From the NCBI RefSeq assembly GCF_023155855.1, contig NZ_JAKNUT010000005.1, positions 124,001-188,000 of the forward strand: 64,000 nucleotides of DNA, read 5' to 3'. The notes below the pieces were generated by a model. It was given only the letters and a program-made list of their open reading frames with translations. It did no database searches and was not told the origin of the DNA. This document shows, one piece after another, positions 1 through 64,000 of the stretch; the stretch's first letter is position 1; each line of letters opens with the position of its first letter. Source of the stretch: Microbacterium aoyamense. Lineage in GTDB: Bacteria > Actinomycetota > Actinomycetes > Actinomycetales > Microbacteriaceae. The position numbers and the translations under genes are program-made.

Positions 1-1281
1 CTCGGCGCCGTGCACGCCGCCGCCATGGCATCCATCGGCCACGATGTGATCGGAATCGATGTCGACCCGCACAAGATCGCGCTGCTGGCGTCGGGCAAGG
101 CTCCGTTCTTCGAGCCGGGTCTGCCCGAGCTCATCTCGTCGGGACTCGCCGCCGGCACCCTGGCCTTCACCGACGACATCGCTCAGGCCCGCGGTGCCGA
201 CGTGCACTTCATCGCCGTCGGGACCCCACAGCAGGCCGGGAGCAACGCGGCCGACCTCACCGCCGTCCGCGCAGCGTTCGCCGCGATCATCCCGCACCTG
301 CGCAGCGGCGACATCGTCGTCGGCAAGTCGACCGTCCCCGTCGGCACCGCCGAGAGCCTCGCCGCGGATGTCGAAGCCACGGGCGCGACTCTCACGTGGA
401 ATCCCGAGTTCCTCCGCGAGGGCTTCGCGGTGCACGACACGATCGATCCCGATCGCATCGTCATCGGCGTGCAGGACGGCGACGAGAACGCCCCGGCAGC
501 CGACATCCTGCGGTCCGTCTACCACCCCTCGGTTGCGAAGGGCACCGCCGTCATCGTGACCGACTTCGCGACGGCGGAGCTCGTCAAGGTCGCCGCGAAC
601 GCCTTCCTCGCCACGAAGATCTCGTTCATCAACGCGATGGCCGAGATCGCCGAAGCGACCGGCGCCGACGTCCTGCAGCTCGCCGATGCGATCGGGCACG
701 ATGAGCGGATCGGCCGCCGGTTCCTCGGAGCGGGTGTGGGTTTCGGTGGCGGGTGCCTGCCGAAGGACATCCGCGCCTTCACGGCGCGTGCCGAGGAGCT
801 CGGGCGCGGCGAGTCGGTCGCGTTCCTCCGCGAAGTCGACGCGATCAACCTGCGTCGCCGTGACCGCGCGGTGTCGCTCGTCGCCGACGCACTGGGCGAC
901 GCGATCACGGGTGCGCGCGTGACGATGCTCGGGGCGGCGTTCAAGCCGCACAGCGACGATATCCGTGACTCCCCCGCGCTCGACATCGCCGTCAGGCTCC
1001 AGGACCTCGGCGCGATCGTGACCGTCACCGATCCCGAAGCCCTCGCGAACGCCGAGCGCACGCACCCGACCCTGAACTACGTCGCCGATCGTGACGAGGC
1101 GCTCCGCGGCGCCGAGGCCGTCGTGCTCGTGACCGAGTGGGACGAGTACCGACGCGAACTCAGCCCCGATCACGCCGCCGCGCTGGTGGAGCGACGTCTC
1201 GTCGTCGACGGCCGCAATGCCCTCGACGCACCCGCGTGGCGCGCCGCGGGCTGGGAGTACTACGGGATGGGCCGGCGCTGA
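1..1281 (+). CDS. ugd: UDP-glucose 6-dehydrogenase, 5' truncated by window edge
   Basis: The frame is open from base 1, so the N-terminus, including the first part of the Rossmann GxGxxG motif, lies outside the window; the visible product starts LGAVHAAAMA. The enzyme oxidises UDP-glucose to UDP-glucuronate with two NAD+. Family marks are visible: a GKSTVPVGT stretch, NPEFLREGFA, and the catalytic-cysteine motif GGGCLPKD (Cys at codon 252 counted from base 1). The C-terminal UDP-binding domain is complete and the stop is TGA. UDP-GlcA is the substrate of the UDP-xylose synthase at 15759 and a possible source of uronate for the surface C5-epimerase at 50593, which gives the gene a clear place in this locus. 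The length is normal for the family once a short N-terminus is added. The family is certain; substrate specificity (UDP-Glc rather than UDP-HexNAc) is inferred from the cysteine motif and is quite secure. Confidence 0.95.
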   Translation, partial: LGAVHAAAMASIGHDVIGIDVDPHKIALLASGKAPFFEPGLPELISSGLAAGTLAFTDDIAQARGADVHFIAVGTPQQAGSNAADLTAVRAAFAAIIPHLRSGDIVVGKSTVPVGTAESLAADVEATGATLTWNPEFLREGFAVHDTIDPDRIVIGVQDGDENAPAADILRSVYHPSVAKGTAVIVTDFATAELVKVAANAFLATKISFINAMAEIAEATGADVLQLADAIGHDERIGRRFLGAGVGFGGGCLPKDIRAFTARAEELGRGESVAFLREVDAINLRRRDRAVSLVADALGDAITGARVTMLGAAFKPHSDDIRDSPALDIAVRLQDLGAIVTVTDPEALANAERTHPTLNYVADRDEALRGAEAVVLVTEWDEYRRELSPDHAAALVERRLVVDGRNALDAPAWRAAGWEYYGMGRR

Positions 1282-1337
1282 CGACGCCTGCCCGGATGCC
1301 CCGCCGCGGCACCCAGGATTCGCCGACGAGCGCACGG

Positions 1338-1343
1338 TAGGAT
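1338..1343 (+). promoter_or_regulatory. -10 element of glfT2-glfT1 promoter
   Basis: TAGGAT in the 115-bp gap after the UDP-glucose dehydrogenase. Transcription would start near 1350, leaving a leader of about 47 nt before the GTG at 1397. No clear -35 is visible. A GGAG at 1383-1386 serves as ribosome binding site. Confidence 0.45.
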
Positions 1344-1396
1344 TCCCTGCGGCCCGACGCATCGCGCCCGCCGTCAGACCTCCGGAGAATCCACAC

Positions 1397-3307
1397 GTGA
1401 CCCACGTCCTGCAGAACGTCGTCTTCCCCCTCGATCGAGACCCCGACCTGCTCCCCCTGTACGTCGACCCCGAGACCTGGTCCGTCATCGACGAGGAGCC
1501 CGTGCGGGTGTCGAGCCGGGCGCAACTGGGCAACATCCTCGACCGCCACCGCGCGCGCATCGTCGCAGGACGCCGCGTGTCCTTCGGCACCTACTTCAAC
1601 GCCTTCCCCGCGTCCTACTGGCAGCACTGGACGCCGGTGCGGGACGTCCGGCTCACCGTGCGGACCGAAGGCCCCGCGACGATCCTCGTCTACCGCTCGA
1701 ACGGCAACGGCGTGCGCCAGCGACTCGAGACCCGCGAAGTGGACGGTTCGACCGAGAGCCGTTTCGACGTCGTGCTCGATCAGTACAGCGACGGCGGGTG
1801 GATCTGGTTCGACATCGTCGCCGACGAGAAGAACGCCACCTTCGAAGGCGCCGAGTGGACGACCGAGCAGGCGCCCGTGCGCGAAGGCAAGGCATCCATC
1901 GGCATCACGACGTACAACAAGCCCGACTACTGCGTGTGGACGCTCAAGAACCTCGCGGATGCTCCCGAGGTCCTCGAACTGCTCGACCGCATCTTCATCG
2001 TCGACCAGGGCGACAAGCGCGTAGACGCCGAAGAGCTCTTCCCCGAAGTGGCGCAGCAGCTCGGCGAGACGCTCCAGATCATCACCCAGCCGAACCTCGG
2101 CGGCTCTGGCGGTTTCGCCCGGGCGATGGCCGAGACGCTCGAGCGGCCCGAGAGCGGTTTCGTGCAGCTGCTCGACGACGACGTGCGCATCGAGCCCGAG
2201 TCGATCCGGCGGTCGATCGTCTTCGGCCGGTACGCCTCGGTTCCCACGATCGTCGGCGCGCACATGTTCGATCTGTTGGATCGCCCGAAGCTCCACGGCT
2301 GGGCCGAAGTCGTCGACGACGTGCCGTTCATGTGGCGCACGCTGTACCAGGAGAAGCTGCCTCACGACTTCAGCGCCTCGAACCTGCGCCAGACCAAGAT
2401 GCTCCACATGCGACTCGACGCCGACTACAACGGCTGGTGGATGTGCCTCATCCCTGTCGAGGCGATCCGCGCCGTCGGACTCTCGCTGCCGGCGTTCATC
2501 AAGTGGGATGACGCGGAGTACAGTCTGCGAGCGCGCACAGCGGGCGTCCCCACCGTCTCGATGCCGGGCGTCGCGCTCTGGCACGTGTCCTGGGTGGGCA
2601 AGGACGACACGATCGACTGGCAGGCGTACTTCCATGCCCGCAACCGCATCGTGGCGGGCCTGCTGCACTCGGAGCACGCGGGCGGAGGCACACTGCTGCG
2701 GCACAGCCGACGCGTCGACCTCAAGCACCTGATGATGATGCAGTACTACCCCGTCGCGCTGCGGCACCGCGCGCTGCAGGACGTGCTCTCGGGACCCGAC
2801 CACATGCGCCGCAACCTCGCGACCGCGATGCCTGCCGCGCGGGCTCTGCAGAAGCAGTTCCCCGAGACCGTCGTGCACAAGGATTCCGGGGTGCCGCTGC
2901 GGTCTCGTCGCGGGCGCCAGGTCTTCAAGCAGCGCAAGATGCACGACTTCGACAGCCCACAAGGGCTGCGGCTGCGCCTCTTCACCGCCACGACGCTCGT
3001 CGCCCACTGGCTGCACAAGCCCCGACCCGAGAACGTCGCGCACCCCGAGGTCGAGTTCGGCAAGAACGACGCGCATTGGTGGCGTCTGCCGCTGTACGAC
3101 AGCGCTCTGGTGAGCGCAGCAGACGGCTCGGGCAAGAACATCTACACGCGCGACCGGGCGAAGTATCGAAGGATGCTGCTGGACACCGTGCGCCTGCACC
3201 GCCGCCTGAAGCGCGAATGGCCGCGGCTGTCGCAGCAGTACCGCAGGGCGCTGCCCGACCTGGTGTCGCTCGAGGCGTGGCAGACGACGTTCGAGGAGTC
3301 GAAGTGA
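1397..3307 (+). CDS. glfT2: galactofuranosyltransferase GlfT2-like
   Basis: A processive GT2 enzyme that polymerises galactofuranose from UDP-Galf on a lipid-linked acceptor at the inner face of the membrane. The GTG start at 1397 follows GGAG by ten bases and gives 636 residues, almost exactly the 637 of Mycobacterium GlfT2. An N-terminal beta-sandwich-like region precedes the GT-A domain, which holds a QPNLGGSGGFARAM segment, the nucleotide/metal motif LLDDDVRI, the acid/base-type motif KWDDAEY and the LWHVSW histidine known from GlfT2. The stop overlaps the GTG of the next gene (GTGA), so the two are translationally coupled. UDP-Galf would come from the mutase at 5909. An in-frame extension upstream of the GTG runs back into the dehydrogenase gene and is rejected. 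Assignment to the GlfT2 family is very secure; the linkage pattern made in this organism is unknown. Confidence 0.93.
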   Translation: MTHVLQNVVFPLDRDPDLLPLYVDPETWSVIDEEPVRVSSRAQLGNILDRHRARIVAGRRVSFGTYFNAFPASYWQHWTPVRDVRLTVRTEGPATILVYRSNGNGVRQRLETREVDGSTESRFDVVLDQYSDGGWIWFDIVADEKNATFEGAEWTTEQAPVREGKASIGITTYNKPDYCVWTLKNLADAPEVLELLDRIFIVDQGDKRVDAEELFPEVAQQLGETLQIITQPNLGGSGGFARAMAETLERPESGFVQLLDDDVRIEPESIRRSIVFGRYASVPTIVGAHMFDLLDRPKLHGWAEVVDDVPFMWRTLYQEKLPHDFSASNLRQTKMLHMRLDADYNGWWMCLIPVEAIRAVGLSLPAFIKWDDAEYSLRARTAGVPTVSMPGVALWHVSWVGKDDTIDWQAYFHARNRIVAGLLHSEHAGGGTLLRHSRRVDLKHLMMMQYYPVALRHRALQDVLSGPDHMRRNLATAMPAARALQKQFPETVVHKDSGVPLRSRRGRQVFKQRKMHDFDSPQGLRLRLFTATTLVAHWLHKPRPENVAHPEVEFGKNDAHWWRLPLYDSALVSAADGSGKNIYTRDRAKYRRMLLDTVRLHRRLKREWPRLSQQYRRALPDLVSLEAWQTTFEESK

Positions 3308-4302
3308 CGATGGCCGCGCCCGAGACCACCTCCACGGCAGTCCCCTTCGAACCGGGCACCGCGACGATCGCCGTCGTGACCTTCAATCGGTCGGGACTCT
3401 TGACGAGACTCCTCGAGAGCATCGAGAAGATGGATCCCAAGCCCGGCCATGTCGTCATCGTCGACAACGCGTCGACGGATGACACGACCGCTGTCGTCGA
3501 TTCATTCCGCGATCGGGTGGGAACCGAGCTGGTCTACCGCCGGCTGGAGACCAACACGGGCGGCTCGGGCGGCTTCAGCGAGGGCATGCGCGTCGCGTAC
3601 GACCTCGGCTCGGACTGGATCTGGCTCATGGACGACGACGTCGAGGTGATGCCCGACGGCCTCGCCAAGATGGGCAAGTGGGCTCCGCGCTTCAAGAGCA
3701 TCCAGGGCCGGCGCTACGACTTCGACGGCAGCGAGTTCTACTGGCAGTACCGGATCGCCGAGCCCCTCGGCATCCCCATCCCCTTCGCCCCGTCGGGTTT
3801 CGACTCCACCGGCTTCAAAGAGATGAACTCGGGATGCTTCGAGGGCATGTTCATCCACCGCGACATCGTGACCCAGATCGGCCTGCCCGACCCCCGGTTC
3901 TTCATCTACTGGGACGACCAGACCTACGGCTGGCTCGCGTCGCGCAAGACGACGTCGGTCATCGTCGACGAGTTCGTGCTGCGTCGCACCCGCGAGATCA
4001 AGCAGTGGGACATGGGCATCCGCCACATGAACGCCTCGAGCGACGCCTACCGGTACTACATCATGCGCAACCGCGCGCACATCAAGCAGTACTACCGCTC
4101 GCTGGGCGTCTACAACCCCGTGCTGTTCGGCATCGGCACGTCGCTGACGTTCGTGAAGGAGCTCATCCGGCTGCTCTTCGTCGAGCGCAAGGTGCGCGGC
4201 ACGTCGAACCTCTTCCGCGGTCTCCGTGACGGAGGCAAGATCGCGCGGGATGCCTCGTGGCGGCCGATGGCGCCGCTCGCGGAGTCTGCGCCCGGTCGTT
4301 GA
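3304..4302 (+). CDS. glfT1: galactofuranosyltransferase GlfT1-like
   Basis: A GT2 enzyme expected to add the first Galf residues to the lipid-linked primer before GlfT2 elongates. The GTG start at 3304 overlaps the glfT2 stop by four bases and has GAGGAG five bases upstream; the product is 332 residues. It shows TFNRSGLL near the N-terminus, VDNASTDD, an NTGGSGGFSEG segment, the metal motif LMDDDVEV and an IYWDDQTYGW segment matching the second acidic motif of GlfT1/GlfT2. The C-terminus is basic with one hydrophobic stretch. In Mycobacterium the glfT1 gene sits between the two ABC exporter genes; here the exporter genes lie immediately downstream on the other strand, which supports the call. 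Confidence 0.9.
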   Translation: MTMAAPETTSTAVPFEPGTATIAVVTFNRSGLLTRLLESIEKMDPKPGHVVIVDNASTDDTTAVVDSFRDRVGTELVYRRLETNTGGSGGFSEGMRVAYDLGSDWIWLMDDDVEVMPDGLAKMGKWAPRFKSIQGRRYDFDGSEFYWQYRIAEPLGIPIPFAPSGFDSTGFKEMNSGCFEGMFIHRDIVTQIGLPDPRFFIYWDDQTYGWLASRKTTSVIVDEFVLRRTREIKQWDMGIRHMNASSDAYRYYIMRNRAHIKQYYRSLGVYNPVLFGIGTSLTFVKELIRLLFVERKVRGTSNLFRGLRDGGKIARDASWRPMAPLAESAPGR

Positions 4303-4323
4303 GCGAGCCCAGCGAGACGGAAC
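4295..4323. repeat. possible dispersed intergenic motif between convergent genes
   Basis: The 25-bp gap between the glfT1 and wzt stops, with a few bases each side, holds GTTGAGCGAGC...AGCGAGACGGAACG: two AGCGAG units bounded by CGTT and AACG. It resembles short GAGCGAG/GCGAGACGAAACG motifs that recur after genes in Microbacterium-type genomes (from memory, not tested). Only one copy was noticed here. It may form a weak two-way terminator. Confidence 0.3.
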
Positions 4324-4327
4324 GCGG

Positions 4328-5074
4328 TCAGCCGCCGTTGTAGTCGGCGTTGTAGCGGTCCAGGACCTCGCCGATGGGGGCGTCCATCTGCAGGCGTCCC
4401 TTGTCGAGGTACAGGCCGCGCGTGCAGAACCGACGCAGGTCGCGTTCGCTGTGCGAGACGAAGAAGAGCGTCCGCCCTTCGGCGAGGAGCTCGTCGATGC
4501 GGGTGTAGCACTTCTCGCGGAAGGCCTTGTCGCCGACGGCGAGGACTTCGTCGACGAGCAGGATCGGCTCCTCGAGCTGCGACACGACCGAGAACGCCAG
4601 GCGCACCTTCATGCCGTTGGAGAGGTGCTTGTAGGGCGTGTCGACGAAGTCCTCGAGCTCGGCGAAGGCGATGATGCCGTCGAACCGGCGAGCGACCTCG
4701 GCCTTCGGCATCCCGTGCAGTCCCGATGTGAGGCGGACGTTCTCGCGCACCGTGAGGTCGCCCACGAATCCGCCGGTGATCTCGATGAGCGGAGCGACGC
4801 CCCCGTGCACCGTGACGGAGCCCTCGTCGGAGAGCAGCACCCCGGCCACGAGCTTGAGGAGCGTCGACTTGCCCTGGCCGTTGCGGCCGACGACGCCGAT
4901 CGACTCGCCGGGTCGCACGTCGAACGTCACGTCGCGCAGGGGCCAGAACTCCCCCGGACGACTGCGGCGCGACGAGTCCGCGAAGAGGTCCTTGATGCTG
5001 CGTCGCCCGCGCCGGTTGCGGCGGAACCGCACGCCGAGATCGCGCACCTCGATCGCCAGGTCACCCGCAGTCAT
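4328..5074 (-). CDS. wzt: polysaccharide ABC exporter, ATP-binding subunit (Wzt)
   Basis: Nucleotide-binding subunit of an O-antigen/galactan-type ABC exporter, 248 residues. Walker A is GRNGQGKST, the signature region LSNGMKVRLAFS, and Walker B ILLVDEVLAVGD, the usual wording for this family, followed by an H-loop FFVSHS. The protein ends soon after the ATPase core, so it lacks the C-terminal carbohydrate-binding domain of longer Wzt proteins, as does the mycobacterial galactan exporter ATPase. The ATG at 5074 overlaps the permease stop (TGATG), with AAGGAG just upstream. A longer in-frame extension upstream runs through the permease gene and is rejected. Together with the permease it probably flips the lipid-linked galactofuran made by GlfT1 and GlfT2. 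Confidence 0.93.
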   Translation of the reverse strand: MTAGDLAIEVRDLGVRFRRNRRGRRSIKDLFADSSRRSRPGEFWPLRDVTFDVRPGESIGVVGRNGQGKSTLLKLVAGVLLSDEGSVTVHGGVAPLIEITGGFVGDLTVRENVRLTSGLHGMPKAEVARRFDGIIAFAELEDFVDTPYKHLSNGMKVRLAFSVVSQLEEPILLVDEVLAVGDKAFREKCYTRIDELLAEGRTLFFVSHSERDLRRFCTRGLYLDKGRLQMDAPIGEVLDRYNADYNGG

Positions 5075-5883
5075 CACAGCTCCTTCAGCACGGGGCGCTC
5101 GAGCCTGCGGAAGACGAGGACGCCGGCGACGAGGAAGAGGATGCTCATGACGGCACCGATCACGACGCTCGGGGTGTCCCACACCTCGGGGAAGAACCCG
5201 ACGCGGTAGAGGGTGAAGATGCCCGACAGCGGGTTGAAGGCGGCGATCGGCTCGGCCCAGCTCGGCAGATCCGAGACCGAGTAGATGATGGGCGACGCGT
5301 AGAAGAGCACTCGGAGGATGAGCTTCGTCGTGCGCTCGAGGTCGGAGTACAGGACGCACAGGGGCGCGACGAGCAGGCCCAGCCCGACGAGCAGGATCGT
5401 CTGCAGCAGGAGTGCGACGGGGAACAGGAGCAACCCCCAGCCGATCGTGACGGGAGTCGAGCTCGTGAACACCGCGACGAGGACGAAGCCGGCGAGCACG
5501 GGCAGGGAGCAGAGGAACTCGATCCCCTTGCTCAGCACGATGCGATTGACCCAGATCGACCGCGGGATCGCCGTCGAGCGCACGAGCCGGGCATCCTTGT
5601 TGAACGCTCTCGTGAAGTCCGACACGCAGGCGTTGAACCACACCCACGGCAGCAGCGCGGTGATGAGGAACACGATGTACGGTTCGTGACCCACCGTGCG
5701 CTGGAACACCTGCGTGAAGACGAACCAGTAGATGAGGCTCATGACGAGCGGGTCGAGGATCGACCACAGGTACCCCAGCGCGCTCGTCGCATAGCGCACC
5801 CGCAGATCGCGTGCCGAGAGCAGCCACAGCGAGTGGAGGTAGCGCTGCGGGGAGCCCGGCGCGCCGACGGTGGCTGTGGTCAC
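5074..5883 (-). CDS. wzm: polysaccharide ABC exporter, permease subunit (Wzm)
   Basis: ABC-2 type membrane subunit of 269 residues with about six hydrophobic segments. It has the family N-terminus (LWLLSARDLRVRYATSALGYLWS) and the LPWVWFNACV segment typical of polysaccharide exporters. The GTG start at 5883 has no ribosome binding site, but TAGACT lies seven bases upstream (5891-5896), the arrangement expected of a leaderless transcript. It is transcribed with wzt. Next to glfT1, glfT2 and glf, the likely cargo is a lipid-linked galactan. Confidence 0.92.
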   Translation of the reverse strand: MTTATVGAPGSPQRYLHSLWLLSARDLRVRYATSALGYLWSILDPLVMSLIYWFVFTQVFQRTVGHEPYIVFLITALLPWVWFNACVSDFTRAFNKDARLVRSTAIPRSIWVNRIVLSKGIEFLCSLPVLAGFVLVAVFTSSTPVTIGWGLLLFPVALLLQTILLVGLGLLVAPLCVLYSDLERTTKLILRVLFYASPIIYSVSDLPSWAEPIAAFNPLSGIFTLYRVGFFPEVWDTPSVVIGAVMSILFLVAGVLVFRRLERPVLKEL

Positions 5884-5890
5884 GAGGTCG

Positions 5891-5896
5891 AGTCTA
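5891..5896 (-). promoter_or_regulatory. -10 element of leaderless wzm-wzt promoter
   Basis: TAGACT on the minus strand, separated by seven bases from the GTG start at 5883, in the 25-bp gap downstream of the mutase gene. The start nucleotide of the mRNA would be the first base of the start codon. Confidence 0.55.
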
Positions 5897-5908
5897 GGGT
5901 CGCGGTGC

Positions 5909-7213
<1,305 letters not shown>

Positions 7214-9133
7214 ATGAACGGCGAATGGCTCATCGCTGTGCCGCCGTTCCTCGTCGCCACCGCCTTCTTCGTCGTACCGGGGCTCATCGTCCGACTGGCG
7301 GGGTGGAGCGCCCGCTCGCTCACCCCGTACTTCCTCGTCCCCGCCGTGTCGGTGGCCATCGTCGCGGTCTCATCCAACGTCGCCGGGATCGTCGGCGTGA
7401 GTTGGTCGCCTGTCCCCGTCGCGGTCGTCACCGTGATCGCGGCCGTCGCCGCGTGGGGGCTGCGGCGCTGGGTCGGTGGAGAAGACGTCCCGCGCCCGTC
7501 TGCGCGGCGCATCGCGGCCGCCGTCGGCGGTTTCCTGCTGGCGATGGTCGTGCTGCTCATCCAGCTCACCCACCTCTTCGGCGCCCCCGAGAACATCTCG
7601 CAGACCTTCGACAACATCGTCCACCTCAACTCGATCCGCTTCGCCCTCGACAACGCCGATGCGTCCGCGGTCGGCATCGGGCGCACGTCCGACATCGGCT
7701 TCTACCCCAATGCGTGGCACAGCTTCACGACCCTGACGGCGCAGCTGACGGGTGTGAGCGTCCCGCTCGCGGTGAACGCGACGAATCTCGCCGTGGGCGC
7801 CGTCGTATGGCCGCTGTCGGCCATGGCGCTCGCTGCGACGCTCTTCCGCGAACGCGCTGCGGCGCTGCTCTCCTCCGCCGCGATCTCGACGGCGTTCGGC
7901 GCGTTCCCCATCCTGCTGCTGTCCTTCGGCGTGCTCTACCCGAACACGATGGGCTATTCGATCGTCGCGGCCGGCGTCGCCGCCGTCATCCTGCTCCTTC
8001 GCGCGACGACTCCCGCCACCCGCGTCCGGCAGGGCGTCCTGCTCGTCGTCATCGCCGTGGGCGTTCTGCTCGGGCATCCGAACGCCTTCCTGTCGCTCTT
8101 CGCCTTCGGGTCCTTCCTCACGGCGGCGATCCTGCTCGACCAGTCCCTGCGGGCGAAGTCACGACGGGTATGGGTCGTGAACGCGGCGGTGGTCGGTGTC
8201 CTGCTCGTCGTCGGCGCCCTGCTGTGGGCCTTCTGGCGCACCGGCTCGGGGATGTCGCAGTGGGCGGCCTGGCAGAGCGGCGCGCAGGCCTTCGGGGAAG
8301 CGCTCCTCATCTCTCCGGGCGCCAAGCCCGTGACGATCGTGACCGCTGTCCTGCTGCTGGTCGGGGTGGTCGCGATCGCCCGCCGTCCGCGCCTCATCGT
8401 CATCGCGATCCCGTTCGCCGTCGCGGGCCTGCTGTTCGTCGTCGCCTCCGGCGTACCGGCAGGGACCTTCTGGCGCGACGCGATCACGAATCCCTGGTAT
8501 AACGACTCCTTCCGGCTGGCCGCGCTCCTGCCGATCGCCGGGATCCCGCTCGCCACGCTCGGTGCGGTGACGATCGTGGATGCCGCGCGCGGCCTCCTGC
8601 GCCGGTGGAGCGTGCGTTCCTCCTTCGCGACCGCGATCGGCGCCGTCGCCGCGGTCGCCCTCTTCCTGGTGGGCTTCGGTCCGAACGTCACCGCCACGGC
8701 CGAACAGTGGCGATCGTCCTATCAGTTCTCGACCGGCTGGCTCCTGTCGACGGACGAATCCGCTCTGCTGTCCCGCCTCGACGAGAACACGCCCGACGAC
8801 GCCCTGATCCTCGGCAACCCCTGGACGGGCACATCGCTCGCGTACGCGCTGAGCGAGCGGGATGTCGTGCAGAAGCACGTCTACGTCGCACGCGACGAGG
8901 ACGAGACGTTCCTCGACCTGCACCTGCGCGACATCGACAGCGACCCCGAGGTGTGCGCCGCCGTCGACCGGATCGGCGTCACACACGTCCTCGACTTCGG
9001 CGACCAGGCCGTCTTCGCCAGTGACGCGACCGCGCTCCAGGCGGGACTCAACAACCTCGTGCCTTCCGAGCACCTCGTCCTCGTCGATTCCGAGGGCCCC
9101 TCGGCACGGCTCTTCCGCATCGAGGGCTGCTGA
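7214..9133 (+). CDS. large polytopic membrane protein, DUF6541-like
   Basis: A 639-residue protein with about a dozen hydrophobic segments over residues 1-480, followed by a soluble tail of about 150 residues that should lie outside the membrane. The tail includes WTGTSLAYALSERDVV and DRIGVTHVLDFGD. The general plan (many helices, then an extracytoplasmic tail) resembles DUF6541 proteins of actinobacteria and GT-C type transferases or polymerases. It heads an operon of glycosyltransferases and a Wzx-like flippase that otherwise lacks an obvious polymerase, so a role as polymerase or membrane-bound sugar transferase is plausible but unproven. A conserved acidic loop motif of GT-C enzymes was not confidently identified. 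ATG at 7214 was chosen for the GAGAG-type leader and lack of upstream coding potential. Confidence 0.6.
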   Translation: MNGEWLIAVPPFLVATAFFVVPGLIVRLAGWSARSLTPYFLVPAVSVAIVAVSSNVAGIVGVSWSPVPVAVVTVIAAVAAWGLRRWVGGEDVPRPSARRIAAAVGGFLLAMVVLLIQLTHLFGAPENISQTFDNIVHLNSIRFALDNADASAVGIGRTSDIGFYPNAWHSFTTLTAQLTGVSVPLAVNATNLAVGAVVWPLSAMALAATLFRERAAALLSSAAISTAFGAFPILLLSFGVLYPNTMGYSIVAAGVAAVILLLRATTPATRVRQGVLLVVIAVGVLLGHPNAFLSLFAFGSFLTAAILLDQSLRAKSRRVWVVNAAVVGVLLVVGALLWAFWRTGSGMSQWAAWQSGAQAFGEALLISPGAKPVTIVTAVLLLVGVVAIARRPRLIVIAIPFAVAGLLFVVASGVPAGTFWRDAITNPWYNDSFRLAALLPIAGIPLATLGAVTIVDAARGLLRRWSVRSSFATAIGAVAAVALFLVGFGPNVTATAEQWRSSYQFSTGWLLSTDESALLSRLDENTPDDALILGNPWTGTSLAYALSERDVVQKHVYVARDEDETFLDLHLRDIDSDPEVCAAVDRIGVTHVLDFGDQAVFASDATALQAGLNNLVPSEHLVLVDSEGPSARLFRIEGC

Positions 9134-9134
9134 C

Positions 9135-10340
9135 GTGACGCGACGACGCATGGCGATCGCCTACGACTGCCTCTACCCGTACTCGACGGGCGGGGGCGAG
9201 CGACTGTACCGGTCGTACGCCGAGATCCTCGCGCGCCGCGGCGCGGCCGTGGACTACCTCACCGCCGTCCAGTGGGAGGAGCGGCCCGCTCGCGAGCCGT
9301 TCACGATCGCGGCGATCAGCGGACGACTCCGCCTCTACGACCGTGAGGGAGTACGGCGCACACCCGCTGCACTCGCGTTCGCATGGTCGCTCTTCCGCGG
9401 GCTCGCGCGGCGACGAGGCGCGTATGACGCGGTGCTCGTAAGCGGGCTTCCGGTGCTCAACGTGTTCGCCGCGCGCGCCGCGCTCGCAGGGTCGGGCACA
9501 CCTCTCGTCGTCGACTATCTCGAGGTGTGGGGACGAGACCAGTGGGTGCGCTACGCCGGCGTGGTGACGGGGACGATCGCATGGATGCTGCAGCGTCTCG
9601 CCGTCGCACTGACACCGATCGCGACCTGCCACTCCCAACTGACGGCTCGCCAGCTTCGCGCGGAGGGACTCCGCGGACGCCTGCTCGTGAGCCCGGGGCT
9701 CATCGAAGGCCGCAGTGAGCACGCCGCCACGGCCTCGGCCGCCGAACCTCCCTATGTGCTGTACGCCGGACGCCACATCCCCGACAAGCAGGTCGAGGTC
9801 CTCCCCGCGGCGGTCGCTCGCGCGAGAGAGAGCGTCCCCGGCCTCCGGCTGGTCGTACTCGGCAGCGGGCCGTCGACCGATGACGTGCTGCGTGCCGTCG
9901 CGGAGGTCTCGGGCCAGGAGTGGACCCAGCGTCCCGGCTTCGTGTCGCAGGAGGAGCTCGACGGGCTGATGGCTCATGCGGCCTGCCTCGTCAATCCCTC
10001 CCGGCGCGAGGGGTACGGTCTGGTCGTGGTCGAAGCGTCCGCCCATGGAACCCCCGTCGTCCTCGTCGACCACGACGAGAACGCCGCGACAGAACTGGTC
10101 GAGCCGGGCGTGAACGGCTTCATCGCGGCATCCGAGCGCCCCGACGACCTCGCGGACGCCATCGTCCGCGCCGTCCGCGGCGGCCCCGCTCTGCGTGCGA
10201 AGACGCGCGCGTGGTACGACGAGGCGGTCACGACACGGACCGTGGAGCGCACCGTCGAGGGCATCCTCGCCGCGCTCGACGAACAGAACGATTCCGGCGA
10301 CACCGCTCGCCGCAGCAGGTCGAGAGAAGGACACTCGTGA
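9135..10340 (+). CDS. glycosyltransferase, GT4 family
   Basis: A 401-residue GT-B glycosyltransferase that should transfer a sugar from a nucleotide donor to a lipid-linked acceptor in the cytoplasm. The N-terminal half begins AIAYDCLYPYSTGGGERLYR, with the glycine-rich acceptor-domain loop. The C-terminal half has YAGRHIPDKQ, then the GT4 donor-site region NPSRREGYGLVVVEASAHG with the E-x7-E acidic pair. The GTG start at 9135 has CGAGGG eight bases upstream and leaves a one-base gap after the preceding stop; ATG at 9150 is the alternative. Its stop overlaps the next start (GTGA). Donor and acceptor cannot be told from sequence. Confidence 0.85.
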   Translation: MTRRRMAIAYDCLYPYSTGGGERLYRSYAEILARRGAAVDYLTAVQWEERPAREPFTIAAISGRLRLYDREGVRRTPAALAFAWSLFRGLARRRGAYDAVLVSGLPVLNVFAARAALAGSGTPLVVDYLEVWGRDQWVRYAGVVTGTIAWMLQRLAVALTPIATCHSQLTARQLRAEGLRGRLLVSPGLIEGRSEHAATASAAEPPYVLYAGRHIPDKQVEVLPAAVARARESVPGLRLVVLGSGPSTDDVLRAVAEVSGQEWTQRPGFVSQEELDGLMAHAACLVNPSRREGYGLVVVEASAHGTPVVLVDHDENAATELVEPGVNGFIAASERPDDLADAIVRAVRGGPALRAKTRAWYDEAVTTRTVERTVEGILAALDEQNDSGDTARRSRSREGHS

Positions 10341-11536
10341 ACGCTTCCGAACCGCAGGAGTCCGTCGAACTGACGATCCTCATGCCCTGCCTCAACGAGG
10401 CCGAGACACTCGCCGTGTGCATCACGAAGGCCCAGGGCTTCCTGGCCCGCTCGGGCGTCGTCGGCGAGGTCCTCATCTCGGACAACGGCAGCACGGACGG
10501 CTCGCAGGAGATCGCGACGAGCCTCGGGGCGCGCGTGTCCCACGCTCCGCAGCGCGGCTACGGCGCCGCCCTGATCAACGGCATCGAGGTGGCGCGCGGC
10601 AAGTACATCATCATGGCCGACGCCGATGACAGCTACGACTTCGAGAACCTCGAGCCGTTCGTGGAGCGCCTGCGCGCCGGCGCCGACCTGGTCATGGGCA
10701 ACCGCTTCCAGGGCGGCATCGCCCCCGGAGCGATGCCGCCCCTCCACAAGTACCTGGGCAACCCCGTGCTCTCGGCGATCGGCCAGCTGTTCTTCAAGCC
10801 CGGCGTGCGCGACTTCCACTGCGGCCTGCGCGGCTTCAACGCCGCCCGCATCCGCGAACTGGGTCTTCAGACGACGGGGATGGAGTTCGCCTCGGAGATG
10901 GTCGTCAAGGCGTCGCTCGCCCGCTACCGCATCGAGGAGGTGCCGACGACGCTCAAGAAGGACGGCCGGTCCCGGCCCCCGCACCTGCGCAGCTGGCACG
11001 ACGGCTGGCGTCACCTGCGATTCCTGTTCCTGTTCGCCCCGCGCTGGCTGTTCGTCTACCCCGGCATCTTCGCGTTCGTCCTCGGGGCTCTGGGAGTCGG
11101 CGTCCTCGCGTTCGGCGGCATCCAGATCGGCGCCGTCGGCTTCGACGTGACCACCATGGTCTACGCGAGCGCCCTGTGCGTCATCGGGTACCAGTCGCTC
11201 CTCTTCTTCTGGCTCACGAAGCTCTACGCCACGCAGGAAGGCTTCCTGCCCACGAGCCCGCGCTATCGCTCGATCGTCGCGAAATGGACGGCCGAGCGCG
11301 GACTCCTCATCGGCCTCGGACTGTTCGTGCTGGGAATCGTGATCGCGATCGTCCAGGTCTTCCGGTGGGGCAACCTCGACTTCGGCGAGCAGAACGCGGC
11401 CGAAGCCGTGCGCATCGCCGTGCCCAGCGCGCTCGCGATCATGCTCGGCTTCCAGACCATGATGATGAGCGTCTTCTCGGGCGTCCTCACGATCCCCCGG
11501 CGCGAGACCAAGGCCGAGGCCGTCATCGAGGCGTGA
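10337..11536 (+). CDS. membrane GT2 glycosyltransferase, polyprenyl-phosphate sugar synthase-like
   Basis: A 399-residue protein with an N-terminal GT2 domain (LTILMPCLNEAETLAVC; ISDNGSTDGS; metal motif MADADDSYDF) and three or four hydrophobic segments over the last 150 residues. The motif MGNRFQGGIAPGAMP and the FHCGLRGF segment are typical of bacterial dolichol-phosphate-mannose-synthase-like proteins that charge undecaprenyl phosphate with a sugar. It may therefore supply a lipid-linked monosaccharide for a GT-C enzyme outside the membrane; the DUF6541-like protein two genes upstream is a candidate partner. GTG at 10337 has AAGGA six bases upstream and overlaps the previous stop by four bases. 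The sugar is unknown. Confidence 0.85.
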   Translation: MNASEPQESVELTILMPCLNEAETLAVCITKAQGFLARSGVVGEVLISDNGSTDGSQEIATSLGARVSHAPQRGYGAALINGIEVARGKYIIMADADDSYDFENLEPFVERLRAGADLVMGNRFQGGIAPGAMPPLHKYLGNPVLSAIGQLFFKPGVRDFHCGLRGFNAARIRELGLQTTGMEFASEMVVKASLARYRIEEVPTTLKKDGRSRPPHLRSWHDGWRHLRFLFLFAPRWLFVYPGIFAFVLGALGVGVLAFGGIQIGAVGFDVTTMVYASALCVIGYQSLLFFWLTKLYATQEGFLPTSPRYRSIVAKWTAERGLLIGLGLFVLGIVIAIVQVFRWGNLDFGEQNAAEAVRIAVPSALAIMLGFQTMMMSVFSGVLTIPRRETKAEAVIEA

Positions 11537-11538
11537 GC

Positions 11539-12657
11539 ATGCCACCCACGATCCTGATCGATCTGCTGTCGTACACCGGCGGACGCGGGGGGACCGAGAC
11601 CTACGCCCGCCAGATCAGCGTGCGACTCCCCCGATTCCTTCCGCCCGGCTCGAGGCTGGTCGCCCTGACCGGTCGGGCGGGCGCCGAGAGCGTGCGCGCG
11701 TTCTTCCCCGGCGATGTCGTGACGGTGTCGTGGGTGGGCTCGGGCCGCACATCCTGGGCCGCCGGTGAACTCCTCGCGGCGGAGCGCGTCCGCCGACGCG
11801 TCGGTGCGGACGTCATCTGGTGCCCCGCCAACTTCGGTCCCATCGGCCGCCGCGCGCCCCGCGTGACGACGGTCCACGACGTGATCTACCACTCCACGGG
11901 TCGCGGCTTCGTCGCCCGCCTCACGGCGTGGCTCATGGAGCGCACCGCGCTCGGCTCGCGCGCTGCGATCACCGGCTCGGAGGCCGCGCGCGACGACATC
12001 CTCCGCTACATCGCGCTCGACCCCGAGCGGCTCACCGTCATCCCGCACGGCACGACCGACCCGCGGCCTCCCGCAGACCCCGCAGCGGCGCTGCGCGAGA
12101 TCGGCATCGACGAGCTCGACCGCCCGCTCGTCCTGAGCACGGGGAACCGGCTGCCGCACAAGAACTTCGAGGGCCTGCTGCGTGCGGTGGCCCGGATGCC
12201 GGCAGATCGCAGACCGCTCACCGTCATCCCCGGCGGCGGACCCGAGGACCCGCTCATCGGCCTGCGCAAGGAACTCGGCCTGGACGCCGATGTGCTCCTT
12301 CCGGGGTGGGTCACTTCGGCGCAGCTGGAGGCCCTCTACGGCGCTGCGGACCTGTACGTGTGCACGTCATTGTCCGAGGGGTTCGGGCTGCCCGTCGTCG
12401 ATGCGATGCGCCGCGGCTGCCTCATGCTGGCCAATGACATCCCGGTCCTGCGCGAAGTCGGCGGCGACGCGGCGCGCTACGCGGATGCGCGCGACCCCTC
12501 GATCCTCGCCGAGGCCATCGAAAGCGCGCTCGCCGATCCGATGCGCGACGAGCGCCGCGCCGAGGGCCTCGCGTGGTCCTCGCAATTCACGTGGGAACGC
12601 TCCGCGGAACGCACCGCATCCGTGCTCGCGGGCGCGGCGTCGCAGGGAGCGGGATGA
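11539..12657 (+). CDS. glycosyltransferase, GT4 family
   Basis: A 372-residue GT-B enzyme resembling mannosyl/rhamnosyltransferases of O-antigen clusters. It opens TILIDLLSYTGGRGGTETYA and has a TTVHDVIYHSTGRGF segment, a helix-capping TGSEAARDDI, and the GT4 donor motif CTSLSEGFGLPVVDAMRRG, with an acidic residue pair in place. ATG at 11539 is favoured because GAGG lies seven bases upstream; GTG at 11533 would overlap the previous stop (GTGA) and is a real alternative. The stop overlaps the flippase start by four bases. Sugar specificity is not visible. Confidence 0.85.
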   Translation: MPPTILIDLLSYTGGRGGTETYARQISVRLPRFLPPGSRLVALTGRAGAESVRAFFPGDVVTVSWVGSGRTSWAAGELLAAERVRRRVGADVIWCPANFGPIGRRAPRVTTVHDVIYHSTGRGFVARLTAWLMERTALGSRAAITGSEAARDDILRYIALDPERLTVIPHGTTDPRPPADPAAALREIGIDELDRPLVLSTGNRLPHKNFEGLLRAVARMPADRRPLTVIPGGGPEDPLIGLRKELGLDADVLLPGWVTSAQLEALYGAADLYVCTSLSEGFGLPVVDAMRRGCLMLANDIPVLREVGGDAARYADARDPSILAEAIESALADPMRDERRAEGLAWSSQFTWERSAERTASVLAGAASQGAG

Positions 12658-13922
12658 GAGATCGGAGCCTGCACCGCCGCCTGCTGGGCTTCATGCTGCT
12701 GCCGGCGCTCGCCGCGGTGTCGCCGCTGCTCGTCCTCCCCCTCGTGGCACGCTCGGCAGGCCCCGGCGGATGGGCGAGTGCGATCGCCGGCGAGTCGATC
12801 GGCACGTTCGCGGCGATCGTCGTCGGCTACGGATGGGTGGCCATCGGGCCGGCGCTCGTCTCCATCGCAGCCGACGGCGCGGAACGCGCGCGCCTCTACC
12901 GGGAGTCACTGGTCGTACGACTGCTCATCGCCGCCGCGACGCTCCCCGTGCTCGCGGTCGCCTGCTGGTTCGTCGCGAGCCCCGGGGCCGAATGGCTCAC
13001 GGTGCTGATGGGCGTCCAGGGCGCCCTCATCGCGCTCTCCTTCACGTGGTACAGCGCCGGCGTCGGACGCCCCAGCACGATCGTGGTGTACGACGCGATC
13101 CCGCGGCTGCTGGCCGCCGCAGCGTCGGCGATCGCGATCGCGGCGACCGGCATCGTGGAGATCTTCCCGCTCAGCGGCATCGCCGTCACTCTCATCGGAA
13201 CGGGGATCTTCTCGCTGCGGCTCCTGCGCCGGAACCCCGGCCCCTGGCCGACGCGCTCCTCGATCGGCGGCCTCTTCCGTCGCGGCCTGCCCGTGGCCCT
13301 CAACGACGCGGCACTCAGCGCGTACTCGAGCGTCCCCGCGCCGCTCGTGAACGTCACCGCGCCGCCGCTCGCGGCCGCCGGGTTCGCCTCGGCGGACAAG
13401 CTGTTCAAACTCGGCGCGGTCCTCCCCTTCACCCTCGCCAACGCCCTGCAGAGCTGGATCGCGGAAGTGACCGCCACGGCACGGGCTCGGCGGATGCGGA
13501 TGGCCCTCGCCGCGCACGCGGGCTTCGGCGTCCTGGGTGGGATCGTCCTCGCGGTGTTCGGGCCGTGGGTGAGCCGGGTCATGTTCGGCGACGAAGCGGC
13601 AGCGGGCTTCGACCTCCTGGTCGCGATGGGCGTCGTCTTCGCCTTCCTGTCGCTGCGCACGTCGATGACCCGCCACGTCATGTTCCCGGCCGGACGCACG
13701 GCCGTCGTCATGCGCGCCACCCTCGTCGCGACCGCCGTCGGCGTCCCCGTGATGATCGCACTCGCAATCCTGATCGGTCCGCTCGGCGCCGCGATCGGCT
13801 ATGCGCTCACCGAAGGCGCCGCGACGCTCCTGCTGTGGCGGCCGTGCGTATCGGCGCTGCGCGCCGTCGCCGAAACCGTCCCCATTTCCATCACCCCCGA
13901 GGATCGAGATCCCCATGCCTGA
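12654..13922 (+). CDS. polysaccharide flippase, Wzx/PST family
   Basis: A 422-residue integral membrane protein with about twelve to fourteen hydrophobic segments and little else, as in MOP-superfamily O-antigen flippases. It would move lipid-linked repeat units across the membrane. The first segment (LLGFMLLPALAAVSPLLVLP) and the AALSAYSSVPAPLV region around the sixth helix match the family layout. ATG at 12654 overlaps the upstream stop (ATGA), and the 3' end overlaps the next gene by eight bases, so it is embedded in the operon. Divergence in this family is high, so the assignment rests on topology, length and context. Confidence 0.75.
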   Translation: MRDRSLHRRLLGFMLLPALAAVSPLLVLPLVARSAGPGGWASAIAGESIGTFAAIVVGYGWVAIGPALVSIAADGAERARLYRESLVVRLLIAAATLPVLAVACWFVASPGAEWLTVLMGVQGALIALSFTWYSAGVGRPSTIVVYDAIPRLLAAAASAIAIAATGIVEIFPLSGIAVTLIGTGIFSLRLLRRNPGPWPTRSSIGGLFRRGLPVALNDAALSAYSSVPAPLVNVTAPPLAAAGFASADKLFKLGAVLPFTLANALQSWIAEVTATARARRMRMALAAHAGFGVLGGIVLAVFGPWVSRVMFGDEAAAGFDLLVAMGVVFAFLSLRTSMTRHVMFPAGRTAVVMRATLVATAVGVPVMIALAILIGPLGAAIGYALTEGAATLLLWRPCVSALRAVAETVPISITPEDRDPHA

Positions 13923-14793
13923 ACAGGTACCTCCCGCGCCGCGCGTCGGCGCGGTCGTGCTCACGTGGCGCGACCGCGTCCAGACCGTCGCCTGCGTCGA
14001 GCACCTGCTCGCGAGTCCGCTCATCACGCGCGTCATCGTGGTCGACAACGAGGCCGACGGCACGATCGCCGATGCCTTCGAGCCGGAGCCGCGCATCGGA
14101 TTCCGCGAACTCGCTCACAACACCGGCTTCGCCGTCGGCGTCAACACCGGCATCCGGGATCTGCTGGACGACCCCGACATCGACCAGCTCCTCATCATCA
14201 ACAACGACGCGACCCTCACGCCCGCCGACCTCGACGTGCTCGTCGCGAGGCTCGTGGACGATGAGTCGCTCGGCGCGGTGGGGCCCCGCATCGTCACGCC
14301 CGAGGGCGCGCACTTCTCGGCCGGCGGGATGCTCAATCGGTTCACGTGGAGTCTGCGCCAACCTCGCGAGGGCGAGCAGCCCGACTTCCTGACCTGGGCC
14401 TGCATCCTGGCGCGCCCGTCGGTCTTCGAGTCGGCCGGCCTCTTGGACGAGCGGTTCTTCATGTACTGGGAGGACGTCGAGTTCGGGCTACGGCTCACGG
14501 CGCACCGGATCTCCTTCACCGAGGTCGCTTCGGCGCGCCTCGTGCACGCCGTCTCGTCGTCGCACTCCCGTGCCGGCTCCCGCATCCTCGCCTACTCGAG
14601 TGAAGGCTTCCGTCATCTCCTGCGGCTGCACGGGGGCTCGACGCGGGTCCTCGGCTATGCGCGTCTGCTGCTGAAGGTGGTCCTCACCGCGCTCAAGGGC
14701 GACATCCGCGGCGCGAAGTACGTCCTGGCCGGATGGCGGATCGGACGCGATGCGCCCTCACCGGCGTGGGTCGCGTTCGACGAGCTGGCGTGA
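13915..14793 (+). CDS. glycosyltransferase, GT2 family (rhamnosyltransferase-like)
   Basis: A 292-residue GT-A enzyme. The N-terminus GAVVLTWRDRVQTVACVEHL is followed by VDNEADGTI, NTGFAVGVNTGIRD, the DxD-like INNDATLTP, and the motif FFMYWEDVEFGLRL that is characteristic of rhamnosyltransferase-type GT2 proteins. ATG at 13915 lies within the last eight bases of the flippase gene and has GAGG a dozen bases upstream. dTDP-L-rhamnose and a GDP-6-deoxyhexose are both made a few kilobases downstream, so either is a candidate donor. Confidence 0.85.
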   Translation: MPEQVPPAPRVGAVVLTWRDRVQTVACVEHLLASPLITRVIVVDNEADGTIADAFEPEPRIGFRELAHNTGFAVGVNTGIRDLLDDPDIDQLLIINNDATLTPADLDVLVARLVDDESLGAVGPRIVTPEGAHFSAGGMLNRFTWSLRQPREGEQPDFLTWACILARPSVFESAGLLDERFFMYWEDVEFGLRLTAHRISFTEVASARLVHAVSSSHSRAGSRILAYSSEGFRHLLRLHGGSTRVLGYARLLLKVVLTALKGDIRGAKYVLAGWRIGRDAPSPAWVAFDELA

Positions 14794-14825
14794 CAGACGC
14801 GGAACGGATGACGGGAGACAATGAC

Positions 14826-15710
14826 ATGGTGAATCTCGGACTCGTGGTCACGACTCTGGGTCGGATCGATCCGCTGCGCGCGCTGCTGACCTCGCTCGAG
14901 GGGCAGATGGCCGAGGGCGATCGCATCGTCCTCGTCGCGCAGGGGCAGGAGGATGCCGTCGAGCTGCTCGCAGAGGAGTTCGCGGATCGGGGCCTGCCCG
15001 TCATCGCCACGACCTCGGCCCGAGGCGCCTCCCGCGGTCGCAACGCCGGCGTCGCGGCGCTGCCGCCGGGAGACTTCGTCGTCAACTTCCCCAATGACAC
15101 CTCTGTGTTCCCCGCCGAGACGATCGCGGCGCTCCGCGCAGCTGTCGCGGATCCCGCGTTCGTCGCCGGCGGGTTCTCCTGCTGGGACGAGAAGGGCGCC
15201 AAGACCGTCCTTCCCGCACCCGGCACGCCGCTGGACCGGTGGAACGTCTGGTCCGTGATCGAGATGGGCATCCTCCTGCGCCGCACGGCGTTCGACGAGG
15301 TGGGCGGGTTCGACGAGAACCTCGGACCGGGAGCCACGACCCCCTGGCAGGTCGCCGAAGGCACCGACCTCCTGCTTCGAGTCGTGGCGCGGCATCCCAA
15401 CGCAGCCGCCGCCTTCGTCTGGCTGCCGCACGACGTGCGCGTCGACGGCATCTCGACGGCGTTCGGGCTGACGACGGCGGAGCGCCGTCGCAAGATGCGC
15501 GCCTACGGCCGCGGGACCGGACGAGCGATGGCGACGCACGGCTATCCGCTGTGGTGGCGGCTGGCCTTCACGGGCGCGGGCCTGCTGTACGGTGTGCGAA
15601 ATGCGGCGCCGATCACGCTCGCCGACGGATGGCCGATGTTCGTGGGACGCCTCGAAGGGATGCTCGGCCGCACGTTCGGCGATCGGCAGCTGCTCTCGGC
15701 TGTCCGCTGA
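14826..15710 (+). CDS. glycosyltransferase, GT2 family
   Basis: A 294-residue GT-A enzyme beginning MVNLGLVVTTLGRIDPLRAL, with an ASRGRNAGV segment, a FPNDTSVFP stretch in the place of the DxD region, and a GGFDENLGPGATTPWQVAEG segment (GG-D-E acceptor-site pattern). ATG at 14826 has GGGAG eight bases upstream. A GTG at 14790 would overlap the previous stop but would add twelve unconserved-looking residues. It is the last gene of the operon that starts at 7214; a new promoter lies downstream. A divergent DxD makes specificity hard to guess. Confidence 0.75.
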   Translation: MVNLGLVVTTLGRIDPLRALLTSLEGQMAEGDRIVLVAQGQEDAVELLAEEFADRGLPVIATTSARGASRGRNAGVAALPPGDFVVNFPNDTSVFPAETIAALRAAVADPAFVAGGFSCWDEKGAKTVLPAPGTPLDRWNVWSVIEMGILLRRTAFDEVGGFDENLGPGATTPWQVAEGTDLLLRVVARHPNAAAAFVWLPHDVRVDGISTAFGLTTAERRRKMRAYGRGTGRAMATHGYPLWWRLAFTGAGLLYGVRNAAPITLADGWPMFVGRLEGMLGRTFGDRQLLSAVR

Positions 15711-15746
15711 CCTCCCGCCAGGACGGGGGCGAACGAGTCGCTCGGC

Positions 15747-15752
15747 TATGAT
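15747..15752 (+). promoter_or_regulatory. -10 element of leaderless UDP-xylose synthase promoter
   Basis: TATGAT, a near-consensus -10 hexamer, six bases before the GTG start at 15759 in the 48-bp gap after the previous operon. No ribosome binding site precedes the start, so a leaderless mRNA is likely. A weak CCCG/CGGG hairpin just upstream could end the previous operon. Confidence 0.6.
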
Positions 15753-15758
15753 TGCTCG

Positions 15759-16700
<942 letters not shown>

Positions 16701-16752
16701 GATCCCGCATCAGGCGGCAGAGAATGAACGAAGCAACGTGCTGGAGGAACTC

Positions 16753-17763
16753 ATGACGGAACGTCGACGCGCACTGATCACTGGAATCACGGGGCAGGAC
16801 GGCGGGCATCTCGCCGAGCAGCTCCACGAGAAGGGGTACGAGGTCTTCGGCCTCATCCGCGGTCAGAACAACCCGCGCCGGGTCGAGGTCGAGACCGACA
16901 TGCCCTACGTCACCCTCATCGAGGGCGACCTCACCGACCCCACCTCCCTCGTGCGGGCGGTCGAGACCTCGGATCCCCACGAGCTCTACAACCTCGCGGC
17001 GATCAGCCACGTCGGCTACTCGTTCAAGAACCCGACGCTCACCGCCGACGTGACCGCCAAGGGCGTCCTGAACGTGCTCGAGGCCGTGCGCGTCACGGGC
17101 CGAGCTCAGACGACCCGCATCTATCAGGCATCCACCTCCGAGATGTTCGGCGGCCTCGACTACAACCGCCCCGGTGCCGGCTACAACGAGAACTCGCTGT
17201 TCCACCCGCGCAGTCCCTACGGCGTCGCGAAGCTCTACGGCCACTGGATCGCCAAGAACTACCGCGAGAGCTACGACATGTTCGTCTCGTGCGGGATCCT
17301 CTTCAACCACGAAGGCGAGCGCCGCGGCGTCGAGTTCGTCACGCGCAAGATCACCCACGCCGTCGCCCGCATCAAGCTCGGCCTTCAGCCGCACATCGAA
17401 CTCGGCGACCTGTGGCCCAAGCGCGACTGGGGATACGCGGGTGACTTCGTCGACGGGATGTGGCGGATGCTGCAGCACGACGTCCCCGACGACTTCGTCC
17501 TGGCGACGGGCGAGACGCACTCCATCGAGGAGTTCCTGACCCTCGCGTTCGCCGAGATCGGCATCGACGACTGGAAGCCCTACGTCGTCCAGAACCCCGC
17601 GTACATGCGCCCCGCCGAGGTCGACATCCTCTTGGGCGACCCGACGAAGGCCGAGAACGAGTTGGGCTGGCGTCGCGAGGTCGACTTCCCGGGTCTCGTG
17701 AGCCTCATGGTGGCGCACGATCTGGCCGTCCAGTCCCGTCAGCTCAGCCTGCCGTCCGCGTGA
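16753..17763 (+). CDS. gmd: GDP-mannose 4,6-dehydratase
   Basis: A 336-residue SDR enzyme converting GDP-D-mannose to GDP-4-keto-6-deoxy-D-mannose. The N-terminus GITGQDGGHLAEQL is the Gmd form of the Rossmann motif, followed by YNLAAISHVGYSF, the catalytic STSEMFG, and SPYGVAKLYGHW, which contains the Tyr-x3-Lys. The segment FNHEGERRGVEFVTRKI is diagnostic for Gmd, and KRDWGYAGDFV is also conserved. ATG at 16753 is preceded by GGAGGA at optimal spacing. Its stop overlaps the start of a reductase (GTGA), so the pair should make a GDP-6-deoxyhexose. Confidence 0.95.
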   Translation: MTERRRALITGITGQDGGHLAEQLHEKGYEVFGLIRGQNNPRRVEVETDMPYVTLIEGDLTDPTSLVRAVETSDPHELYNLAAISHVGYSFKNPTLTADVTAKGVLNVLEAVRVTGRAQTTRIYQASTSEMFGGLDYNRPGAGYNENSLFHPRSPYGVAKLYGHWIAKNYRESYDMFVSCGILFNHEGERRGVEFVTRKITHAVARIKLGLQPHIELGDLWPKRDWGYAGDFVDGMWRMLQHDVPDDFVLATGETHSIEEFLTLAFAEIGIDDWKPYVVQNPAYMRPAEVDILLGDPTKAENELGWRREVDFPGLVSLMVAHDLAVQSRQLSLPSA

Positions 17764-18680
17764 GCCGTCGCGTCCTCGCCGTCACCGGCGCGAACGGCTT
17801 CGTCGGCGCACACGTCGCGGCGCTCGCCGCCGAGGCGGGTGCCGAAGTGTGGGCGATCGCGCGCGAGGACGCGCCGCGCCCGGAACTGGCTCCGTACGCC
17901 TCGCGCTACTACCAGGCGGATCTGGCTGAGGAATGGCCCGCACCCGAGGGCCCCACGGCAGTCGTCCACCTCGCCGGGCTGGCGGCCGTCGGTCCGTCGT
18001 TCGACCGTCCGCAGGAGTACCTCACCGTCAACAGCGCGATCATGACCACGATGAGCGAATCGCTGCGCACCGCGACCACTGCGCCGCGGGTCGTCGTGGT
18101 GTCCACGGGCGCCGTCTACTCGCCGCCCGACGGCGAGGGCGGTGTCTCCGAGGACGACCCCCTCGTGCCGGGCTCGCCGTACGCCGTGGCGAAGATCCTC
18201 GTCGAGACTCAGGCGGACTACTACGCCCGCCGGGGCCTCGACACCGTCGTCGCACGCCCGTTCAACCACATCGGCCCTGGCCAGTCGCCGGGCTTCCTCG
18301 TGCCCGACCTGGCACTGGCGATCGAGTCCGCGCCGTCGGGCACGGCCGTCCAGGTGGGCAACATCGACGCGGCACGCGACTTCACCGACGTCCGGGACGT
18401 CGCGCGGGCGTATCTCCTCCTCGCCTTCGCGGACGACCATCGCCACCACGTGTACAACGTCGCGTCGGGCGAGGCGCACTCCGGTCGCGAGATCCTGGAG
18501 GAGATCGCGCGCGGGCTCGGTCGCGACGTTCCCCCGCTCGAGGTCGATCCGGCCCGCCTGCGACCGAACGACCCGGCGCGCATCGTCGGAGATGCATCAC
18601 GGCTTCGCAGCGAGTTCGGCTGGCAGCCGACGATCGGCTGGCGTCGGTCGATCGAGGACTTCCTCGCCGCACGTGCCTGA
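17760..18680 (+). CDS. rmd: GDP-6-deoxy-D-lyxo-hexos-4-ulose reductase-like SDR
   Basis: A 306-residue SDR reductase translationally coupled to gmd (GTGA overlap at 17760). The NAD(P) motif is TGANGFVGAH; the catalytic residues lie in VVVSTGAVYS and SPYAVAKILVE, and the ARPFNHIGPGQSPGF segment is typical of the RMD/RmlD-like group. RMD-type enzymes reduce GDP-4-keto-6-deoxymannose to GDP-D-rhamnose, while close relatives make GDP-6-deoxy-D-talose; sequence reading alone cannot separate these. It is not a GDP-L-fucose synthase by appearance. The gmd-rmd pair is well known in A-band D-rhamnan synthesis. Confidence 0.8.
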   Translation: MSRRVLAVTGANGFVGAHVAALAAEAGAEVWAIAREDAPRPELAPYASRYYQADLAEEWPAPEGPTAVVHLAGLAAVGPSFDRPQEYLTVNSAIMTTMSESLRTATTAPRVVVVSTGAVYSPPDGEGGVSEDDPLVPGSPYAVAKILVETQADYYARRGLDTVVARPFNHIGPGQSPGFLVPDLALAIESAPSGTAVQVGNIDAARDFTDVRDVARAYLLLAFADDHRHHVYNVASGEAHSGREILEEIARGLGRDVPPLEVDPARLRPNDPARIVGDASRLRSEFGWQPTIGWRRSIEDFLAARA

Positions 18681-18704
18681 TCTCGGCCCGGCCCGCAGCC
18701 GTGA

Positions 18705-18710
18705 CAGGAT
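18705..18710 (+). promoter_or_regulatory. possible -10 element of leaderless rmlA promoter
   Basis: CAGGAT, six bases before the GTG at 18717, in a 36-bp gap with no ribosome binding site. The layout matches other leaderless starts in the window, although the first base departs from the TANNNT consensus. Confidence 0.35.
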
Positions 18711-18716
18711 GGGGTC

Positions 18717-20583
<1,867 letters not shown>

Positions 20584-20584
<1 letters not shown>

Positions 20585-22035
20585 TGACGACGTTCGGCAA
20601 GGCACTCGAGCGGATCGAGACGCCCATCCCCGGTCTCGTGCTCTGGGAGCTGCCCGTCCACGGTGACAACCGCGGATGGTTCAAAGAGAACTGGCAGCGC
20701 GAGAAGATGCTCGCCGCAGGGCTCCCCGACTTCGGCCCCGTCCAGAACAACGTGTCGTTCAACGACGCCGTCGGAACGACCCGTGGCATCCACGCCGAGC
20801 CGTGGGACAAGTGGGTCTCGGTCGCCACAGGCCGCATCTTCGGCGCATGGGTCGATCTGCGCAAGGGCCCGAGCTTCGGCGCAGTGTTCACGGCCGAGAT
20901 CGATCCTTCGCGTGCGATCCTCGTCCCCCGTGGCGTCGGAAACGCCTATCAGACCCTCGAGCCCGACACCGCGTACACCTATCTCGTCAACGACCACTGG
21001 TCCCCCGACGCCGCGTACACCTTCCTCAACCTCGCCGACGAGACCGCTGCGATCGCGTGGCCGATCCCGCTCGCCCATGTCGAGATCTCGGCGAAGGACC
21101 TCGCACACCCGCGCCTCGCGGACGTCGTGCCGATGGCGCCGCGCAAGACACTCGTTCTGGGCGCGAACGGACAGCTCGGTCGCGCCCTGCGAGCGGAGTT
21201 CGGCGACGCCGCACACGTCGAGTACGCAGCGCGCGAGGATCTGGATCTGATGTCGAGCGACCTCGCGACGGCGCGGCGCTGGCGCGACTACGGCACGATC
21301 ATCAACGCCGCGGCGTACACCGCGGTCGATCTCGCCGAGACGGCGGACGGACGGGTGGATGCCTGGGCCGCCAACGTCACGGGAGTGAGCCGACTGTCGC
21401 AGATCGCCGCAGCGCACGGCCTCACCCTCGTGCACGTCTCGAGCGACTACGTCTTCGACGGCAGCGCCGAGGGCTCCTACGCCGAAGACGCGGTGGTCTG
21501 CCCGCTCGGTGTCTACGGCCAGACCAAGGCGGCGGCGGACGCGATCGCCGCGACGGTGCCGCGGCACTACATCGTGCGCACGTCGTGGGTCATCGGCGAG
21601 GGCAAGAACTTCGTCGGCACCATGGTGTCCCTCGCCGAACGCGGCATCGATCCGAAGGTGGTCGACGATCAGATCGGCCGCCTGACCTTCACCGAGGACA
21701 TCGCCCGCGGCATCCTGCATCTGCTCGCGGACGACGCCCCCGCGGGGACCTACAACCTCACCGGCGCGGGAGCGCCCACGTCGTGGGCGGAGATCGCGCG
21801 GCAGGTGTTCGCCCTCTCCGGACACGATTCAGCGCGAGTGACGGGCGTCTCCACGGACGAGTACTTCGCGGGCGCGCCTGGACCGGTAGCCCCCCGACCC
21901 CGCAACAGCGTGCTGGATCTCACGAAGATCGAGGCTGCGGGATTCGAACCGCGGGATGCCGCGGCTTCGCTCGCTCGCTACGTCACGAGCCTTCGTGCTC
22001 AGGCCTCGGAGAGCACCCCGTCGGATTCGCGATAG
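20584..22035 (+). CDS. rmlCD: bifunctional dTDP-4-keto-rhamnose 3,5-epimerase/reductase (RmlC-RmlD fusion)
   Basis: A 483-residue fusion. Residues 1 to about 185 are RmlC-like: HGDNRGWFKENWQREK, VQNNVSF and TRGIHAEPWDKW, the last carrying the catalytic histidine, then PRGVGNAYQTLEP. From about residue 187 an RmlD domain begins with KTLVLGANGQLGRAL, followed by VSSDYVFDGS and YGQTKAAAD (Tyr-x3-Lys). The pair performs the last two steps to dTDP-L-rhamnose. Such fusions occur in several actinobacteria, while RmlC and RmlD are separate in most bacteria. ATG at 20584 overlaps the rmlB stop. The last 37 bases overlap, on the opposite strand, the end of the acetyltransferase gene. Confidence 0.95.
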
Positions 22036-22601
22036 AGCGCCCCCGTCTGCGGGCACTCCCACGAACCGGGCCCGGTCTCTGTCAGAGGAACGCCCGCCTT
22101 GCCCACCCAGGCGATGCGGCGTGCGGGGACCCCCACGACGAGCGCGAAGTCGGGGACATCCTTCACGACGACCGCGCCGGCGGCGACCGTCGCCCAGGCG
22201 CCGATCGTGACGGGGGCGACGCACGTCGCCCGGGCGCCGATCGAAGCCCCTTCGCGGATCTGAACCCCGACCGGCTCCCAGTCATGCGCACTCTTGAGCG
22301 TGCTGTCGGGATTCACCGCACGGGGGTAGGTGTCGTTGGTCAGAACGACCGCCGGCCCGATGAAGACGCCGTCGGCGAGCCGTGCCGGCTCATAGACGAG
22401 GGCGTAGTTCTGGACCTTGCAGTTGTCGCCGAGGACCACTCCCGGGCCGATGTACGCACCGCGGCCGATGATGCAGTTCTGACCCAGCGAGGCGTTCTCG
22501 CGCACCTGGGCCAAGTGCCAGATCGACGATCCGTCGCCGACGGATGCCTGCGGTGAGACATCGGCGGAGTCGACGATGCGCGCCGGAGCGGGCTGGTTCA
22601 T
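21999..22601 (-). CDS. wbpD: UDP-amino-sugar N-acetyltransferase, WbpD/WlbB-like
   Basis: A 200-residue left-handed beta-helix acetyltransferase. Isoleucine-patch hexapeptide repeats run through most of it (for example SSIWHLAQVRENASLGQNC, IGRGAYIGPGVVLGDNC, VQNYALVYEPARLADGVFIG, then GASIGARATCVAPVTIG and VVKDVPDFALVVGVPAR). The order and wording match WbpD/WlbB, which acetylates the 3-amino group of UDP-GlcNAc3NA. The matching oxidoreductase and aminotransferase lie at 55379 and 56362. ATG at 22601 has GAGGGAGA upstream, and TAGGAT at 22645-22650 is a likely -10. The 3' end overlaps rmlCD by 37 bases tail to tail. Confidence 0.8.
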   Translation of the reverse strand: MNQPAPARIVDSADVSPQASVGDGSSIWHLAQVRENASLGQNCIIGRGAYIGPGVVLGDNCKVQNYALVYEPARLADGVFIGPAVVLTNDTYPRAVNPDSTLKSAHDWEPVGVQIREGASIGARATCVAPVTIGAWATVAAGAVVVKDVPDFALVVGVPARRIAWVGKAGVPLTETGPGSWECPQTGALYRESDGVLSEA

Positions 22602-22719
22602 GATGTCTCCCTCGTCGCCTCCGCTGATCGAGGAGACGATCATGATCCTAGCGGCGCGCACACGGGGGCGCCCGCTGTCGATTGGCGGGGACACCCCTCA
22701 CATCGATATCGTCTCGAGA
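22602..22719. promoter_or_regulatory. divergent promoter region, acetyltransferase versus CAP/CWB2 gene
   Basis: A 118-bp gap. On the minus strand TAGGAT (22645-22650) suits a start near 22638 and a leader of about 37 nt for the acetyltransferase. On the plus strand TATCGT (22707-22712) lies seven bases before the GTG at 22720, suggesting a leaderless message, with TTGGCG (22682-22687) as a possible -35 at 19-bp spacing. Confidence 0.45.
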
Positions 22720-24375
22720 GTGCCACTCGCCCCCCAGAGCGTCATCCATCGACTCGTCCGCCCCGTCGGCCTGCTTGTCGTCACAACCCTGATCGCATCG
22801 CTCGCGCTCGCCGCCGCACCCGCCCCCGGGTCGGCGGCCACGGGGGCCGCGGCGGAGGTCTTCGATCGCACGAACGCCCAGCGCGCGAGCGCGGGTCTTC
22901 CGGCGCTTGTCAGCGACCCCGCCCTCGACGCGGCAGCCGGCGAATGGGCTCGCTATCTCGCGAAGAGCTGCACGTTCACGCACAGCTCGTCCGAGTGGCG
23001 CAGTTCGCGGATCGACGTGGCCGGGTGGGCTGCGTCGGGCGAGAACATCGCGGCCGGCTACCTCACTCCGGCCGATGTCATGGGCGGATGGATGGCGTCG
23101 CCCGGGCATGCCGCGAACATCCTCAATCGCAGCTATACGGGTCTCGGCGTGGGCTACGCGACCGGCACCTGCTACCGCACCTACTGGGTGCAGATCTTCG
23201 GAATCGCCAAGCCGGCGCTCGCGACACGGCCCGCGGCCGTCAGCGGCACGAACGCGATCGGCGCGACGCTCACGGCGTCTTCGAGCGGGTGGCCGGCGGG
23301 CACGTCCCTGGCGTGGCAGTGGCTCTCCGACGGCCGCGCGATCAGCGGCGCGACGGCGTCGCGCTACTCGCCGACGATCTCGGACAGCGGCAAGCGCATC
23401 AGCGCCCGCGTGACGGGCTCGCATCCGTCGTACTTCCCCGCGTCATCCACCTCCGCCGCAACGCGGCCGGTGACCGGCGGCGCCACGACGACGCGGATGT
23501 CGGGCGGGGACCGATACGCGACGTCGGCCGCCATCGCTCGGGCGGGCTATCCGTCAGGAGCTGACACCGTCTTCGTCGCGTCCGGAACGGCTTTCCCGGA
23601 CGCGCTGAGCGCCGCGCCGGCCGCAGCAGCAGCGGATGCCCCGGTGCTGCTGACGGATCCCGATCGGCTCGGCGACGCGACGCGCGCCGCGCTCGAGGCC
23701 CTCGCACCGGAGCGGATCGTCGTCGTCGGCGGCACGGGTGCCGTCTCACCCGAGGTCGAAGACGCCCTCGGCGACATCGCGCCGACGTCGAGGATCGGCG
23801 GCGGCGACCGGTATGCGACATCCCGCGCGCTGGTGGACGCGTTCTTCACGGGATCATCGACCGCGTACGTGGCGACCGGCACCGACTTCCCCGACGCTCT
23901 CACCGCCGGAGCCGCTGCGGGTGCCCTTGGCGCTCCGGTGCTCCTCGTCGACGGACGTGCGTCCGACGTGTCGCCCGACACCCTCAGCCTTCTGCGCGGA
24001 CTGGGGACGACGTCGATCCGGGTCGTCGGCGGCACCGGTGCCGTGAGCGAGGCCGTCGCCCGGAGTCTGGCGTCGGCGGGAGCACCGGTCCAACGACTGT
24101 CGGGCACGTCGCGCTACGGCACCGCTGCGGCGATCAACGCGCAGGCGTTCGCGTCCGAGAGCACCGTCTATCTGGCTGCGGGGACGAGCTTCGCCGATGC
24201 GCTTTCGGGGGCCGCGATCGCCGGGGCGTCCGGCATCCCGCTGTTCACCACGGCGTCCTCGTGCCTCGTCGCCGAGACCGACGCGGCCATCACCCGGCTG
24301 CGGCCGACGACCGTGACGCTGCTCGGCGGCACCGGCGCCCTCTCTGCGGACGTCGCGGCCCTGCGCCGCTGCTGA
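22720..24375 (+). CDS. secreted CAP-domain protein with CWB2 wall anchor
   Basis: A 551-residue secreted protein. A signal peptide spans about residues 11-40 (hydrophobic core LLVVTTLIASLALAAA). A CAP/SCP domain follows (about 45-163) with GENIAAGY and WMASPGHAANIL motifs and the cysteine pair CTFTH...CYRTYW. Next is an Ig-like domain (about 168-250; LAWQWLSDG, ISGATASRY), then three CWB2 repeats (about 260-551), each with a RYATS-type start, a FPDAL motif, a PVLL segment and a VVGGTGAVS turn. CAP domains bind lipids or have other extracellular roles; none can be assigned. GTG at 22720 suits a leaderless promoter; ATG at 22642 has a GAGGAG but would give an unusually long basic leader. The gene faces a convergent CWB2 peptidase. 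Confidence 0.85.
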   Translation: MPLAPQSVIHRLVRPVGLLVVTTLIASLALAAAPAPGSAATGAAAEVFDRTNAQRASAGLPALVSDPALDAAAGEWARYLAKSCTFTHSSSEWRSSRIDVAGWAASGENIAAGYLTPADVMGGWMASPGHAANILNRSYTGLGVGYATGTCYRTYWVQIFGIAKPALATRPAAVSGTNAIGATLTASSSGWPAGTSLAWQWLSDGRAISGATASRYSPTISDSGKRISARVTGSHPSYFPASSTSAATRPVTGGATTTRMSGGDRYATSAAIARAGYPSGADTVFVASGTAFPDALSAAPAAAAADAPVLLTDPDRLGDATRAALEALAPERIVVVGGTGAVSPEVEDALGDIAPTSRIGGGDRYATSRALVDAFFTGSSTAYVATGTDFPDALTAGAAAGALGAPVLLVDGRASDVSPDTLSLLRGLGTTSIRVVGGTGAVSEAVARSLASAGAPVQRLSGTSRYGTAAAINAQAFASESTVYLAAGTSFADALSGAAIAGASGIPLFTTASSCLVAETDAAITRLRPTTVTLLGGTGALSADVAALRRC

Positions 24376-24408
24376 CGCAGACAGCGCAGGGCCGCGACGA
24401 GCGCGTGG

Positions 24409-27264
24409 CTACGGGCACATCCCGAGGGCGGCGACGTTGGCGTTGAGCGCGCCGGACCCGCCGATCAGTGTGACCGTACCGGTGGCGTTCGCGCCGATCT
24501 GCGCACCCGCTCCCGCCGAGACGCACGTGGGCGGCGTCACATGCAGGGGTGCGCCGTTCACCCCCGCGAGCACGGCACCCGCGAGGGCGTCGGCGTATCC
24601 GGTCCCCGTGGCGAGGAACACCTCGGACACGGCGCCCGTGACCTGCTCGTTGATCTTGGCGCTCGTCTCGTAGCGGCTCGTGCCCGACAGACGCTCAGGC
24701 GTGTAGCCGAGGGTCGAGAGCTGACTCATGATGCCGGCGCTGACAGCACCCGTGCCGCCGATGACCCACGCCTTCATACCCGCGTCGGCCTTCAGCTCGG
24801 CGAGCAGCGCGATCGTGTCGGCGTCGAGGGTCGCGAGGGCCCCGTCCACGAGCACGACGGGCGCGCCCTTTCCACCCGCGACCGCCGACGCGGACAGCGC
24901 GTCGGGGTAGTTGCGCCCCGTCGCGATGTAGACCTGCGACACCGAGCCCGCCGCGAAGGCATCCTCGACCAGAGCGCGGGCCGTGTGGTAGCGACTGGCA
25001 CCGCGCTTGCGATCGACCTCGGGCGGCATGCCCTCCTCGACCGTCGCGGCGTCGGCGACCTGGTCGGCCATCGCTTCGGAGACGGCGCCGAGGCCGCCGA
25101 CGATGACGACGCGCTCCGGGCTCAGCCGCGCGAGTTCGGCGGCGACGGATGCCGGAAGCGCTCCCGTCGGGGGCACGAGGAGAAGAGGCCCGTTGAGGTA
25201 GGCCGCAGACGGCGCCGCGCCGAGCGCGTCGGGGTAATTGAGCCCCGTTGCGATGTACACGATCTCGGCGGCGTCCTCTTCTCCGGGGAAGGCGCGCTCG
25301 GATACCTTCACCGCTGTGTCGTAGCGTGATGCTCCGCTGATGCGCTCGGTCGGCGCGGGACCCCCGGGTGCGGGCGAGACCACCGGCGAGACCACCGCGA
25401 TGTTGCGGTACCCCGGACGAACAGGCGTCGCACGGACCGAGATCGAGGCACCCTTGTCGGCGCCCTGCAGCTGGTACGTGGACTTCGTGGCTCCCGCGAT
25501 GGCCGACCCGTTCCGCAGCCACTGGTAGTTCACCGAGGTCGGCACAGGTGCCCATGCCGAAGTCCCGACGCCGTTCACCGTGAGCGTCTTGCCGACATAC
25601 GGGTCGCCGCCGCCGTTGACCGAAACGCTCGATGCCGTCGGCACGGTCGTGTACGGCGTGTAGAAGCCCACTTCGACCGTCGCCGTCGTCGCGGTGGTCG
25701 ACACGACCCGCACCGTCACGTTGTTGGTGTACGTCTTGATCTGCTCGCCGGCACGGAAATGCATCGCGTGAGTGTGACCGACACCGGAAGTGACGTGACG
25801 CGAGAGAGCGAGCGAGTAGCCGGGCCAGTAGTAGTCGCAATTGCCGATGCACTCGTCTTCGTAGAGGCGCATGACGCGCACGCCCGGGCCGTAGTCGTCG
25901 TTGGCCTCATTACTGGACCACAGCGCGTACATCGCATTGGCGTCACGCCCGGTGGCCGAACGATACTCGACGAAGAGCTTCTCACCGTTGGTCGGGTCAG
26001 TGACCTGCAGCGCGCGGGTGCCCGCCGTCGCGCTGATCGCCTCCACTGTGTAGGTCTGCAGCAGGCCGCCCGAAGTCTTCACCTCCTGAAGTCCGTTCGC
26101 CACGGAGAGCGCGCCCAGCTTGACCTTCTGGGTCGCGCTCAGCGCGGCGATGTTGCGGGTCGTGGCGAGGCTGCCGCTCGGCGAGATGAACCCTCCGCCC
26201 ATGACGTCGAACGTGTCCCAGTACTCGTAGTCCTCGCAGGCGGGGTCGGCGGGCTGCCGCGTTGCGGATTTGCGCGCGCTGTCGACCTTGGGCGCCGTGC
26301 ACTCGCGGACGTTGGAGTGGTTGAGCGTGATGTTGTGGCCGAACTCATGGAACAGAACCTGGTCCCAGTCGGCGGGGCTCGCGATAGGGATCTGAGCGTG
26401 GATCAGACCGCCGTCGTAGAGGGTCGTACCGAGCGTGCCCAGGCCACCGCCGCCGCACCAATTCTCGTCCACGAGCACAACGAGGTGCCGGCTCGTCTGG
26501 CCGTACCAGTACGCACCGTTATCGATCGACCCCATGCCGAACGCTGCCGCGCCATTGTTCCAGGCGGTGCGCTCATCGCACACGTCCCACGAGACGGTCT
26601 GCGACCGTACGGAGGTCGCCGTGATGGACGAGATCTGACCGGCAGACTGGCTTCCCCAGAACTCGCTCAAACGGCCTACTGCCGCGCTGATCTCGCTAGC
26701 CGAGGGAGCAACCGATCCACTGCCGTTCTCCGTGTACGCGATGATGTCCAGCGTGTGCGCCCGTGGCGACACCGCCGCAGCAACGACAGGCTCAGCGAAC
26801 GCGCTGACAACAGGAAGTGCGACGCCTTCGCCCTCGGCTGCCAGCGCGACTGCCGTCGCGACCTCGGCGGAACTCAGCTCTGCGAGGTCGTCCACTCTTT
26901 GCTCGACCGCGACCTGCACGTCGGCGGGGACGTCGACCGTCGCTGTGTATTCCTGCCCGCTCGCCAGGCCCGCAGCATCCACGTCGGTGAGTTCGACCAT
27001 CGCCCCGTCGTCGGTGAGCAGCGCCACAGAGCCCTCGTGGTGGATCTCGGGTTCAGCTGCCGCGTGGTCGTGCGCTGACATGTGCACCGGGCGCGCTTCG
27101 GCGGGGATGACCCGCAGCACACCCGTCAGCTCGACCTGCGTCGGCGCTGCGGTCGCCCCGACCTCGCCGACGGCGGGGCTTGCCGCCATCGTGGTGATGA
27201 TGAGCGCGGATGCGGCGACGACGCCGGCAACTCCTCGCCACGTGCGTGCTCGACCAGCGTGCAT
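24409..27264 (-). CDS. secreted zinc metallopeptidase with CWB2 wall anchor
   Basis: A 951-residue exported protein. The signal peptide covers about residues 1-33. After a pro-region comes a peptidase domain (about 170-440) with HEFGHNITLNH at 306-316, the HExxHxxxxxH zinc motif of metzincins, and a Met-turn candidate DVMGG at 353-357; the layout resembles gametolysin-like (M11) peptidases. An Ig-like domain (about 545-630; NYQWLRNGSAIAGAT) resembles those in the CAP and LRR proteins of this window. Three CWB2 repeats (about 640-951) complete it. ATG at 27264 is preceded by GGGAGGCAAGG. It probably cleaves proteins at the cell surface; the substrate is unknown. It converges with the CAP gene, where only a weak CTGCGC/GCGCAG hairpin (24361-24389) could act as terminator. 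Confidence 0.88.
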   Translation of the reverse strand: MHAGRARTWRGVAGVVAASALIITTMAASPAVGEVGATAAPTQVELTGVLRVIPAEARPVHMSAHDHAAAEPEIHHEGSVALLTDDGAMVELTDVDAAGLASGQEYTATVDVPADVQVAVEQRVDDLAELSSAEVATAVALAAEGEGVALPVVSAFAEPVVAAAVSPRAHTLDIIAYTENGSGSVAPSASEISAAVGRLSEFWGSQSAGQISSITATSVRSQTVSWDVCDERTAWNNGAAAFGMGSIDNGAYWYGQTSRHLVVLVDENWCGGGGLGTLGTTLYDGGLIHAQIPIASPADWDQVLFHEFGHNITLNHSNVRECTAPKVDSARKSATRQPADPACEDYEYWDTFDVMGGGFISPSGSLATTRNIAALSATQKVKLGALSVANGLQEVKTSGGLLQTYTVEAISATAGTRALQVTDPTNGEKLFVEYRSATGRDANAMYALWSSNEANDDYGPGVRVMRLYEDECIGNCDYYWPGYSLALSRHVTSGVGHTHAMHFRAGEQIKTYTNNVTVRVVSTTATTATVEVGFYTPYTTVPTASSVSVNGGGDPYVGKTLTVNGVGTSAWAPVPTSVNYQWLRNGSAIAGATKSTYQLQGADKGASISVRATPVRPGYRNIAVVSPVVSPAPGGPAPTERISGASRYDTAVKVSERAFPGEEDAAEIVYIATGLNYPDALGAAPSAAYLNGPLLLVPPTGALPASVAAELARLSPERVVIVGGLGAVSEAMADQVADAATVEEGMPPEVDRKRGASRYHTARALVEDAFAAGSVSQVYIATGRNYPDALSASAVAGGKGAPVVLVDGALATLDADTIALLAELKADAGMKAWVIGGTGAVSAGIMSQLSTLGYTPERLSGTSRYETSAKINEQVTGAVSEVFLATGTGYADALAGAVLAGVNGAPLHVTPPTCVSAGAGAQIGANATGTVTLIGGSGALNANVAALGMCP

Positions 27265-27358
27265 CCTTGCCTCCCGGCGTCCCAGAGCACCAGCATCCCC
27301 AGCGGTGCTGGTTCATCCTAAGCATTTCCTGGGAGTTTTCTGACCTCCTGTGGAAAGT
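27265..27358 (-). promoter_or_regulatory. promoter and structured leader of the metallopeptidase gene
   Basis: A 94-bp gap. TAGGAT (27315-27320) is a -10 candidate, giving a start near 27308. The leader contains a perfect 7-bp inverted repeat, ACCAGCA (27289-27295) with TGCTGGT (27306-27312) around a 10-nt loop, at the very 5' end of the message. Upstream, TTTCC/GGAAA arms (27325-27329 and 27352-27356) enclose a GGAG/CTCC stem that may end the deacetylase transcript. Confidence 0.4.
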
Positions 27359-28354
27359 TCAGTTGAAGCGGACCCAGAACGACTGAAAGCTCATGAAGAG
27401 GTCGTTCTGACGGATGCCGGCGAGCGGGAACGCATCGTCGTGGAGCCAGCCGTAGTTCCTGCCGTGTGCGCCGAGACGCTCGCCGTTCGGACCGAGCGCG
27501 AACGCCGCGGCGGCGGACTCCGGGCTCACGAAGGCCGACATCCGCTGGCGAGGATCGAGGAAGCAGGTCGCACCGACCTGGGGGCCGACGCCGAAGTCCA
27601 CGTTCCACAGGACCTGGTGCACCGCGACGTGATCCGGATGCGGATACGAGTAGCAGGAATGCCCTTCATTGGCGAAGGCGCCGATCATCGCGCCGACCCG
27701 CGCCGGGTCGAGCCCCCACGTGTCGCGATTCGCGATGAGCGTCTGCAGCGCCCACGCCGCTTCGTCCTGCGTGAGGTCGCCGTCGCCGAGGTCGAAGAAC
27801 ACCACCGCGCCGCGGCCCGCGGCATCCTTCCACACCCTCGCCGTCCGCAGGGACGCGTCGCAGTCGCGCACACCGTCGTCGTCGTGACAGATCTCGACGC
27901 CCTCGGCCGGGAGGTCGGTGTACTCCGTCATCGCGCCGAAGTCGCCCGGGATCGTCGGATCGGATTCCGACATCTGCGTGAGGTAGCCGAGCAGCGAGTT
28001 CTGCCGCGCCTCCATGCATTCGGGCGTCCAGCGGCCCGGCGGATCGGGGTCGGGCGCCCGCTCGCCGAGGTCTGCCTGCAGAGACGTCTCGCGGATGTCG
28101 GGTTCGCAGAAGCCCGTCTCGTCGCCGCGAGTGAGCGAGACGAAGATCTTGTACTCGTCGGGGGTGTCCTCGACGAGCGACCATGTCTGGAACTCGTCGT
28201 CCGGATGCGGCACCACGACGATCGAGGCGGTGTGCTCGACCGGAGTCCGGGCGATCGCGATGGCCAGCAGCGCAACCGTGCCTCCGGCGACGACGGCGAG
28301 CAGGATCGACCACGCGATGATCCCGCGCGTGAGGGGAGGGATGCCGGCGGTCAC
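27359..28354 (-). CDS. membrane-anchored PIG-L/LmbE-type deacetylase
   Basis: A 331-residue protein with one N-terminal hydrophobic segment (about 12-36), which anchors the rest outside the membrane, and a PIG-L fold. The zinc motif HPDDE is at residues 50-54, and HPDH in the SYPHPDHVAVHQ segment supplies the later histidine. PIG-L enzymes remove N-acetyl groups from sugars such as GlcNAc derivatives. The GTG start overlaps the stop of the transmembrane acetyltransferase gene (GTGA), so the two are made together; an acetylation/deacetylation pair acting on a surface glycan is a reasonable inference. Cysteines are numerous (CEPDI, CHDD, RDCDA, SCYSY, TCFLD), fitting an extracytoplasmic, disulfide-containing domain. 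A mycothiol-type (MshB) role is unlikely given the membrane anchor. Confidence 0.78.
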   Translation of the reverse strand: MTAGIPPLTRGIIAWSILLAVVAGGTVALLAIAIARTPVEHTASIVVVPHPDDEFQTWSLVEDTPDEYKIFVSLTRGDETGFCEPDIRETSLQADLGERAPDPDPPGRWTPECMEARQNSLLGYLTQMSESDPTIPGDFGAMTEYTDLPAEGVEICHDDDGVRDCDASLRTARVWKDAAGRGAVVFFDLGDGDLTQDEAAWALQTLIANRDTWGLDPARVGAMIGAFANEGHSCYSYPHPDHVAVHQVLWNVDFGVGPQVGATCFLDPRQRMSAFVSPESAAAAFALGPNGERLGAHGRNYGWLHDDAFPLAGIRQNDLFMSFQSFWVRFN

Positions 28355-29550
28355 GGGCGCACGTAGATCCGGTGTCGATGCAGGATCATCGCCAGGCCCG
28401 TCCAGAACACGAGCAGCAGGATCGTCCACACGAGCTGGGGCGGGCCGGGGAAGGGGATCGCCTCGGCGATCGAATGCGAGAGCGGCACACCCGACGGGCC
28501 GGGGTGATGGAGGAGGCTCGTGAGGATGTGCGAGCCGAAGTAGACCAGGAGGCTGTTGCGTCCGAGCGCTAGCAGCGGATAGGACGCGACCTCGATCGGA
28601 CGCCACGGGTGAGCCCGATCGAGAAGCAGATGCCCGATCAGCAGGACGACACCCGTGATCGCCGCGATTCCGAGTGCGAACGGCGCCGTCCACAGCCGCT
28701 TCATGATCGGCAGCTCGACGCCGAGCAGGATCGGGAGCGTGAGGAACGTGAGCGCCGCGAGCGCGACGAACGAGACGCACGCCGCGAGCATCGGGACGAT
28801 CGCGACCTCGGGTCCGCGTCCCGTCGCGAGCGACCGTCTGCGTGTGGCGAGCATGAGGTGTCCGAGCGTCGCCCCCGCCGAGGCCGAGATCATCGCGCCG
28901 AGAATCGCGACGATGCCCTCGGGATCGTGCCCTGCGATGCCACCCGCATACATGTGGGCACCGAAGACGAGGCTGTCGAGAGCACCCGACGGATTGCACT
29001 CCTTGGTCAGGATGCCGGCGGTGCAGCGTGTCGCGAAGACGGTCAGGATCGTCGTGTGCACGAAGGCGAGCAGGACGGTGATGATCGCCCATCCGCGCCA
29101 GGTCTTGGTGACGAGATGGAGCAGCCCGATGAGTGCGACGAGTACCGCATAGAGCTGGAGGACGCCCGTCACGCGCCACGTGAAGACGTCGAGCGACCAC
29201 TCGACGATCGCGTTGTAGACGAGGCCCAGGGCGAACAGGACCGCAACCCGCCGCAACAGGGGGCCGACCTTCACGGTGCGCGCCATCGCGAAGGCGAGAC
29301 CGCAGCCCGAGAGGGTGACGAAGACGGGGAAGATGACGTCGATCGGGTTGACGCCCTCCCACGGAGCGTGGCCGAACCACGACGGCGTGAGGAGGAGACT
29401 GTTGACCGACACGCTCGCGATCAGCATCCATCCGCGCGCCCAATCGAGGCTCGCGATCCGGAACGTGTTGTGACGCGAGGGCTTCGCGGGCGGCGCTTCG
29501 GGCTCCGTGCCCGACGCAGGCGACAGCGCTGTGTCGTCGGGCGTGGGCAT
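28351..29550 (-). CDS. transmembrane acetyltransferase, HGSNAT/DUF1624-like
   Basis: A 399-residue protein with about ten hydrophobic segments. The N-terminal motif RIASLDWARGWMLIASVSVN and the late segment ALGRNSLLVYFGSHI match heparan-alpha-glucosaminide N-acetyltransferase-like/DUF1624 membrane acyltransferases, which carry acetyl groups across the membrane to sugars. It is coupled to the PIG-L deacetylase. ATG at 29550 has no ribosome binding site, but TAAGCT lies seven bases upstream (29558-29563), so a leaderless message is likely; an upstream in-frame start would overlap this promoter and the terminator hairpin. Substrate unknown. Confidence 0.72.
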   Translation of the reverse strand: MPTPDDTALSPASGTEPEAPPAKPSRHNTFRIASLDWARGWMLIASVSVNSLLLTPSWFGHAPWEGVNPIDVIFPVFVTLSGCGLAFAMARTVKVGPLLRRVAVLFALGLVYNAIVEWSLDVFTWRVTGVLQLYAVLVALIGLLHLVTKTWRGWAIITVLLAFVHTTILTVFATRCTAGILTKECNPSGALDSLVFGAHMYAGGIAGHDPEGIVAILGAMISASAGATLGHLMLATRRRSLATGRGPEVAIVPMLAACVSFVALAALTFLTLPILLGVELPIMKRLWTAPFALGIAAITGVVLLIGHLLLDRAHPWRPIEVASYPLLALGRNSLLVYFGSHILTSLLHHPGPSGVPLSHSIAEAIPFPGPPQLVWTILLLVFWTGLAMILHRHRIYVRP

Positions 29551-29557
29551 GACGACC

Positions 29558-29563
29558 AGCTTA
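29558..29563 (-). promoter_or_regulatory. -10 element of leaderless acetyltransferase/deacetylase promoter
   Basis: TAAGCT on the minus strand, seven bases before the ATG at 29550. It abuts the terminator hairpin of the upstream CWB2 gene and shares one base with it. Confidence 0.5.
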
Positions 29564-29599
29564 CGTCGGCGGGCGCGCACGACACGCGCCCGCCGACGT
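29563..29599 (-). terminator. perfect 15-bp hairpin after a CWB2 gene
   Basis: ACGTCGGCGGGCGCG at 29563-29577 pairs without a mismatch with 29585-29599 around a seven-base loop. It begins eleven bases after the stop of the CWB2 gene ending at 29610. There is no U-tract on either side, as is common for GC-rich actinobacterial terminators. It is the strongest inverted repeat seen in the window. Confidence 0.7.
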
Positions 29600-29609
29600 C
29601 AGCGGTTGC

Positions 29610-31787
29610 CTACTGATCTGCCGAAACGACCACGTACTCCTCGAGCTCCGCCATGACGGCCGCGCTCACGGCGCCCGTTCCGCCGAGAACGCGGATCGAC
29701 CGCGGCTGCAGACGCGTCAGCTCATCCTTCGTCGCCTGCGGGAGCGCGGCCTTGTCGGTCAGCAGCACCGGCCCCGCGTTCACTCCTCCGGCCGGAGCGG
29801 CCGAGAGTGCGTCGGGGAAGGTGAGGCCGTTCGCGATGTAGACCACGTCGACGGGCGGCGTGAACGTCTCGGCCGAGATGACCGCCGACGTGTCGTAGCG
29901 CCCCTGTCCGGAGAGACGCCCGGCCGCCATGTCGAGATCGATGACGACTTCGAACCGCTCACCCGTCAGCTGGCACGGGAACGGCGGGCTCGCGGGCGCT
30001 TGCGCGTAGCCGACGATCGTGATCGAGGGTGTGCGAGCGAGGTTCCACACCGCCTCCATAAACGGCTGGTCGGGCAGCTCGAACGTCAGGGTCGAGCCGT
30101 CCGGCGACACGGTCGTCGACTGCGGCCCCTCTTGGAACCCGAAGCCCTCGGTATCGCCGATCGGGCACATGTTCTCGCGGATGAACGAGTACTCGAACCC
30201 GCGATCACCCGTCCAGTCCCCGTCGGGTCCGGTTGTGAAGAACCCGGGCGCCGCCGTGACGGTGATGCTGTCGCCCCACCACGCGGTGATCGGCTCGGCC
30301 GTCGTGTCGTACGTCCGCACGGTGCCGTCGTCGCTCGTCGCCTCACTCGGCACGGACACGGCCGATGTCGACGGCACGAAGGTGCCGAGTTCCTTGAGGA
30401 CGTCGAGGCTCACCGCTCCCTTGCCGCCGAGGACGAAGATCTTCTGCGGGTTCAGCCTCTCGAGCTCTTCGCGGATGGCCGCCGGGATCTCGGTGGGGGT
30501 CACCAGCAGCACGGGGCCGCCGGTGTATCCCGCAGCCGGGCCGCCGGACAGCGCGTCCGGGAAGTTCATCCCGTTCGCGACGTACGCGATGGGCACTCCT
30601 GGTGCGAACGTCGCTGCGCTGATGGCTGCGGAGGTGTCGAAACGCCCCGGACCGGAGAGCCGCTCGACTGTGCCCGATCCCACGATGTAGGACTGCAGCG
30701 TCGGGATCAAGGCGTCGCTCACGGCGCCCTTGCCGCCGAGGACGACGATCTTCGCGGGCTGCAGGCGTGTCAGTTCGTCCTTGATCACCTGTGGGATCTC
30801 GGCGGTCGCCGTCAGCAGCACCGGACCACCTTCGAAGCCTGCGGCCGCGGCGCCCGACAGCGCGTCGGGGAAGTTCATCCCGTTGGCGATGTACGCGACG
30901 GGGACTCCGGGCGAAAACGTGTCACGGCTGATCGCGGCGGACGTGTGGTACCGGCCCGCGCCGGAGAGCCGCTCGACGGCGCTCGGCACATCGAGCTTGT
31001 CGTAACCCGTGACGTACAAGGGCCGCAGCGCCGGCATGCAGTCGCACGCGTACATGCTGGGCGTGAGGATCGCGATCTTGCCGGCATCCCCCGTCATCTG
31101 GACCTCCGCGGTGACCTGCCCGGTCGCCGGCGACCCCAGCGAGGTGTCCTCACGCAACTCGACGAGGCGGGGATCCATGATGTCGCCCGGAATCTCTTCA
31201 TCGGCACCGAGGAGGATGCTGTAGATCTGCGGCCTCGCGAGCATCGAGCTTCCCCCGTTGAGATCGCGGAAGTTGACCGTGATGCTGGCGATGTCGCCCA
31301 GCGCTTGAACGCCGGCCTGCTGGAAGATCGTGCCACCGATGCCGATGGTGGTCCCGCCCGATCGGACCGTGGACGACACCGTGAAGCTCGGCAGGTCGGC
31401 ATACCCCAGGCCTGTGCCCGACGTCGTCTCGAGCAGGACGACGATCGTCGTGCCCGGCGTGTGGACGCCGTCGATGTCAAGGAACACGTCGTTGCGATAC
31501 GAGTACGCGGGGACTTCGACCGGGTGCTCCGACGCGGCGCCGCCGATCGTGGTGTGCACGACGAAGACGACGGCATGCTCCAGCGGGTTGCTCGCATTCA
31601 GCTCGAGAATGTCGTTGACGGGAACCTCGACGAAGGCCGAGGGGTTCGTGTGGTAGGGCTGCCCCTGCCACAGGTCGTACTGCGGGCTCGCCGCGGCTGC
31701 CGGGGCCACCAGCGCGCTCAGAGCGAGCGTCGCGATCGCAACCCCCGCAGTCCATCGTCCCCAACACACACGACGAGTAACGCTCAT
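29610..31787 (-). CDS. secreted beta-rich protein with split CWB2 repeats
   Basis: A 725-residue exported protein of unknown role. The signal peptide spans about residues 1-33 (TLALSALVAPAAAAS). Residues 35-268 look beta-rich and match no family I can name. Two CWB2 repeats follow (about 272-472; RLSGAGRYHTS, NFPDALSG, PVLLT, VLGGKGAVS; then RLSGPGRFDTS and its partner motifs). An unrelated insert of about 145 residues (475-620) with a cysteine near each end comes next, then a third CWB2 repeat (about 622-725). CWB2 modules normally sit in three direct tandem copies, so the insertion is odd. ATG at 31787 has GGGAG six bases upstream; an earlier ATG in the same frame lacks a good site. Confidence 0.8.
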   Translation of the reverse strand: MSVTRRVCWGRWTAGVAIATLALSALVAPAAAASPQYDLWQGQPYHTNPSAFVEVPVNDILELNASNPLEHAVVFVVHTTIGGAASEHPVEVPAYSYRNDVFLDIDGVHTPGTTIVVLLETTSGTGLGYADLPSFTVSSTVRSGGTTIGIGGTIFQQAGVQALGDIASITVNFRDLNGGSSMLARPQIYSILLGADEEIPGDIMDPRLVELREDTSLGSPATGQVTAEVQMTGDAGKIAILTPSMYACDCMPALRPLYVTGYDKLDVPSAVERLSGAGRYHTSAAISRDTFSPGVPVAYIANGMNFPDALSGAAAAGFEGGPVLLTATAEIPQVIKDELTRLQPAKIVVLGGKGAVSDALIPTLQSYIVGSGTVERLSGPGRFDTSAAISAATFAPGVPIAYVANGMNFPDALSGGPAAGYTGGPVLLVTPTEIPAAIREELERLNPQKIFVLGGKGAVSLDVLKELGTFVPSTSAVSVPSEATSDDGTVRTYDTTAEPITAWWGDSITVTAAPGFFTTGPDGDWTGDRGFEYSFIRENMCPIGDTEGFGFQEGPQSTTVSPDGSTLTFELPDQPFMEAVWNLARTPSITIVGYAQAPASPPFPCQLTGERFEVVIDLDMAAGRLSGQGRYDTSAVISAETFTPPVDVVYIANGLTFPDALSAAPAGGVNAGPVLLTDKAALPQATKDELTRLQPRSIRVLGGTGAVSAAVMAELEEYVVVSADQ

Positions 31788-31936
31788 CGACAACTCCCAG
31801 ATCCGCGCCCCCGGCCTCCCCCACGGAGCACAGTCGGACTCGGCACACAGCCGTAGAAGCGAACGTATTGTATGCGCGCGCATGCGCGCAACGACATGTT
31901 CGTGCCGACGTGCACCGCGAGCGCGGCGGAATGGTG
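31788..31936 (-). promoter_or_regulatory. promoter of CWB2 gene with palindrome in its spacer
   Basis: A consensus-like -10, TACAAT, lies at 31867-31872 (minus strand), giving a start near 31860 and a leader of about 73 nt. Directly upstream, between the -10 and the -35 position, is a perfect 14-bp palindrome GCGCGCATGCGCGC (31876-31889), a possible operator. The -35 is weak (TGTCGT at 31891-31896 would give an 18-bp spacer). The rest of the 149-bp gap shows nothing else. Confidence 0.5.
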
Positions 31937-33229
31937 TCAGGCGGCGCCGACGACGATCCTCGGCGTGCCGGCCCAGGCCGCGGCATCCGACGCGTTCCGT
32001 CCGTCGACGAGGAGACGGATGCCCGGCACATCCGTCGGCGCGAGGGTGCGGTACAGAGCGTGGTCGGTCTGGAGAACAGCGACATCGGCGGGCTCGCCGA
32101 GCGCGTAGGGCTCGAAGCCGAGGCTGCGCAGTTCGTCATCGCTGTACAGCGGGTCGTGGACGAAGACCTCGGCCCCGCGTTCGCGCAGCGCGGCGGCGGT
32201 CGGGAACACGCCCGAGAAGGCGGTCTCCTTGACTCCCCCGCGGTACGCCGCCCCGAGGATCACGACACGAAGCCCTTCGAGCGAGCCGAGGATGCCGGCG
32301 GCCTGGGCGACGAGCCGCTCGGGCATCGACGCGTTCAGCAGTCGCGCGGTGCGGACGATGTCGGCGTCGGGATCGGTCGAGAGGTACAGCCGCGGGTAGA
32401 CCGGGATGCAGTGTCCGCCGACGGCGATTCCGGGCCTGTGGATGTGGCTGTACGGCTGCGAGTTGCACGCTTCGATGACCTGGTAGACATCGATGCCGTG
32501 CTCCGCGGCGAACAGGCCGAACTGGTTCGCGAGTCCGATGTTGACGTCGCGATAGGTCGTCTCGGCGAGCTTGGCCATCTCGGATGCCTCGGCGCTGCCG
32601 AGGTCCCACACGCCGTTCGGGCGCGCGAGGTCGTCGCGCTCGTCGAACTGCAGCACTGCCTCGTAGAACTCGCGGGCGCGGCGCGCGCCCTCTTCGGAGA
32701 GCCCGCCGATGAGCTTCGGGTACTTGCGCAGGTCGGCGAACACACGGCCGGTGAGCACGCGCTCGGGTGAGAACACGACGTGGAAGTCGCGACCTTCGAC
32801 CAAGCCCGAGACCTCTTCGATCATCGGCTTCCAGCGACCGCGGGTCGTGCCGACCGGCAGAGTCGTCTCGTACGAGACGAGGGTTCCGGGCGTGAGGTGC
32901 TGCGCGAGCGAGCGGGTCGCGGCATCCATCCACGCGAAGTCGGGCTCCCAGGTCGCGTCGTCGACGAAGAGCGGGACGACGAGGACGACCGCGTCGGCGC
33001 CGGGGATCGCCTCGGCGTAATCGGTCGTCGCGCGCAGGCGCCCCGTCGGCACGAGCTCGGTGAGCTTGTCCTGCAGGTGGTCCTCGCCGGGGAAGGGCTC
33101 GACCCCCCGATTCACGCTGTCGACCGTTGCGGGATTGACGTCGACGCCGATCACCTCGTGCCCGGAGTCGGCGAACTGGACTGCGAGCGGGAGCCCGATC
33201 TTTCCGAGGGCCACGACGGCGATGCGCAT
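31937..33229 (-). CDS. UDP-N-acetyl-hexosamine 6-dehydrogenase (WecC/WbpA type)
   Basis: A 430-residue nucleotide-sugar dehydrogenase. The NAD motif is VALGKIGLPLAV, followed by YETTLPVGTTRG, the FSPERVLTGR signature, and the catalytic-cysteine motif GGHCIPVYP (Cys274). The GGHC-I-P form marks the UDP-ManNAc/UDP-GlcNAc dehydrogenase branch (WecC, WbpA) rather than UDP-glucose dehydrogenase, whose motif appears in the first gene of the window. It would make UDP-ManNAcA or UDP-GlcNAcA; a UDP-GlcNAc 2-epimerase follows at 37209, and WbpB/E/D-like genes are present, so both routes are open. ATG at 33229 is leaderless by appearance, with TAGACT seven bases upstream (33237-33242). Confidence 0.88.
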   Translation of the reverse strand: MRIAVVALGKIGLPLAVQFADSGHEVIGVDVNPATVDSVNRGVEPFPGEDHLQDKLTELVPTGRLRATTDYAEAIPGADAVVLVVPLFVDDATWEPDFAWMDAATRSLAQHLTPGTLVSYETTLPVGTTRGRWKPMIEEVSGLVEGRDFHVVFSPERVLTGRVFADLRKYPKLIGGLSEEGARRAREFYEAVLQFDERDDLARPNGVWDLGSAEASEMAKLAETTYRDVNIGLANQFGLFAAEHGIDVYQVIEACNSQPYSHIHRPGIAVGGHCIPVYPRLYLSTDPDADIVRTARLLNASMPERLVAQAAGILGSLEGLRVVILGAAYRGGVKETAFSGVFPTAAALRERGAEVFVHDPLYSDDELRSLGFEPYALGEPADVAVLQTDHALYRTLAPTDVPGIRLLVDGRNASDAAAWAGTPRIVVGAA

Positions 33230-33236
33230 GGATTCC

Positions 33237-33242
33237 AGTCTA
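33237..33242 (-). promoter_or_regulatory. -10 element of leaderless dehydrogenase promoter
   Basis: TAGACT on the minus strand, seven bases before the ATG at 33229, in the 42-bp gap after the RCC1-like CWB2 gene. Confidence 0.55.
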
Positions 33243-33271
33243 CGAGGGCCGCCGGGCCATCCGCGCCGACC

Positions 33272-36200
33272 TCACCCCGGGCACATCTGCCATTCCTCGA
33301 CCGGCGCGGCGAGCGCTCCCGTTCCGCCCAGCACGCGCGACGTCAGGACGCGGAGCCTCAGCGCCTCGCCCGCGACGTCGGCCGGCACGCACGTCTTCGG
33401 GATGACGTACAGCGGCGCCTGTCGGGCTCCTGCGAGCGCCGCGCCCGCGAGGGCGTCGGCGAAGCCCGTCCCCGTCGCGAGGAAGAGCTCTTCGGAGTCG
33501 GCGAACGCATGCCGGTTGATCGCGACGGAGGTCGCGTAGCGGCTCGCTCCGGCGAGGCGCGTGACCGTCTGGATGCCCGGGATCTCGGCCGCGGCATCCG
33601 CCACCATCTCGCTCACGGCACCCGTGCCGCCCGTGATCAGCACGCGCTGAGCCCCGAGCTCTTCGACCAGCGCGCCGAGCGGCTCGGGCACCCCTGCACC
33701 TTTGCCGTCGACCAGCAGGACGGGCGCGCCGGCGGTGGCGGCCGCAGAGCTCGCCGACAGCGCGTCCGGGAAGTCGCGCCCGGTCGCGAGGAAGACATCG
33801 TCGACGTCGTCGAAGACGGAGGACACGAGCGCGCGGGATGTCGCGTAACGGTCGGCTCCGGCGATGCGGTCGACCACGGGCGCATACTCTTCGAGCCTCG
33901 ATTCGACAGCGCGAGAGACCGCGCCGAAGCCGCCGACCACGACGATGCGGTCGGGTTCGAGTCGATCGAGCTCGGCGGCGACCGCGGCAGGGAGTGCGGT
34001 CGGTGCCGTCAGCAGCAGCGGCCCGCCTTCTATCGCCGCCGCGGGCGCGGCCGAGAGTGCGTCGGGGTAGTTCGCGCCCGTCGCGAGGTAGACGACCGGC
34101 ACGCCGGGACCGAAACCCTCCTTGGAGATCTCGACGCCCGTCGCATAGCGATCGCGCCCCGCATGGCGCTCGACGGTCATCGCGGGGGCGAGAGCCAGCC
34201 CGCCCAGTTGGGCGGAGCTCATGTCGGTCACGCGCCGTCCGAGCAGCTCCTGCGGGAGTCCCCCCGAGTTGTCGGGATAGTAGACGCCCGCCGGGCTCTC
34301 GAATCGCAGGGTGCGCAGGGACCCGTCCTCCGCCAACCCGAAGAGCGGCGCAGCGTGCCCGAAACCCGACTCGATGCGCGCGACCGCGTCGCCGGCGAGC
34401 CGCCGACTGCCGGCGAAGTTGTGCGTGCCGCTGAGGTTTCCCGCCCAGCCGAAGAACGACCCCGACGCCGTCGTCGCCCACACCTCGTAGAGATCCGCGT
34501 CGACCGTGACGAACGGGTCGGTCGAGGTCATCGTCGCCCACGGATAGGCGTAGTCGCCGTGCTGGACGAACCACGACACGATCTCGCCATCGCCACGAAG
34601 GGCCGTCGCCTGCAGCCCGCCGGAGTCCACGGCGACGAAGTCGCTCGTCGCGAAGCGCGGCGGCACGGGCACTTCGCCCAGCGCACACGTGCTGTCGGGG
34701 TCTCCGTGGCCGCCGTACCAGCCGCGATTCCACACGCTGAGCGAACCGTCGGTCAGGAGCGCGATGCCGTTCGAGACACTCACCTCGACGTCGTCGACCG
34801 GTACGCCCAGCAGCGAGCGAGGGATGTCGTTGAGGCAGTCGCCCCATGCGTGCAGCGTGCCGTCGTCGGCGATCGCGACGTTGTAGCCGCTGCCATCCGA
34901 TCGGATCGCCGCGACGTCGAGGGCGGCGATGCGCTCGGGCACGACCCAGTTCCTTGCGATCACTTCAGGAGTCACCCCGGGGCCGCTCATCCAGTCGTAG
35001 CCGCCCCACGCGTGCACGTCGCCGTCGGCATCGAGCGCGAAGGAGCCGCTCTGGCCGCCACCGGCGACATCGATGATGTCCTCGTCGCGCAGTGATTCCG
35101 GTGCCGGCTGCCGGTAGGGGAGCCTCCCCGTCGTCGCGCCCTTGGCGTCGACCGAGACGACCGGCAGGCCCGGCGCCACGGCATCCGCACCGACATAGAC
35201 CTGAACGTCGCCGTCGACCGTGCGCGTGCCGTCGGACACACGGAAGCGGATCACCTCGCCGTTGCGTTCAGGCTCGGCGTCGGCCGTGTAGACGAGGTTC
35301 GGCGCCTCACCCGAGAGCGTGCCCAACTGCGGTGACGACGTCACCTGCCACGTCAGCGGATGACCCTCATCGTCGCCGCCGGAGAGGATGATGGGCGTCG
35401 ACTCCCCCGGCTTCACCTCGACGCTCGTTCGCTGCGTCCACGGTGCGTGATCGCCTGCGGCCGGGTCACGCCACGTCACCGTGACCGAATCGGCAGCCGA
35501 TCCCACGCGAACGCGGAACGTGACGTCGACTTCATGACCGAAGGTGAAGCACTCCGTCATGACCGTCCCATAGTGGTTGTACATGTTGGGTCGTGTCTGG
35601 TCGAAGTCGAGATCGCCTGTGCTGTCCAGCCGCACTGTCATCGGCCCGCCGCCGATCGCACTGCCGTCTGCTCTGCGCGGGACCGCCTCCAGACACACCT
35701 CGTCACCCGTACGGGCGGTCTCGTCAGACGCTGTGAGATCGATCGACGCGACGCTCGCGTCCAGCGGCGGCGCGAGCGCACCCTCGAGTCCGTTCGCGAC
35801 CGCGTCGGTGTCGCGACCGAACTGGTCCACGCCGATCGCGGCTTCGCGGAACTGCTCCGCCTGATAGCGAAGCGTCGCCGCGCTCGAGGCGCCGGGGGCA
35901 TGAGCGACCTCTTCGAAGTCGAGGTAGCTGCGCTCGACTTCGGCGATCTGCTCCTCGGTCCACCCGGCGGCGAGCGCGAGCGATTCCTCGGCAGGTGTAT
36001 AGCCCGATGCCGCGACGCGGCGCGCGAACGCCGCATACCCGTCGCGGCCCTCGGTCGTCGGGAAGACGACGGGATCGGTCCACGCGCGCGACGCGGCGTC
36101 ACCATCACCGGCGAGCGCCGCCGAGGCATCCGCCGACCGTACGAGGGCCCGCTCGAAGTCGCGACTGAAGTCGGAGACAGCGCGGATCTGCATAGCCTCG

Positions 36201-37126
36201 TACTCGAGTGAGTTCGCAGCCTGAGCCCCCTGATACCGCTCGTATGCGCGCAGGATCGCCCGGCCATAGGCACGCTGCTCCTCCATCGCCTCGACATACT
36301 CCTGGAGCGCCGGGCTGCCGAGCCCAGCGGGCACGGTCTGGAACTGCGGCTGCTCGACCGAGGTGAAGTTCGGGTCGGGCGGGTCGAGCTCGATGTCCTT
36401 GTGCATCTGCTGCACGTTGCACGCGATTCCCCGGAGCATCCATTCCCACAGCGGCGGCGGTGGGATGTCGACGCCGAAATCCCCGGACGAGCCACCGGAA
36501 TCGTCGCCGAGAGCGGTCCGGACCGTCTCGATGAGTGTCACGCCGTTCCGGACGGTCGACTTCTTGACGTAGTCGCGCCCGGCCGTCGCCACGTCGCGCA
36601 CGTTGAAGGCGGTGCATACGGCGCTCGCGCCCCGGGTCGCCTCGCGGGACGCGGCTTTGAACCGTTCCGCGTCCTCCGCGCCCGTCGACGGGGGGCACGC
36701 GCCGGGTTCGCACGGGAAGACCGTGAAGACGTCCGATACGTGGTTCGGACTCCAGTTGCCCGACGAGCCGGACTCGCTCAGCAGCTGCCAGTCCCCCGGC
36801 AGGAGCCGTGGCCCCGCGATGAGCGAGTACACGGTGCCGATCCCGATCAGGACGTTCGGCGGCCCCATGTTCGCGGGATCGTCGCAATCGGCCGCCCCAC
36901 CCGCCGGGATGATGCACACCCGCCCGCCGCCCAGGTCGGACAGTCCGATGACGAAGATCGCGTCGTCCTGGTTGAAGCTGTCGACGAGCTCGCCCGCACC
37001 GTTCGCCGGCTGCGGATGGTTGAACGCCGCCTCAGCGGCCGGCGGGACCACAGGGACCAATGCGAGCACGAGCGCGAGGAGGACACCGAAGACCAGGAAC
37101 CGCACCCGCACCGACGTACGATTCAT
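33272..37126 (-). CDS. large surface protein with RCC1-like repeats and CWB2 anchor
   Basis: A 1284-residue exported protein of unknown function. The signal peptide is about residues 1-33 (RFLVFGVLLALVLALVPVV). Residues 35-470 are largely helical with several cysteines and match nothing I recognise. Ig- or cadherin-like beta modules follow (about 475-690; for example DEGHPLTWQVTSSPQLGTLSG, shortened from a longer run). A stretch with RCC1-type motifs comes next (about 700-970; HAWGGYDWMSG, LHAWGDCLND, LSVWNRGW, FFGWAGNLSG), probably a beta-propeller. Three CWB2 repeats (about 985-1284) end the protein. ATG at 37126 is chosen because GGGG lies six bases upstream; an in-frame GTG at 37138 is the alternative. 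A strong promoter lies upstream. Confidence 0.82.
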   Translation of the reverse strand: MNRTSVRVRFLVFGVLLALVLALVPVVPPAAEAAFNHPQPANGAGELVDSFNQDDAIFVIGLSDLGGGRVCIIPAGGAADCDDPANMGPPNVLIGIGTVYSLIAGPRLLPGDWQLLSESGSSGNWSPNHVSDVFTVFPCEPGACPPSTGAEDAERFKAASREATRGASAVCTAFNVRDVATAGRDYVKKSTVRNGVTLIETVRTALGDDSGGSSGDFGVDIPPPPLWEWMLRGIACNVQQMHKDIELDPPDPNFTSVEQPQFQTVPAGLGSPALQEYVEAMEEQRAYGRAILRAYERYQGAQAANSLEYEAMQIRAVSDFSRDFERALVRSADASAALAGDGDAASRAWTDPVVFPTTEGRDGYAAFARRVAASGYTPAEESLALAAGWTEEQIAEVERSYLDFEEVAHAPGASSAATLRYQAEQFREAAIGVDQFGRDTDAVANGLEGALAPPLDASVASIDLTASDETARTGDEVCLEAVPRRADGSAIGGGPMTVRLDSTGDLDFDQTRPNMYNHYGTVMTECFTFGHEVDVTFRVRVGSAADSVTVTWRDPAAGDHAPWTQRTSVEVKPGESTPIILSGGDDEGHPLTWQVTSSPQLGTLSGEAPNLVYTADAEPERNGEVIRFRVSDGTRTVDGDVQVYVGADAVAPGLPVVSVDAKGATTGRLPYRQPAPESLRDEDIIDVAGGGQSGSFALDADGDVHAWGGYDWMSGPGVTPEVIARNWVVPERIAALDVAAIRSDGSGYNVAIADDGTLHAWGDCLNDIPRSLLGVPVDDVEVSVSNGIALLTDGSLSVWNRGWYGGHGDPDSTCALGEVPVPPRFATSDFVAVDSGGLQATALRGDGEIVSWFVQHGDYAYPWATMTSTDPFVTVDADLYEVWATTASGSFFGWAGNLSGTHNFAGSRRLAGDAVARIESGFGHAAPLFGLAEDGSLRTLRFESPAGVYYPDNSGGLPQELLGRRVTDMSSAQLGGLALAPAMTVERHAGRDRYATGVEISKEGFGPGVPVVYLATGANYPDALSAAPAAAIEGGPLLLTAPTALPAAVAAELDRLEPDRIVVVGGFGAVSRAVESRLEEYAPVVDRIAGADRYATSRALVSSVFDDVDDVFLATGRDFPDALSASSAAATAGAPVLLVDGKGAGVPEPLGALVEELGAQRVLITGGTGAVSEMVADAAAEIPGIQTVTRLAGASRYATSVAINRHAFADSEELFLATGTGFADALAGAALAGARQAPLYVIPKTCVPADVAGEALRLRVLTSRVLGGTGALAAPVEEWQMCPG

Positions 37127-37176
37127 GAGGATCCCCACCCCCTGATCGCGGCTGCCCCAGCAATGCCGTTGCGCAG

Positions 37177-37205
37177 AAGGTAGTCGGCGCCGATGCGCCC
37201 GTCAA
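37177..37205 (-). promoter_or_regulatory. sigma70-type promoter of the RCC1/CWB2 gene
   Basis: TTGACG (37200-37205) and TACCTT (37177-37182), with exactly 17 bp between them, on the minus strand. This is the best -35/-10 pair seen in the window. Transcription would start near 37170, leaving a leader of about 44 nt before the ATG at 37126. Confidence 0.7.
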
Positions 37206-37208
37206 GAG

Positions 37209-38270
37209 CTAGCCCGCTGTCAAAGCCTCGATGACGCGCTCCGCCGCGTGTCCGTCGCCGTAGGGCGTCTCGTCCGTGTCGGCGGGACGCGGACGCGAGA
37301 CGCCCGCCGCGATCTCCGCCGCGGTGTCGGCCAGAACGTTCCACCCCAGCTCGATCGTCTCGACCCACTCGGTCTCGGTGCGCACCGTCGTGCACGGCAC
37401 GCGCAGCAGGAAGGCCTCCTTCTGCAGGCCGCCCGAGTCGGTGACGACGCCGGCACTCGCCTGCACGGCGGCGATGAGATCGGGATACGCGAGCGGCGCA
37501 TGCGCGTGGAGCGAACCCTGCGTCAGATCGATTCCGTGCGCAGCGGCCTTCGCGACGACGCGCGGATGAGCGAGGAGGATGACCGGGCGGTCGAGACCTG
37601 CGAGACCCTCGACGACCGCACGCAGGCGCTCCGGATCGTCGGTGTTCTCGGCGCGGTGGATCGTCGCGACGTAGAAGCCTTCGGGCTCGAGCCCGAGCTC
37701 TTCCACCAGCACCGACGGGGCGCCGGCGAGGCCGTCCCGCACGTCGAAGAGGACGTCGGTCATGACGTCGCCCACGAGGATCGTCCGCTCCGCGAGACCC
37801 TCATGCGCGAGATGGTCGACCGCGACCTGCGTCGGGGCGAGCAGCAGGTCGGCCGCATGGTCGGTGAGCACGCGGTTGTGCTCCTCGGGCATCCGGCGAT
37901 TGAAGGAACGCAGTCCCGCCTCGAGGTGCGCGACGGGGAAGTGGAGCTTGACCGCGCTCAGTGCCGCGGCGACGGTCGAGTTCGTGTCGCCGTACACGAG
38001 CACCCAATCCGGCTGATGCTCGTCGAACACCGCGTCGAGGGCCGCGAGCATCGAGCCCGTCTGAACGCCGTGACTGCCGCTGCCCACCCCGAGGTGCACG
38101 TCGGGCGCGGGGATGCCGAGGTCCTCGAAGAACACATCCGACAGCATCGCGTCGTAGTGCTGGCCCGTGTGGACGATGACGTGCTTCACACCAGCCGCGG
38201 CCGCCGCATGTGCGATCGGAGCGAGCTTGACGAACTGGGGGCGCGCGCCGACGACGCTGACGATCTTCAC
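37209..38270 (-). CDS. wecB: UDP-N-acetylglucosamine 2-epimerase (WecB/WbpI family)
   Basis: A 353-residue non-hydrolysing 2-epimerase. It starts KIVSVVGARPQFVKLAPI and has HTGQHYDAMLSD, VYGDTNSTVAAA, the HLEAGLRSFNRRMPEEHNR block, VATIHRAENTD and TDSGGLQKEAF, all strongly conserved in WecB/MnaA. It turns UDP-GlcNAc into UDP-ManNAc; the related WbpI acts on UDP-GlcNAc3NAcA instead, and the two cannot be told apart by eye. The dehydrogenase at 31937 and the WbpB/E/D-like genes make either substrate possible. GTG at 38270 has no ribosome binding site; TAGACT lies eight bases upstream (38279-38284). Confidence 0.9.
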   Translation of the reverse strand: MKIVSVVGARPQFVKLAPIAHAAAAAGVKHVIVHTGQHYDAMLSDVFFEDLGIPAPDVHLGVGSGSHGVQTGSMLAALDAVFDEHQPDWVLVYGDTNSTVAAALSAVKLHFPVAHLEAGLRSFNRRMPEEHNRVLTDHAADLLLAPTQVAVDHLAHEGLAERTILVGDVMTDVLFDVRDGLAGAPSVLVEELGLEPEGFYVATIHRAENTDDPERLRAVVEGLAGLDRPVILLAHPRVVAKAAAHGIDLTQGSLHAHAPLAYPDLIAAVQASAGVVTDSGGLQKEAFLLRVPCTTVRTETEWVETIELGWNVLADTAAEIAAGVSRPRPADTDETPYGDGHAAERVIEALTAG

Positions 38271-38278
38271 GGGACCCC

Positions 38279-38284
38279 AGTCTA
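38279..38284 (-). promoter_or_regulatory. -10 element of likely leaderless wecB promoter
   Basis: TAGACT on the minus strand, eight bases before the GTG at 38270, in the 38-bp gap after the acyltransferase gene. Confidence 0.5.
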
Positions 38285-38308
38285 CGTTCGCGACCGCGGC
38301 CCGCCGTG

Positions 38309-39400
38309 TCAGAAGACGCGCCGCACGAACGGGACACGTCGCGCGAGGACCGTCACGACGAAGGACAGCACGACGACGGCCGCCCACATCGCTCCCGCGC
38401 CCCACAGGGTGCTGCTCGCCGCCTCGGCGAATGCGGGGAAGACCATGCGCAGGACGACGATGAAGGCGAAGTGCACGAGGAAGACCCCGAAAGCCGCGTC
38501 CGAGATCGTCTGCAGGAACCGCGATGTGCGCGGACGCGGCGTCCACGCGGCGAGGGCGGAGCGCACCACGACGAAGATGCACAGTGTCGCGATCGCCGTG
38601 AACGGCCCCAGGTAACCGGCGGGGGCGACCGCGCGCAGGAGCGGGAACGCCGGCGTCAGGCCGTACTGCACGACGACCTCGGCCAGGCACAGCACCGCCA
38701 CGAGCGCCGCGATCACGACACCGCGGCGGCGCAGGACGACGTCCTTCAGCGCCCAGCCGGCGAGGAAGTACCCGACGTAGGGCACCCACTGGGTGAACGC
38801 GTTGAGCGCGATCGGGCGCGGTTGCCCTGCCAACGCGAGCAGCCCCGATGTGCTGTAAGCGAGAACGGATGCCGCGAGGACCACCCCGGCGAAGATCAGC
38901 GCCCGCCGCTGGCCGCCTTGAGCGAGGAAGGCCGCGAGCACAGGGGCCACCACATAGAGCCCGACGATGAGCCACAGGAAGTACAGGTGCGTGTACGGGT
39001 GCCCTTGAAGCAGAAGCGCCGCGATCTGCGTCGGACCGAGGTCGTGTCCGCTCAGGATGATCCTCACGACGAGGATGTAGAAGATCGGCCAGAACACGAC
39101 CGCCGGGCCGAGTCGGAGCACGCGACGACGGTAGAACTGCCCCGGCCCCGCAGCCTGCAGGCGTGGCGCGAGGACCAGGGCGCCGCTGACCATCACGAAC
39201 GCCGGCACGACCCAGACGAATCCGAGGTCGATCGCGACCGCCGTCCACCACGTCTTGCCGCCGCGCACGGCGTCGTTCGTGACGATCGCGCCGAAGACGT
39301 GGATCGCGACGACGCCGAGCACCGCCAGGATGCGCAGGACGTCGAGCGACGGCTGACGCGCGACGGCCGGAGAGTCGGCGCTCGTGCGAGGAGTGGACAC
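38309..39400 (-). CDS. acyltransferase 3 family membrane protein
   Basis: A 363-residue protein with about ten hydrophobic segments. The N-terminal RQPSLDVLRILAVLGVVAIH is the acyltransferase 3 (OafA/WecH-like) entry motif with the Asp and Arg residues of the active region, followed by VWVVPAFVMVSGALVL and FYRRRVLRLGPAVVFW. Such proteins O-acetylate surface polysaccharides. GTG at 39400 has no ribosome binding site; TACCAT lies eight bases upstream (39409-39414). The promoter faces that of the divergent glycosyltransferase at 39451, within 50 bp. Confidence 0.8.
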   Translation of the reverse strand: MSTPRTSADSPAVARQPSLDVLRILAVLGVVAIHVFGAIVTNDAVRGGKTWWTAVAIDLGFVWVVPAFVMVSGALVLAPRLQAAGPGQFYRRRVLRLGPAVVFWPIFYILVVRIILSGHDLGPTQIAALLLQGHPYTHLYFLWLIVGLYVVAPVLAAFLAQGGQRRALIFAGVVLAASVLAYSTSGLLALAGQPRPIALNAFTQWVPYVGYFLAGWALKDVVLRRRGVVIAALVAVLCLAEVVVQYGLTPAFPLLRAVAPAGYLGPFTAIATLCIFVVVRSALAAWTPRPRTSRFLQTISDAAFGVFLVHFAFIVVLRMVFPAFAEAASSTLWGAGAMWAAVVVLSFVVTVLARRVPFVRRVF

Positions 39401-39450
39401 GAGGCACCATGGTAGTCGGCCGCCCGCATCCCGATTGATAACGTGAACCG
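39401..39450. promoter_or_regulatory. compact divergent promoter region with two leaderless starts
   Basis: Fifty bases separate two divergent genes. On the minus strand TACCAT (39409-39414) is eight bases from the acyltransferase GTG. On the plus strand TAACGT (39439-39444) is six bases from the glycosyltransferase GTG at 39451. The -35 regions of the two would overlap. Confidence 0.5.
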
Positions 39451-40530
39451 GTGCGCATCCTCGTCGTGACTCCGTGGTTCCCGACGGATCGGTCACCCGC
39501 GTCCGGGCTCTTCGTCGCCCGCGAAGCGCACGCGCTCGCCGAGGCGCACGACGTCCACGTCCTCCACCTCGACTGGACCGGGGCCTCCGACGCCGAGACC
39601 GCTGCCGTGGGTCTCGATGTGTCGCGCGTCTCCCTGCGTCGCACCCGCCCGGCCGACTTCGCGCGCGCGCGGCGACTCGTGCGCGAGGCGGCTGCGGGAG
39701 CGGACGTCGTGCACACCCACGCTCTCACGGGTCTGCTGCCCTGGCTCCGCGGGAGGCCCGCCGACCGCCCGTGGGTGCACTCCGAGCACTGGTCGGGCCT
39801 CACAGCCCCCGAGACGCTCGGCGTCGGGGAGCGGATGCTGCTGCGCCCCCTTCGACGCGTGCTCGCTCGCCCCGAGGCCGTGATCGCCGAGAGCCGACGC
39901 CTCGCCGCGGCGATCCGCCCGCACCGGCACGGCACCGTCGAGATCGTTCCGTGCGTCGTCCCCGCCGCGCCCGCCGTCGCGTGGCCGCAGGGCGACCGCC
40001 TGCTCGCCGTGGGCGGCCTCATCCCCCGCAAGGGACCGCTGCTCGCCGTCGGCGCGCTCGCCGCGCTCATCGCCCGCGGGCGTCCGGCGACCCTGACGTG
40101 GATCGGCGAAGGCCCCGAGCGCGAGAGCGCGCACGCCGAGGCGGAGCGGCTCGGCGTCTCCGGTGCCCTGCGCCTCACCGGCGCTCTGCCGTCCGCCGAC
40201 GTCGAGCGCGCCTTCGCGGAAGCGCGTCTGTTCGTGCTCCCGACGCAGGGCGACAACTTCTGCGTCGCCACGGCCGAGGCGCTCACCCACGGGCGCCCGA
40301 TCGTCAGTGGCGCAGCGACGGGAGCGGTCGACTATTCGCATCCCTCCGTGAGCAGGTTCGTCGATGTGCAGACGCCGCGGGCGTACGCCGACGCGATCGA
40401 GGACCTTCTGACCGCCACGTCAGCGATGACTCCGCACGACGTCTCGGCGACCGTGGCGGATGCCTTCACTCCGACCACGGTGCGCGAAGGCATCGAACGC
40501 GTCTATCGCTCGATCGGGGTTCCGGCATGA
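39451..40530 (+). CDS. glycosyltransferase, GT4 family
   Basis: A 359-residue GT-B enzyme. It begins RILVVTPWFPTDRSPASGLF, a common start for GT4 proteins, with HTHALTGLLPWLRG and VHSEHWSGL in the acceptor half, LLAVGGLIPRKGPLL at the domain junction and LPTQGDNFCVATAEALTHG at the donor site. Acidic residues at the donor site are fewer than usual (E in ATAEAL is kept). GTG at 39451 is probably leaderless. Its end overlaps the next gene (ATGA), forming a two-gene unit with a GT2 enzyme. Confidence 0.83.
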   Translation: MRILVVTPWFPTDRSPASGLFVAREAHALAEAHDVHVLHLDWTGASDAETAAVGLDVSRVSLRRTRPADFARARRLVREAAAGADVVHTHALTGLLPWLRGRPADRPWVHSEHWSGLTAPETLGVGERMLLRPLRRVLARPEAVIAESRRLAAAIRPHRHGTVEIVPCVVPAAPAVAWPQGDRLLAVGGLIPRKGPLLAVGALAALIARGRPATLTWIGEGPERESAHAEAERLGVSGALRLTGALPSADVERAFAEARLFVLPTQGDNFCVATAEALTHGRPIVSGAATGAVDYSHPSVSRFVDVQTPRAYADAIEDLLTATSAMTPHDVSATVADAFTPTTVREGIERVYRSIGVPA

Positions 40531-41600
40531 GCGATCCGGCCGTCGACGTCGTCATCCCCGTGCACGACCTCTCGCGTCCCGTCGCGCGCGCCGTCGGGTC
40601 GGTGGTGCTGTCGACGGGCGCCGACGTGCGGGTGAGCGTCGTCGCCCATGGCCTGGAACCCGGCGATGTCGAGGGCGCTCTCGGCTCTCTCGCAGCGCGG
40701 CCGGACGTCCGCGTGCTGGGCTTCGCGGACGGCATCCCGAGCCCCGCCGGCCCCTTCAACGCGGGATTGGATGCCGCGACCGCCCGGTTCACATCGGTCA
40801 TGGGCTCCGATGACACCCTCGCGCCGGGAGCGATCGATTCGTGGCTGCGGCGCGCCGAGCGCGACCGCGCCGACGTCGTGATCTCGCGACTGCGCCACGC
40901 GGCGGGTGCCGCTGTCCCGACCCCGCCGACCCGACCGCGGTCGCGCGCGGCCCTCGATCCCGTGCGGGATCGCCTGAGCTATCGCTCCGCACCGCTCGGA
41001 CTCGTCTCACGCGCCCGATTCGGTGGGCTGCGCTTCGCCGCCGGCATCCCCGTCGGCGAAGATCTGCCCTACGTGACGCGACTGTGGTTCTCGGGGGCGG
41101 GAATCTCGTACGACCGCACCGGGCCGGCCTACCTGATCCACGACGACGCCGCGGGGCGGACGACCTTCGCTCCCCGTCCGCTCGCCGAGACCTTCGCGTT
41201 CCTCCCCGCGGTGCTGGACGATCCGTGGTTCGGTGAACTGCCCACAGCGTCCCGGCAGTCCGTGATCGTGAAGTTCATCCGCATCCATCTCTTCGGCGCC
41301 ATCACGCAGCGCCTCGATCCCGCCGCGTGGACACCGTCGGAGCGGACGACGCTGCGTGCCACCGCGGTGGCGATGCTCGCCGCGGGCGAAGGCATCGAGC
41401 GGGTGCTGTCGCGGCGCGACCGCGATCTGCTCGACGCCGCGCTCGATCCCTCGATCCCCGCGGAGCGGCTCATCCGTGCGGCGACCCTGCGACGGCAGTT
41501 CGCGCACCTGGGGTCGCTCGTCCCCCGATCGCTGTCGCGGCTGCTGCATCGGGAAGGCCCCGTGCGGTTCGCCGCGGCATCGGCGCTGCAGATGAGCTGA
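40527..41600 (+). CDS. glycosyltransferase, GT2 family, paralogue of 45138
   Basis: A 357-residue GT-A enzyme starting VDVVIPVHDLSRPVARAV. The block DGIPSPAGPFNAGLD followed by FTSVMGSDDTL holds the nucleotide-binding Asp pair and is nearly the same as in the GT2 gene at 45138 on the other strand; a GEDLPYVTRLW segment matches GEDFEFGIRLF there. The two are clearly paralogues. ATG at 40527 overlaps the preceding stop. The gene converges with the GT4 at 41607, six bases away. Confidence 0.85.
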   Translation: MSDPAVDVVIPVHDLSRPVARAVGSVVLSTGADVRVSVVAHGLEPGDVEGALGSLAARPDVRVLGFADGIPSPAGPFNAGLDAATARFTSVMGSDDTLAPGAIDSWLRRAERDRADVVISRLRHAAGAAVPTPPTRPRSRAALDPVRDRLSYRSAPLGLVSRARFGGLRFAAGIPVGEDLPYVTRLWFSGAGISYDRTGPAYLIHDDAAGRTTFAPRPLAETFAFLPAVLDDPWFGELPTASRQSVIVKFIRIHLFGAITQRLDPAAWTPSERTTLRATAVAMLAAGEGIERVLSRRDRDLLDAALDPSIPAERLIRAATLRRQFAHLGSLVPRSLSRLLHREGPVRFAAASALQMS

Positions 41601-41606
41601 GCGCGT

Positions 41607-42746
41607 TCAGGCAGCCGCGAGGGCGTCGATCGCCCGCTTCCAGACGGCCACCTGGCTCTCGCTGGACAGCTCGCGCGCCGACGCGTGCGACGCTGCCTTC
41701 ATCGCCGCGACGGACGCGGCCGTCAGCGCGTCGATCGCCTCGCTCAGCGCAGGCGCCGTGAAGTCCGACGCCACGGCGCCGATGCCGTAGCGGCGGACGT
41801 AGTCGGCCATCTCGGGCGATGGTCCGACGAGCACCGCCAGCCGCGCCTGCACGTAGTCGAAGATCTTGTTCGGGAGCGCCCACCGGTTGTTGAAGTTGAC
41901 GGGCGGCAGGACGTGCACACCGACGTCGAATCGCCGCAGAGTCTCAGCCAGTTCGGCGTACGGCACGGGCGCGTTGAGCCGAATGCGACCGCCCGCCCGC
42001 GCGGCGGACTCCCGCAGCTCGGCGAGATACACCTCGTCGTTCGGCGTGAGATACAGATCCAGAGTGGCGCCCGACGCCGCGCCGACGACCCCGTCGATGA
42101 GGGTGCCCAGATGGCGATTGCGAAGCGCCGCACCGGAATGCACGAGACGCAGCGGCTCGCCGACCGGCGTCGGCTCGGCATCCGCGTACGGCGCCGCGTT
42201 CGTCACGATCTCGGGGAGGAACCCGAACCTTCGCTCGTACTCCCGCGCGATCCCGCTGCTGACCGTGGTCCAGGAAGCCGCGCGCGCGACGTATCGTCGC
42301 GTCATCCACTCGATGAACGGACGCACGAACCAGCGGAAGCGCGGCGACTCGTCATGCTGCCGCGGCGAGTACTCGTGCAGATCGGCGTGCACGCCCTTGA
42401 CGGGTGCCAGCGACAGCGCGAGGGGGACGGCATCCACATCGTCGGCCAGCACGACGTCGAACCGGCGCCCGGCGAGCTGCCCGGCTGCAGACGCGATCGC
42501 CTGATTCTTGCGATATGCCCAGCGGTACTGGCGCAGCACGACCGCGAGGCGCGGATATCGCCAGATCGCGAACTCGTCCGGAATGCGGACGTGGTCGGCG
42601 ACGCCCGTGGGCGCCTCGCCGTACCCGCACGTCGTGACCTCGTACTCGTCCCGCAGCAGCGCGACCTGCTTGAGGACGCGGGCATCCGACGCGATCGGCG
42701 AGAAGGAGAGGATCAGCACTCGCGAGCGCGCGTCGGGACTGGGCAC
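41607..42746 (-). CDS. glycosyltransferase, GT4 family, paralogue of 44008
   Basis: A 379-residue GT-B enzyme. It starts RVLILSFSPIASDARVLKQV and continues with VTTCGYGEAPTGVADH, DLHEYSPRQHDE, a VLPPVNFNNRWALPNKIFDY donor-site stretch and VGPSPEMADYV. Each block has a close counterpart in the gene at 44008, so the two arose by duplication. GTG at 42746 has TAGCGT six bases upstream (42753-42758) and no ribosome binding site. Only 26 bp separate it from the next upstream gene, so readthrough from the operon is also likely. Confidence 0.85.
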   Translation of the reverse strand: MPSPDARSRVLILSFSPIASDARVLKQVALLRDEYEVTTCGYGEAPTGVADHVRIPDEFAIWRYPRLAVVLRQYRWAYRKNQAIASAAGQLAGRRFDVVLADDVDAVPLALSLAPVKGVHADLHEYSPRQHDESPRFRWFVRPFIEWMTRRYVARAASWTTVSSGIAREYERRFGFLPEIVTNAAPYADAEPTPVGEPLRLVHSGAALRNRHLGTLIDGVVGAASGATLDLYLTPNDEVYLAELRESAARAGGRIRLNAPVPYAELAETLRRFDVGVHVLPPVNFNNRWALPNKIFDYVQARLAVLVGPSPEMADYVRRYGIGAVASDFTAPALSEAIDALTAASVAAMKAASHASARELSSESQVAVWKRAIDALAAA

Positions 42747-42752
42747 CGTCCG

Positions 42753-42758
42753 ACGCTA
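42753..42758 (-). promoter_or_regulatory. -10 element of likely leaderless promoter for the GT4 at 41607
   Basis: TAGCGT on the minus strand, six bases before the GTG at 42746, within the 26-bp gap downstream of another glycosyltransferase gene. Confidence 0.45.
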
Positions 42759-42772
42759 CCAGCGCGCGATCG

Positions 42773-44011
42773 TCACGATGCTTCTCCCGCCGTCCGCACG
42801 AGCTCCGCCGCGCGGGGTCCCGTCACCTGCACGTCGAACTCGCGCTCCCACAGGCGCCGCGGTCGGTACGCGTCGTCCGGGGCATCCAGCACCGCACGGA
42901 TCACTTCCGCAAGAGCGCGGGCGGACACCTCGCGGGGCACGAGCTCTCCGGTTCCCAGGTCCGGTCCGACGATCTCGGGCGTCCCCCCGACCGACGTCGC
43001 GACGATCGGGATGCCGCGGGCGATCGCCTCCATGATGCTCACCGGGACGCCCTCGGTCGTGCTGGCGTTGACGAACACGTCGACGCGGGTCGTGTCATAG
43101 AAGTCGGTGACGGCGGCGTTCGGCGTACGGCCCGCCAGCTCGACGGTCAGTCCCTCGGGGAGCTCTGCGGCCGCCGCGGCGAGCTCGTCCGCAAGCGGCC
43201 CGTCACCGAAGTGCACCCACCGCACGGGTCGGTCGGCTGAGAGCCCCGGAAGCACCTTGAGCGCCGAGAGGATGAGTCCGACACGTTTGAGGTCCGACAC
43301 GGCGGAGCAGGAGACGACGAGCCGCTCCCCCGCTCGCGGCGACCGCTCGAGCACGCGCGGTCCGGGCACACCGAGGCGGCTCACGCGGATCTTCGCCGCG
43401 ACGCCGCGCTGCGGGTGGCGCTCGGCGACATAGCGCGCGCCGTCCTGCGAGATCGTCAGGATGCGATCCGCCCGGTCGAACAGGAAAGGGCGGAACGGCA
43501 GGTACCCGCTCGCCGATCGGTACTCGTACAGGTCGTACCCGTGGACGCGCACCACACGGGCATCCACCCCCCGCACCCAGGGCACGGCCAGACCGCCGCC
43601 CATCCCCCAGAAGCCGTACGCGACGATGCGGTCGGCGCCGGCGACCGCATCGCGCACGGCGCGCCGATTCGCCTGCGTCACGCCGACGCGCGCCGCCATG
43701 AGGAAGAGCCGTGCGTGGCGCAGCAGTCGCCCCGCGCGCAGCTCCGCCCAGGCCGCACGTGCGATGAGACCCAGGTAGCGCGGCGTCAGCGGCGTCCAGA
43801 TCCGGTCCTCCGGTACGGGGACGAAGAGGTTGCCGCCCAGGGCGACGTTGCCCGGCATCTCGACGACGCCCGCCGAGGTGTCGCGAGCGTGGCAGAAGAC
43901 GACGACGTCGTCGAACGTCGCCGCGAGATCTCGGATCTCCTTCTCGACGAAAACGGCATCACCCGAGGCATACGGGTAATCGTTCGTGAAGAGCAGGAGC
44001 CGCGACGTCAT
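42773..44011 (-). CDS. glycosyltransferase, GT4 family
   Basis: A 412-residue GT-B enzyme beginning RLLLFTNDYPYASGDAVFVE. It has VRVHGYDLYEYRSASGYLPF in the N-terminal half, then VVSCSAVSDLKRV, and the donor-site motif VNASTTEGVPVSIMEAIARG with the GT4 acidic pair, followed by VATSVGGTPEIV. It differs clearly from the paralogous pair around it. ATG at 44011 overlaps the stop of the gene upstream (ATGA), so the two are coupled. It resembles colanic-acid-type GT4 proteins in general wording; the sugar is unknown. Confidence 0.87.
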   Translation of the reverse strand: MTSRLLLFTNDYPYASGDAVFVEKEIRDLAATFDDVVVFCHARDTSAGVVEMPGNVALGGNLFVPVPEDRIWTPLTPRYLGLIARAAWAELRAGRLLRHARLFLMAARVGVTQANRRAVRDAVAGADRIVAYGFWGMGGGLAVPWVRGVDARVVRVHGYDLYEYRSASGYLPFRPFLFDRADRILTISQDGARYVAERHPQRGVAAKIRVSRLGVPGPRVLERSPRAGERLVVSCSAVSDLKRVGLILSALKVLPGLSADRPVRWVHFGDGPLADELAAAAAELPEGLTVELAGRTPNAAVTDFYDTTRVDVFVNASTTEGVPVSIMEAIARGIPIVATSVGGTPEIVGPDLGTGELVPREVSARALAEVIRAVLDAPDDAYRPRRLWEREFDVQVTGPRAAELVRTAGEAS

Positions 44012-45141
44012 CGCTTGCGTGCCATGAGCCCGTCGATGAGGCGCTCCCACACGTCGACCTGCCGTTCGCCGGCGAGCTCCGGCGCACAGTCGTTCGCGTT
44101 CGCCTTGAACCGCGTGACGGACTCGACGCTCAGCCGCTCGATCGCCGCCGTCGTCGCCTCGAGCGTGAAGTCCGCTGCGACCTCGCCGATGCCGTACTGA
44201 TCGACGTAGTACTCCATCTCGACCGAGGGCCCGATGATGACTCCGAGGCGCGACTGCACGTAGTCGAACAGCTTGTTCGGGAGCGCCAGCTTGTTGTTGA
44301 AGTTGATCGGCGGCAGGACGTGGATGCCCATGTCGTACTCATTGAGCGTGTCGGCCAACTCGGCATACGGCACGGGATCGTGCACGGTCACGCGGCGCGA
44401 ACGGGCGGCGAAGTCCTTCAGCTCCTGCAGGTAGGGCGGGTCGTTCGCCGTGAGGTAGAAGTCCAGCGTGACGTCGTTGGCGGCGGCCTCGACGGCTTCG
44501 GCCATGATGTGCAGGTTGCGGTTGCGCAGGCACGCACCGCTGTGCACGATGCGGATCGGCTCGTTCACCGATCCCGGCGTGTAGTCGTGCCCCGGCGCGG
44601 CGTTGGTGACGAGTTCGGCGCGGAAGCCGAAGTTCTTCTCGTACTCGTCGACGATCCCGCGGCTCACCGTCGACCACGCGTCGGCCTTCGTGACGTATCG
44701 CCGCACGACCCATTCGAACCACGGCGTGATCCGCTCGAACCAGGCCGGATTGTCATCGTGCAGGCGGGGGCTGTACTCGTGCAGATCCGCGAGCACGCCG
44801 TGCCGCGGCCGGAGTTTCACCGCGACCGGGACGGCCTCGACGTCGTTGGCGATCGCGACGTCGAATCTGCGCCCTTTGAGGTGGGCTTTGGACCACACCA
44901 CCGCCGAGAGCTTCCAATAGACCTTCCGGTACCGCTTCAGCGTGATGAGCTTGCCGTCGAGGTCGTTGTAGCGTTCTTCGATCGGAATCTCGATGTGCTC
45001 CACGACGCCTTCGGGAGCCGGACCGTACCCGCACGTCGTGACGTCGTAGTCCTGCGTGAAGCGGGCGACTTGCTTGAGCAGGCGGGCATCGCGCGCGATC
45101 GGCGAGTAGGACAGAATCAGCATCGTCGGTCGTCGCGTCAT
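44008..45141 (-). CDS. glycosyltransferase, GT4 family, paralogue of 41607
   Basis: A 377-residue GT-B enzyme starting TMLILSYSPIARDARLLKQV, with VTTCGYGPAPEGVVEH, DLHEYSPRLHDD and VLPPINFNNKLALPNKLFDY, matching block by block the gene at 41607. Both keep the NK-FDYVQ-RL stretch in the donor site. ATG at 45141 overlaps the upstream GT2 stop (ATGA) and has AAAGG ten bases upstream. The pair may add the same sugar to two different acceptors, or the same repeat twice. Confidence 0.85.
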   Translation of the reverse strand: MTRRPTMLILSYSPIARDARLLKQVARFTQDYDVTTCGYGPAPEGVVEHIEIPIEERYNDLDGKLITLKRYRKVYWKLSAVVWSKAHLKGRRFDVAIANDVEAVPVAVKLRPRHGVLADLHEYSPRLHDDNPAWFERITPWFEWVVRRYVTKADAWSTVSRGIVDEYEKNFGFRAELVTNAAPGHDYTPGSVNEPIRIVHSGACLRNRNLHIMAEAVEAAANDVTLDFYLTANDPPYLQELKDFAARSRRVTVHDPVPYAELADTLNEYDMGIHVLPPINFNNKLALPNKLFDYVQSRLGVIIGPSVEMEYYVDQYGIGEVAADFTLEATTAAIERLSVESVTRFKANANDCAPELAGERQVDVWERLIDGLMARKR

Positions 45142-46229
45142 GGACGGGTGGCCTTTCGTTCGCGATTCAGAACGTAGAGAACATAGCGGCGCAGCGTGGA
45201 CTCGCGCGCGAAGCTGTGGATCAGGTCGGGCGTCAACCAGCGCTCACGCCGGCCCGCGCGGGCGGCGTGGGCGACAGCATCCACCACCCCGACGACGTCG
45301 GGGTGGTCGCGAAGAGTGTCGAGGATGCCGCGGTCCTGGATGTTGAACGGGGCGAGCGTCCGCGGCGCAAGCGCCTGCAGCCGCGCGAGCAGGTCTGCAA
45401 GGGAGCGCACCTCGGCATCCCCGTCCCAGTCCTCGGGCTTCGGTCGGGCACGCGCGTAGCCGATGACGCTCACCCTGATCAGCTTCACGGCGAGCGCGCG
45501 GCGATGCGCGGCCCCGAGGCTCGCGGCGACGCCCTCGTCGAGCAGTCGGCTGATCGGTGCGAACGTCTCCTCGATCGTCAGCCGCGCGTGGGTCGTGCGC
45601 TCGGCAGCGTCCACGCCGATCACGTAGCACGGCGATCCGGGTGCACGATCGACCCTCGACGACTGCGCGAAGAGGCGGATCCCGAATTCGAAGTCCTCGC
45701 CGACGCGCACGCCCTCCGTCATCCGGAGCCCCATCGCGCGCATGGTCGCCGTGCGGATGAGGCCGAGCGGGGCCGTGCGGTAGAACAGCCGGTCTTTCGC
45801 GGCGTCCAGGCGGCGACGGCGTCGCAGTCGTGCGAGCGGGTTCGGCATGACGGGCAGACCGTCGATGCGGATCGCCCCGATGAGCGCATCCGGACTCTCT
45901 CGACGCGCGTGGGCGACCCATCGCGACATCGTCCCCGCCTCGAGGAAGTCGTCCGACCCCATCACCGAGCAGTACTCCGCATCGACGAGGTCGAGCCCGC
46001 GGTTGAATGGGCCGGCCGGGCTGCGGATGCCGTCGGAGAACTCCTCGACGCGCCAGGCACCGTCGATGCCCGCGAGTCGCTCGGCGAGGGGCTCCCCCGG
46101 AATCCCGTGCGCGACGACCGTGACCCGCACGTCGTCACGCACGTCGGGGTCGGCCAGCACGGATCGCACCGCGCGCTCGAGCGGACGCGAGGGGTCGTGG
46201 CACGCGATCACGACATCGACGAACGGCAT
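45138..46229 (-). CDS. glycosyltransferase, GT2 family, paralogue of 40527
   Basis: A 363-residue GT-A enzyme starting PFVDVVIACHDPSRPLERAV. It has the block DGIRSPAGPFNRGLD and YCSVMGSDDFLEAG also found in the gene at 40527, then VGEDFEFGIRLFAQSSRV. The C-terminal third is helical and basic. ATG at 46229 shares one base with the stop of the ABC transporter gene upstream (TGATG); a GTG three bases earlier is also possible. The longer in-frame extension through the ABC gene is rejected. Confidence 0.85.
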   Translation of the reverse strand: MPFVDVVIACHDPSRPLERAVRSVLADPDVRDDVRVTVVAHGIPGEPLAERLAGIDGAWRVEEFSDGIRSPAGPFNRGLDLVDAEYCSVMGSDDFLEAGTMSRWVAHARRESPDALIGAIRIDGLPVMPNPLARLRRRRRLDAAKDRLFYRTAPLGLIRTATMRAMGLRMTEGVRVGEDFEFGIRLFAQSSRVDRAPGSPCYVIGVDAAERTTHARLTIEETFAPISRLLDEGVAASLGAAHRRALAVKLIRVSVIGYARARPKPEDWDGDAEVRSLADLLARLQALAPRTLAPFNIQDRGILDTLRDHPDVVGVVDAVAHAARAGRRERWLTPDLIHSFARESTLRRYVLYVLNRERKATRP

Positions 46230-48013
46230 CACGTGAGCCCGGCCAGCTGGGCCTGCTCGGCGAAGTTCGGCACCGCGGCCACGAGCTCTTCGAATGTCCC
46301 CCGCGCCGCGATCGTGCCGTCCTGGAGGAAGCAGATCTGGTCGCTGTCGCGGATCGTCGAGAGGCGGTGCGCGACGGAGATGATCGTGACCTCGCCCTTG
46401 AGTCCGCGGATGGATGCCGTGACCAGCGACTCGGTCTTGGTGTCGAGGGCGCTCGTGGCCTCGTCGAGGACGAGGATGAGCGGGTCGCTGTAGAGGGCGC
46501 GGGCGATCCCGAGCCGCTGCCGCTGACCGCCCGACAGAGCGAGTCCGCGTTCGCCGATCCGACCGCGCATGCCGCCGTCGCGCGCTTCCACGGTGCCCCA
46601 CAGCTGAGCCTTCTCGAGAGCAGCGCGGACTTTGTCGAAGTCGATGTCGTCGTCCTCCCACGACAGCGCGACGTTCTGCGCGATCGTGCCGTCGAAGAGG
46701 GCGACCTCCTGCGGAACATAGCCGACCCGCGCGCGCCACGCAGCGAGGACGTCGACGAGGTCCTGGTCGTCGACGCGCATCGTGCCGCGCTGGGGGACGA
46801 GAAGCCCGAGGAGGACGTCGACGAGCGTGGACTTGCCGGCGCCCGAGGACCCCACGAGCGCGAGCGAGGTTCCGATGGGGATGTCGAGATCGATGCCGTG
46901 CACGGCCGGGGTGTCCTCGTGCCCGGGGTAGCCGAACGATACATCGCGCAGGCGCAGGTGCGTGGGCTCACCGACGATGGGCTCGCGCCCGAGCTTCTCG
47001 GCCGCCGCGATGTGGATCTGCGAGGCCTTGATGTCGAAGATCACGGCCTGCACATGCGGGACGTTGGCGGTCGTCGTCACGACGATCGACTGGAAGCCCG
47101 TGAGCGACGGGACGAGCCGGAATCCGGCGACGGCGAACAGCGCGACCGAGGCGATGGCCGACTGCATGCCGCCCGTGAGATAGCCGAGGGCGCCGACGAG
47201 GAGGAATCCGCCGACGAGGGCGGCGTTGAGCACGAACGACGGCAGCGATCCGAGGAAGTTCATGTTCGCGCGGGCGCGCGTGCTGAAGGACCGGTTGTAC
47301 TGGATGACGTCGGCGACCTCGGAGATCTTGTTGCGGAGGGTGATCTCTTTGAGGGCCTGCATCATCTCGGTCATGAGTGCGACCGTCTTGAGGGAGTAGT
47401 CGCGCGAGACGCGACCGGCCTGCACGGACCGCGCAGACACGACCCAGTAGAGGAGCGCCATGATGCCACCGAGGTACGCGACCGTGATGAGAGCGGTCAG
47501 CGGCTGCGCCACGACGATGATGGCGAGGATCAGGACGAAGCTCACGATGAGCGCGGGCAGCTGGATGATCGGCAGGAGGAAGCCGGTTGTGGCGTTGGCG
47601 ATCCCGACGTCCGCGATCCGGACGATCTGCGACGTGTTGCGGGCGAGCCGGTGGGTCCAGGGCGACTTGATGTACGAATCGAACAGCTGACGGCCGATCT
47701 CGAGTTCGAAGGATGCGAACCGACGTGTCGCGAACCACTGCTGCAGCAGCGCGAGCACCGACTTCACGAGGATCAGCACCGCGACGACGGCGAAGACCCA
47801 GATGAACGACTCGGGGCCGACCGTGCCGATCACGGGTAGTCGGATCGGCGCACCCGAGATCATCGGCGCGAGGCTCACTGCCAGCAGCATGATCGCCGTG
47901 ATGTCCAGGACCGTCAGCAGGCACGACACGATCACGTATCGCACGAGGTAGCGGCGCGCGTCGACGGGGAGCCACACCATGAGTTCACGGAACGTGCCAG
48001 CTACGAGCTTCAT
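46229..48013 (-). CDS. ABC exporter/flippase, MsbA/PglK-like
   Basis: A 594-residue half-transporter with an N-terminal membrane domain of about six helices (residues 20-310) and a C-terminal ATPase (about 350-590). Walker A is GSSGAGKST, the signature LSGGQRQRLG, Walker B LVLDEATSALD and the switch histidine AHRLST. The family includes lipid A and lipid-linked oligosaccharide flippases such as PglK. Placed among glycosyltransferases, a lipid-linked glycan is its likely cargo, giving the window a third export route besides Wzm/Wzt and Wzx. ATG at 48013 has no obvious ribosome binding site; with 39 bp to the upstream glycosyltransferase it is probably transcribed from the promoter at 49259. 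Confidence 0.87.
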   Translation of the reverse strand: MKLVAGTFRELMVWLPVDARRYLVRYVIVSCLLTVLDITAIMLLAVSLAPMISGAPIRLPVIGTVGPESFIWVFAVVAVLILVKSVLALLQQWFATRRFASFELEIGRQLFDSYIKSPWTHRLARNTSQIVRIADVGIANATTGFLLPIIQLPALIVSFVLILAIIVVAQPLTALITVAYLGGIMALLYWVVSARSVQAGRVSRDYSLKTVALMTEMMQALKEITLRNKISEVADVIQYNRSFSTRARANMNFLGSLPSFVLNAALVGGFLLVGALGYLTGGMQSAIASVALFAVAGFRLVPSLTGFQSIVVTTTANVPHVQAVIFDIKASQIHIAAAEKLGREPIVGEPTHLRLRDVSFGYPGHEDTPAVHGIDLDIPIGTSLALVGSSGAGKSTLVDVLLGLLVPQRGTMRVDDQDLVDVLAAWRARVGYVPQEVALFDGTIAQNVALSWEDDDIDFDKVRAALEKAQLWGTVEARDGGMRGRIGERGLALSGGQRQRLGIARALYSDPLILVLDEATSALDTKTESLVTASIRGLKGEVTIISVAHRLSTIRDSDQICFLQDGTIAARGTFEELVAAVPNFAEQAQLAGLT

Positions 48014-48052
48014 GCGCGCGCCGAATCGATCGATGAAAGCAGCGGCATCCGT

Positions 48053-49252
48053 CTAGTGTCCCACGTCGCTCCTGAACGGCGGATCCGACCGGATGCCGAG
48101 GAACCCGCGCAACGCGTCCGCGCTCCGGCGGCCATCGTGGACCTCCCTCACGAACGCGGGACCCCGCGCCGCACGATCGACGAACGGTGCCGGGTCGGCG
48201 ACGACCTCGCGAAGGAGCGCCTCGAGCTCGTCGGCCCGCGCCTGGACGACGGGAAGATCGAGACCGGTGCGCTCGCGGACGATGCGCCTCGTCTGCTCGG
48301 CGACATGACTGATCACGACGCGCCCCGCGGCCATCGCCTCGCACGTCGCGACGCCGTAGATGCCGAGCGAGAACTGGTCGAGCACGATGTCCGCGTCGCC
48401 GTAGACGCTCGGCATCCGGTCGGCCGGCACGCCGTGGATCTCGCGGTATTCGATGAGTCCCTCTTCGTCGAGACGCCGCAGCGCCGGGGCGACCAGGGCG
48501 CTCCCCTTGAGTCCGCTGTTGCTCGGAGCGTGGACGACGATCGGCCGCTCGCGCGACAGCGGCGGCTGCTTCGCCGCCCGACCCCAGCGGTCGACGTCGA
48601 CGACGACGGGCAGCCACTCGGCGCCGGGAAGCTCGCCCAGCAGATCGGGCGTGGAGACGAACACAGGCAGACCCGCGGCATCGGCGAGGGCGTGATTGCG
48701 CGCCGTGATCTCTTCGAGCCGACCGCTGTCGTCGTAGCCGCCCGCGTGGAACGGCGAGTCCCGCTCGACCTGCGCGTGGGCGCTCGGGCGCCTGATGTCG
48801 CTCCCATGAAAGAGGAGCGCGACGCGGATGCCCGCAGCGGTCATCATGTCGAGTTGGCCGCTCACCGTGCCGTCGGTGCCGAACAGGTGCCGACCCGATT
48901 CGACGATCACATGCGTGAACCTCCGCAGGACGGCGCGGCGCTGGCGGGCGCGCCAGAACCCGTTCGTGCGGAAGAGCACGGTGTCCACTACGTGGTCCGC
49001 GGGATACGCGAACACGTCCTGCGGAGTGCGGTACATGAAGTCCGACGCGGAGACTCCCGGCAGTCGCTCTGCGGCGCGCGCCCACGCGTATCCCTGCCCC
49101 GCAGAGTTGACGGGACCGATCAGCAGTCGGACGGGGGTGCGACCGGACGACGTCGTCCCCGCGGCGCGCGCGGCCCGTCGGTCCTGCCGACGGCGCCACG
49201 AGCGCTGCACGAGGGGGATGCGCTGCAGGCGGATTCTCAGCGCACGGAGCAT
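48053..49252 (-). CDS. glycosyltransferase-like protein, GT-B fold
   Basis: A 399-residue protein with a basic N-terminus, then VRLLIGPVNSAGQGYAWARA. It contains ESGRHLFGTDG and LLFHGSDIRRP in the first half, VHAPSNSGLKGSALVAPALRR at the junction, and VLDQFSLGIYGVATCEAMAAG in the donor-site position, where the acidic E-x7-E of GT4 is only partly kept (one Glu in CEAMA). It is probably a diverged GT4 enzyme. ATG at 49252 is leaderless by appearance, with TAGGGT six bases upstream (49259-49264). It leads the five-gene run down to 42773. Confidence 0.72.
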   Translation of the reverse strand: MLRALRIRLQRIPLVQRSWRRRQDRRAARAAGTTSSGRTPVRLLIGPVNSAGQGYAWARAAERLPGVSASDFMYRTPQDVFAYPADHVVDTVLFRTNGFWRARQRRAVLRRFTHVIVESGRHLFGTDGTVSGQLDMMTAAGIRVALLFHGSDIRRPSAHAQVERDSPFHAGGYDDSGRLEEITARNHALADAAGLPVFVSTPDLLGELPGAEWLPVVVDVDRWGRAAKQPPLSRERPIVVHAPSNSGLKGSALVAPALRRLDEEGLIEYREIHGVPADRMPSVYGDADIVLDQFSLGIYGVATCEAMAAGRVVISHVAEQTRRIVRERTGLDLPVVQARADELEALLREVVADPAPFVDRAARGPAFVREVHDGRRSADALRGFLGIRSDPPFRSDVGH

Positions 49253-49258
49253 GAGTCG

Positions 49259-49264
49259 ACCCTA
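49259..49264 (-). promoter_or_regulatory. -10 element of leaderless promoter for the ABC/glycosyltransferase operon
   Basis: TAGGGT on the minus strand, six bases before the ATG at 49252, in the 35-bp gap downstream of a CWB2 gene. It probably drives the genes down to 42773. Confidence 0.55.
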
Positions 49265-49287
49265 GCGATGCCGTCGCCCTATCCCGA

Positions 49288-50424
49288 TCACCAGCATCCT
49301 GCGAGCGATGCGACCTCGTCCCCCAAGACGAGACGGCCGCCGACGAGGGTCACGCGATCCCAGCCTCCGATGTAGTGGCTGCCCGGGGCCGGGATGCAGG
49401 TCGTGGTCGCGAGGTAGACGGCGCCGCCGGTGAACTTGGAATCGCGCGCGAGCTTGCCCGCCAGCGGGATCGCGGCGAGCGCGTCGGCGTAGCCGGTTCC
49501 CGAGACCACGAGCGCCTGTGTCGGGATGCCCTCGAACTTCCGGCCGAAGTAGGTCGTGTTGATCCCCGTGGCCGTGTGATAGCGGCTGCCGGTCAGCGCC
49601 GAAGCCCGTTCGGCGACGTCGAGCCGGTTCTCGAGCTGGTCGAGGATGCCGTCGCTCACCGCTCCGGCGCCACCCGCCACCATGGCTTTCGAGACACCGA
49701 GATCATCGATCAGCGCGATCGTGGGTGCATCCAGGCGGTCCGCCTTTCCATCGACGATGATGACCGGCTCGCCGAACGCGGCGGACGCCGCGCCGCCGGC
49801 GAGCGCGTCGGGGAAGTCCAGCCCCGTCGCGATCAGGGTCCGCGTCACGCGGATCGGCCCCGTGAAGGCGTCGCGGACGATCTTCCGCCCCGTCTCGTAG
49901 CGGTCGATGCCGCCGAGCCGTGTCACGGACGTCCCCGGCCGCACGAGCGCGTCGACCTGCGCGGCGACGGCGGCTGAGACGGCACCCGTGCCGCCCGCGA
50001 TGATGACGCGTTCCGGGTCGAGCCTGGCGATCTCGGCGGCCACCGCCGACGGGATCTCGGTCTTCTTCACCAGCAGCAGCACGCCCTCGCGGACGCTCGC
50101 CGCCGGGCCGGCGGTCAGCGCATCGGGGAACGACTCACCACTCGCGAGATAGACGACGGGGGCGCGGGTACCGGCGGGGATGACGCGCTGCGAGACCTGG
50201 ACCGAGGTCGAGTAGCGGTCGGGGCCTGAGATGCGACCACTCGCGACGGACGACGAGAACGTCACCGGGGCGGGTTCGACCGCGGGCCCCGGCAGCTCGA
50301 CGACGGACGGGTCGTCGACGGGGGCATCGGCGTGCGCGGCCATCGGGAGGCCCGTGACGACGAGTGCGAGTGCTGCGGCGAGAGCCGCGATACGAGCGTG
50401 ACGGACCCGCTGGAAAGTGGACAT
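49288..50424 (-). CDS. secreted protein consisting only of CWB2 repeats
   Basis: A 378-residue exported protein. The signal peptide is about residues 1-33 (IAALAAALALVVTGLPMAAHA). After a short linker, three CWB2 repeats fill the rest (about 75-378): RISGPDRYSTS, SFPDALTAG, IIAGGTGAVS; RLGGIDRYETG, DFPDALAGG, MVAGGAGAVS; and a less regular third with GTGYADALA and a final C-x-W ending. No effector domain is present, so it may cover or compete for wall-glycan sites, or carry function in the repeats themselves. ATG at 50424 follows AGAGGA by seven bases. It sits between the glycosyltransferase operon and the epimerase gene. Confidence 0.85.
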   Translation of the reverse strand: MSTFQRVRHARIAALAAALALVVTGLPMAAHADAPVDDPSVVELPGPAVEPAPVTFSSSVASGRISGPDRYSTSVQVSQRVIPAGTRAPVVYLASGESFPDALTAGPAASVREGVLLLVKKTEIPSAVAAEIARLDPERVIIAGGTGAVSAAVAAQVDALVRPGTSVTRLGGIDRYETGRKIVRDAFTGPIRVTRTLIATGLDFPDALAGGAASAAFGEPVIIVDGKADRLDAPTIALIDDLGVSKAMVAGGAGAVSDGILDQLENRLDVAERASALTGSRYHTATGINTTYFGRKFEGIPTQALVVSGTGYADALAAIPLAGKLARDSKFTGGAVYLATTTCIPAPGSHYIGGWDRVTLVGGRLVLGDEVASLAGCW

Positions 50425-50592
50425 GACGATTCCTCTCGGATGATTCGGCGGATGAGCCGAAGCAAACGTAGGCAGGCGTGGGCCACCGCTTCGTCCGAAA
50501 CGATGCACATCCGTAGTCGTGCGTCCGAATACCGTGCTGTGGAGGAGAGGTTGCGTGGTGAGAGGGGCGCCGTTGCGTACTGCGGTGCCGGA
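50425..50592 (-). promoter_or_regulatory. promoter region with direct repeats and a 5' hairpin
   Basis: A 168-bp gap. TACGTT (50465-50470) is a -10 candidate with transcription near 50458. A 6-bp inverted repeat, TTCGGC (50444-50449) with GCCGAA (50456-50461), sits at the 5' end of the message. CGTCCGAA occurs twice, at 50492-50499 and 50522-50529, 30 bp apart (about three helical turns) and just upstream of the -10, a possible operator. No convincing terminator for the epimerase operon was found here. Confidence 0.4.
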
Positions 50593-52578
50593 TCAGTCGG
50601 CCGGCGCGACGTCGAGCGGGTCGATGTCCCAGGGCGCGGTCGTCGGCATGCGACCGGCCGGCGGGACCCAGTCTTCGCGGAGCAGCTGAGCCCATTCGCT
50701 GAACTCCGGGTCACGCGTGATGCGTGCGAGCGTATCGAGCTGCCACGAGTGGATGACGTGGTAGGTCGAGTTCTCCCAGAACTTCCGCTGGCAGTACGCC
50801 TCGTCCGCGCAGTAGTAGGAGATCCCGCCGGGATTCCGGATCGACGGCATCCAGTCCAGCACGGTCTGCGCACCGCCGTCGAGATAGCGCTCGACTTCGG
50901 GGTCGCCCGTGTACTTCCAGTAGTCGTAGAGGCCGAAGACGGCGAACGCGTGGCCGTTGAGCACGACGAGCGGCGGCACACCGCCCTTCGCGTACTCCTC
51001 GAAGACGAGGGACCCGTTGCGGACGAAGGTGGACCACGGCCCCGTCTCGGCGCGCGGCTGGGTGAAGCTGAGCCATGTCGCGTGCGCGGCGACATCCCAC
51101 CGCTCTTCGCCCGTCTCGACGGCCAGGCGCGTGAAGAGCGAGAGCGCCTCTCCCTGCGCCATCCCGGACCACCACGGCGGCGACAACCGCCGATCGTCAT
51201 AGGACCACGGGAACTTGTACGGGAACCACCAGGCGTCGCCACGGGGAACGCGGATGGCGGCGAGCTGCTCGGCATGGCGCACGGCGGACCGCAGCCAGCG
51301 CGTCTCGCCCGTGCGCTCGTACTCGAGCAGCGCCGATATGCCGTACTGGGCATAGGCGACGGGGTGATCCTCACGGATGCGCGTGTACACCCGGTAGTAG
51401 ATGAGCAGCCCGGTCGGATCGAGTCCGCGCGCGGGATTGCGGACGTCGACGGGAGGACGATCGCTGTACGGTGCGTCGACGTCGGTCGCGAAGTCCCACC
51501 CGCCCGACGCCCACGTCTCGTCGATCACCGACGTGTCGGGGGCGACGCAGGGCTCGAGGCTCGCGGCGGCCTCCGAGACGACGCCGGTGCCGCCGAGCGT
51601 GCGGACCTCGTCCGCAGGTCGCTGGGCGAGCGCGGAGTGGATGCCGGCGGGGATGCAGTCGCGCGACGTGATGAACAACGGCACACCCCAGTGGCCCGCG
51701 AGCGCTGCTCCCGCGAGCGCATCCGGGTAGTCCATGCCGCCCGCGAGCAGGGTTCCGCTCGGTCCGTCGGCGGGGAAGAACGCCTGATTGATCAGCGCGG
51801 CGGTGTCGAACCGCGATGGACCGCCGTAGCGATTCACGACGAACCCGACGGCCTGCAGCTGCCCCTGGATGTCGGCGCTCACCGCCCCGTAGCCGCCCGC
51901 GATCGACACCGACTCGACGCCGAGGCCGGCGAGCATCGCCATCGTGGCGGCGGGGATGCTCGATGCCGCGCCGTCCACGAGCACGACGGGCGCGTCCATC
52001 GCCGCCGCCGCGCCGGACGCCGCGAGCGCATCGGGGAACTGGCGCCCCGTCGCCAGGAAGACCGTCGACGCACCTTGGGCCCCGAAGGCGTCCTCGACGA
52101 TCGAACGCCCGGTTCCGTAGCGGTCGGTCTCGGCCATGCGCGTCGTGGGGGCGATCGTCTCGAGCGTCGCGACGACGGCATCCGACACGACCGACCTGCC
52201 TCCGACCACGACGATTCGCTGAGGCGCGCGGGCGCGGATCTCTTCCTCGACGACGGCGGGCAGGGCGTCCGGCGCCGTGACGAGCAGCGGCCCGCCGAAG
52301 TGCGCCGCCGCGGCTGCGGCCGAGAGCGCGTCGGGGAAGTCCAGGCCGGTGGCGACGTAGAGCGCCTCGACGCCCACGGGGAACTCCTCCGCGATGCGCG
52401 CGGCCGTCTCGTACCGACTCGCTCCCGAGAGCCGCTCGGCCTGCGCCGACGAGGTCTCGAGGACCGGCCTCGGTGCGGCTGTGGCGGTGGAGGGCACGAC
52501 GATGGATGCCACGAGCACCGCGATGACGGCGGCCGACCGCCACCTGGGCCGACTCCTCTGCATCCTCATGCCCCTCAT
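50593..52578 (-). CDS. CWB2-anchored D-glucuronyl C5-epimerase-like protein
   Basis: A 661-residue exported protein. The signal peptide is about residues 12-35. Three CWB2 repeats occupy about 47-345 (RLSGASRYETA, FPDALSA, PLLVT, VVVGGRSVVS and so on). Residues about 380-640 match the C-terminal catalytic domain of D-glucuronyl C5-epimerases (PF06662): WWSGMAQGEALSLFTRL, VLNGHAFAVFGLYDYWKYTG, GGISYYCADEAYC, and YHVIHSWQLDTLARIT, equivalent to the YH-HI-QL block of heparosan epimerases. These enzymes flip D-glucuronate to L-iduronate within a polymer. It ends a tightly coupled operon (ATGA overlap with the GT-C gene). Combination of an epimerase with wall-binding modules is unusual. Activity, polymer and direction are inference; Tyr residues in SYYC and TYHV are candidate catalytic residues. 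Confidence 0.85.
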   Translation of the reverse strand: MRGMRMQRSRPRWRSAAVIAVLVASIVVPSTATAAPRPVLETSSAQAERLSGASRYETAARIAEEFPVGVEALYVATGLDFPDALSAAAAAAHFGGPLLVTAPDALPAVVEEEIRARAPQRIVVVGGRSVVSDAVVATLETIAPTTRMAETDRYGTGRSIVEDAFGAQGASTVFLATGRQFPDALAASGAAAAMDAPVVLVDGAASSIPAATMAMLAGLGVESVSIAGGYGAVSADIQGQLQAVGFVVNRYGGPSRFDTAALINQAFFPADGPSGTLLAGGMDYPDALAGAALAGHWGVPLFITSRDCIPAGIHSALAQRPADEVRTLGGTGVVSEAAASLEPCVAPDTSVIDETWASGGWDFATDVDAPYSDRPPVDVRNPARGLDPTGLLIYYRVYTRIREDHPVAYAQYGISALLEYERTGETRWLRSAVRHAEQLAAIRVPRGDAWWFPYKFPWSYDDRRLSPPWWSGMAQGEALSLFTRLAVETGEERWDVAAHATWLSFTQPRAETGPWSTFVRNGSLVFEEYAKGGVPPLVVLNGHAFAVFGLYDYWKYTGDPEVERYLDGGAQTVLDWMPSIRNPGGISYYCADEAYCQRKFWENSTYHVIHSWQLDTLARITRDPEFSEWAQLLREDWVPPAGRMPTTAPWDIDPLDVAPAD

Positions 52579-53996
52579 CGCCCGGTGCTCTCGTAGAGCA
52601 CGAACCGGTCGTTGCGTGCCACCTCGGCGTAGTCTCGCGCGAGGATCGCCTGCATCCGCTCATCACCCACCGACGTGGCCACGATCCACTCGGGACGTTC
52701 CTCTTCGACGAAGCCGAGCGACTCGTCGAGCACACGGGGATCGTTGGACCCCCACCACTCCTGCATCGTGAAGTAGCGCTGAACGGGCAGGGTGCCGGCA
52801 TTCAGGAAGAAACGCGCGTCGAGGTTCCAGCCGTAGACGCCCTGGTGCTCGGACTCCGGGACCCCCGCGAGGATGTCCTCGACGTCCGCCGTGTAGGCGG
52901 GCTCGTTCGCGCGGACCTGTGCCGCGGCCTCGCGCCCCGACATCGTCCACACCAGCGCGACGGCGACGATGAGCGCCGCGGCGAGGACGTGCAGCCGCAA
53001 CCGGCCGGTGACCGGCTGCAGCGCGAGGGCCACGCCCAGCGCGACCCCGGGAACAGCGACCTGGAGGTAGTGGAAGTAGCCGGTCGTCGACAGCAGGAGA
53101 GCGCCGGCCGTGGATGCCGCGAGGATCCACCCGAGGAGAAGGAACCGCCCCCGTTTGCGGAACTGCGCATCGACGAATCCGCCGACGAGCGGCGCGAAGA
53201 TGCCGATGATCGCGAGATAGACGAACCCGTTGACGAAGATCCGGTCGAGCGTGATGACCTCGTTGCCGCGATACGCGGCGCTGAACAGGAACGTCCCGTC
53301 GATCATCTCGTCGAGCGCGCCGACGATGGCGAATCCCAGCAGGAACGCTCCGCAGACGACGACGAAGCCCGCGAGGGATGCCAGGAGCGGCGCCCACAAG
53401 CGCCGGCGGCGGACGAGGGTCCAGACGAAGAAGGCCAGGAACATTCCGAAGATGGGCAGGGCGTTGTTGATGCGGATGAAGACGACATAGCCGAACGCCG
53501 CGCCCGCGGCGGCGAACCACCACAAGCGCGCCTCGCGCTGCGTCATCCACTCCCGCGTGAGGACGAACATCGCCAGCGCGATGAAGGGAAGCGAGTACTC
53601 CTCGCTGAGGTTGCCGTGCTCGTACGCCGGGGCGAGGAAGGCGATCGATGCCGCGATCACGGTCCACGCGCCGACGGCTCCCGTCATCCGGCGCGTCATC
53701 GCGTAGAGCAGAGCGAGCGTCGCGTAGAGGAAGAGGATCTGCAGGATGAAGATGCCGATCCGACCCGGGACGAGCACCTGCGCGAGCCATTGGATGACGA
53801 ACAGGCCCGGACCCTTGTGGTCCCAGATGTCGACGTAGAGCGTCTGCCCTTGCGCCATCGCGGTCCCGATGAGCCGGAACATCGCGCTGTCGCCGCCGAA
53901 CCAGGGACGCAGCGGGCTGGTCGTGCCCGAGAGGAGGGTCACGAACAGCGCAGAGACGCCGAGCAGTGCGGCGTTGCGTGCGATGGGGCGAGTCAT
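52575..53996 (-). CDS. GT-C family membrane glycosyltransferase (GT39-like)
   Basis: A 473-residue membrane protein with about ten hydrophobic segments and a soluble tail of about 90 residues. The first periplasmic-type loop has FGGDSAMFRL and VDIWDHKGPGLF; the DHK-PG wording is typical of PMT-like GT-C transferases that use polyprenyl-phosphate sugars outside the membrane. It follows gtrA and a GtrB-like GT2 gene, the classic three-part system for decorating surface glycans. ATG at 53996 overlaps the gtrA stop (ATGA) with AAGGA upstream, and its own stop overlaps the epimerase start. The sugar moved is unknown; a uronate or a diacetamido-uronate is possible given the operon. Confidence 0.83.
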   Translation of the reverse strand: MTRPIARNAALLGVSALFVTLLSGTTSPLRPWFGGDSAMFRLIGTAMAQGQTLYVDIWDHKGPGLFVIQWLAQVLVPGRIGIFILQILFLYATLALLYAMTRRMTGAVGAWTVIAASIAFLAPAYEHGNLSEEYSLPFIALAMFVLTREWMTQREARLWWFAAAGAAFGYVVFIRINNALPIFGMFLAFFVWTLVRRRRLWAPLLASLAGFVVVCGAFLLGFAIVGALDEMIDGTFLFSAAYRGNEVITLDRIFVNGFVYLAIIGIFAPLVGGFVDAQFRKRGRFLLLGWILAASTAGALLLSTTGYFHYLQVAVPGVALGVALALQPVTGRLRLHVLAAALIVAVALVWTMSGREAAAQVRANEPAYTADVEDILAGVPESEHQGVYGWNLDARFFLNAGTLPVQRYFTMQEWWGSNDPRVLDESLGFVEEERPEWIVATSVGDERMQAILARDYAEVARNDRFVLYESTGR

Positions 53997-54424
53997 CCAC
54001 GGTCCTTCGCGTCGGCGGGTGTGCGGAACACGAATGCGCTGTAGAGCAGGTAGTTCCAGATGAGCGAGACGACGGTCGCGGCGAGCTTGGCGATCAGCAG
54101 CGCCCACATCTCGGGCAGCAAGGGAACCAGCCACAGGGAGACGATCCAGATCACGAGCGGCTGGAGCACCCACAGTGCGAACATCGTCACGACGAGGAAG
54201 CGCACGGCCTGCCCGATCATCCCGGGGCCTGCGCGGAATGTGTAGAAGCGGTTGACGAAGAAGCTGAAGGCCAGCGCGACCGTCGTGGAGATCATGTTCG
54301 CGGGGATCACCGCCATGTTCAGCCACGTCAGAGCGAGGAACAGGCAGATGTCGATCGCCGTGTTCGCGAGCCCCACCACGATGAATCGCCAGGGCCGCTG
54401 CATCCGGCTAGCGGGGGTCGCCAC
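53993..54424 (-). CDS. gtrA: GtrA-family polyprenyl-phosphate sugar flippase
   Basis: A 143-residue protein with four hydrophobic segments. It has the family start RFIVVGLANTAIDICLF, a SFFVNRFYTFRAG loop and an IWNYLLYSAFVFR end, as in GtrA. It is thought to flip the lipid-linked monosaccharide made by GtrB-like enzymes. GTG at 54424 has GGAG seven bases upstream and overlaps the GT2 gene by 17 bases; an ATG at 54403 lies just past that stop but has no ribosome binding site. Confidence 0.92.
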   Translation of the reverse strand: MATPASRMQRPWRFIVVGLANTAIDICLFLALTWLNMAVIPANMISTTVALAFSFFVNRFYTFRAGPGMIGQAVRFLVVTMFALWVLQPLVIWIVSLWLVPLLPEMWALLIAKLAATVVSLIWNYLLYSAFVFRTPADAKDRG

Positions 54425-55382
54425 GATGATGCTCCTGCACGACGTAGACGGGCCGACGCTTGGACTCGGTGAAGATGCGGGCGACGTACTCGCCGATGAT
54501 GCCGAGCGAGATGAGCTGCACGCCGCCGAGGAACAGGATGACGGCCATCATCGACGGGTAGCCCGCCAGATCGATGCCGAAGAAGATCGTGCGCAGCAGG
54601 ATCACGACGAGATAGATGAAGGCGGCGAGCGAGACGATGAGGCCGAGGAACGTCGAGATGCGCAGCGGTGTCGTGGTGAAAGAGGTGAATCCGTCGACGG
54701 CGAGCCCCATCAAGCGGGGGTAGTTCCATTTCGTGCGGCCGGCGGCGCGGGGCGCGCGATCGAACAGGATCTCCTTCTTGCGGAACCCGATCCAGCTGTA
54801 CAGGCCCTTCGTGTACCGCTCGGACTCGCGCAGGCGGACGAGGACGTCGATGCACCGTCGGTCCAGGAGGCGGAAGTCCCCCGTGTCGGTCTGGATCTCG
54901 ATGCGGGTCGTGCGCTGCAGGAGGCGGTAGTACCAGCGCGAGGATGCCCGCTTCACGGCGCTCTCCCCCGCCCGCGTCCTGCGCCGCGCGTAGACGTCGT
55001 CGTAGCCTTCCTCCCACGCCGCGAGCATCTCGACGATGAGCGCCGGCGGGTCCTGCAGGTCGACATCGATGAGGATGACGGCGTCCGACGCGACGACATC
55101 GAGACCGGCGAGCATCGCGCTCTCTTTGCCGAAGTTTCGGCTGAGACGCAGGATCGAGACGCGCGGATCTGCCAGTGCGAGACGGGCGAGACGCTCAGGA
55201 GTCGAATCGCGGCTTCCGTCGTCGACGAAGAGGATCTCGAAGACGTAGGAGTGGAGACCCGCGAGCACGGCGCTGACCTCGGTGTGGAACCGGTCGACGA
55301 CCTCCTCCTCGTCGAACACCGGGACCAGCAGTGTCACGGTGCGGCGCAGCTGATCGTCGCCGCCGGCCGAGGGCTCGGTCAT
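54408..55382 (-). CDS. polyprenyl-phosphate glycosyltransferase, GtrB/DPM1-like
   Basis: A 324-residue membrane GT2 enzyme. The cytosolic domain has LLVPVFDEEEVVDRFH, FVDDGSRDST, LSRNFGKESAMLAGL, the DVDLQDPP metal motif and the GDFRLLDRRC segment, all typical of GtrB/ArnC-like enzymes. Two C-terminal transmembrane helices (about 230-300) separated by FFGIDLAGYPS complete the usual plan. It loads a sugar onto undecaprenyl phosphate. ATG at 55382 overlaps the oxidoreductase stop (ATGA). The upstream aminotransferase and oxidoreductase suggest the sugar could be an amino-uronate, but this is inference. Confidence 0.92.
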   Translation of the reverse strand: MTEPSAGGDDQLRRTVTLLVPVFDEEEVVDRFHTEVSAVLAGLHSYVFEILFVDDGSRDSTPERLARLALADPRVSILRLSRNFGKESAMLAGLDVVASDAVILIDVDLQDPPALIVEMLAAWEEGYDDVYARRRTRAGESAVKRASSRWYYRLLQRTTRIEIQTDTGDFRLLDRRCIDVLVRLRESERYTKGLYSWIGFRKKEILFDRAPRAAGRTKWNYPRLMGLAVDGFTSFTTTPLRISTFLGLIVSLAAFIYLVVILLRTIFFGIDLAGYPSMMAVILFLGGVQLISLGIIGEYVARIFTESKRRPVYVVQEHHRGDPR

Positions 55383-56362
55383 GGCGCGAGCGCCGTGCCG
55401 GAGCCCGCCGAGGCGAGCGCGGCTTCCACGACGGTGAGCGTGCGAAGGCCCTGCTGCATCGTGACGACATCGCTCTGCTCGCCGAGCACGGCGTCGCGGA
55501 ACGCCTCGTGCTCGACCCGGAGCGGCTCGCGCTTCGCGAAGGCGTATCGCGTGACATCCCCCTCGGACACTCCGCGGAAGACGCTCATCGACTCCCACTC
55601 GACGGCGACCGTGCCGTTCGCGTAGAACGTGAGATCGCCCGTCGACGTGTCGGCGACGAACGCGCCCTTCTCGCCCGTGACGATCGTCACGCGCTCCTTC
55701 ATGGGGCTCAGCCAGTTGACGAGGTGATTGACGATCACGCCGTTCGCAAGGCGCCCCGTCATCGCGATCATGTCCTCGTGGTCACGGCCGCTCTGGAACG
55801 CCGTCTGCGCCGAGATCGTCGCGTAATCGCTCTGCGCGACCCAGGCGGTGAGGTCGACGTCGTGCGACGCGAGGTCCTTCGCGACACCCACGTCGGCGAT
55901 GCGCGACGGGAAGGGTCCCTGGCGGCGCGTCGCGATCTGGTAGACCCCACCGAGGTCGCCGGCGGCGATGCGACGACGCAGTTCCTGCAGTGCGGGGTTG
56001 AATCGCTCGATGTGACCGACCGCGCCGACGAGACCCGCGTCCGCGAACGCCGACACCATGCGCTCGCCCGCCTCGACGGTGTGAGCGATCGGCTTCTCGA
56101 CGAGCGTGTGCACGCCTGCCGCCGCGAGGGCGAGCGCGGCCTCCTCGTGGAAGCGGGTGGGCACGGCGACGACGGCGGTGTCGATGCCCGCCGCGATCAG
56201 CGCGTCGATGTCGGGCAGGATCGGCAGGTCGCCCGCGACCCCGTGCGGGTCGCCGCCGGGGTCGGCGATCGCGACCAGCTCGACACCATCGAGCTCGCGC
56301 AGCACGCGCGCGTGATGGCGGCCCATCATCCCCACGCCGAGAAGGCCCGCGCGCAGCGTCAT
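55379..56362 (-). CDS. Gfo/Idh/MocA-family sugar dehydrogenase (WlbA/WbpB-like)
   Basis: A 327-residue NAD-dependent oxidoreductase with an N-terminal Rossmann fold (AGLLGVGMMGRHHARVL), the VEKPIA lysine motif and GHIERFNPAL, then DVGVAKDLASHDVDLTAW with the Asp-His pair of the family. This wording fits nucleotide-sugar members such as WlbA/WbpB, which oxidise C3 of UDP-GlcNAcA before amination. It is joined head to tail with a DegT aminotransferase, the partner expected in that pathway. ATG at 56362 shares one base with the upstream stop (TGATG). Confidence 0.8.
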   Translation of the reverse strand: MTLRAGLLGVGMMGRHHARVLRELDGVELVAIADPGGDPHGVAGDLPILPDIDALIAAGIDTAVVAVPTRFHEEAALALAAAGVHTLVEKPIAHTVEAGERMVSAFADAGLVGAVGHIERFNPALQELRRRIAAGDLGGVYQIATRRQGPFPSRIADVGVAKDLASHDVDLTAWVAQSDYATISAQTAFQSGRDHEDMIAMTGRLANGVIVNHLVNWLSPMKERVTIVTGEKGAFVADTSTGDLTFYANGTVAVEWESMSVFRGVSEGDVTRYAFAKREPLRVEHEAFRDAVLGEQSDVVTMQQGLRTLTVVEAALASAGSGTALAP

Positions 56363-57462
56363 CAGGCGCCCGCCTTCGCGACGGCGCCTACAGCGGCGAC
56401 GATCCGGTCGAGATCAGCGGACGACAGCGAGGGGTGAACCGGCAGAGAGACGACTTGGGATGCCGCGACCTCGGTCACGGGCAGGTCGAGCCCCGGGGCG
56501 TACGGGGCGAGCGACGGGAGCCGGTGGTTCGGGATCGGGTAGTAGACCCCGGCGCCGACCTGGTGCTCATCCTTGAGCGCCTTCACGAACCCGTCGCGGT
56601 CATCGAGAACGCGGACGGTGTACTGGTGGTAGACGTGCCGGGCTCCGTCGGCGACGGGGGGCACCACGACGCCCTGCAGGTTCGCGTCGAGGAACGCCGC
56701 GTTCTCGCGGCGCGTCTGCGTCCAGGCATCCACCTTCGTCAGCTGCACGCGACCGATCGCCGCGTGAATGTCGGTCATGCGCGCGTTGAAGCCGACGACC
56801 TCGTTCTCGTACTGGCGCTCCATGCCCTGGTTGCGCAGCAGCTTGACCATGCGCGCGAGCTCGGGCGTCGCGACCGTCACCATGCCGCCCTCGCCGCTGG
56901 TCATGTTCTTGGTCGGGTAGAGGCTGAACATCGCGAACTCGCCGAACGTGCCGACCGGCTGCCCGTCGAGCGCCGCACCGTGCGCCTGTGCTGCGTCCTC
57001 GTAGAGCGCGACCCCGTGCTTCTCGGCGATCGCGCTCAGCTCGCGCATGCGCGCCGGGTGACCGTAGAGATGTACGGGAAGGATGCCGCGGGTCCGCGGC
57101 GTGATGGCCGCCTCGACGGCCGCGGGGTCGAGCGTGAACGTCTCGGGCTCGATGTCGACGAAGACGGGGGTCGCTCCGGTCAGCGCAACGGAGTTGCCGG
57201 TCGCGGCGAACGTGAAGCTCGGCACGATGACTTCGTCGCCCGCCTTCACTCCGGCCGCCAGGAGTCCGAGGTGCAGGCCCGCGGTACCCGAGTTGACCGC
57301 GACGCTCGCGCGCCCGTTCACGAAGTGGTCGCCGAACTCCTGCTCGAAGGCCGCGACCTCGGGCCCTTGCGCGACCATCCCGCTGCGCAGGACGCGGTCG
57401 ACGGCCTCGCGCTCGTCGTCGCCGATGATCGGCTTGGCAGGGGGGATGAAATCGACCGGCAC
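56362..57462 (-). CDS. DegT/DnrJ/EryC1 aminotransferase (WbpE-like)
   Basis: A 366-residue PLP-dependent sugar aminotransferase. It starts VDFIPPAKPIIGDDE and has a NSGTAGLHLGLLA segment, VPSFTFAATGNSVALTGATP, YEDAAQAHGA, and the PLP lysine in SLYPTKNMTSGEGG. It matches WbpE/WlbC, which aminate the 3-keto sugar made by the neighbouring oxidoreductase; the N-acetyltransferase needed next lies at 21999. GTG at 57462 has AGAGAGG upstream. It is the first gene of a six-gene coupled operon ending in the C5-epimerase. The aminotransferase class is certain; the exact sugar is inference. Confidence 0.9.
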   Translation of the reverse strand: MPVDFIPPAKPIIGDDEREAVDRVLRSGMVAQGPEVAAFEQEFGDHFVNGRASVAVNSGTAGLHLGLLAAGVKAGDEVIVPSFTFAATGNSVALTGATPVFVDIEPETFTLDPAAVEAAITPRTRGILPVHLYGHPARMRELSAIAEKHGVALYEDAAQAHGAALDGQPVGTFGEFAMFSLYPTKNMTSGEGGMVTVATPELARMVKLLRNQGMERQYENEVVGFNARMTDIHAAIGRVQLTKVDAWTQTRRENAAFLDANLQGVVVPPVADGARHVYHQYTVRVLDDRDGFVKALKDEHQVGAGVYYPIPNHRLPSLAPYAPGLDLPVTEVAASQVVSLPVHPSLSSADLDRIVAAVGAVAKAGA

Positions 57463-57607
57463 AGGTGTGACCTCTCTCAGGCGGGGACCGCCCGATGGGG
57501 CGGGGATGCGCCGGTCGCCGCGCGGCGGGGTGGTGCCGAGCGCCGGGTGAGCCGGGGCCGTTCGATTGTAGCCGGACACGCCTTGGCAACCGCCGCGCCG
57601 ACACCGC
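57463..57607 (-). promoter_or_regulatory. promoter and long leader of the aminotransferase-epimerase operon
   Basis: A 145-bp gap. TACAAT (57565-57570), a consensus-like -10 on the minus strand, puts the start near 57558 and leaves a leader of about 96 nt, much longer than elsewhere in the window. The leader is very GC-rich and contains a CCGCCC/GGGCGG hairpin with a four-base loop, about 35 nt ahead of the start codon. Confidence 0.5.
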
Positions 57608-60600
57608 TCAGCGGACGATGACCACCTCCGGGGTCCATTTCGTCACCGTCTTCGTTCCGTCAGGGAAGTCCTTCGTCGCGATGATGCGGACAGAGTATCG
57701 GGCACCCACGTCGGAGGGCCCCGCTCCCCAGCTGATGAAGGTCGCGCCGGGAATCGCGACGCCATTGCGGAACCACTGGTAGGAGAGTTCGACCGGCCAC
57801 GGCTGCCAGTCGCCCCCCTGCAAGGTCAGGGTGACACCGGGTCGCGGGTCGCCCGAGATGTACGGCTCTGGTGAGCTGGTGATCTGATCGAGCGGGAACG
57901 TGGGCGGGTCGAGCACCGCCATCTGAATCGACCCGCCGAAGTCGGCCTCCCCCGCACCGAACGGAATCTGCGTCGACCACGTGAGTGTTCCCATCCCCGT
58001 CGTCGTCCAGGTCAGCACACCATCCGCGATCGCTCCGGCCGCCGAGGGTGCAGGTTCGATATCCACAGCGACCTCGCCGCTGGGGATGTGGACGCGGGGT
58101 GCTGGCATCGGCGTGTTCACGTACGCGTCGTCGGCCAGCACCCGCTGATCGTCAACGCCGAGGGATTCCAGCCGACTGGTGTCCCCCAGCCCGGAGAGAT
58201 CCGTGATGGCGTTGTCACCCAGTGCGACGTGCCTCAGTCCCGCAGCATCCGCCACGCTGCCGAGCTCTCGGATCCGGTTGTGCTGCAGGTTCAGGGATGT
58301 CAGGTCTCGCATCCCCTCAAGCCACAGCGCCGACTCGATCTGATTGTCGTTCACGCTCAGCGTTCGAATGGACGTCAGAGATCCCAGCGCAGAAGCGTCG
58401 GAGATGTCGTTGTCGGACAGTATGAGGTGCTCGAGGTCCGTGAGTCCCGCCAACGGCGTGATGTCGGTGATGCCGTTACCGGCAAGGGTGAGAGCGCGAA
58501 GCGACGTCAGCCGAGTCAGTGGCTCGAGATCCGTTGATACCGTTCCGTCGGCGGCGAGCGACGTCAACTTCGTCAGACCTGCAATGCGAGAGAGAGCGCC
58601 CTCCTCAAGCGGTGCGTACTGCATGCTGAGCTCTTCCAGCCCCGTAAGACTCTCGATGCCCGCCAGATCACTGATCTCGGTCGAACTGATGTTCAGAGAC
58701 CGGAGCTTCCGCATATCGCGGATGGGGCCGAGGTCGCCGACCGGCAGCCCGTAGATCCGAAGCTCTCGCATCTCACGGTGAGACGTGAGCGCGCTGAGGT
58801 CCGTCACTGCGGTTCCCCCGATATCGAGCTTGCTGAGGCTGAGTAGTGCGATGGGGCTGAGATCGGATACTCCCGACTCCCCGAGCAGGAGCTGTCTGAG
58901 GTCGAGCCCTGCCAGCGGAGCGATCGACTCCAGCCCAGCCATCCCCCGCATATCGACGAGTTCCAGGTTCGACGCGTGTTCGAGTCCACTGAGGCTCGAG
59001 ATGTCGTAAGCCCCCGTGCACCAGACGCTCGTCAGTTGGTCGAGATCGCCCTTCGAAATCGGTTCACCCGACGGCCGCTCGAGGATCTCGTTGATACAGT
59101 CGCGCAATTCTGGGTCGGGGATGTCGATGACCGTGTCAGGCGGCGTGTCATCGTCGCCCCCGTCGCCCCCACCGATGACGGGGACGTTCGTGAGGTCCCA
59201 CTCCCAGTGCGCGAGGTTGAAGCGCTCAGACCGAGAGAAGAGCTCGTGCTCGAGCAGCACGTGGTCGATGATCGGCACGAGCAGCTTGACCTTGCCGCCG
59301 ACCCCCGCGTCGATGAAGACGCTGACATCGACGTCGGTGCCCGAGGCATCCTGAGTGAAAGTCGCCTTGCCGCCCACCTTCGCCGATGCGAAGAACTCCG
59401 GCCCTGCGGCGTCGTAGATGTTCATCGACATGCTGACCTTGGGTCCGAGCGACACCTCGAGCGCCCCGGACACCTCGGCATCGCCGTAGCGGCCGAGGAC
59501 GGGCGTCTTGAACGTGCGCGTGGAGGTGTTCACCGGTTCGAGACCATCGTCGGTCGAGTAGGTGAAGCCGTACTTCTGCTCGGACTGCCCCGAGAGCTCC
59601 GTCTTGACGGCGACGCGAGCAGTGAACGACGCGAGGCTGCTGACGGTGAAGTCGGTGGTGATGACGACGGGCACTGGCCCCACCGGGAATGTCACCGGGG
59701 CGGGCTTGACCTTCGCGACCGAGTGTTCGTGGGAGTGAGACATCTGCACCTGGAGGAACGCTTCGACCGTCGCCGACTGCTTGACCTTCACTCCCATGAC
59801 GGTCGAGAACTCGTTCACCGTGACCTTCGGGCCACCCCAGTCCCAGGTCGCCGAGATCTTGAGGACGATGTGCAGCGACGTGCCGAACTCCATCGCGCCC
59901 GAGAGGCTGAGCCCACCCGTCGCCTTGATCTCGGTCTTCACCACGTCCTTCTTGGCCTTGGTGGCCTTCGAGGTGTCCTTCGGCTTCTCGTCGCCCGTCT
60001 TCCACCCGAGGTCGACCCCGATCTTGAGCGTGCGGGTGATTTCTTCGTCGATCCCGAAGTCGAGGGCAGACGTCCGCAGTCCCGCGCCCGCCGCGGCGAC
60101 GGGACCGGCGTCGACCTGGTCGTACGGTTCGAGGTCGACGTCTTCCTCGTCGACGAAGACGACGGCGGGCTCGCCCTCATCGATGATCTCGACCGGGGTG
60201 TCCCCGGCCCCGGGTGCCACGTCGGTGTCGAGAGTGGGTTCGCCGACCCCCATGAGGTCGATGACGTCCTCTTCATCAGCCTGATAGACGACGTCGGTGA
60301 TGGCCGCGTGCACGGTGTGTACCCGCCATTCGCCGTCGGTCTCGTCGATCGCCGTGACGCGCCGGAGGAACCCCTCGGGCGCCTCGTCCGACACCCCCGA
60401 GACGATGACGTCGCCCGGCACGAACTCCGGCGACTCGGTCAGCACGACGGCATCGTCGGTCACGGCGGCCACGACGGCGTTCTCGCCTGCTGACGGCACG
60501 ACCGCGGCATCCGGAGCCATCACGACGTCCGTCTCACCGGGCAGCACGAACTCGACCGTGCGCGTGTCGGAGCCGACGCCGTTCGCGCGGTCTCGCGCCT

Positions 60601-62860
60601 CGACGGTGAAGGTGACGTCGCCGTCGACGGGCGAGCTGGTGTCGAACCGCCAGGCGAGCCCGGCGCCCGAATAGACGGGTACCGCCCACCCGACCCGAGA
60701 CCCTCGGGCATCGACATCGAGGGAACGGATGCTGGCACCCGACGTCTCGACGGTGCCCTCGATGGCGACCATGCCGGACTCGGCGAGGTCGATCGTCGCA
60801 CCGGCGGACGGGCTCGTGATGGCAACGGTCGGGGCTGCTCCCCCCACCAGCGCCTCGCCGAGGACGTCGCCGACGTGCGTCCAGGTGACATCGGCCGCGC
60901 CGGCGCTCAGAGCGAACTCCTCCGCGTCGGCGACGACGAGCTGCGGCGCTGCGCCTCGCTCAGGATCGATGAGGACCTCACCGTCGGCGGATGCCGTCAA
61001 CCGCGCCGACTCGTCGGACATCGCGGTGACCAGGAGGAGCGAGAACTCGCGGTCGCTGACGGCCGCGACGTCGATCGCTGCGGGAGCCTCGTCGGTCACG
61101 GCGGTCACCCCCGGGTCGGTTGCGCGCGCGGGCACGTACCCGCCCTCGACGTTGACGATGTTCGTCGTCCCGTCGGCCTCGGCGACCCAACCGCGCACGT
61201 CGAGCCGGAGCGAGCCCGTGCCGTCGGCGATGGATGCCGGCACCGCGCCGCCAGCGCCCGGCATGACGATCGTCGTGATCGAGGTCGACCCGGCGGGGAT
61301 CGGCATCGACTGGTCACCCAGTGCGAGCGTCGTCGCGGCATCTACGTCGACCGTCGCCGTGACGTGCACTGCGCGCACACCGGTCGCCGGCACACCGCCG
61401 AGCCCAGTGAGGCCGACGTGCAGGGGCGTCTGGCCGAGCGCGTCGCCCGAGAGTCCCGCCGTCGTGTCGGCTCGCAGCACGGGCTTCGGCAGAGCGGCCG
61501 TCGCCCCGGGCATCGCGGAACCGTGGGCGAAGCTCACGAGCGTCTCGATCGTCACCAACGCGGACGCCGAACCGGTGAGTGCGACGCGACCGTCTACGAC
61601 GGGAACGAGGACGGACGTGGATGCCGCGACCCCCCGATCGACGGAGAGAACCGGCGCGCCCCCGGCGCTCAGCTCGAGCGGTGAACGCCCCGCCGGGACG
61701 CGCACGTTCACCAATGCGCTGCCGTCGGCGGCGCCCGCGAGGGGGACGCTCGCGCCGTCGGCGGTGCGTACGCGCACGATCGACGGATCTGCGAACGTCG
61801 CGAGTTCGGCCGCGACGGACGCGTTCACGGCACCGGATCCGCCGAGGACGACGATCGCTCCGGGGTCGAGGCGAGCGAGCTCGGCGCGCACCGCATCCGG
61901 AATCTCCTTGCCCGGCACGAGGAGCACGGGGCCGGACTCCATGCCCGCGACCGGCGCTCCGGAGAGAGCATCGGGGAAGCTCGCGCCGCTCGCGACGTAC
62001 GCGACAGGAACTCCGGGGTCGAGCGATTCGCTCGAGATCTTCGCGGAGGTCTCGTAGCGCGACGCGCCATTCCAACGGTCGATCTCGGCGTCGGGTGCGA
62101 TAGAGGCCAGGCGCGTCGCCACGCGCTGGGACACCGCACCCGTGCCACCGAGGACGACGATCCGGTCCGGGCCCAGGCGCTCCAGTTCCGTCTCGACCGC
62201 GGCGGGGAGTTCGGTCGGAGACACCAGGAGCACAGGCCCGCCGAGCATGCCCGCCGCGGGCGCGCCCGACAGCGCGTCGGCGAACGCCATTCCGTTCGCG
62301 ATGAAGACGGTGTCGGCACCGTCAGCGAAGCCCCGCCGGCTGATCGCGGCCGAGGTCTCGAATCGGCTGGCGCCGGAAAGCCTCGTGACGTCGCCCTCGG
62401 TCAGTGCGGCGAGGTCGGCCGCGACGGCGTCCGACACGGCGCCTCGCCCGCCGAGGACGACGATGGACTGCGGGCGGAGTCGCTCGAGCTCGACCCGAAC
62501 AGGCTGCGGAAGCGCGGCGGTGTTCGAGAGCAGAAGCGGCGCGCCGTCGATGGCTGCGAGGGGAGCTGCCGACAGCGCGTCGGGAAACTGCATGCCGTTG
62601 GCGACATAGGCGACCTCGACGCCGGGCGAGAACCGCTCGCGAGAGATCGACGCCGAGGTATCGAAGCGCGATGCGCCCGAGAGCCGCTCGACCTCGGCCG
62701 TCGCGCCGCCCGGCACGGCGCGCGACGCGATGCCGCCCTCGGCCTCGCCCGGCGCGGCACTCGCGGGAGCCGCGAAACCGATCAGGAGCGAGGCGACGAT
62801 CGCCATGACGGCCACGGTTGCGGCACCCGATCGGGCGCGCGACACAGACGGACTCGGCAT
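57608..62860 (-). CDS. giant surface protein: CWB2 repeats, beta modules, leucine-rich repeats
   Basis: A 1750-residue exported protein, the largest in the window. The signal peptide is about residues 8-36 (VAVMAIVASLLIGFAAPASA). Three CWB2 repeats follow at the N-terminal side (about 58-370). A long beta-rich region (about 370-900) includes an Ig-like module (PTVAITSPSAGATIDLAES). Residues about 950-1280 form an unfamiliar domain with a lysine-rich segment and a mixed beta pattern. From about 1300 an internalin-type leucine-rich repeat array of some ten 21-22-residue units runs (for example LRSLNISSTEISDLAGIESL and LRALTLAGNGITDITPLAGL), and an Ig-like domain (about 1655-1750; LSYQWFRNGVAIPGAT) closes the protein. 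ATG at 62860 follows GGGGGA, with TAGAAT at 62911-62916. A protein-binding role is likely from the repeats; the partner is unknown. Confidence 0.88.
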   Translation of the reverse strand: MPSPSVSRARSGAATVAVMAIVASLLIGFAAPASAAPGEAEGGIASRAVPGGATAEVERLSGASRFDTSASISRERFSPGVEVAYVANGMQFPDALSAAPLAAIDGAPLLLSNTAALPQPVRVELERLRPQSIVVLGGRGAVSDAVAADLAALTEGDVTRLSGASRFETSAAISRRGFADGADTVFIANGMAFADALSGAPAAGMLGGPVLLVSPTELPAAVETELERLGPDRIVVLGGTGAVSQRVATRLASIAPDAEIDRWNGASRYETSAKISSESLDPGVPVAYVASGASFPDALSGAPVAGMESGPVLLVPGKEIPDAVRAELARLDPGAIVVLGGSGAVNASVAAELATFADPSIVRVRTADGASVPLAGAADGSALVNVRVPAGRSPLELSAGGAPVLSVDRGVAASTSVLVPVVDGRVALTGSASALVTIETLVSFAHGSAMPGATAALPKPVLRADTTAGLSGDALGQTPLHVGLTGLGGVPATGVRAVHVTATVDVDAATTLALGDQSMPIPAGSTSITTIVMPGAGGAVPASIADGTGSLRLDVRGWVAEADGTTNIVNVEGGYVPARATDPGVTAVTDEAPAAIDVAAVSDREFSLLLVTAMSDESARLTASADGEVLIDPERGAAPQLVVADAEEFALSAGAADVTWTHVGDVLGEALVGGAAPTVAITSPSAGATIDLAESGMVAIEGTVETSGASIRSLDVDARGSRVGWAVPVYSGAGLAWRFDTSSPVDGDVTFTVEARDRANGVGSDTRTVEFVLPGETDVVMAPDAAVVPSAGENAVVAAVTDDAVVLTESPEFVPGDVIVSGVSDEAPEGFLRRVTAIDETDGEWRVHTVHAAITDVVYQADEEDVIDLMGVGEPTLDTDVAPGAGDTPVEIIDEGEPAVVFVDEEDVDLEPYDQVDAGPVAAAGAGLRTSALDFGIDEEITRTLKIGVDLGWKTGDEKPKDTSKATKAKKDVVKTEIKATGGLSLSGAMEFGTSLHIVLKISATWDWGGPKVTVNEFSTVMGVKVKQSATVEAFLQVQMSHSHEHSVAKVKPAPVTFPVGPVPVVITTDFTVSSLASFTARVAVKTELSGQSEQKYGFTYSTDDGLEPVNTSTRTFKTPVLGRYGDAEVSGALEVSLGPKVSMSMNIYDAAGPEFFASAKVGGKATFTQDASGTDVDVSVFIDAGVGGKVKLLVPIIDHVLLEHELFSRSERFNLAHWEWDLTNVPVIGGGDGGDDDTPPDTVIDIPDPELRDCINEILERPSGEPISKGDLDQLTSVWCTGAYDISSLSGLEHASNLELVDMRGMAGLESIAPLAGLDLRQLLLGESGVSDLSPIALLSLSKLDIGGTAVTDLSALTSHREMRELRIYGLPVGDLGPIRDMRKLRSLNISSTEISDLAGIESLTGLEELSMQYAPLEEGALSRIAGLTKLTSLAADGTVSTDLEPLTRLTSLRALTLAGNGITDITPLAGLTDLEHLILSDNDISDASALGSLTSIRTLSVNDNQIESALWLEGMRDLTSLNLQHNRIRELGSVADAAGLRHVALGDNAITDLSGLGDTSRLESLGVDDQRVLADDAYVNTPMPAPRVHIPSGEVAVDIEPAPSAAGAIADGVLTWTTTGMGTLTWSTQIPFGAGEADFGGSIQMAVLDPPTFPLDQITSSPEPYISGDPRPGVTLTLQGGDWQPWPVELSYQWFRNGVAIPGATFISWGAGPSDVGARYSVRIIATKDFPDGTKTVTKWTPEVVIVR

Positions 62861-62963
62861 GCTTCCCCCATACACGCCGCGGAGCATCCCCTGCCCCTGC
62901 GATCACCCGGATTCTATCCACACGGATGCACTCGCTGGGAGCGGTTTCGTGCCGGATCGGCGG
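62861..62963 (-). promoter_or_regulatory. promoter region of the giant CWB2/LRR gene
   Basis: A 103-bp gap with TAGAAT (62911-62916) as a -10 candidate on the minus strand, giving a leader of about 44 nt. No clear -35, operator or terminator is visible. Confidence 0.45.
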
Positions 62964-64000
62964 TCAGCGGCGTCGTGCGACCGCCGCAACGGCCTCTGCA
63001 GCGCGGCGTCCCACACCGGCGAGCGACACGTTCGCCTTCGCCCACGAAGACCGCGCCTCGCGAGACCGTTCCGCATCGTCACGGGATGCCAGAAGCCGGC
63101 GCATCGCGTCGGCGATCTCCGCCGCGTCGAGGGCTACTGCTTCGCCGAGCCCGGCATCCGTGACGATCCGTCCGCCGGTCTCGGCGCCCGCGTAGAGCAC
63201 GGGTGTTCCGACGGCGGCCGCGGCGTAGGTCTTCGTCGGCCGCGCGAAGTCGTAGCCGATCCCCGGGACGATGCTCACGAGCGCGGCGACGGCGCCCCGC
63301 ATCCACGCCGCCGACTCCGCCGGTGAGACCACACCGCCGATGTGCACGCGACCCGGGGTCAGTCGTGCTGCGGCCGCCTCGATCGCCGGAAGCGACGTCC
63401 CGCCGCCGAAGAAGCGCAGGTCGACATCCTCGACCTGCGCGAGCGCTTCGACGAAGGCCTCGGGGCGCTGCCACTCCGACATCGTTCCCGCATAGACGAA
63501 GTAGGGGCGCTCGACCTCGGGCGCGGCCACGCTCGGCATGAAGGTGTCGGTGTCGATGCCGTTGCCGACCAGGACGATGCGAGCGGGGTCGGCGCCGATC
63601 GCGACGAGCCGCTCCGTGACCTCTGGTGACACGGACAGGATCGTGCGCGCGCCGCGCAGCACGCGCCGCTCGACTGCGCGCATGACACCGACCACCGCGT
63701 CGGGCGCACCCATCGAGATCACGCCGTCGGTCCACACATCGCCCGGGTAGTAGACGAGTGGGCGGCGACGCAGCCGGGCTGCGACCAGCGCGACCAGACC
63801 GGTGGTCGGCGGGGCTTCGGCGACGAACACGTCCGCGCGCGAGAACAGCATCCGGAAGAACACCGGGAGGTCGAAGCTCAGGTACGGGATGTAGCCCCTT
63901 ATCGCGCCCGCCACGTCGCGCAGCACCGGCGCCCGGCGCACCCGGACGCCCCGGACGGGCGCCGCCGTACCAGCCCCCCGGGGCGCGGTCGATGTCAGGA
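62964..64000 (-). CDS. glycosyltransferase, GT4 family, N-terminus beyond window
   Basis: The frame stays open to the edge of the window, so at least 345 residues are visible and the true start lies outside. It is a GT-B glycosyltransferase: VFVAEAPPTTGLVALVAARL in the N-terminal half, VSPEVTERLVAIGADPARIV with VGNGIDTDTFMP at the junction, YFVYAGTMSEWQ, and a donor site around YDFARPTKTYAAAAVGTPVL, which lacks the usual strong acidic pair. An internal GTG at 63941 is not taken as the start because the upstream codons continue the same style and lead into VRGVRVRRAPVL, a normal internal segment. Donor unknown. Confidence 0.8.
   Translation of the reverse strand, partial: LTSTAPRGAGTAAPVRGVRVRRAPVLRDVAGAIRGYIPYLSFDLPVFFRMLFSRADVFVAEAPPTTGLVALVAARLRRRPLVYYPGDVWTDGVISMGAPDAVVGVMRAVERRVLRGARTILSVSPEVTERLVAIGADPARIVLVGNGIDTDTFMPSVAAPEVERPYFVYAGTMSEWQRPEAFVEALAQVEDVDLRFFGGGTSLPAIEAAAARLTPGRVHIGGVVSPAESAAWMRGAVAALVSIVPGIGYDFARPTKTYAAAAVGTPVLYAGAETGGRIVTDAGLGEAVALDAAEIADAMRRLLASRDDAERSREARSSWAKANVSLAGVGRRAAEAVAAVARRR

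Follow-up and report, generated by a model that had tools for sequence, protein, structure and literature searches.

What does a domain of the animal glucuronyl C5-epimerase (GLCE) type act upon when it is part of a bacterial wall-binding protein? The question is raised by a gene in a 64-kb stretch of Microbacterium aoyamense DNA (the window, by which the whole of the stretch analysed is meant), the product of which joins CWB2 wall-binding repeats to such a domain, and which ends an operon of sugar-modifying and glycosyltransferase-like genes (Table 1).

A GLCE-type domain joined to wall-binding repeats

The first-pass annotation had recognised key motifs of GLCE in the C-terminal half of the protein, and phmmer indeed aligns residues 462-631 with the zebrafish (4pw2) and human (6hzz) enzymes. 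The Pfam family PF06662 (C5-epim_C) matches residues 450-631 at 91.4 bits, against a cut-off of 23.3, over positions 7-184 of the 188 in the profile, and this is the single PF06662 match in a search of the whole genome (E 1e-26). The three tandem CWB2 stretches (PF04122) reach 155 bits, and the N-terminus was judged by eye to resemble a signal peptide. An AlphaFold2 model of the catalytic part, built from a 61-row alignment, is mostly helical (pLDDT 92.4, pTM 0.91) and matches human GLCE (6hzz_B) with Z 28.2 (rmsd 2.7 over 265), with Z 17.5 for the best non-GLCE match among the entries listed; the VIA structure list re-examines the matches of Foldseek, such that absence from it carries little weight. 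Family score and fold thus both bear out the earlier assignment.

The catalytic residues of human GLCE, given as E499, Y500, N510, Y560 and Y578 in the accessible text of PMC13308652, correspond in multiple alignments, in that order, to the five residues of the window protein in Table 1. For Y560, a local phmmer alignment pointed to Y588 and the multiple alignments to the invariant Y589, which was adopted. The alignment of catalytic columns has 63 rows, some of them overlapping and three without residues at these columns. All five residues are kept in ten other Microbacteriaceae domains, save for one Y500F, and the fusion of CWB2 repeats with the epimerase domain occurs in several genera of this family. 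Carriers include Microbacterium flavescens JCM 3877 (L153) and Agromyces italicus DSM 16388 (L151). By sequence and model, assignment of the window protein to the GLCE-family C5-epimerases as a class is strongly supported, and we infer that it is exported and catalytically active.

The operon and other genes of the window

Six ORFs, all on the minus strand, overlap stop-to-start or nearly so, just as first described: by 1 base (TGATG) between aminotransferase and oxidoreductase, by 17 bases with a GTG start between GT2 and GtrA, and by ATGA between oxidoreductase and GT2, GtrA and "GT-C", and "GT-C" and epimerase. Of the earlier proposal, translational coupling of the operon carrying the epimerase is supported, and so is a GLCE-family domain on an exported-looking protein with wall-binding repeats. 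The aminotransferase likelier starts at 57462. In the trio of proteins initially taken for GtrB-like GT2, GtrA and GT-C, the first two have matches to their families, and the GT2 is likely a polyprenyl-phosphate sugar synthase. The third has no match in Pfam or NCBIfam and its AlphaFold2 model, made from two sequences, is unusable (pLDDT 37), so that it is proposed as a GT-C transferase from the large number of helices predicted in it and from what we take to be a GT-C motif.

Table 1. Genes of the 64-kb window discussed in the text, with predicted products.
Predicted product	Coordinates	Strand	Remarks
UDP-glucose 6-dehydrogenase	10..1281	+	TuaD-like, score under the TuaD model's cut-off; window may miss the start
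Hexapeptide acetyltransferase homologue	21999..22694	-	69-76% identical to gene preceding aminotransferase in L240, L243, L196
UDP-HexNAc 6-dehydrogenase	31937..33229	-	Nearest specific models UDP-ManNAc dehydrogenase
WecB-type UDP-GlcNAc 2-epimerase	37209..38270	-	Approximate start; lies on the C-terminal side of ORF 37209-40286
ABC exporter, ABCB-related	46229..48013	-	85% identical to exporter downstream of epimerase in L240
Putative glycosyltransferase	48053..49252	-	Pfam matches fall short of cut-off; 65% identity with gene right after L240 epimerase
CWB2-only protein	49288..50508	-	Between epimerase and glycosyltransferase
CWB2 and GLCE-type C5-epimerase protein	50593..52578	-	661 aa; signal-peptide-like N-terminus, 3 CWB2 repeats; E528, Y529, N541, Y589, Y606
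Many-helix protein, proposed GT-C transferase	52575..53996	-	ATGA overlap with epimerase
GtrA-type small membrane protein (PF04138)	53993..54424	-	GtrA 66 bits (Pfam)
GT2	54408..55382	-	Glycos_transf_2 95 bits; nearest NCBIfam PgfS, ArnC-type transferase, below their cut-offs
Gfo/Idh/MocA sugar oxidoreductase	55379..56362	-	GFO_IDH_MocA 70 bits
DegT-type sugar aminotransferase	56362..57579	-	DegT 405 bits; PDB relatives include WbpE

The Pseudomonas Wbp pathway to UDP-ManNAc3NAcA consists of WbpA, WbpB, WbpE, WbpD and WbpI. Homologues of all five enzyme kinds are encoded in the window (genes at 31937, 55379, 56362, 21999 and 37209), scattered over about 35 kb, and the same kinds are found together at loci L171, L196 and L203. 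WecB, at 252 bits against 210, is the only amino-uronate enzyme of the window to exceed a specific NCBIfam cut-off; the 6-dehydrogenase scores 256 against 750, and the oxidoreductase 202 against 450 with its nearest model, UDP-GlcNAc 3-dehydrogenase (PDB entry 7bvj is GnnA). The ABC exporter is a possible flippase of a lipid-linked glycan. Seven CWB2 proteins in all are encoded in the window. The earlier statement that UDP-GlcA is made there holds as far as a UDP-glucose dehydrogenase gene is present, but this gene lies about 50 kb from the epimerase gene and adjoins galactan genes.

Gene company across genomes and the probable substrate

A UDP-ManNAc-type 6-dehydrogenase is found in all 15 epimerase-bearing Microbacterium genomes (M. 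aoyamense included), compared with 49/198 in the genus, and in 8/8 other epimerase carriers of the family, compared with 23/95. Fisher tests within samples, uncorrected for kinship and without the M. aoyamense genome (which is included in the remaining tallies), give p 7e-4 for Microbacterium (5/5 vs 43/192) and p 2e-3 for the family (4/4 vs 18/90). The 6-dehydrogenase gene is within 20 kb of the epimerase gene in 12 of the 15 Microbacterium genomes, and that for UDP-glucose dehydrogenase in none of them. In seven other fusion-bearing Microbacteriaceae genomes the fusion nowhere lies within 20 kb of a 6-dehydrogenase gene on one contig, which counts against the amino-uronate reading; co-occurrence at the level of the genome is seen even where the genes are unlinked. 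UDP-glucose dehydrogenase is itself widespread (89/99 Microbacterium), and all 23 epimerase-bearing genomes tested have one, 21 of the window type and two of another type which scores below its model's cut-off. An exclusion of GlcA by way of G977 and G1175, as genomes devoid of this enzyme, was dropped, as both carry the second type.

Neighbours within 10 kb on either side of 141 distinct PF06662 domains were compared with decoys, with near-identical copies merged and profile matches under 100 bits dropped. The counts were WecB 28, 6-dehydrogenase 18, aminotransferase 16, oxidoreductase 11 and acetyltransferase 8, as opposed to 2 each for UDP-glucose dehydrogenase, RmlA and RmlB; the decoys GLF (6) and GlfT2 (4) were also sometimes near. 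Against the amino-uronate reading, a pair of such genes lies within 10 kb of only 13 of the 26 distinct fused domains, and any such gene, at the same strict scores, near only 10 of 115 unfused ones (a distance of 0 denoting overlapping stop-to-stop frames). Because the score thresholds suit enzymes akin to those of the window, these figures undercount distant loci. Linkage of the fused forms is in turn inflated, since CWB2 genes of any kind tend to lie among those for wall polymers. The named scan kept 80 of 142 relatives, several second matches per genome were left out of the retrieval with flanks, and the profile made here missed L040, one of 62 short loci.

The epimerase gene sits directly between those for 6-dehydrogenase and WecB in L153/L234, L231, L233 and L162/L239. 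In a tree of 109 rows scoring at least 195, with one main match each, the nearest relatives of the window protein are L240 and then L160/L243 (support 97/87), where acetyltransferase, aminotransferase, oxidoreductase and epimerase genes are consecutive. Relative to these two, the GtrB-GtrA-"GT-C" trio is extra in the window. It adjoins the epimerase gene in one other genome (L162/L239), occurs in L148 and L149 without an epimerase, and is absent from all 10 other family-level 20-kb loci (L012-L021), only one of which (L021) has the aminotransferase and oxidoreductase genes. The six-gene operon was therefore rejected as a conserved unit: of the neighbours expected to be conserved, aminotransferase and oxidoreductase are so in part, and the trio, once seen as partner of the epimerase, is not. 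It probably has an accessory role, adding a lipid-carried side sugar in the window strain.

The comparative evidence points away from glucuronate and towards N-acetylated (di)amino-uronates as substrate, an assignment drawn from gene company. The main rival, which we regard as rather unlikely, is a wall polymer holding D-glucuronate that the tethered enzyme turns into L-iduronate, as in heparan sulfate. The window enzyme does have the family, fold and catalytic residues of GLCE, and the characterised relatives described in the literature consulted, GLCE and the one tested bacterial member, RED65, act on GlcA, the latter converting it to IdoA according to the accessible text of PMC13308652 and PMC4432689, which speaks against amino-uronates. 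UDP-glucose dehydrogenase, in some type, is present in each of the 23 epimerase-bearing genomes tested, and in two loci of another family (L083, L084) its gene is within 10 kb of the epimerase gene. However, that enzyme is common in Microbacterium anyway and in no case close to the epimerase there, whereas amino-uronate genes are rarer in the genus and yet commoner as neighbours. Since UDP-ManNAc-type dehydrogenase, WecB, aminotransferase and oxidoreductase are the more frequent companions, GlcA supplied by the UDP-glucose dehydrogenase of the window, as first suggested, is not favoured.

The association with amino-uronate genes could also be a by-product of CWB2 genes gathering around wall clusters, the epimerase acting on some other polymer, such as the galactan whose genes lie at 1217-7045 or one that the trio modifies. 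The abundance of CWB2 proteins in the window, L149 with CWB2 genes flanking its 6-dehydrogenase gene and no epimerase found there, and GLF near 5 of the 26 fused domains would agree with this. But the same gene company surrounds unfused epimerases of Bowdeniella (L184), Arthrobacter (L196), Ornithinibacter (L203) and G241 (L021), so that clustering of CWB2 genes alone is insufficient as an explanation, and the genome-level co-occurrence persists without linkage; we consider the by-product reading improbable. Equally improbable, in our view, is a domain without epimerase action that serves as a lyase, cutting the polymer, or attaches to it in the manner of a lectin. Related helical folds among the lower structural matches include hydrolases (GH76, GH8 and unsaturated glucuronyl hydrolase), and epimerisation and beta-elimination can have a common first step. 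Nevertheless, GLCE rows stand at least 10 Z units above every other entry listed for the model, and the five GLCE residues are conserved in the fused clade but for the one substitution.

We therefore lean slightly towards a wall-tethered, GLCE-fold C5-epimerase acting at the polymer level on amino-uronates of a teichuronic-acid-like polymer. The more specific proposal, an N-acetylated (di)amino-uronate polymer C5-epimerase tethered through CWB2 to the very polymer it edits and making L-gulo (or L-ido) amino-uronates, is tentative, at somewhat under even chances. UDP-GlcNAc would be converted by the homologues of 6-dehydrogenase, 3-dehydrogenase (MocA), aminotransferase, acetyltransferase and 2-epimerase to an N-acetylated amino- or diamino-uronate, the clustered glycosyltransferases would join the sugars into a teichuronic-acid-like chain, and this would be exported, perhaps through the ABC exporter. 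The epimerase, itself exported and kept on the presumed wall polymer through its three CWB2 repeats, would then remove and return the C5 proton of uronates already in the polysaccharide, taking D-ManNAc(3NAc)A to L-GulNAc(3NAc)A, or D-GlcNAc3NAcA to L-IdoNAc3NAcA.

Relation to known epimerases and wall polymers

In the alginate system, AlgG and AlgE turn mannuronate into guluronate at the polymer level in the periplasm or outside the cell, and the proposed step from ManNAc(3NAc)A to GulNAc(3NAc)A would be its amino analogue. The fold of AlgG and AlgE is a right-handed beta-helix, whereas the window model is mostly helical and best matches GLCE. With the animal enzymes (human 6hzz, zebrafish 4pw2; EC 5.1.3.12) the window protein has the PF06662 domain, the helical catalytic fold and the five residues in common. 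GLCE is described as a three-domain dimer with an N-terminal beta-hairpin and beta-sandwich (PMC13308652, in part), instead of which the window protein has its signal-peptide-like stretch and CWB2 repeats; its setting is the bacterial wall, and its substrate probably differs. For bacteria, a single GlcA C5-epimerase is said to have been identified, RED65_08024 of Bermanella marisrubri (PMC13308652, 2026), and the GLCE mechanism is attributed to it by sequence alignment. Its description, as far as accessible, mentions no wall anchor, and its natural polymer is given as unknown (PMC4432689). Halobacterium Agl32, which makes iduronate in a surface glycan, is described as lacking the GLCE catalytic residues and acting on a lipid-linked tetrasaccharide (PMC13308652).

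On the side of the polymer, the utr genes of Streptomyces griseus are assigned to a teichuronic-acid-like wall polymer with ManNAc3NAcA in its disaccharide repeat, and include aminotransferase and epimerase genes, as the window does; the accessible part of that source mentions no C5-epimerase (PMC13274773). CWB2 of C. difficile is reported to bind the anionic wall polymer PSII (PMC8881574). L-gulosaminuronate is noted in a Vibrio exopolysaccharide and a few other glycopolymers and, going by a reference title, in the wall of Halococcus (PMC3901696, PMC3210612); for the Vibrio C5-epimerase, a figure legend says unknown and the text suggests VpsB (PMC4432689, 2015). Among the papers listed in literature searches, mostly outside subscription papers, none was seen to link the GLCE/PF06662 family to wall polymers or amino-uronates. 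The wall-tethered clade with its recurrent gene company offers a testable natural substrate. If the proposed reading is true, the clade would be a candidate for the enzymes by which bacteria form 2-acetamido-2-deoxy-L-guluronate in their glycans, a step so far unassigned, the heparan-sulfate epimerase fold would have a broader substrate range, and teichuronic acids of the wall could be retuned after their assembly, much as alginate is.

The epimerase and its operon

Six ORFs on the minus strand overlap successively by 1, 4, 17, 4 and 4 bases, bearing out the stop-to-start arrangement described in the first-pass annotation, whose aminotransferase start (57462) agrees with the likelier start of an ORF opening at 57579. 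Pfam identifies the first four as a DegT aminotransferase, a Gfo/Idh/MocA oxidoreductase, a GT2 and a GtrA protein; the fifth, provisionally labelled 'GT-C', had no Pfam match. The sixth carries three CWB2 repeats followed by the only PF06662 (C5-epim_C) domain of the M. aoyamense genome.

Features of the window and of two other loci
Position	Feature
1217-7045	GlfT2-like galactofuranosyltransferase and UDP-galactopyranose mutase, adjoining UDP-glucose dehydrogenase
21999-22694	acetyltransferase homologue (76%)
22576-24375	CWB2 protein
24409-27264	CWB2 protein
28351-29580; 38309-39496	membrane acyltransferases, HGSNAT-like and Acyl_transf_3
29610-31883	CWB2 protein
31937-33229	UDP-ManNAc-type 6-dehydrogenase
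33272-37138	CWB2 protein
48053-49252	homologue (65%) of the gene right after the L240 epimerase
49288-50508	CWB2 protein
50593-52578 (-)	epimerase, CWB2 protein
50593-57579 (-)	six-ORF operon
57608-62887	CWB2 protein
L012:8552-9361	formylglycine-generating-enzyme-like gene (PF03781 scan)
L014:8633-9454	homologue of the L012 gene

Likeness of the C-terminal half to D-glucuronyl C5-epimerases had been noticed from sequence motifs, and holds at the level of modelled structure. Residues 462-631 match zebrafish and human GLCE in phmmer (E 1e-8 with the catalytic part alone), and a confident model of residues 346-661 (pLDDT 92.4, built on 61 aligned sequences) retrieved GLCE in every one of the best eight Foldseek rows against the PDB, with a VIA-align Z of 28.2 against human GLCE and 17.5 for the best other entry. 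The human catalytic set (listed in PMC13308652) is complete, as E528, Y529, N541, Y589 and Y606. Among 63 aligned rows from 61 loci, three of which lack that part of the alignment, the commonest letters at these columns are E (51), Y (43), N (59), Y (50) and Y (58), the least constrained being human Y500 (V in 10, C in 6). The protein is thus very probably a GLCE-type C5-epimerase.

In the tree it pairs with L240 (100/100; 76% identity), then with L160 (97/87), the same locus as L243. Both L240 and L243 have the order hexapeptide acetyltransferase, aminotransferase, oxidoreductase, epimerase; in L243 the oxidoreductase stop is overlapped by a GTG start, and in L240 a start of this kind is one among several possible. 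The second gene after the L240 epimerase is a homologue of the window ABC exporter (85%). Because gene order and downstream genes match L240, the window seems to hold this polymer operon in a longer form, a CWB2 gene and the trio of GT2, GtrA and 'GT-C' having been either gained here or lost there. Of the proposed operon, then, the aminotransferase-oxidoreductase-epimerase row is kept in these two closest relatives, whereas the trio is extra in the window.

CWB2 fusion and wall-related genes

PF06662 is patchily distributed (own genome counted): 15/366 Microbacterium, 9/299 family, 22/297 order (21 above cut-off) and 31/396 phylum genomes. Fusions to CWB2 also occur in Agromyces, Leifsonia, Mycetocola, Diaminobutyricibacter, other Microbacterium and Bowdeniella, and in two Chloroflexi bins (L178, L181). 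These last branch apart from the Microbacteriaceae clade, which raises the possibility of repeated origin or transfer of the fusion. In C. difficile, CWB2 repeats anchor the S-layer via the anionic polymer PSII (PMC8881574).

Epimerase genes stand side by side in Agromyces humatus (L156), A. cavernae (L158), Kineosphaera limosa (L187) and, on opposite strands, L073 (G335). A stop codon interrupts one Microbacterium copy (L237, G1259), hinting at gene loss. In two genomes of one genus (L012, L014) a formylglycine-generating-enzyme-like gene adjoins the fused epimerase. The archaeon Haloferax massiliensis (L228) also has a PF06662 protein, with no amino-uronate gene in the 20-kb stretch at the scores used.

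The seven CWB2 genes of the 64 kb form a wall-protein island surrounding the polymer genes; one product has a CAP domain, one leucine-rich repeats (1759 aa), and one is weakly RCC1-like. The galactofuranosyl genes suggest a putative galactofuran polymer in addition, and the acyltransferases possible wall-polymer acetylation.

Gene company and candidate substrate

The epimerase adjoins, or lies within 3.4 kb of, the UDP-ManNAc-type 6-dehydrogenase and WecB (UDP-GlcNAc 2-epimerase) at several Microbacterium loci (L153/L234, L157/L238, L162/L239, L231, L233, L235, L236), and these enzymes flank the tandem epimerases of A. cavernae. The 6-dehydrogenase occurs in 15/15 epimerase-bearing Microbacterium (own genome counted) versus 49/198 genus-wide, and in 8/8 other carriers versus 23/95 in the family; the Fisher tests of this co-occurrence carry no correction for kinship. 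In 12 of the 15 the two genes are no more than 20 kb apart (18.7 kb in M. aoyamense); against this, in none of the 7 other fusion-bearing family genomes of the 299-genome survey do they come that close on a shared contig.

Glucuronate is always a possible substrate: UDP-glucose dehydrogenase of some type is present in all 23 carriers tested. The enzyme is widespread in the genus (89/99) and within 20 kb of the epimerase in 0/15 Microbacterium. Around 141 distinct PF06662 domains (10 kb, 20% of self-score) it was found twice, as were RmlA and RmlB, with GLF at 6, GlfT2 at 4, and two further NDP-sugar genes at 0 and 2; the amino-uronate genes numbered 28 (WecB), 18 (6-dehydrogenase), 16 (aminotransferase), 11 (oxidoreductase) and 8 (acetyltransferase). 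At least three of these five were nearby at 12 loci, and all five at L171, L196 and L203. Most PF06662 loci show none, since at stricter scores only 13/26 fused and 10/115 unfused domains have any.

The UDP-ManNAc3NAcA route uses these same five kinds of enzyme, though the oxidoreductase, aminotransferase and 6-dehydrogenase score below curated cut-offs for specific functions. The S. griseus wall is described as bearing a teichuronic-acid-like polymer built from GalNAc and ManNAc3NAcA (PMC13274773). L-GulNAcA is known from a Vibrio exopolysaccharide, for which C5 inversion of ManNAcA was proposed (PMC3901696); in a 2015 review, one legend gives that epimerase as unknown, while the text proposes VpsB (PMC4432689). 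L-gulosaminuronate is reported from a few other polymers, including, by reference title, a Halococcus wall (PMC3210612). Judged by gene company, there is about an even chance that an amino-uronate is the substrate. Acting on a GalNAc/ManNAc3NAcA-type polymer, the enzyme would yield L-GulNAc3NAcA; ManNAcA would give L-GulNAcA, and GlcNAc3NAcA the L-ido form.
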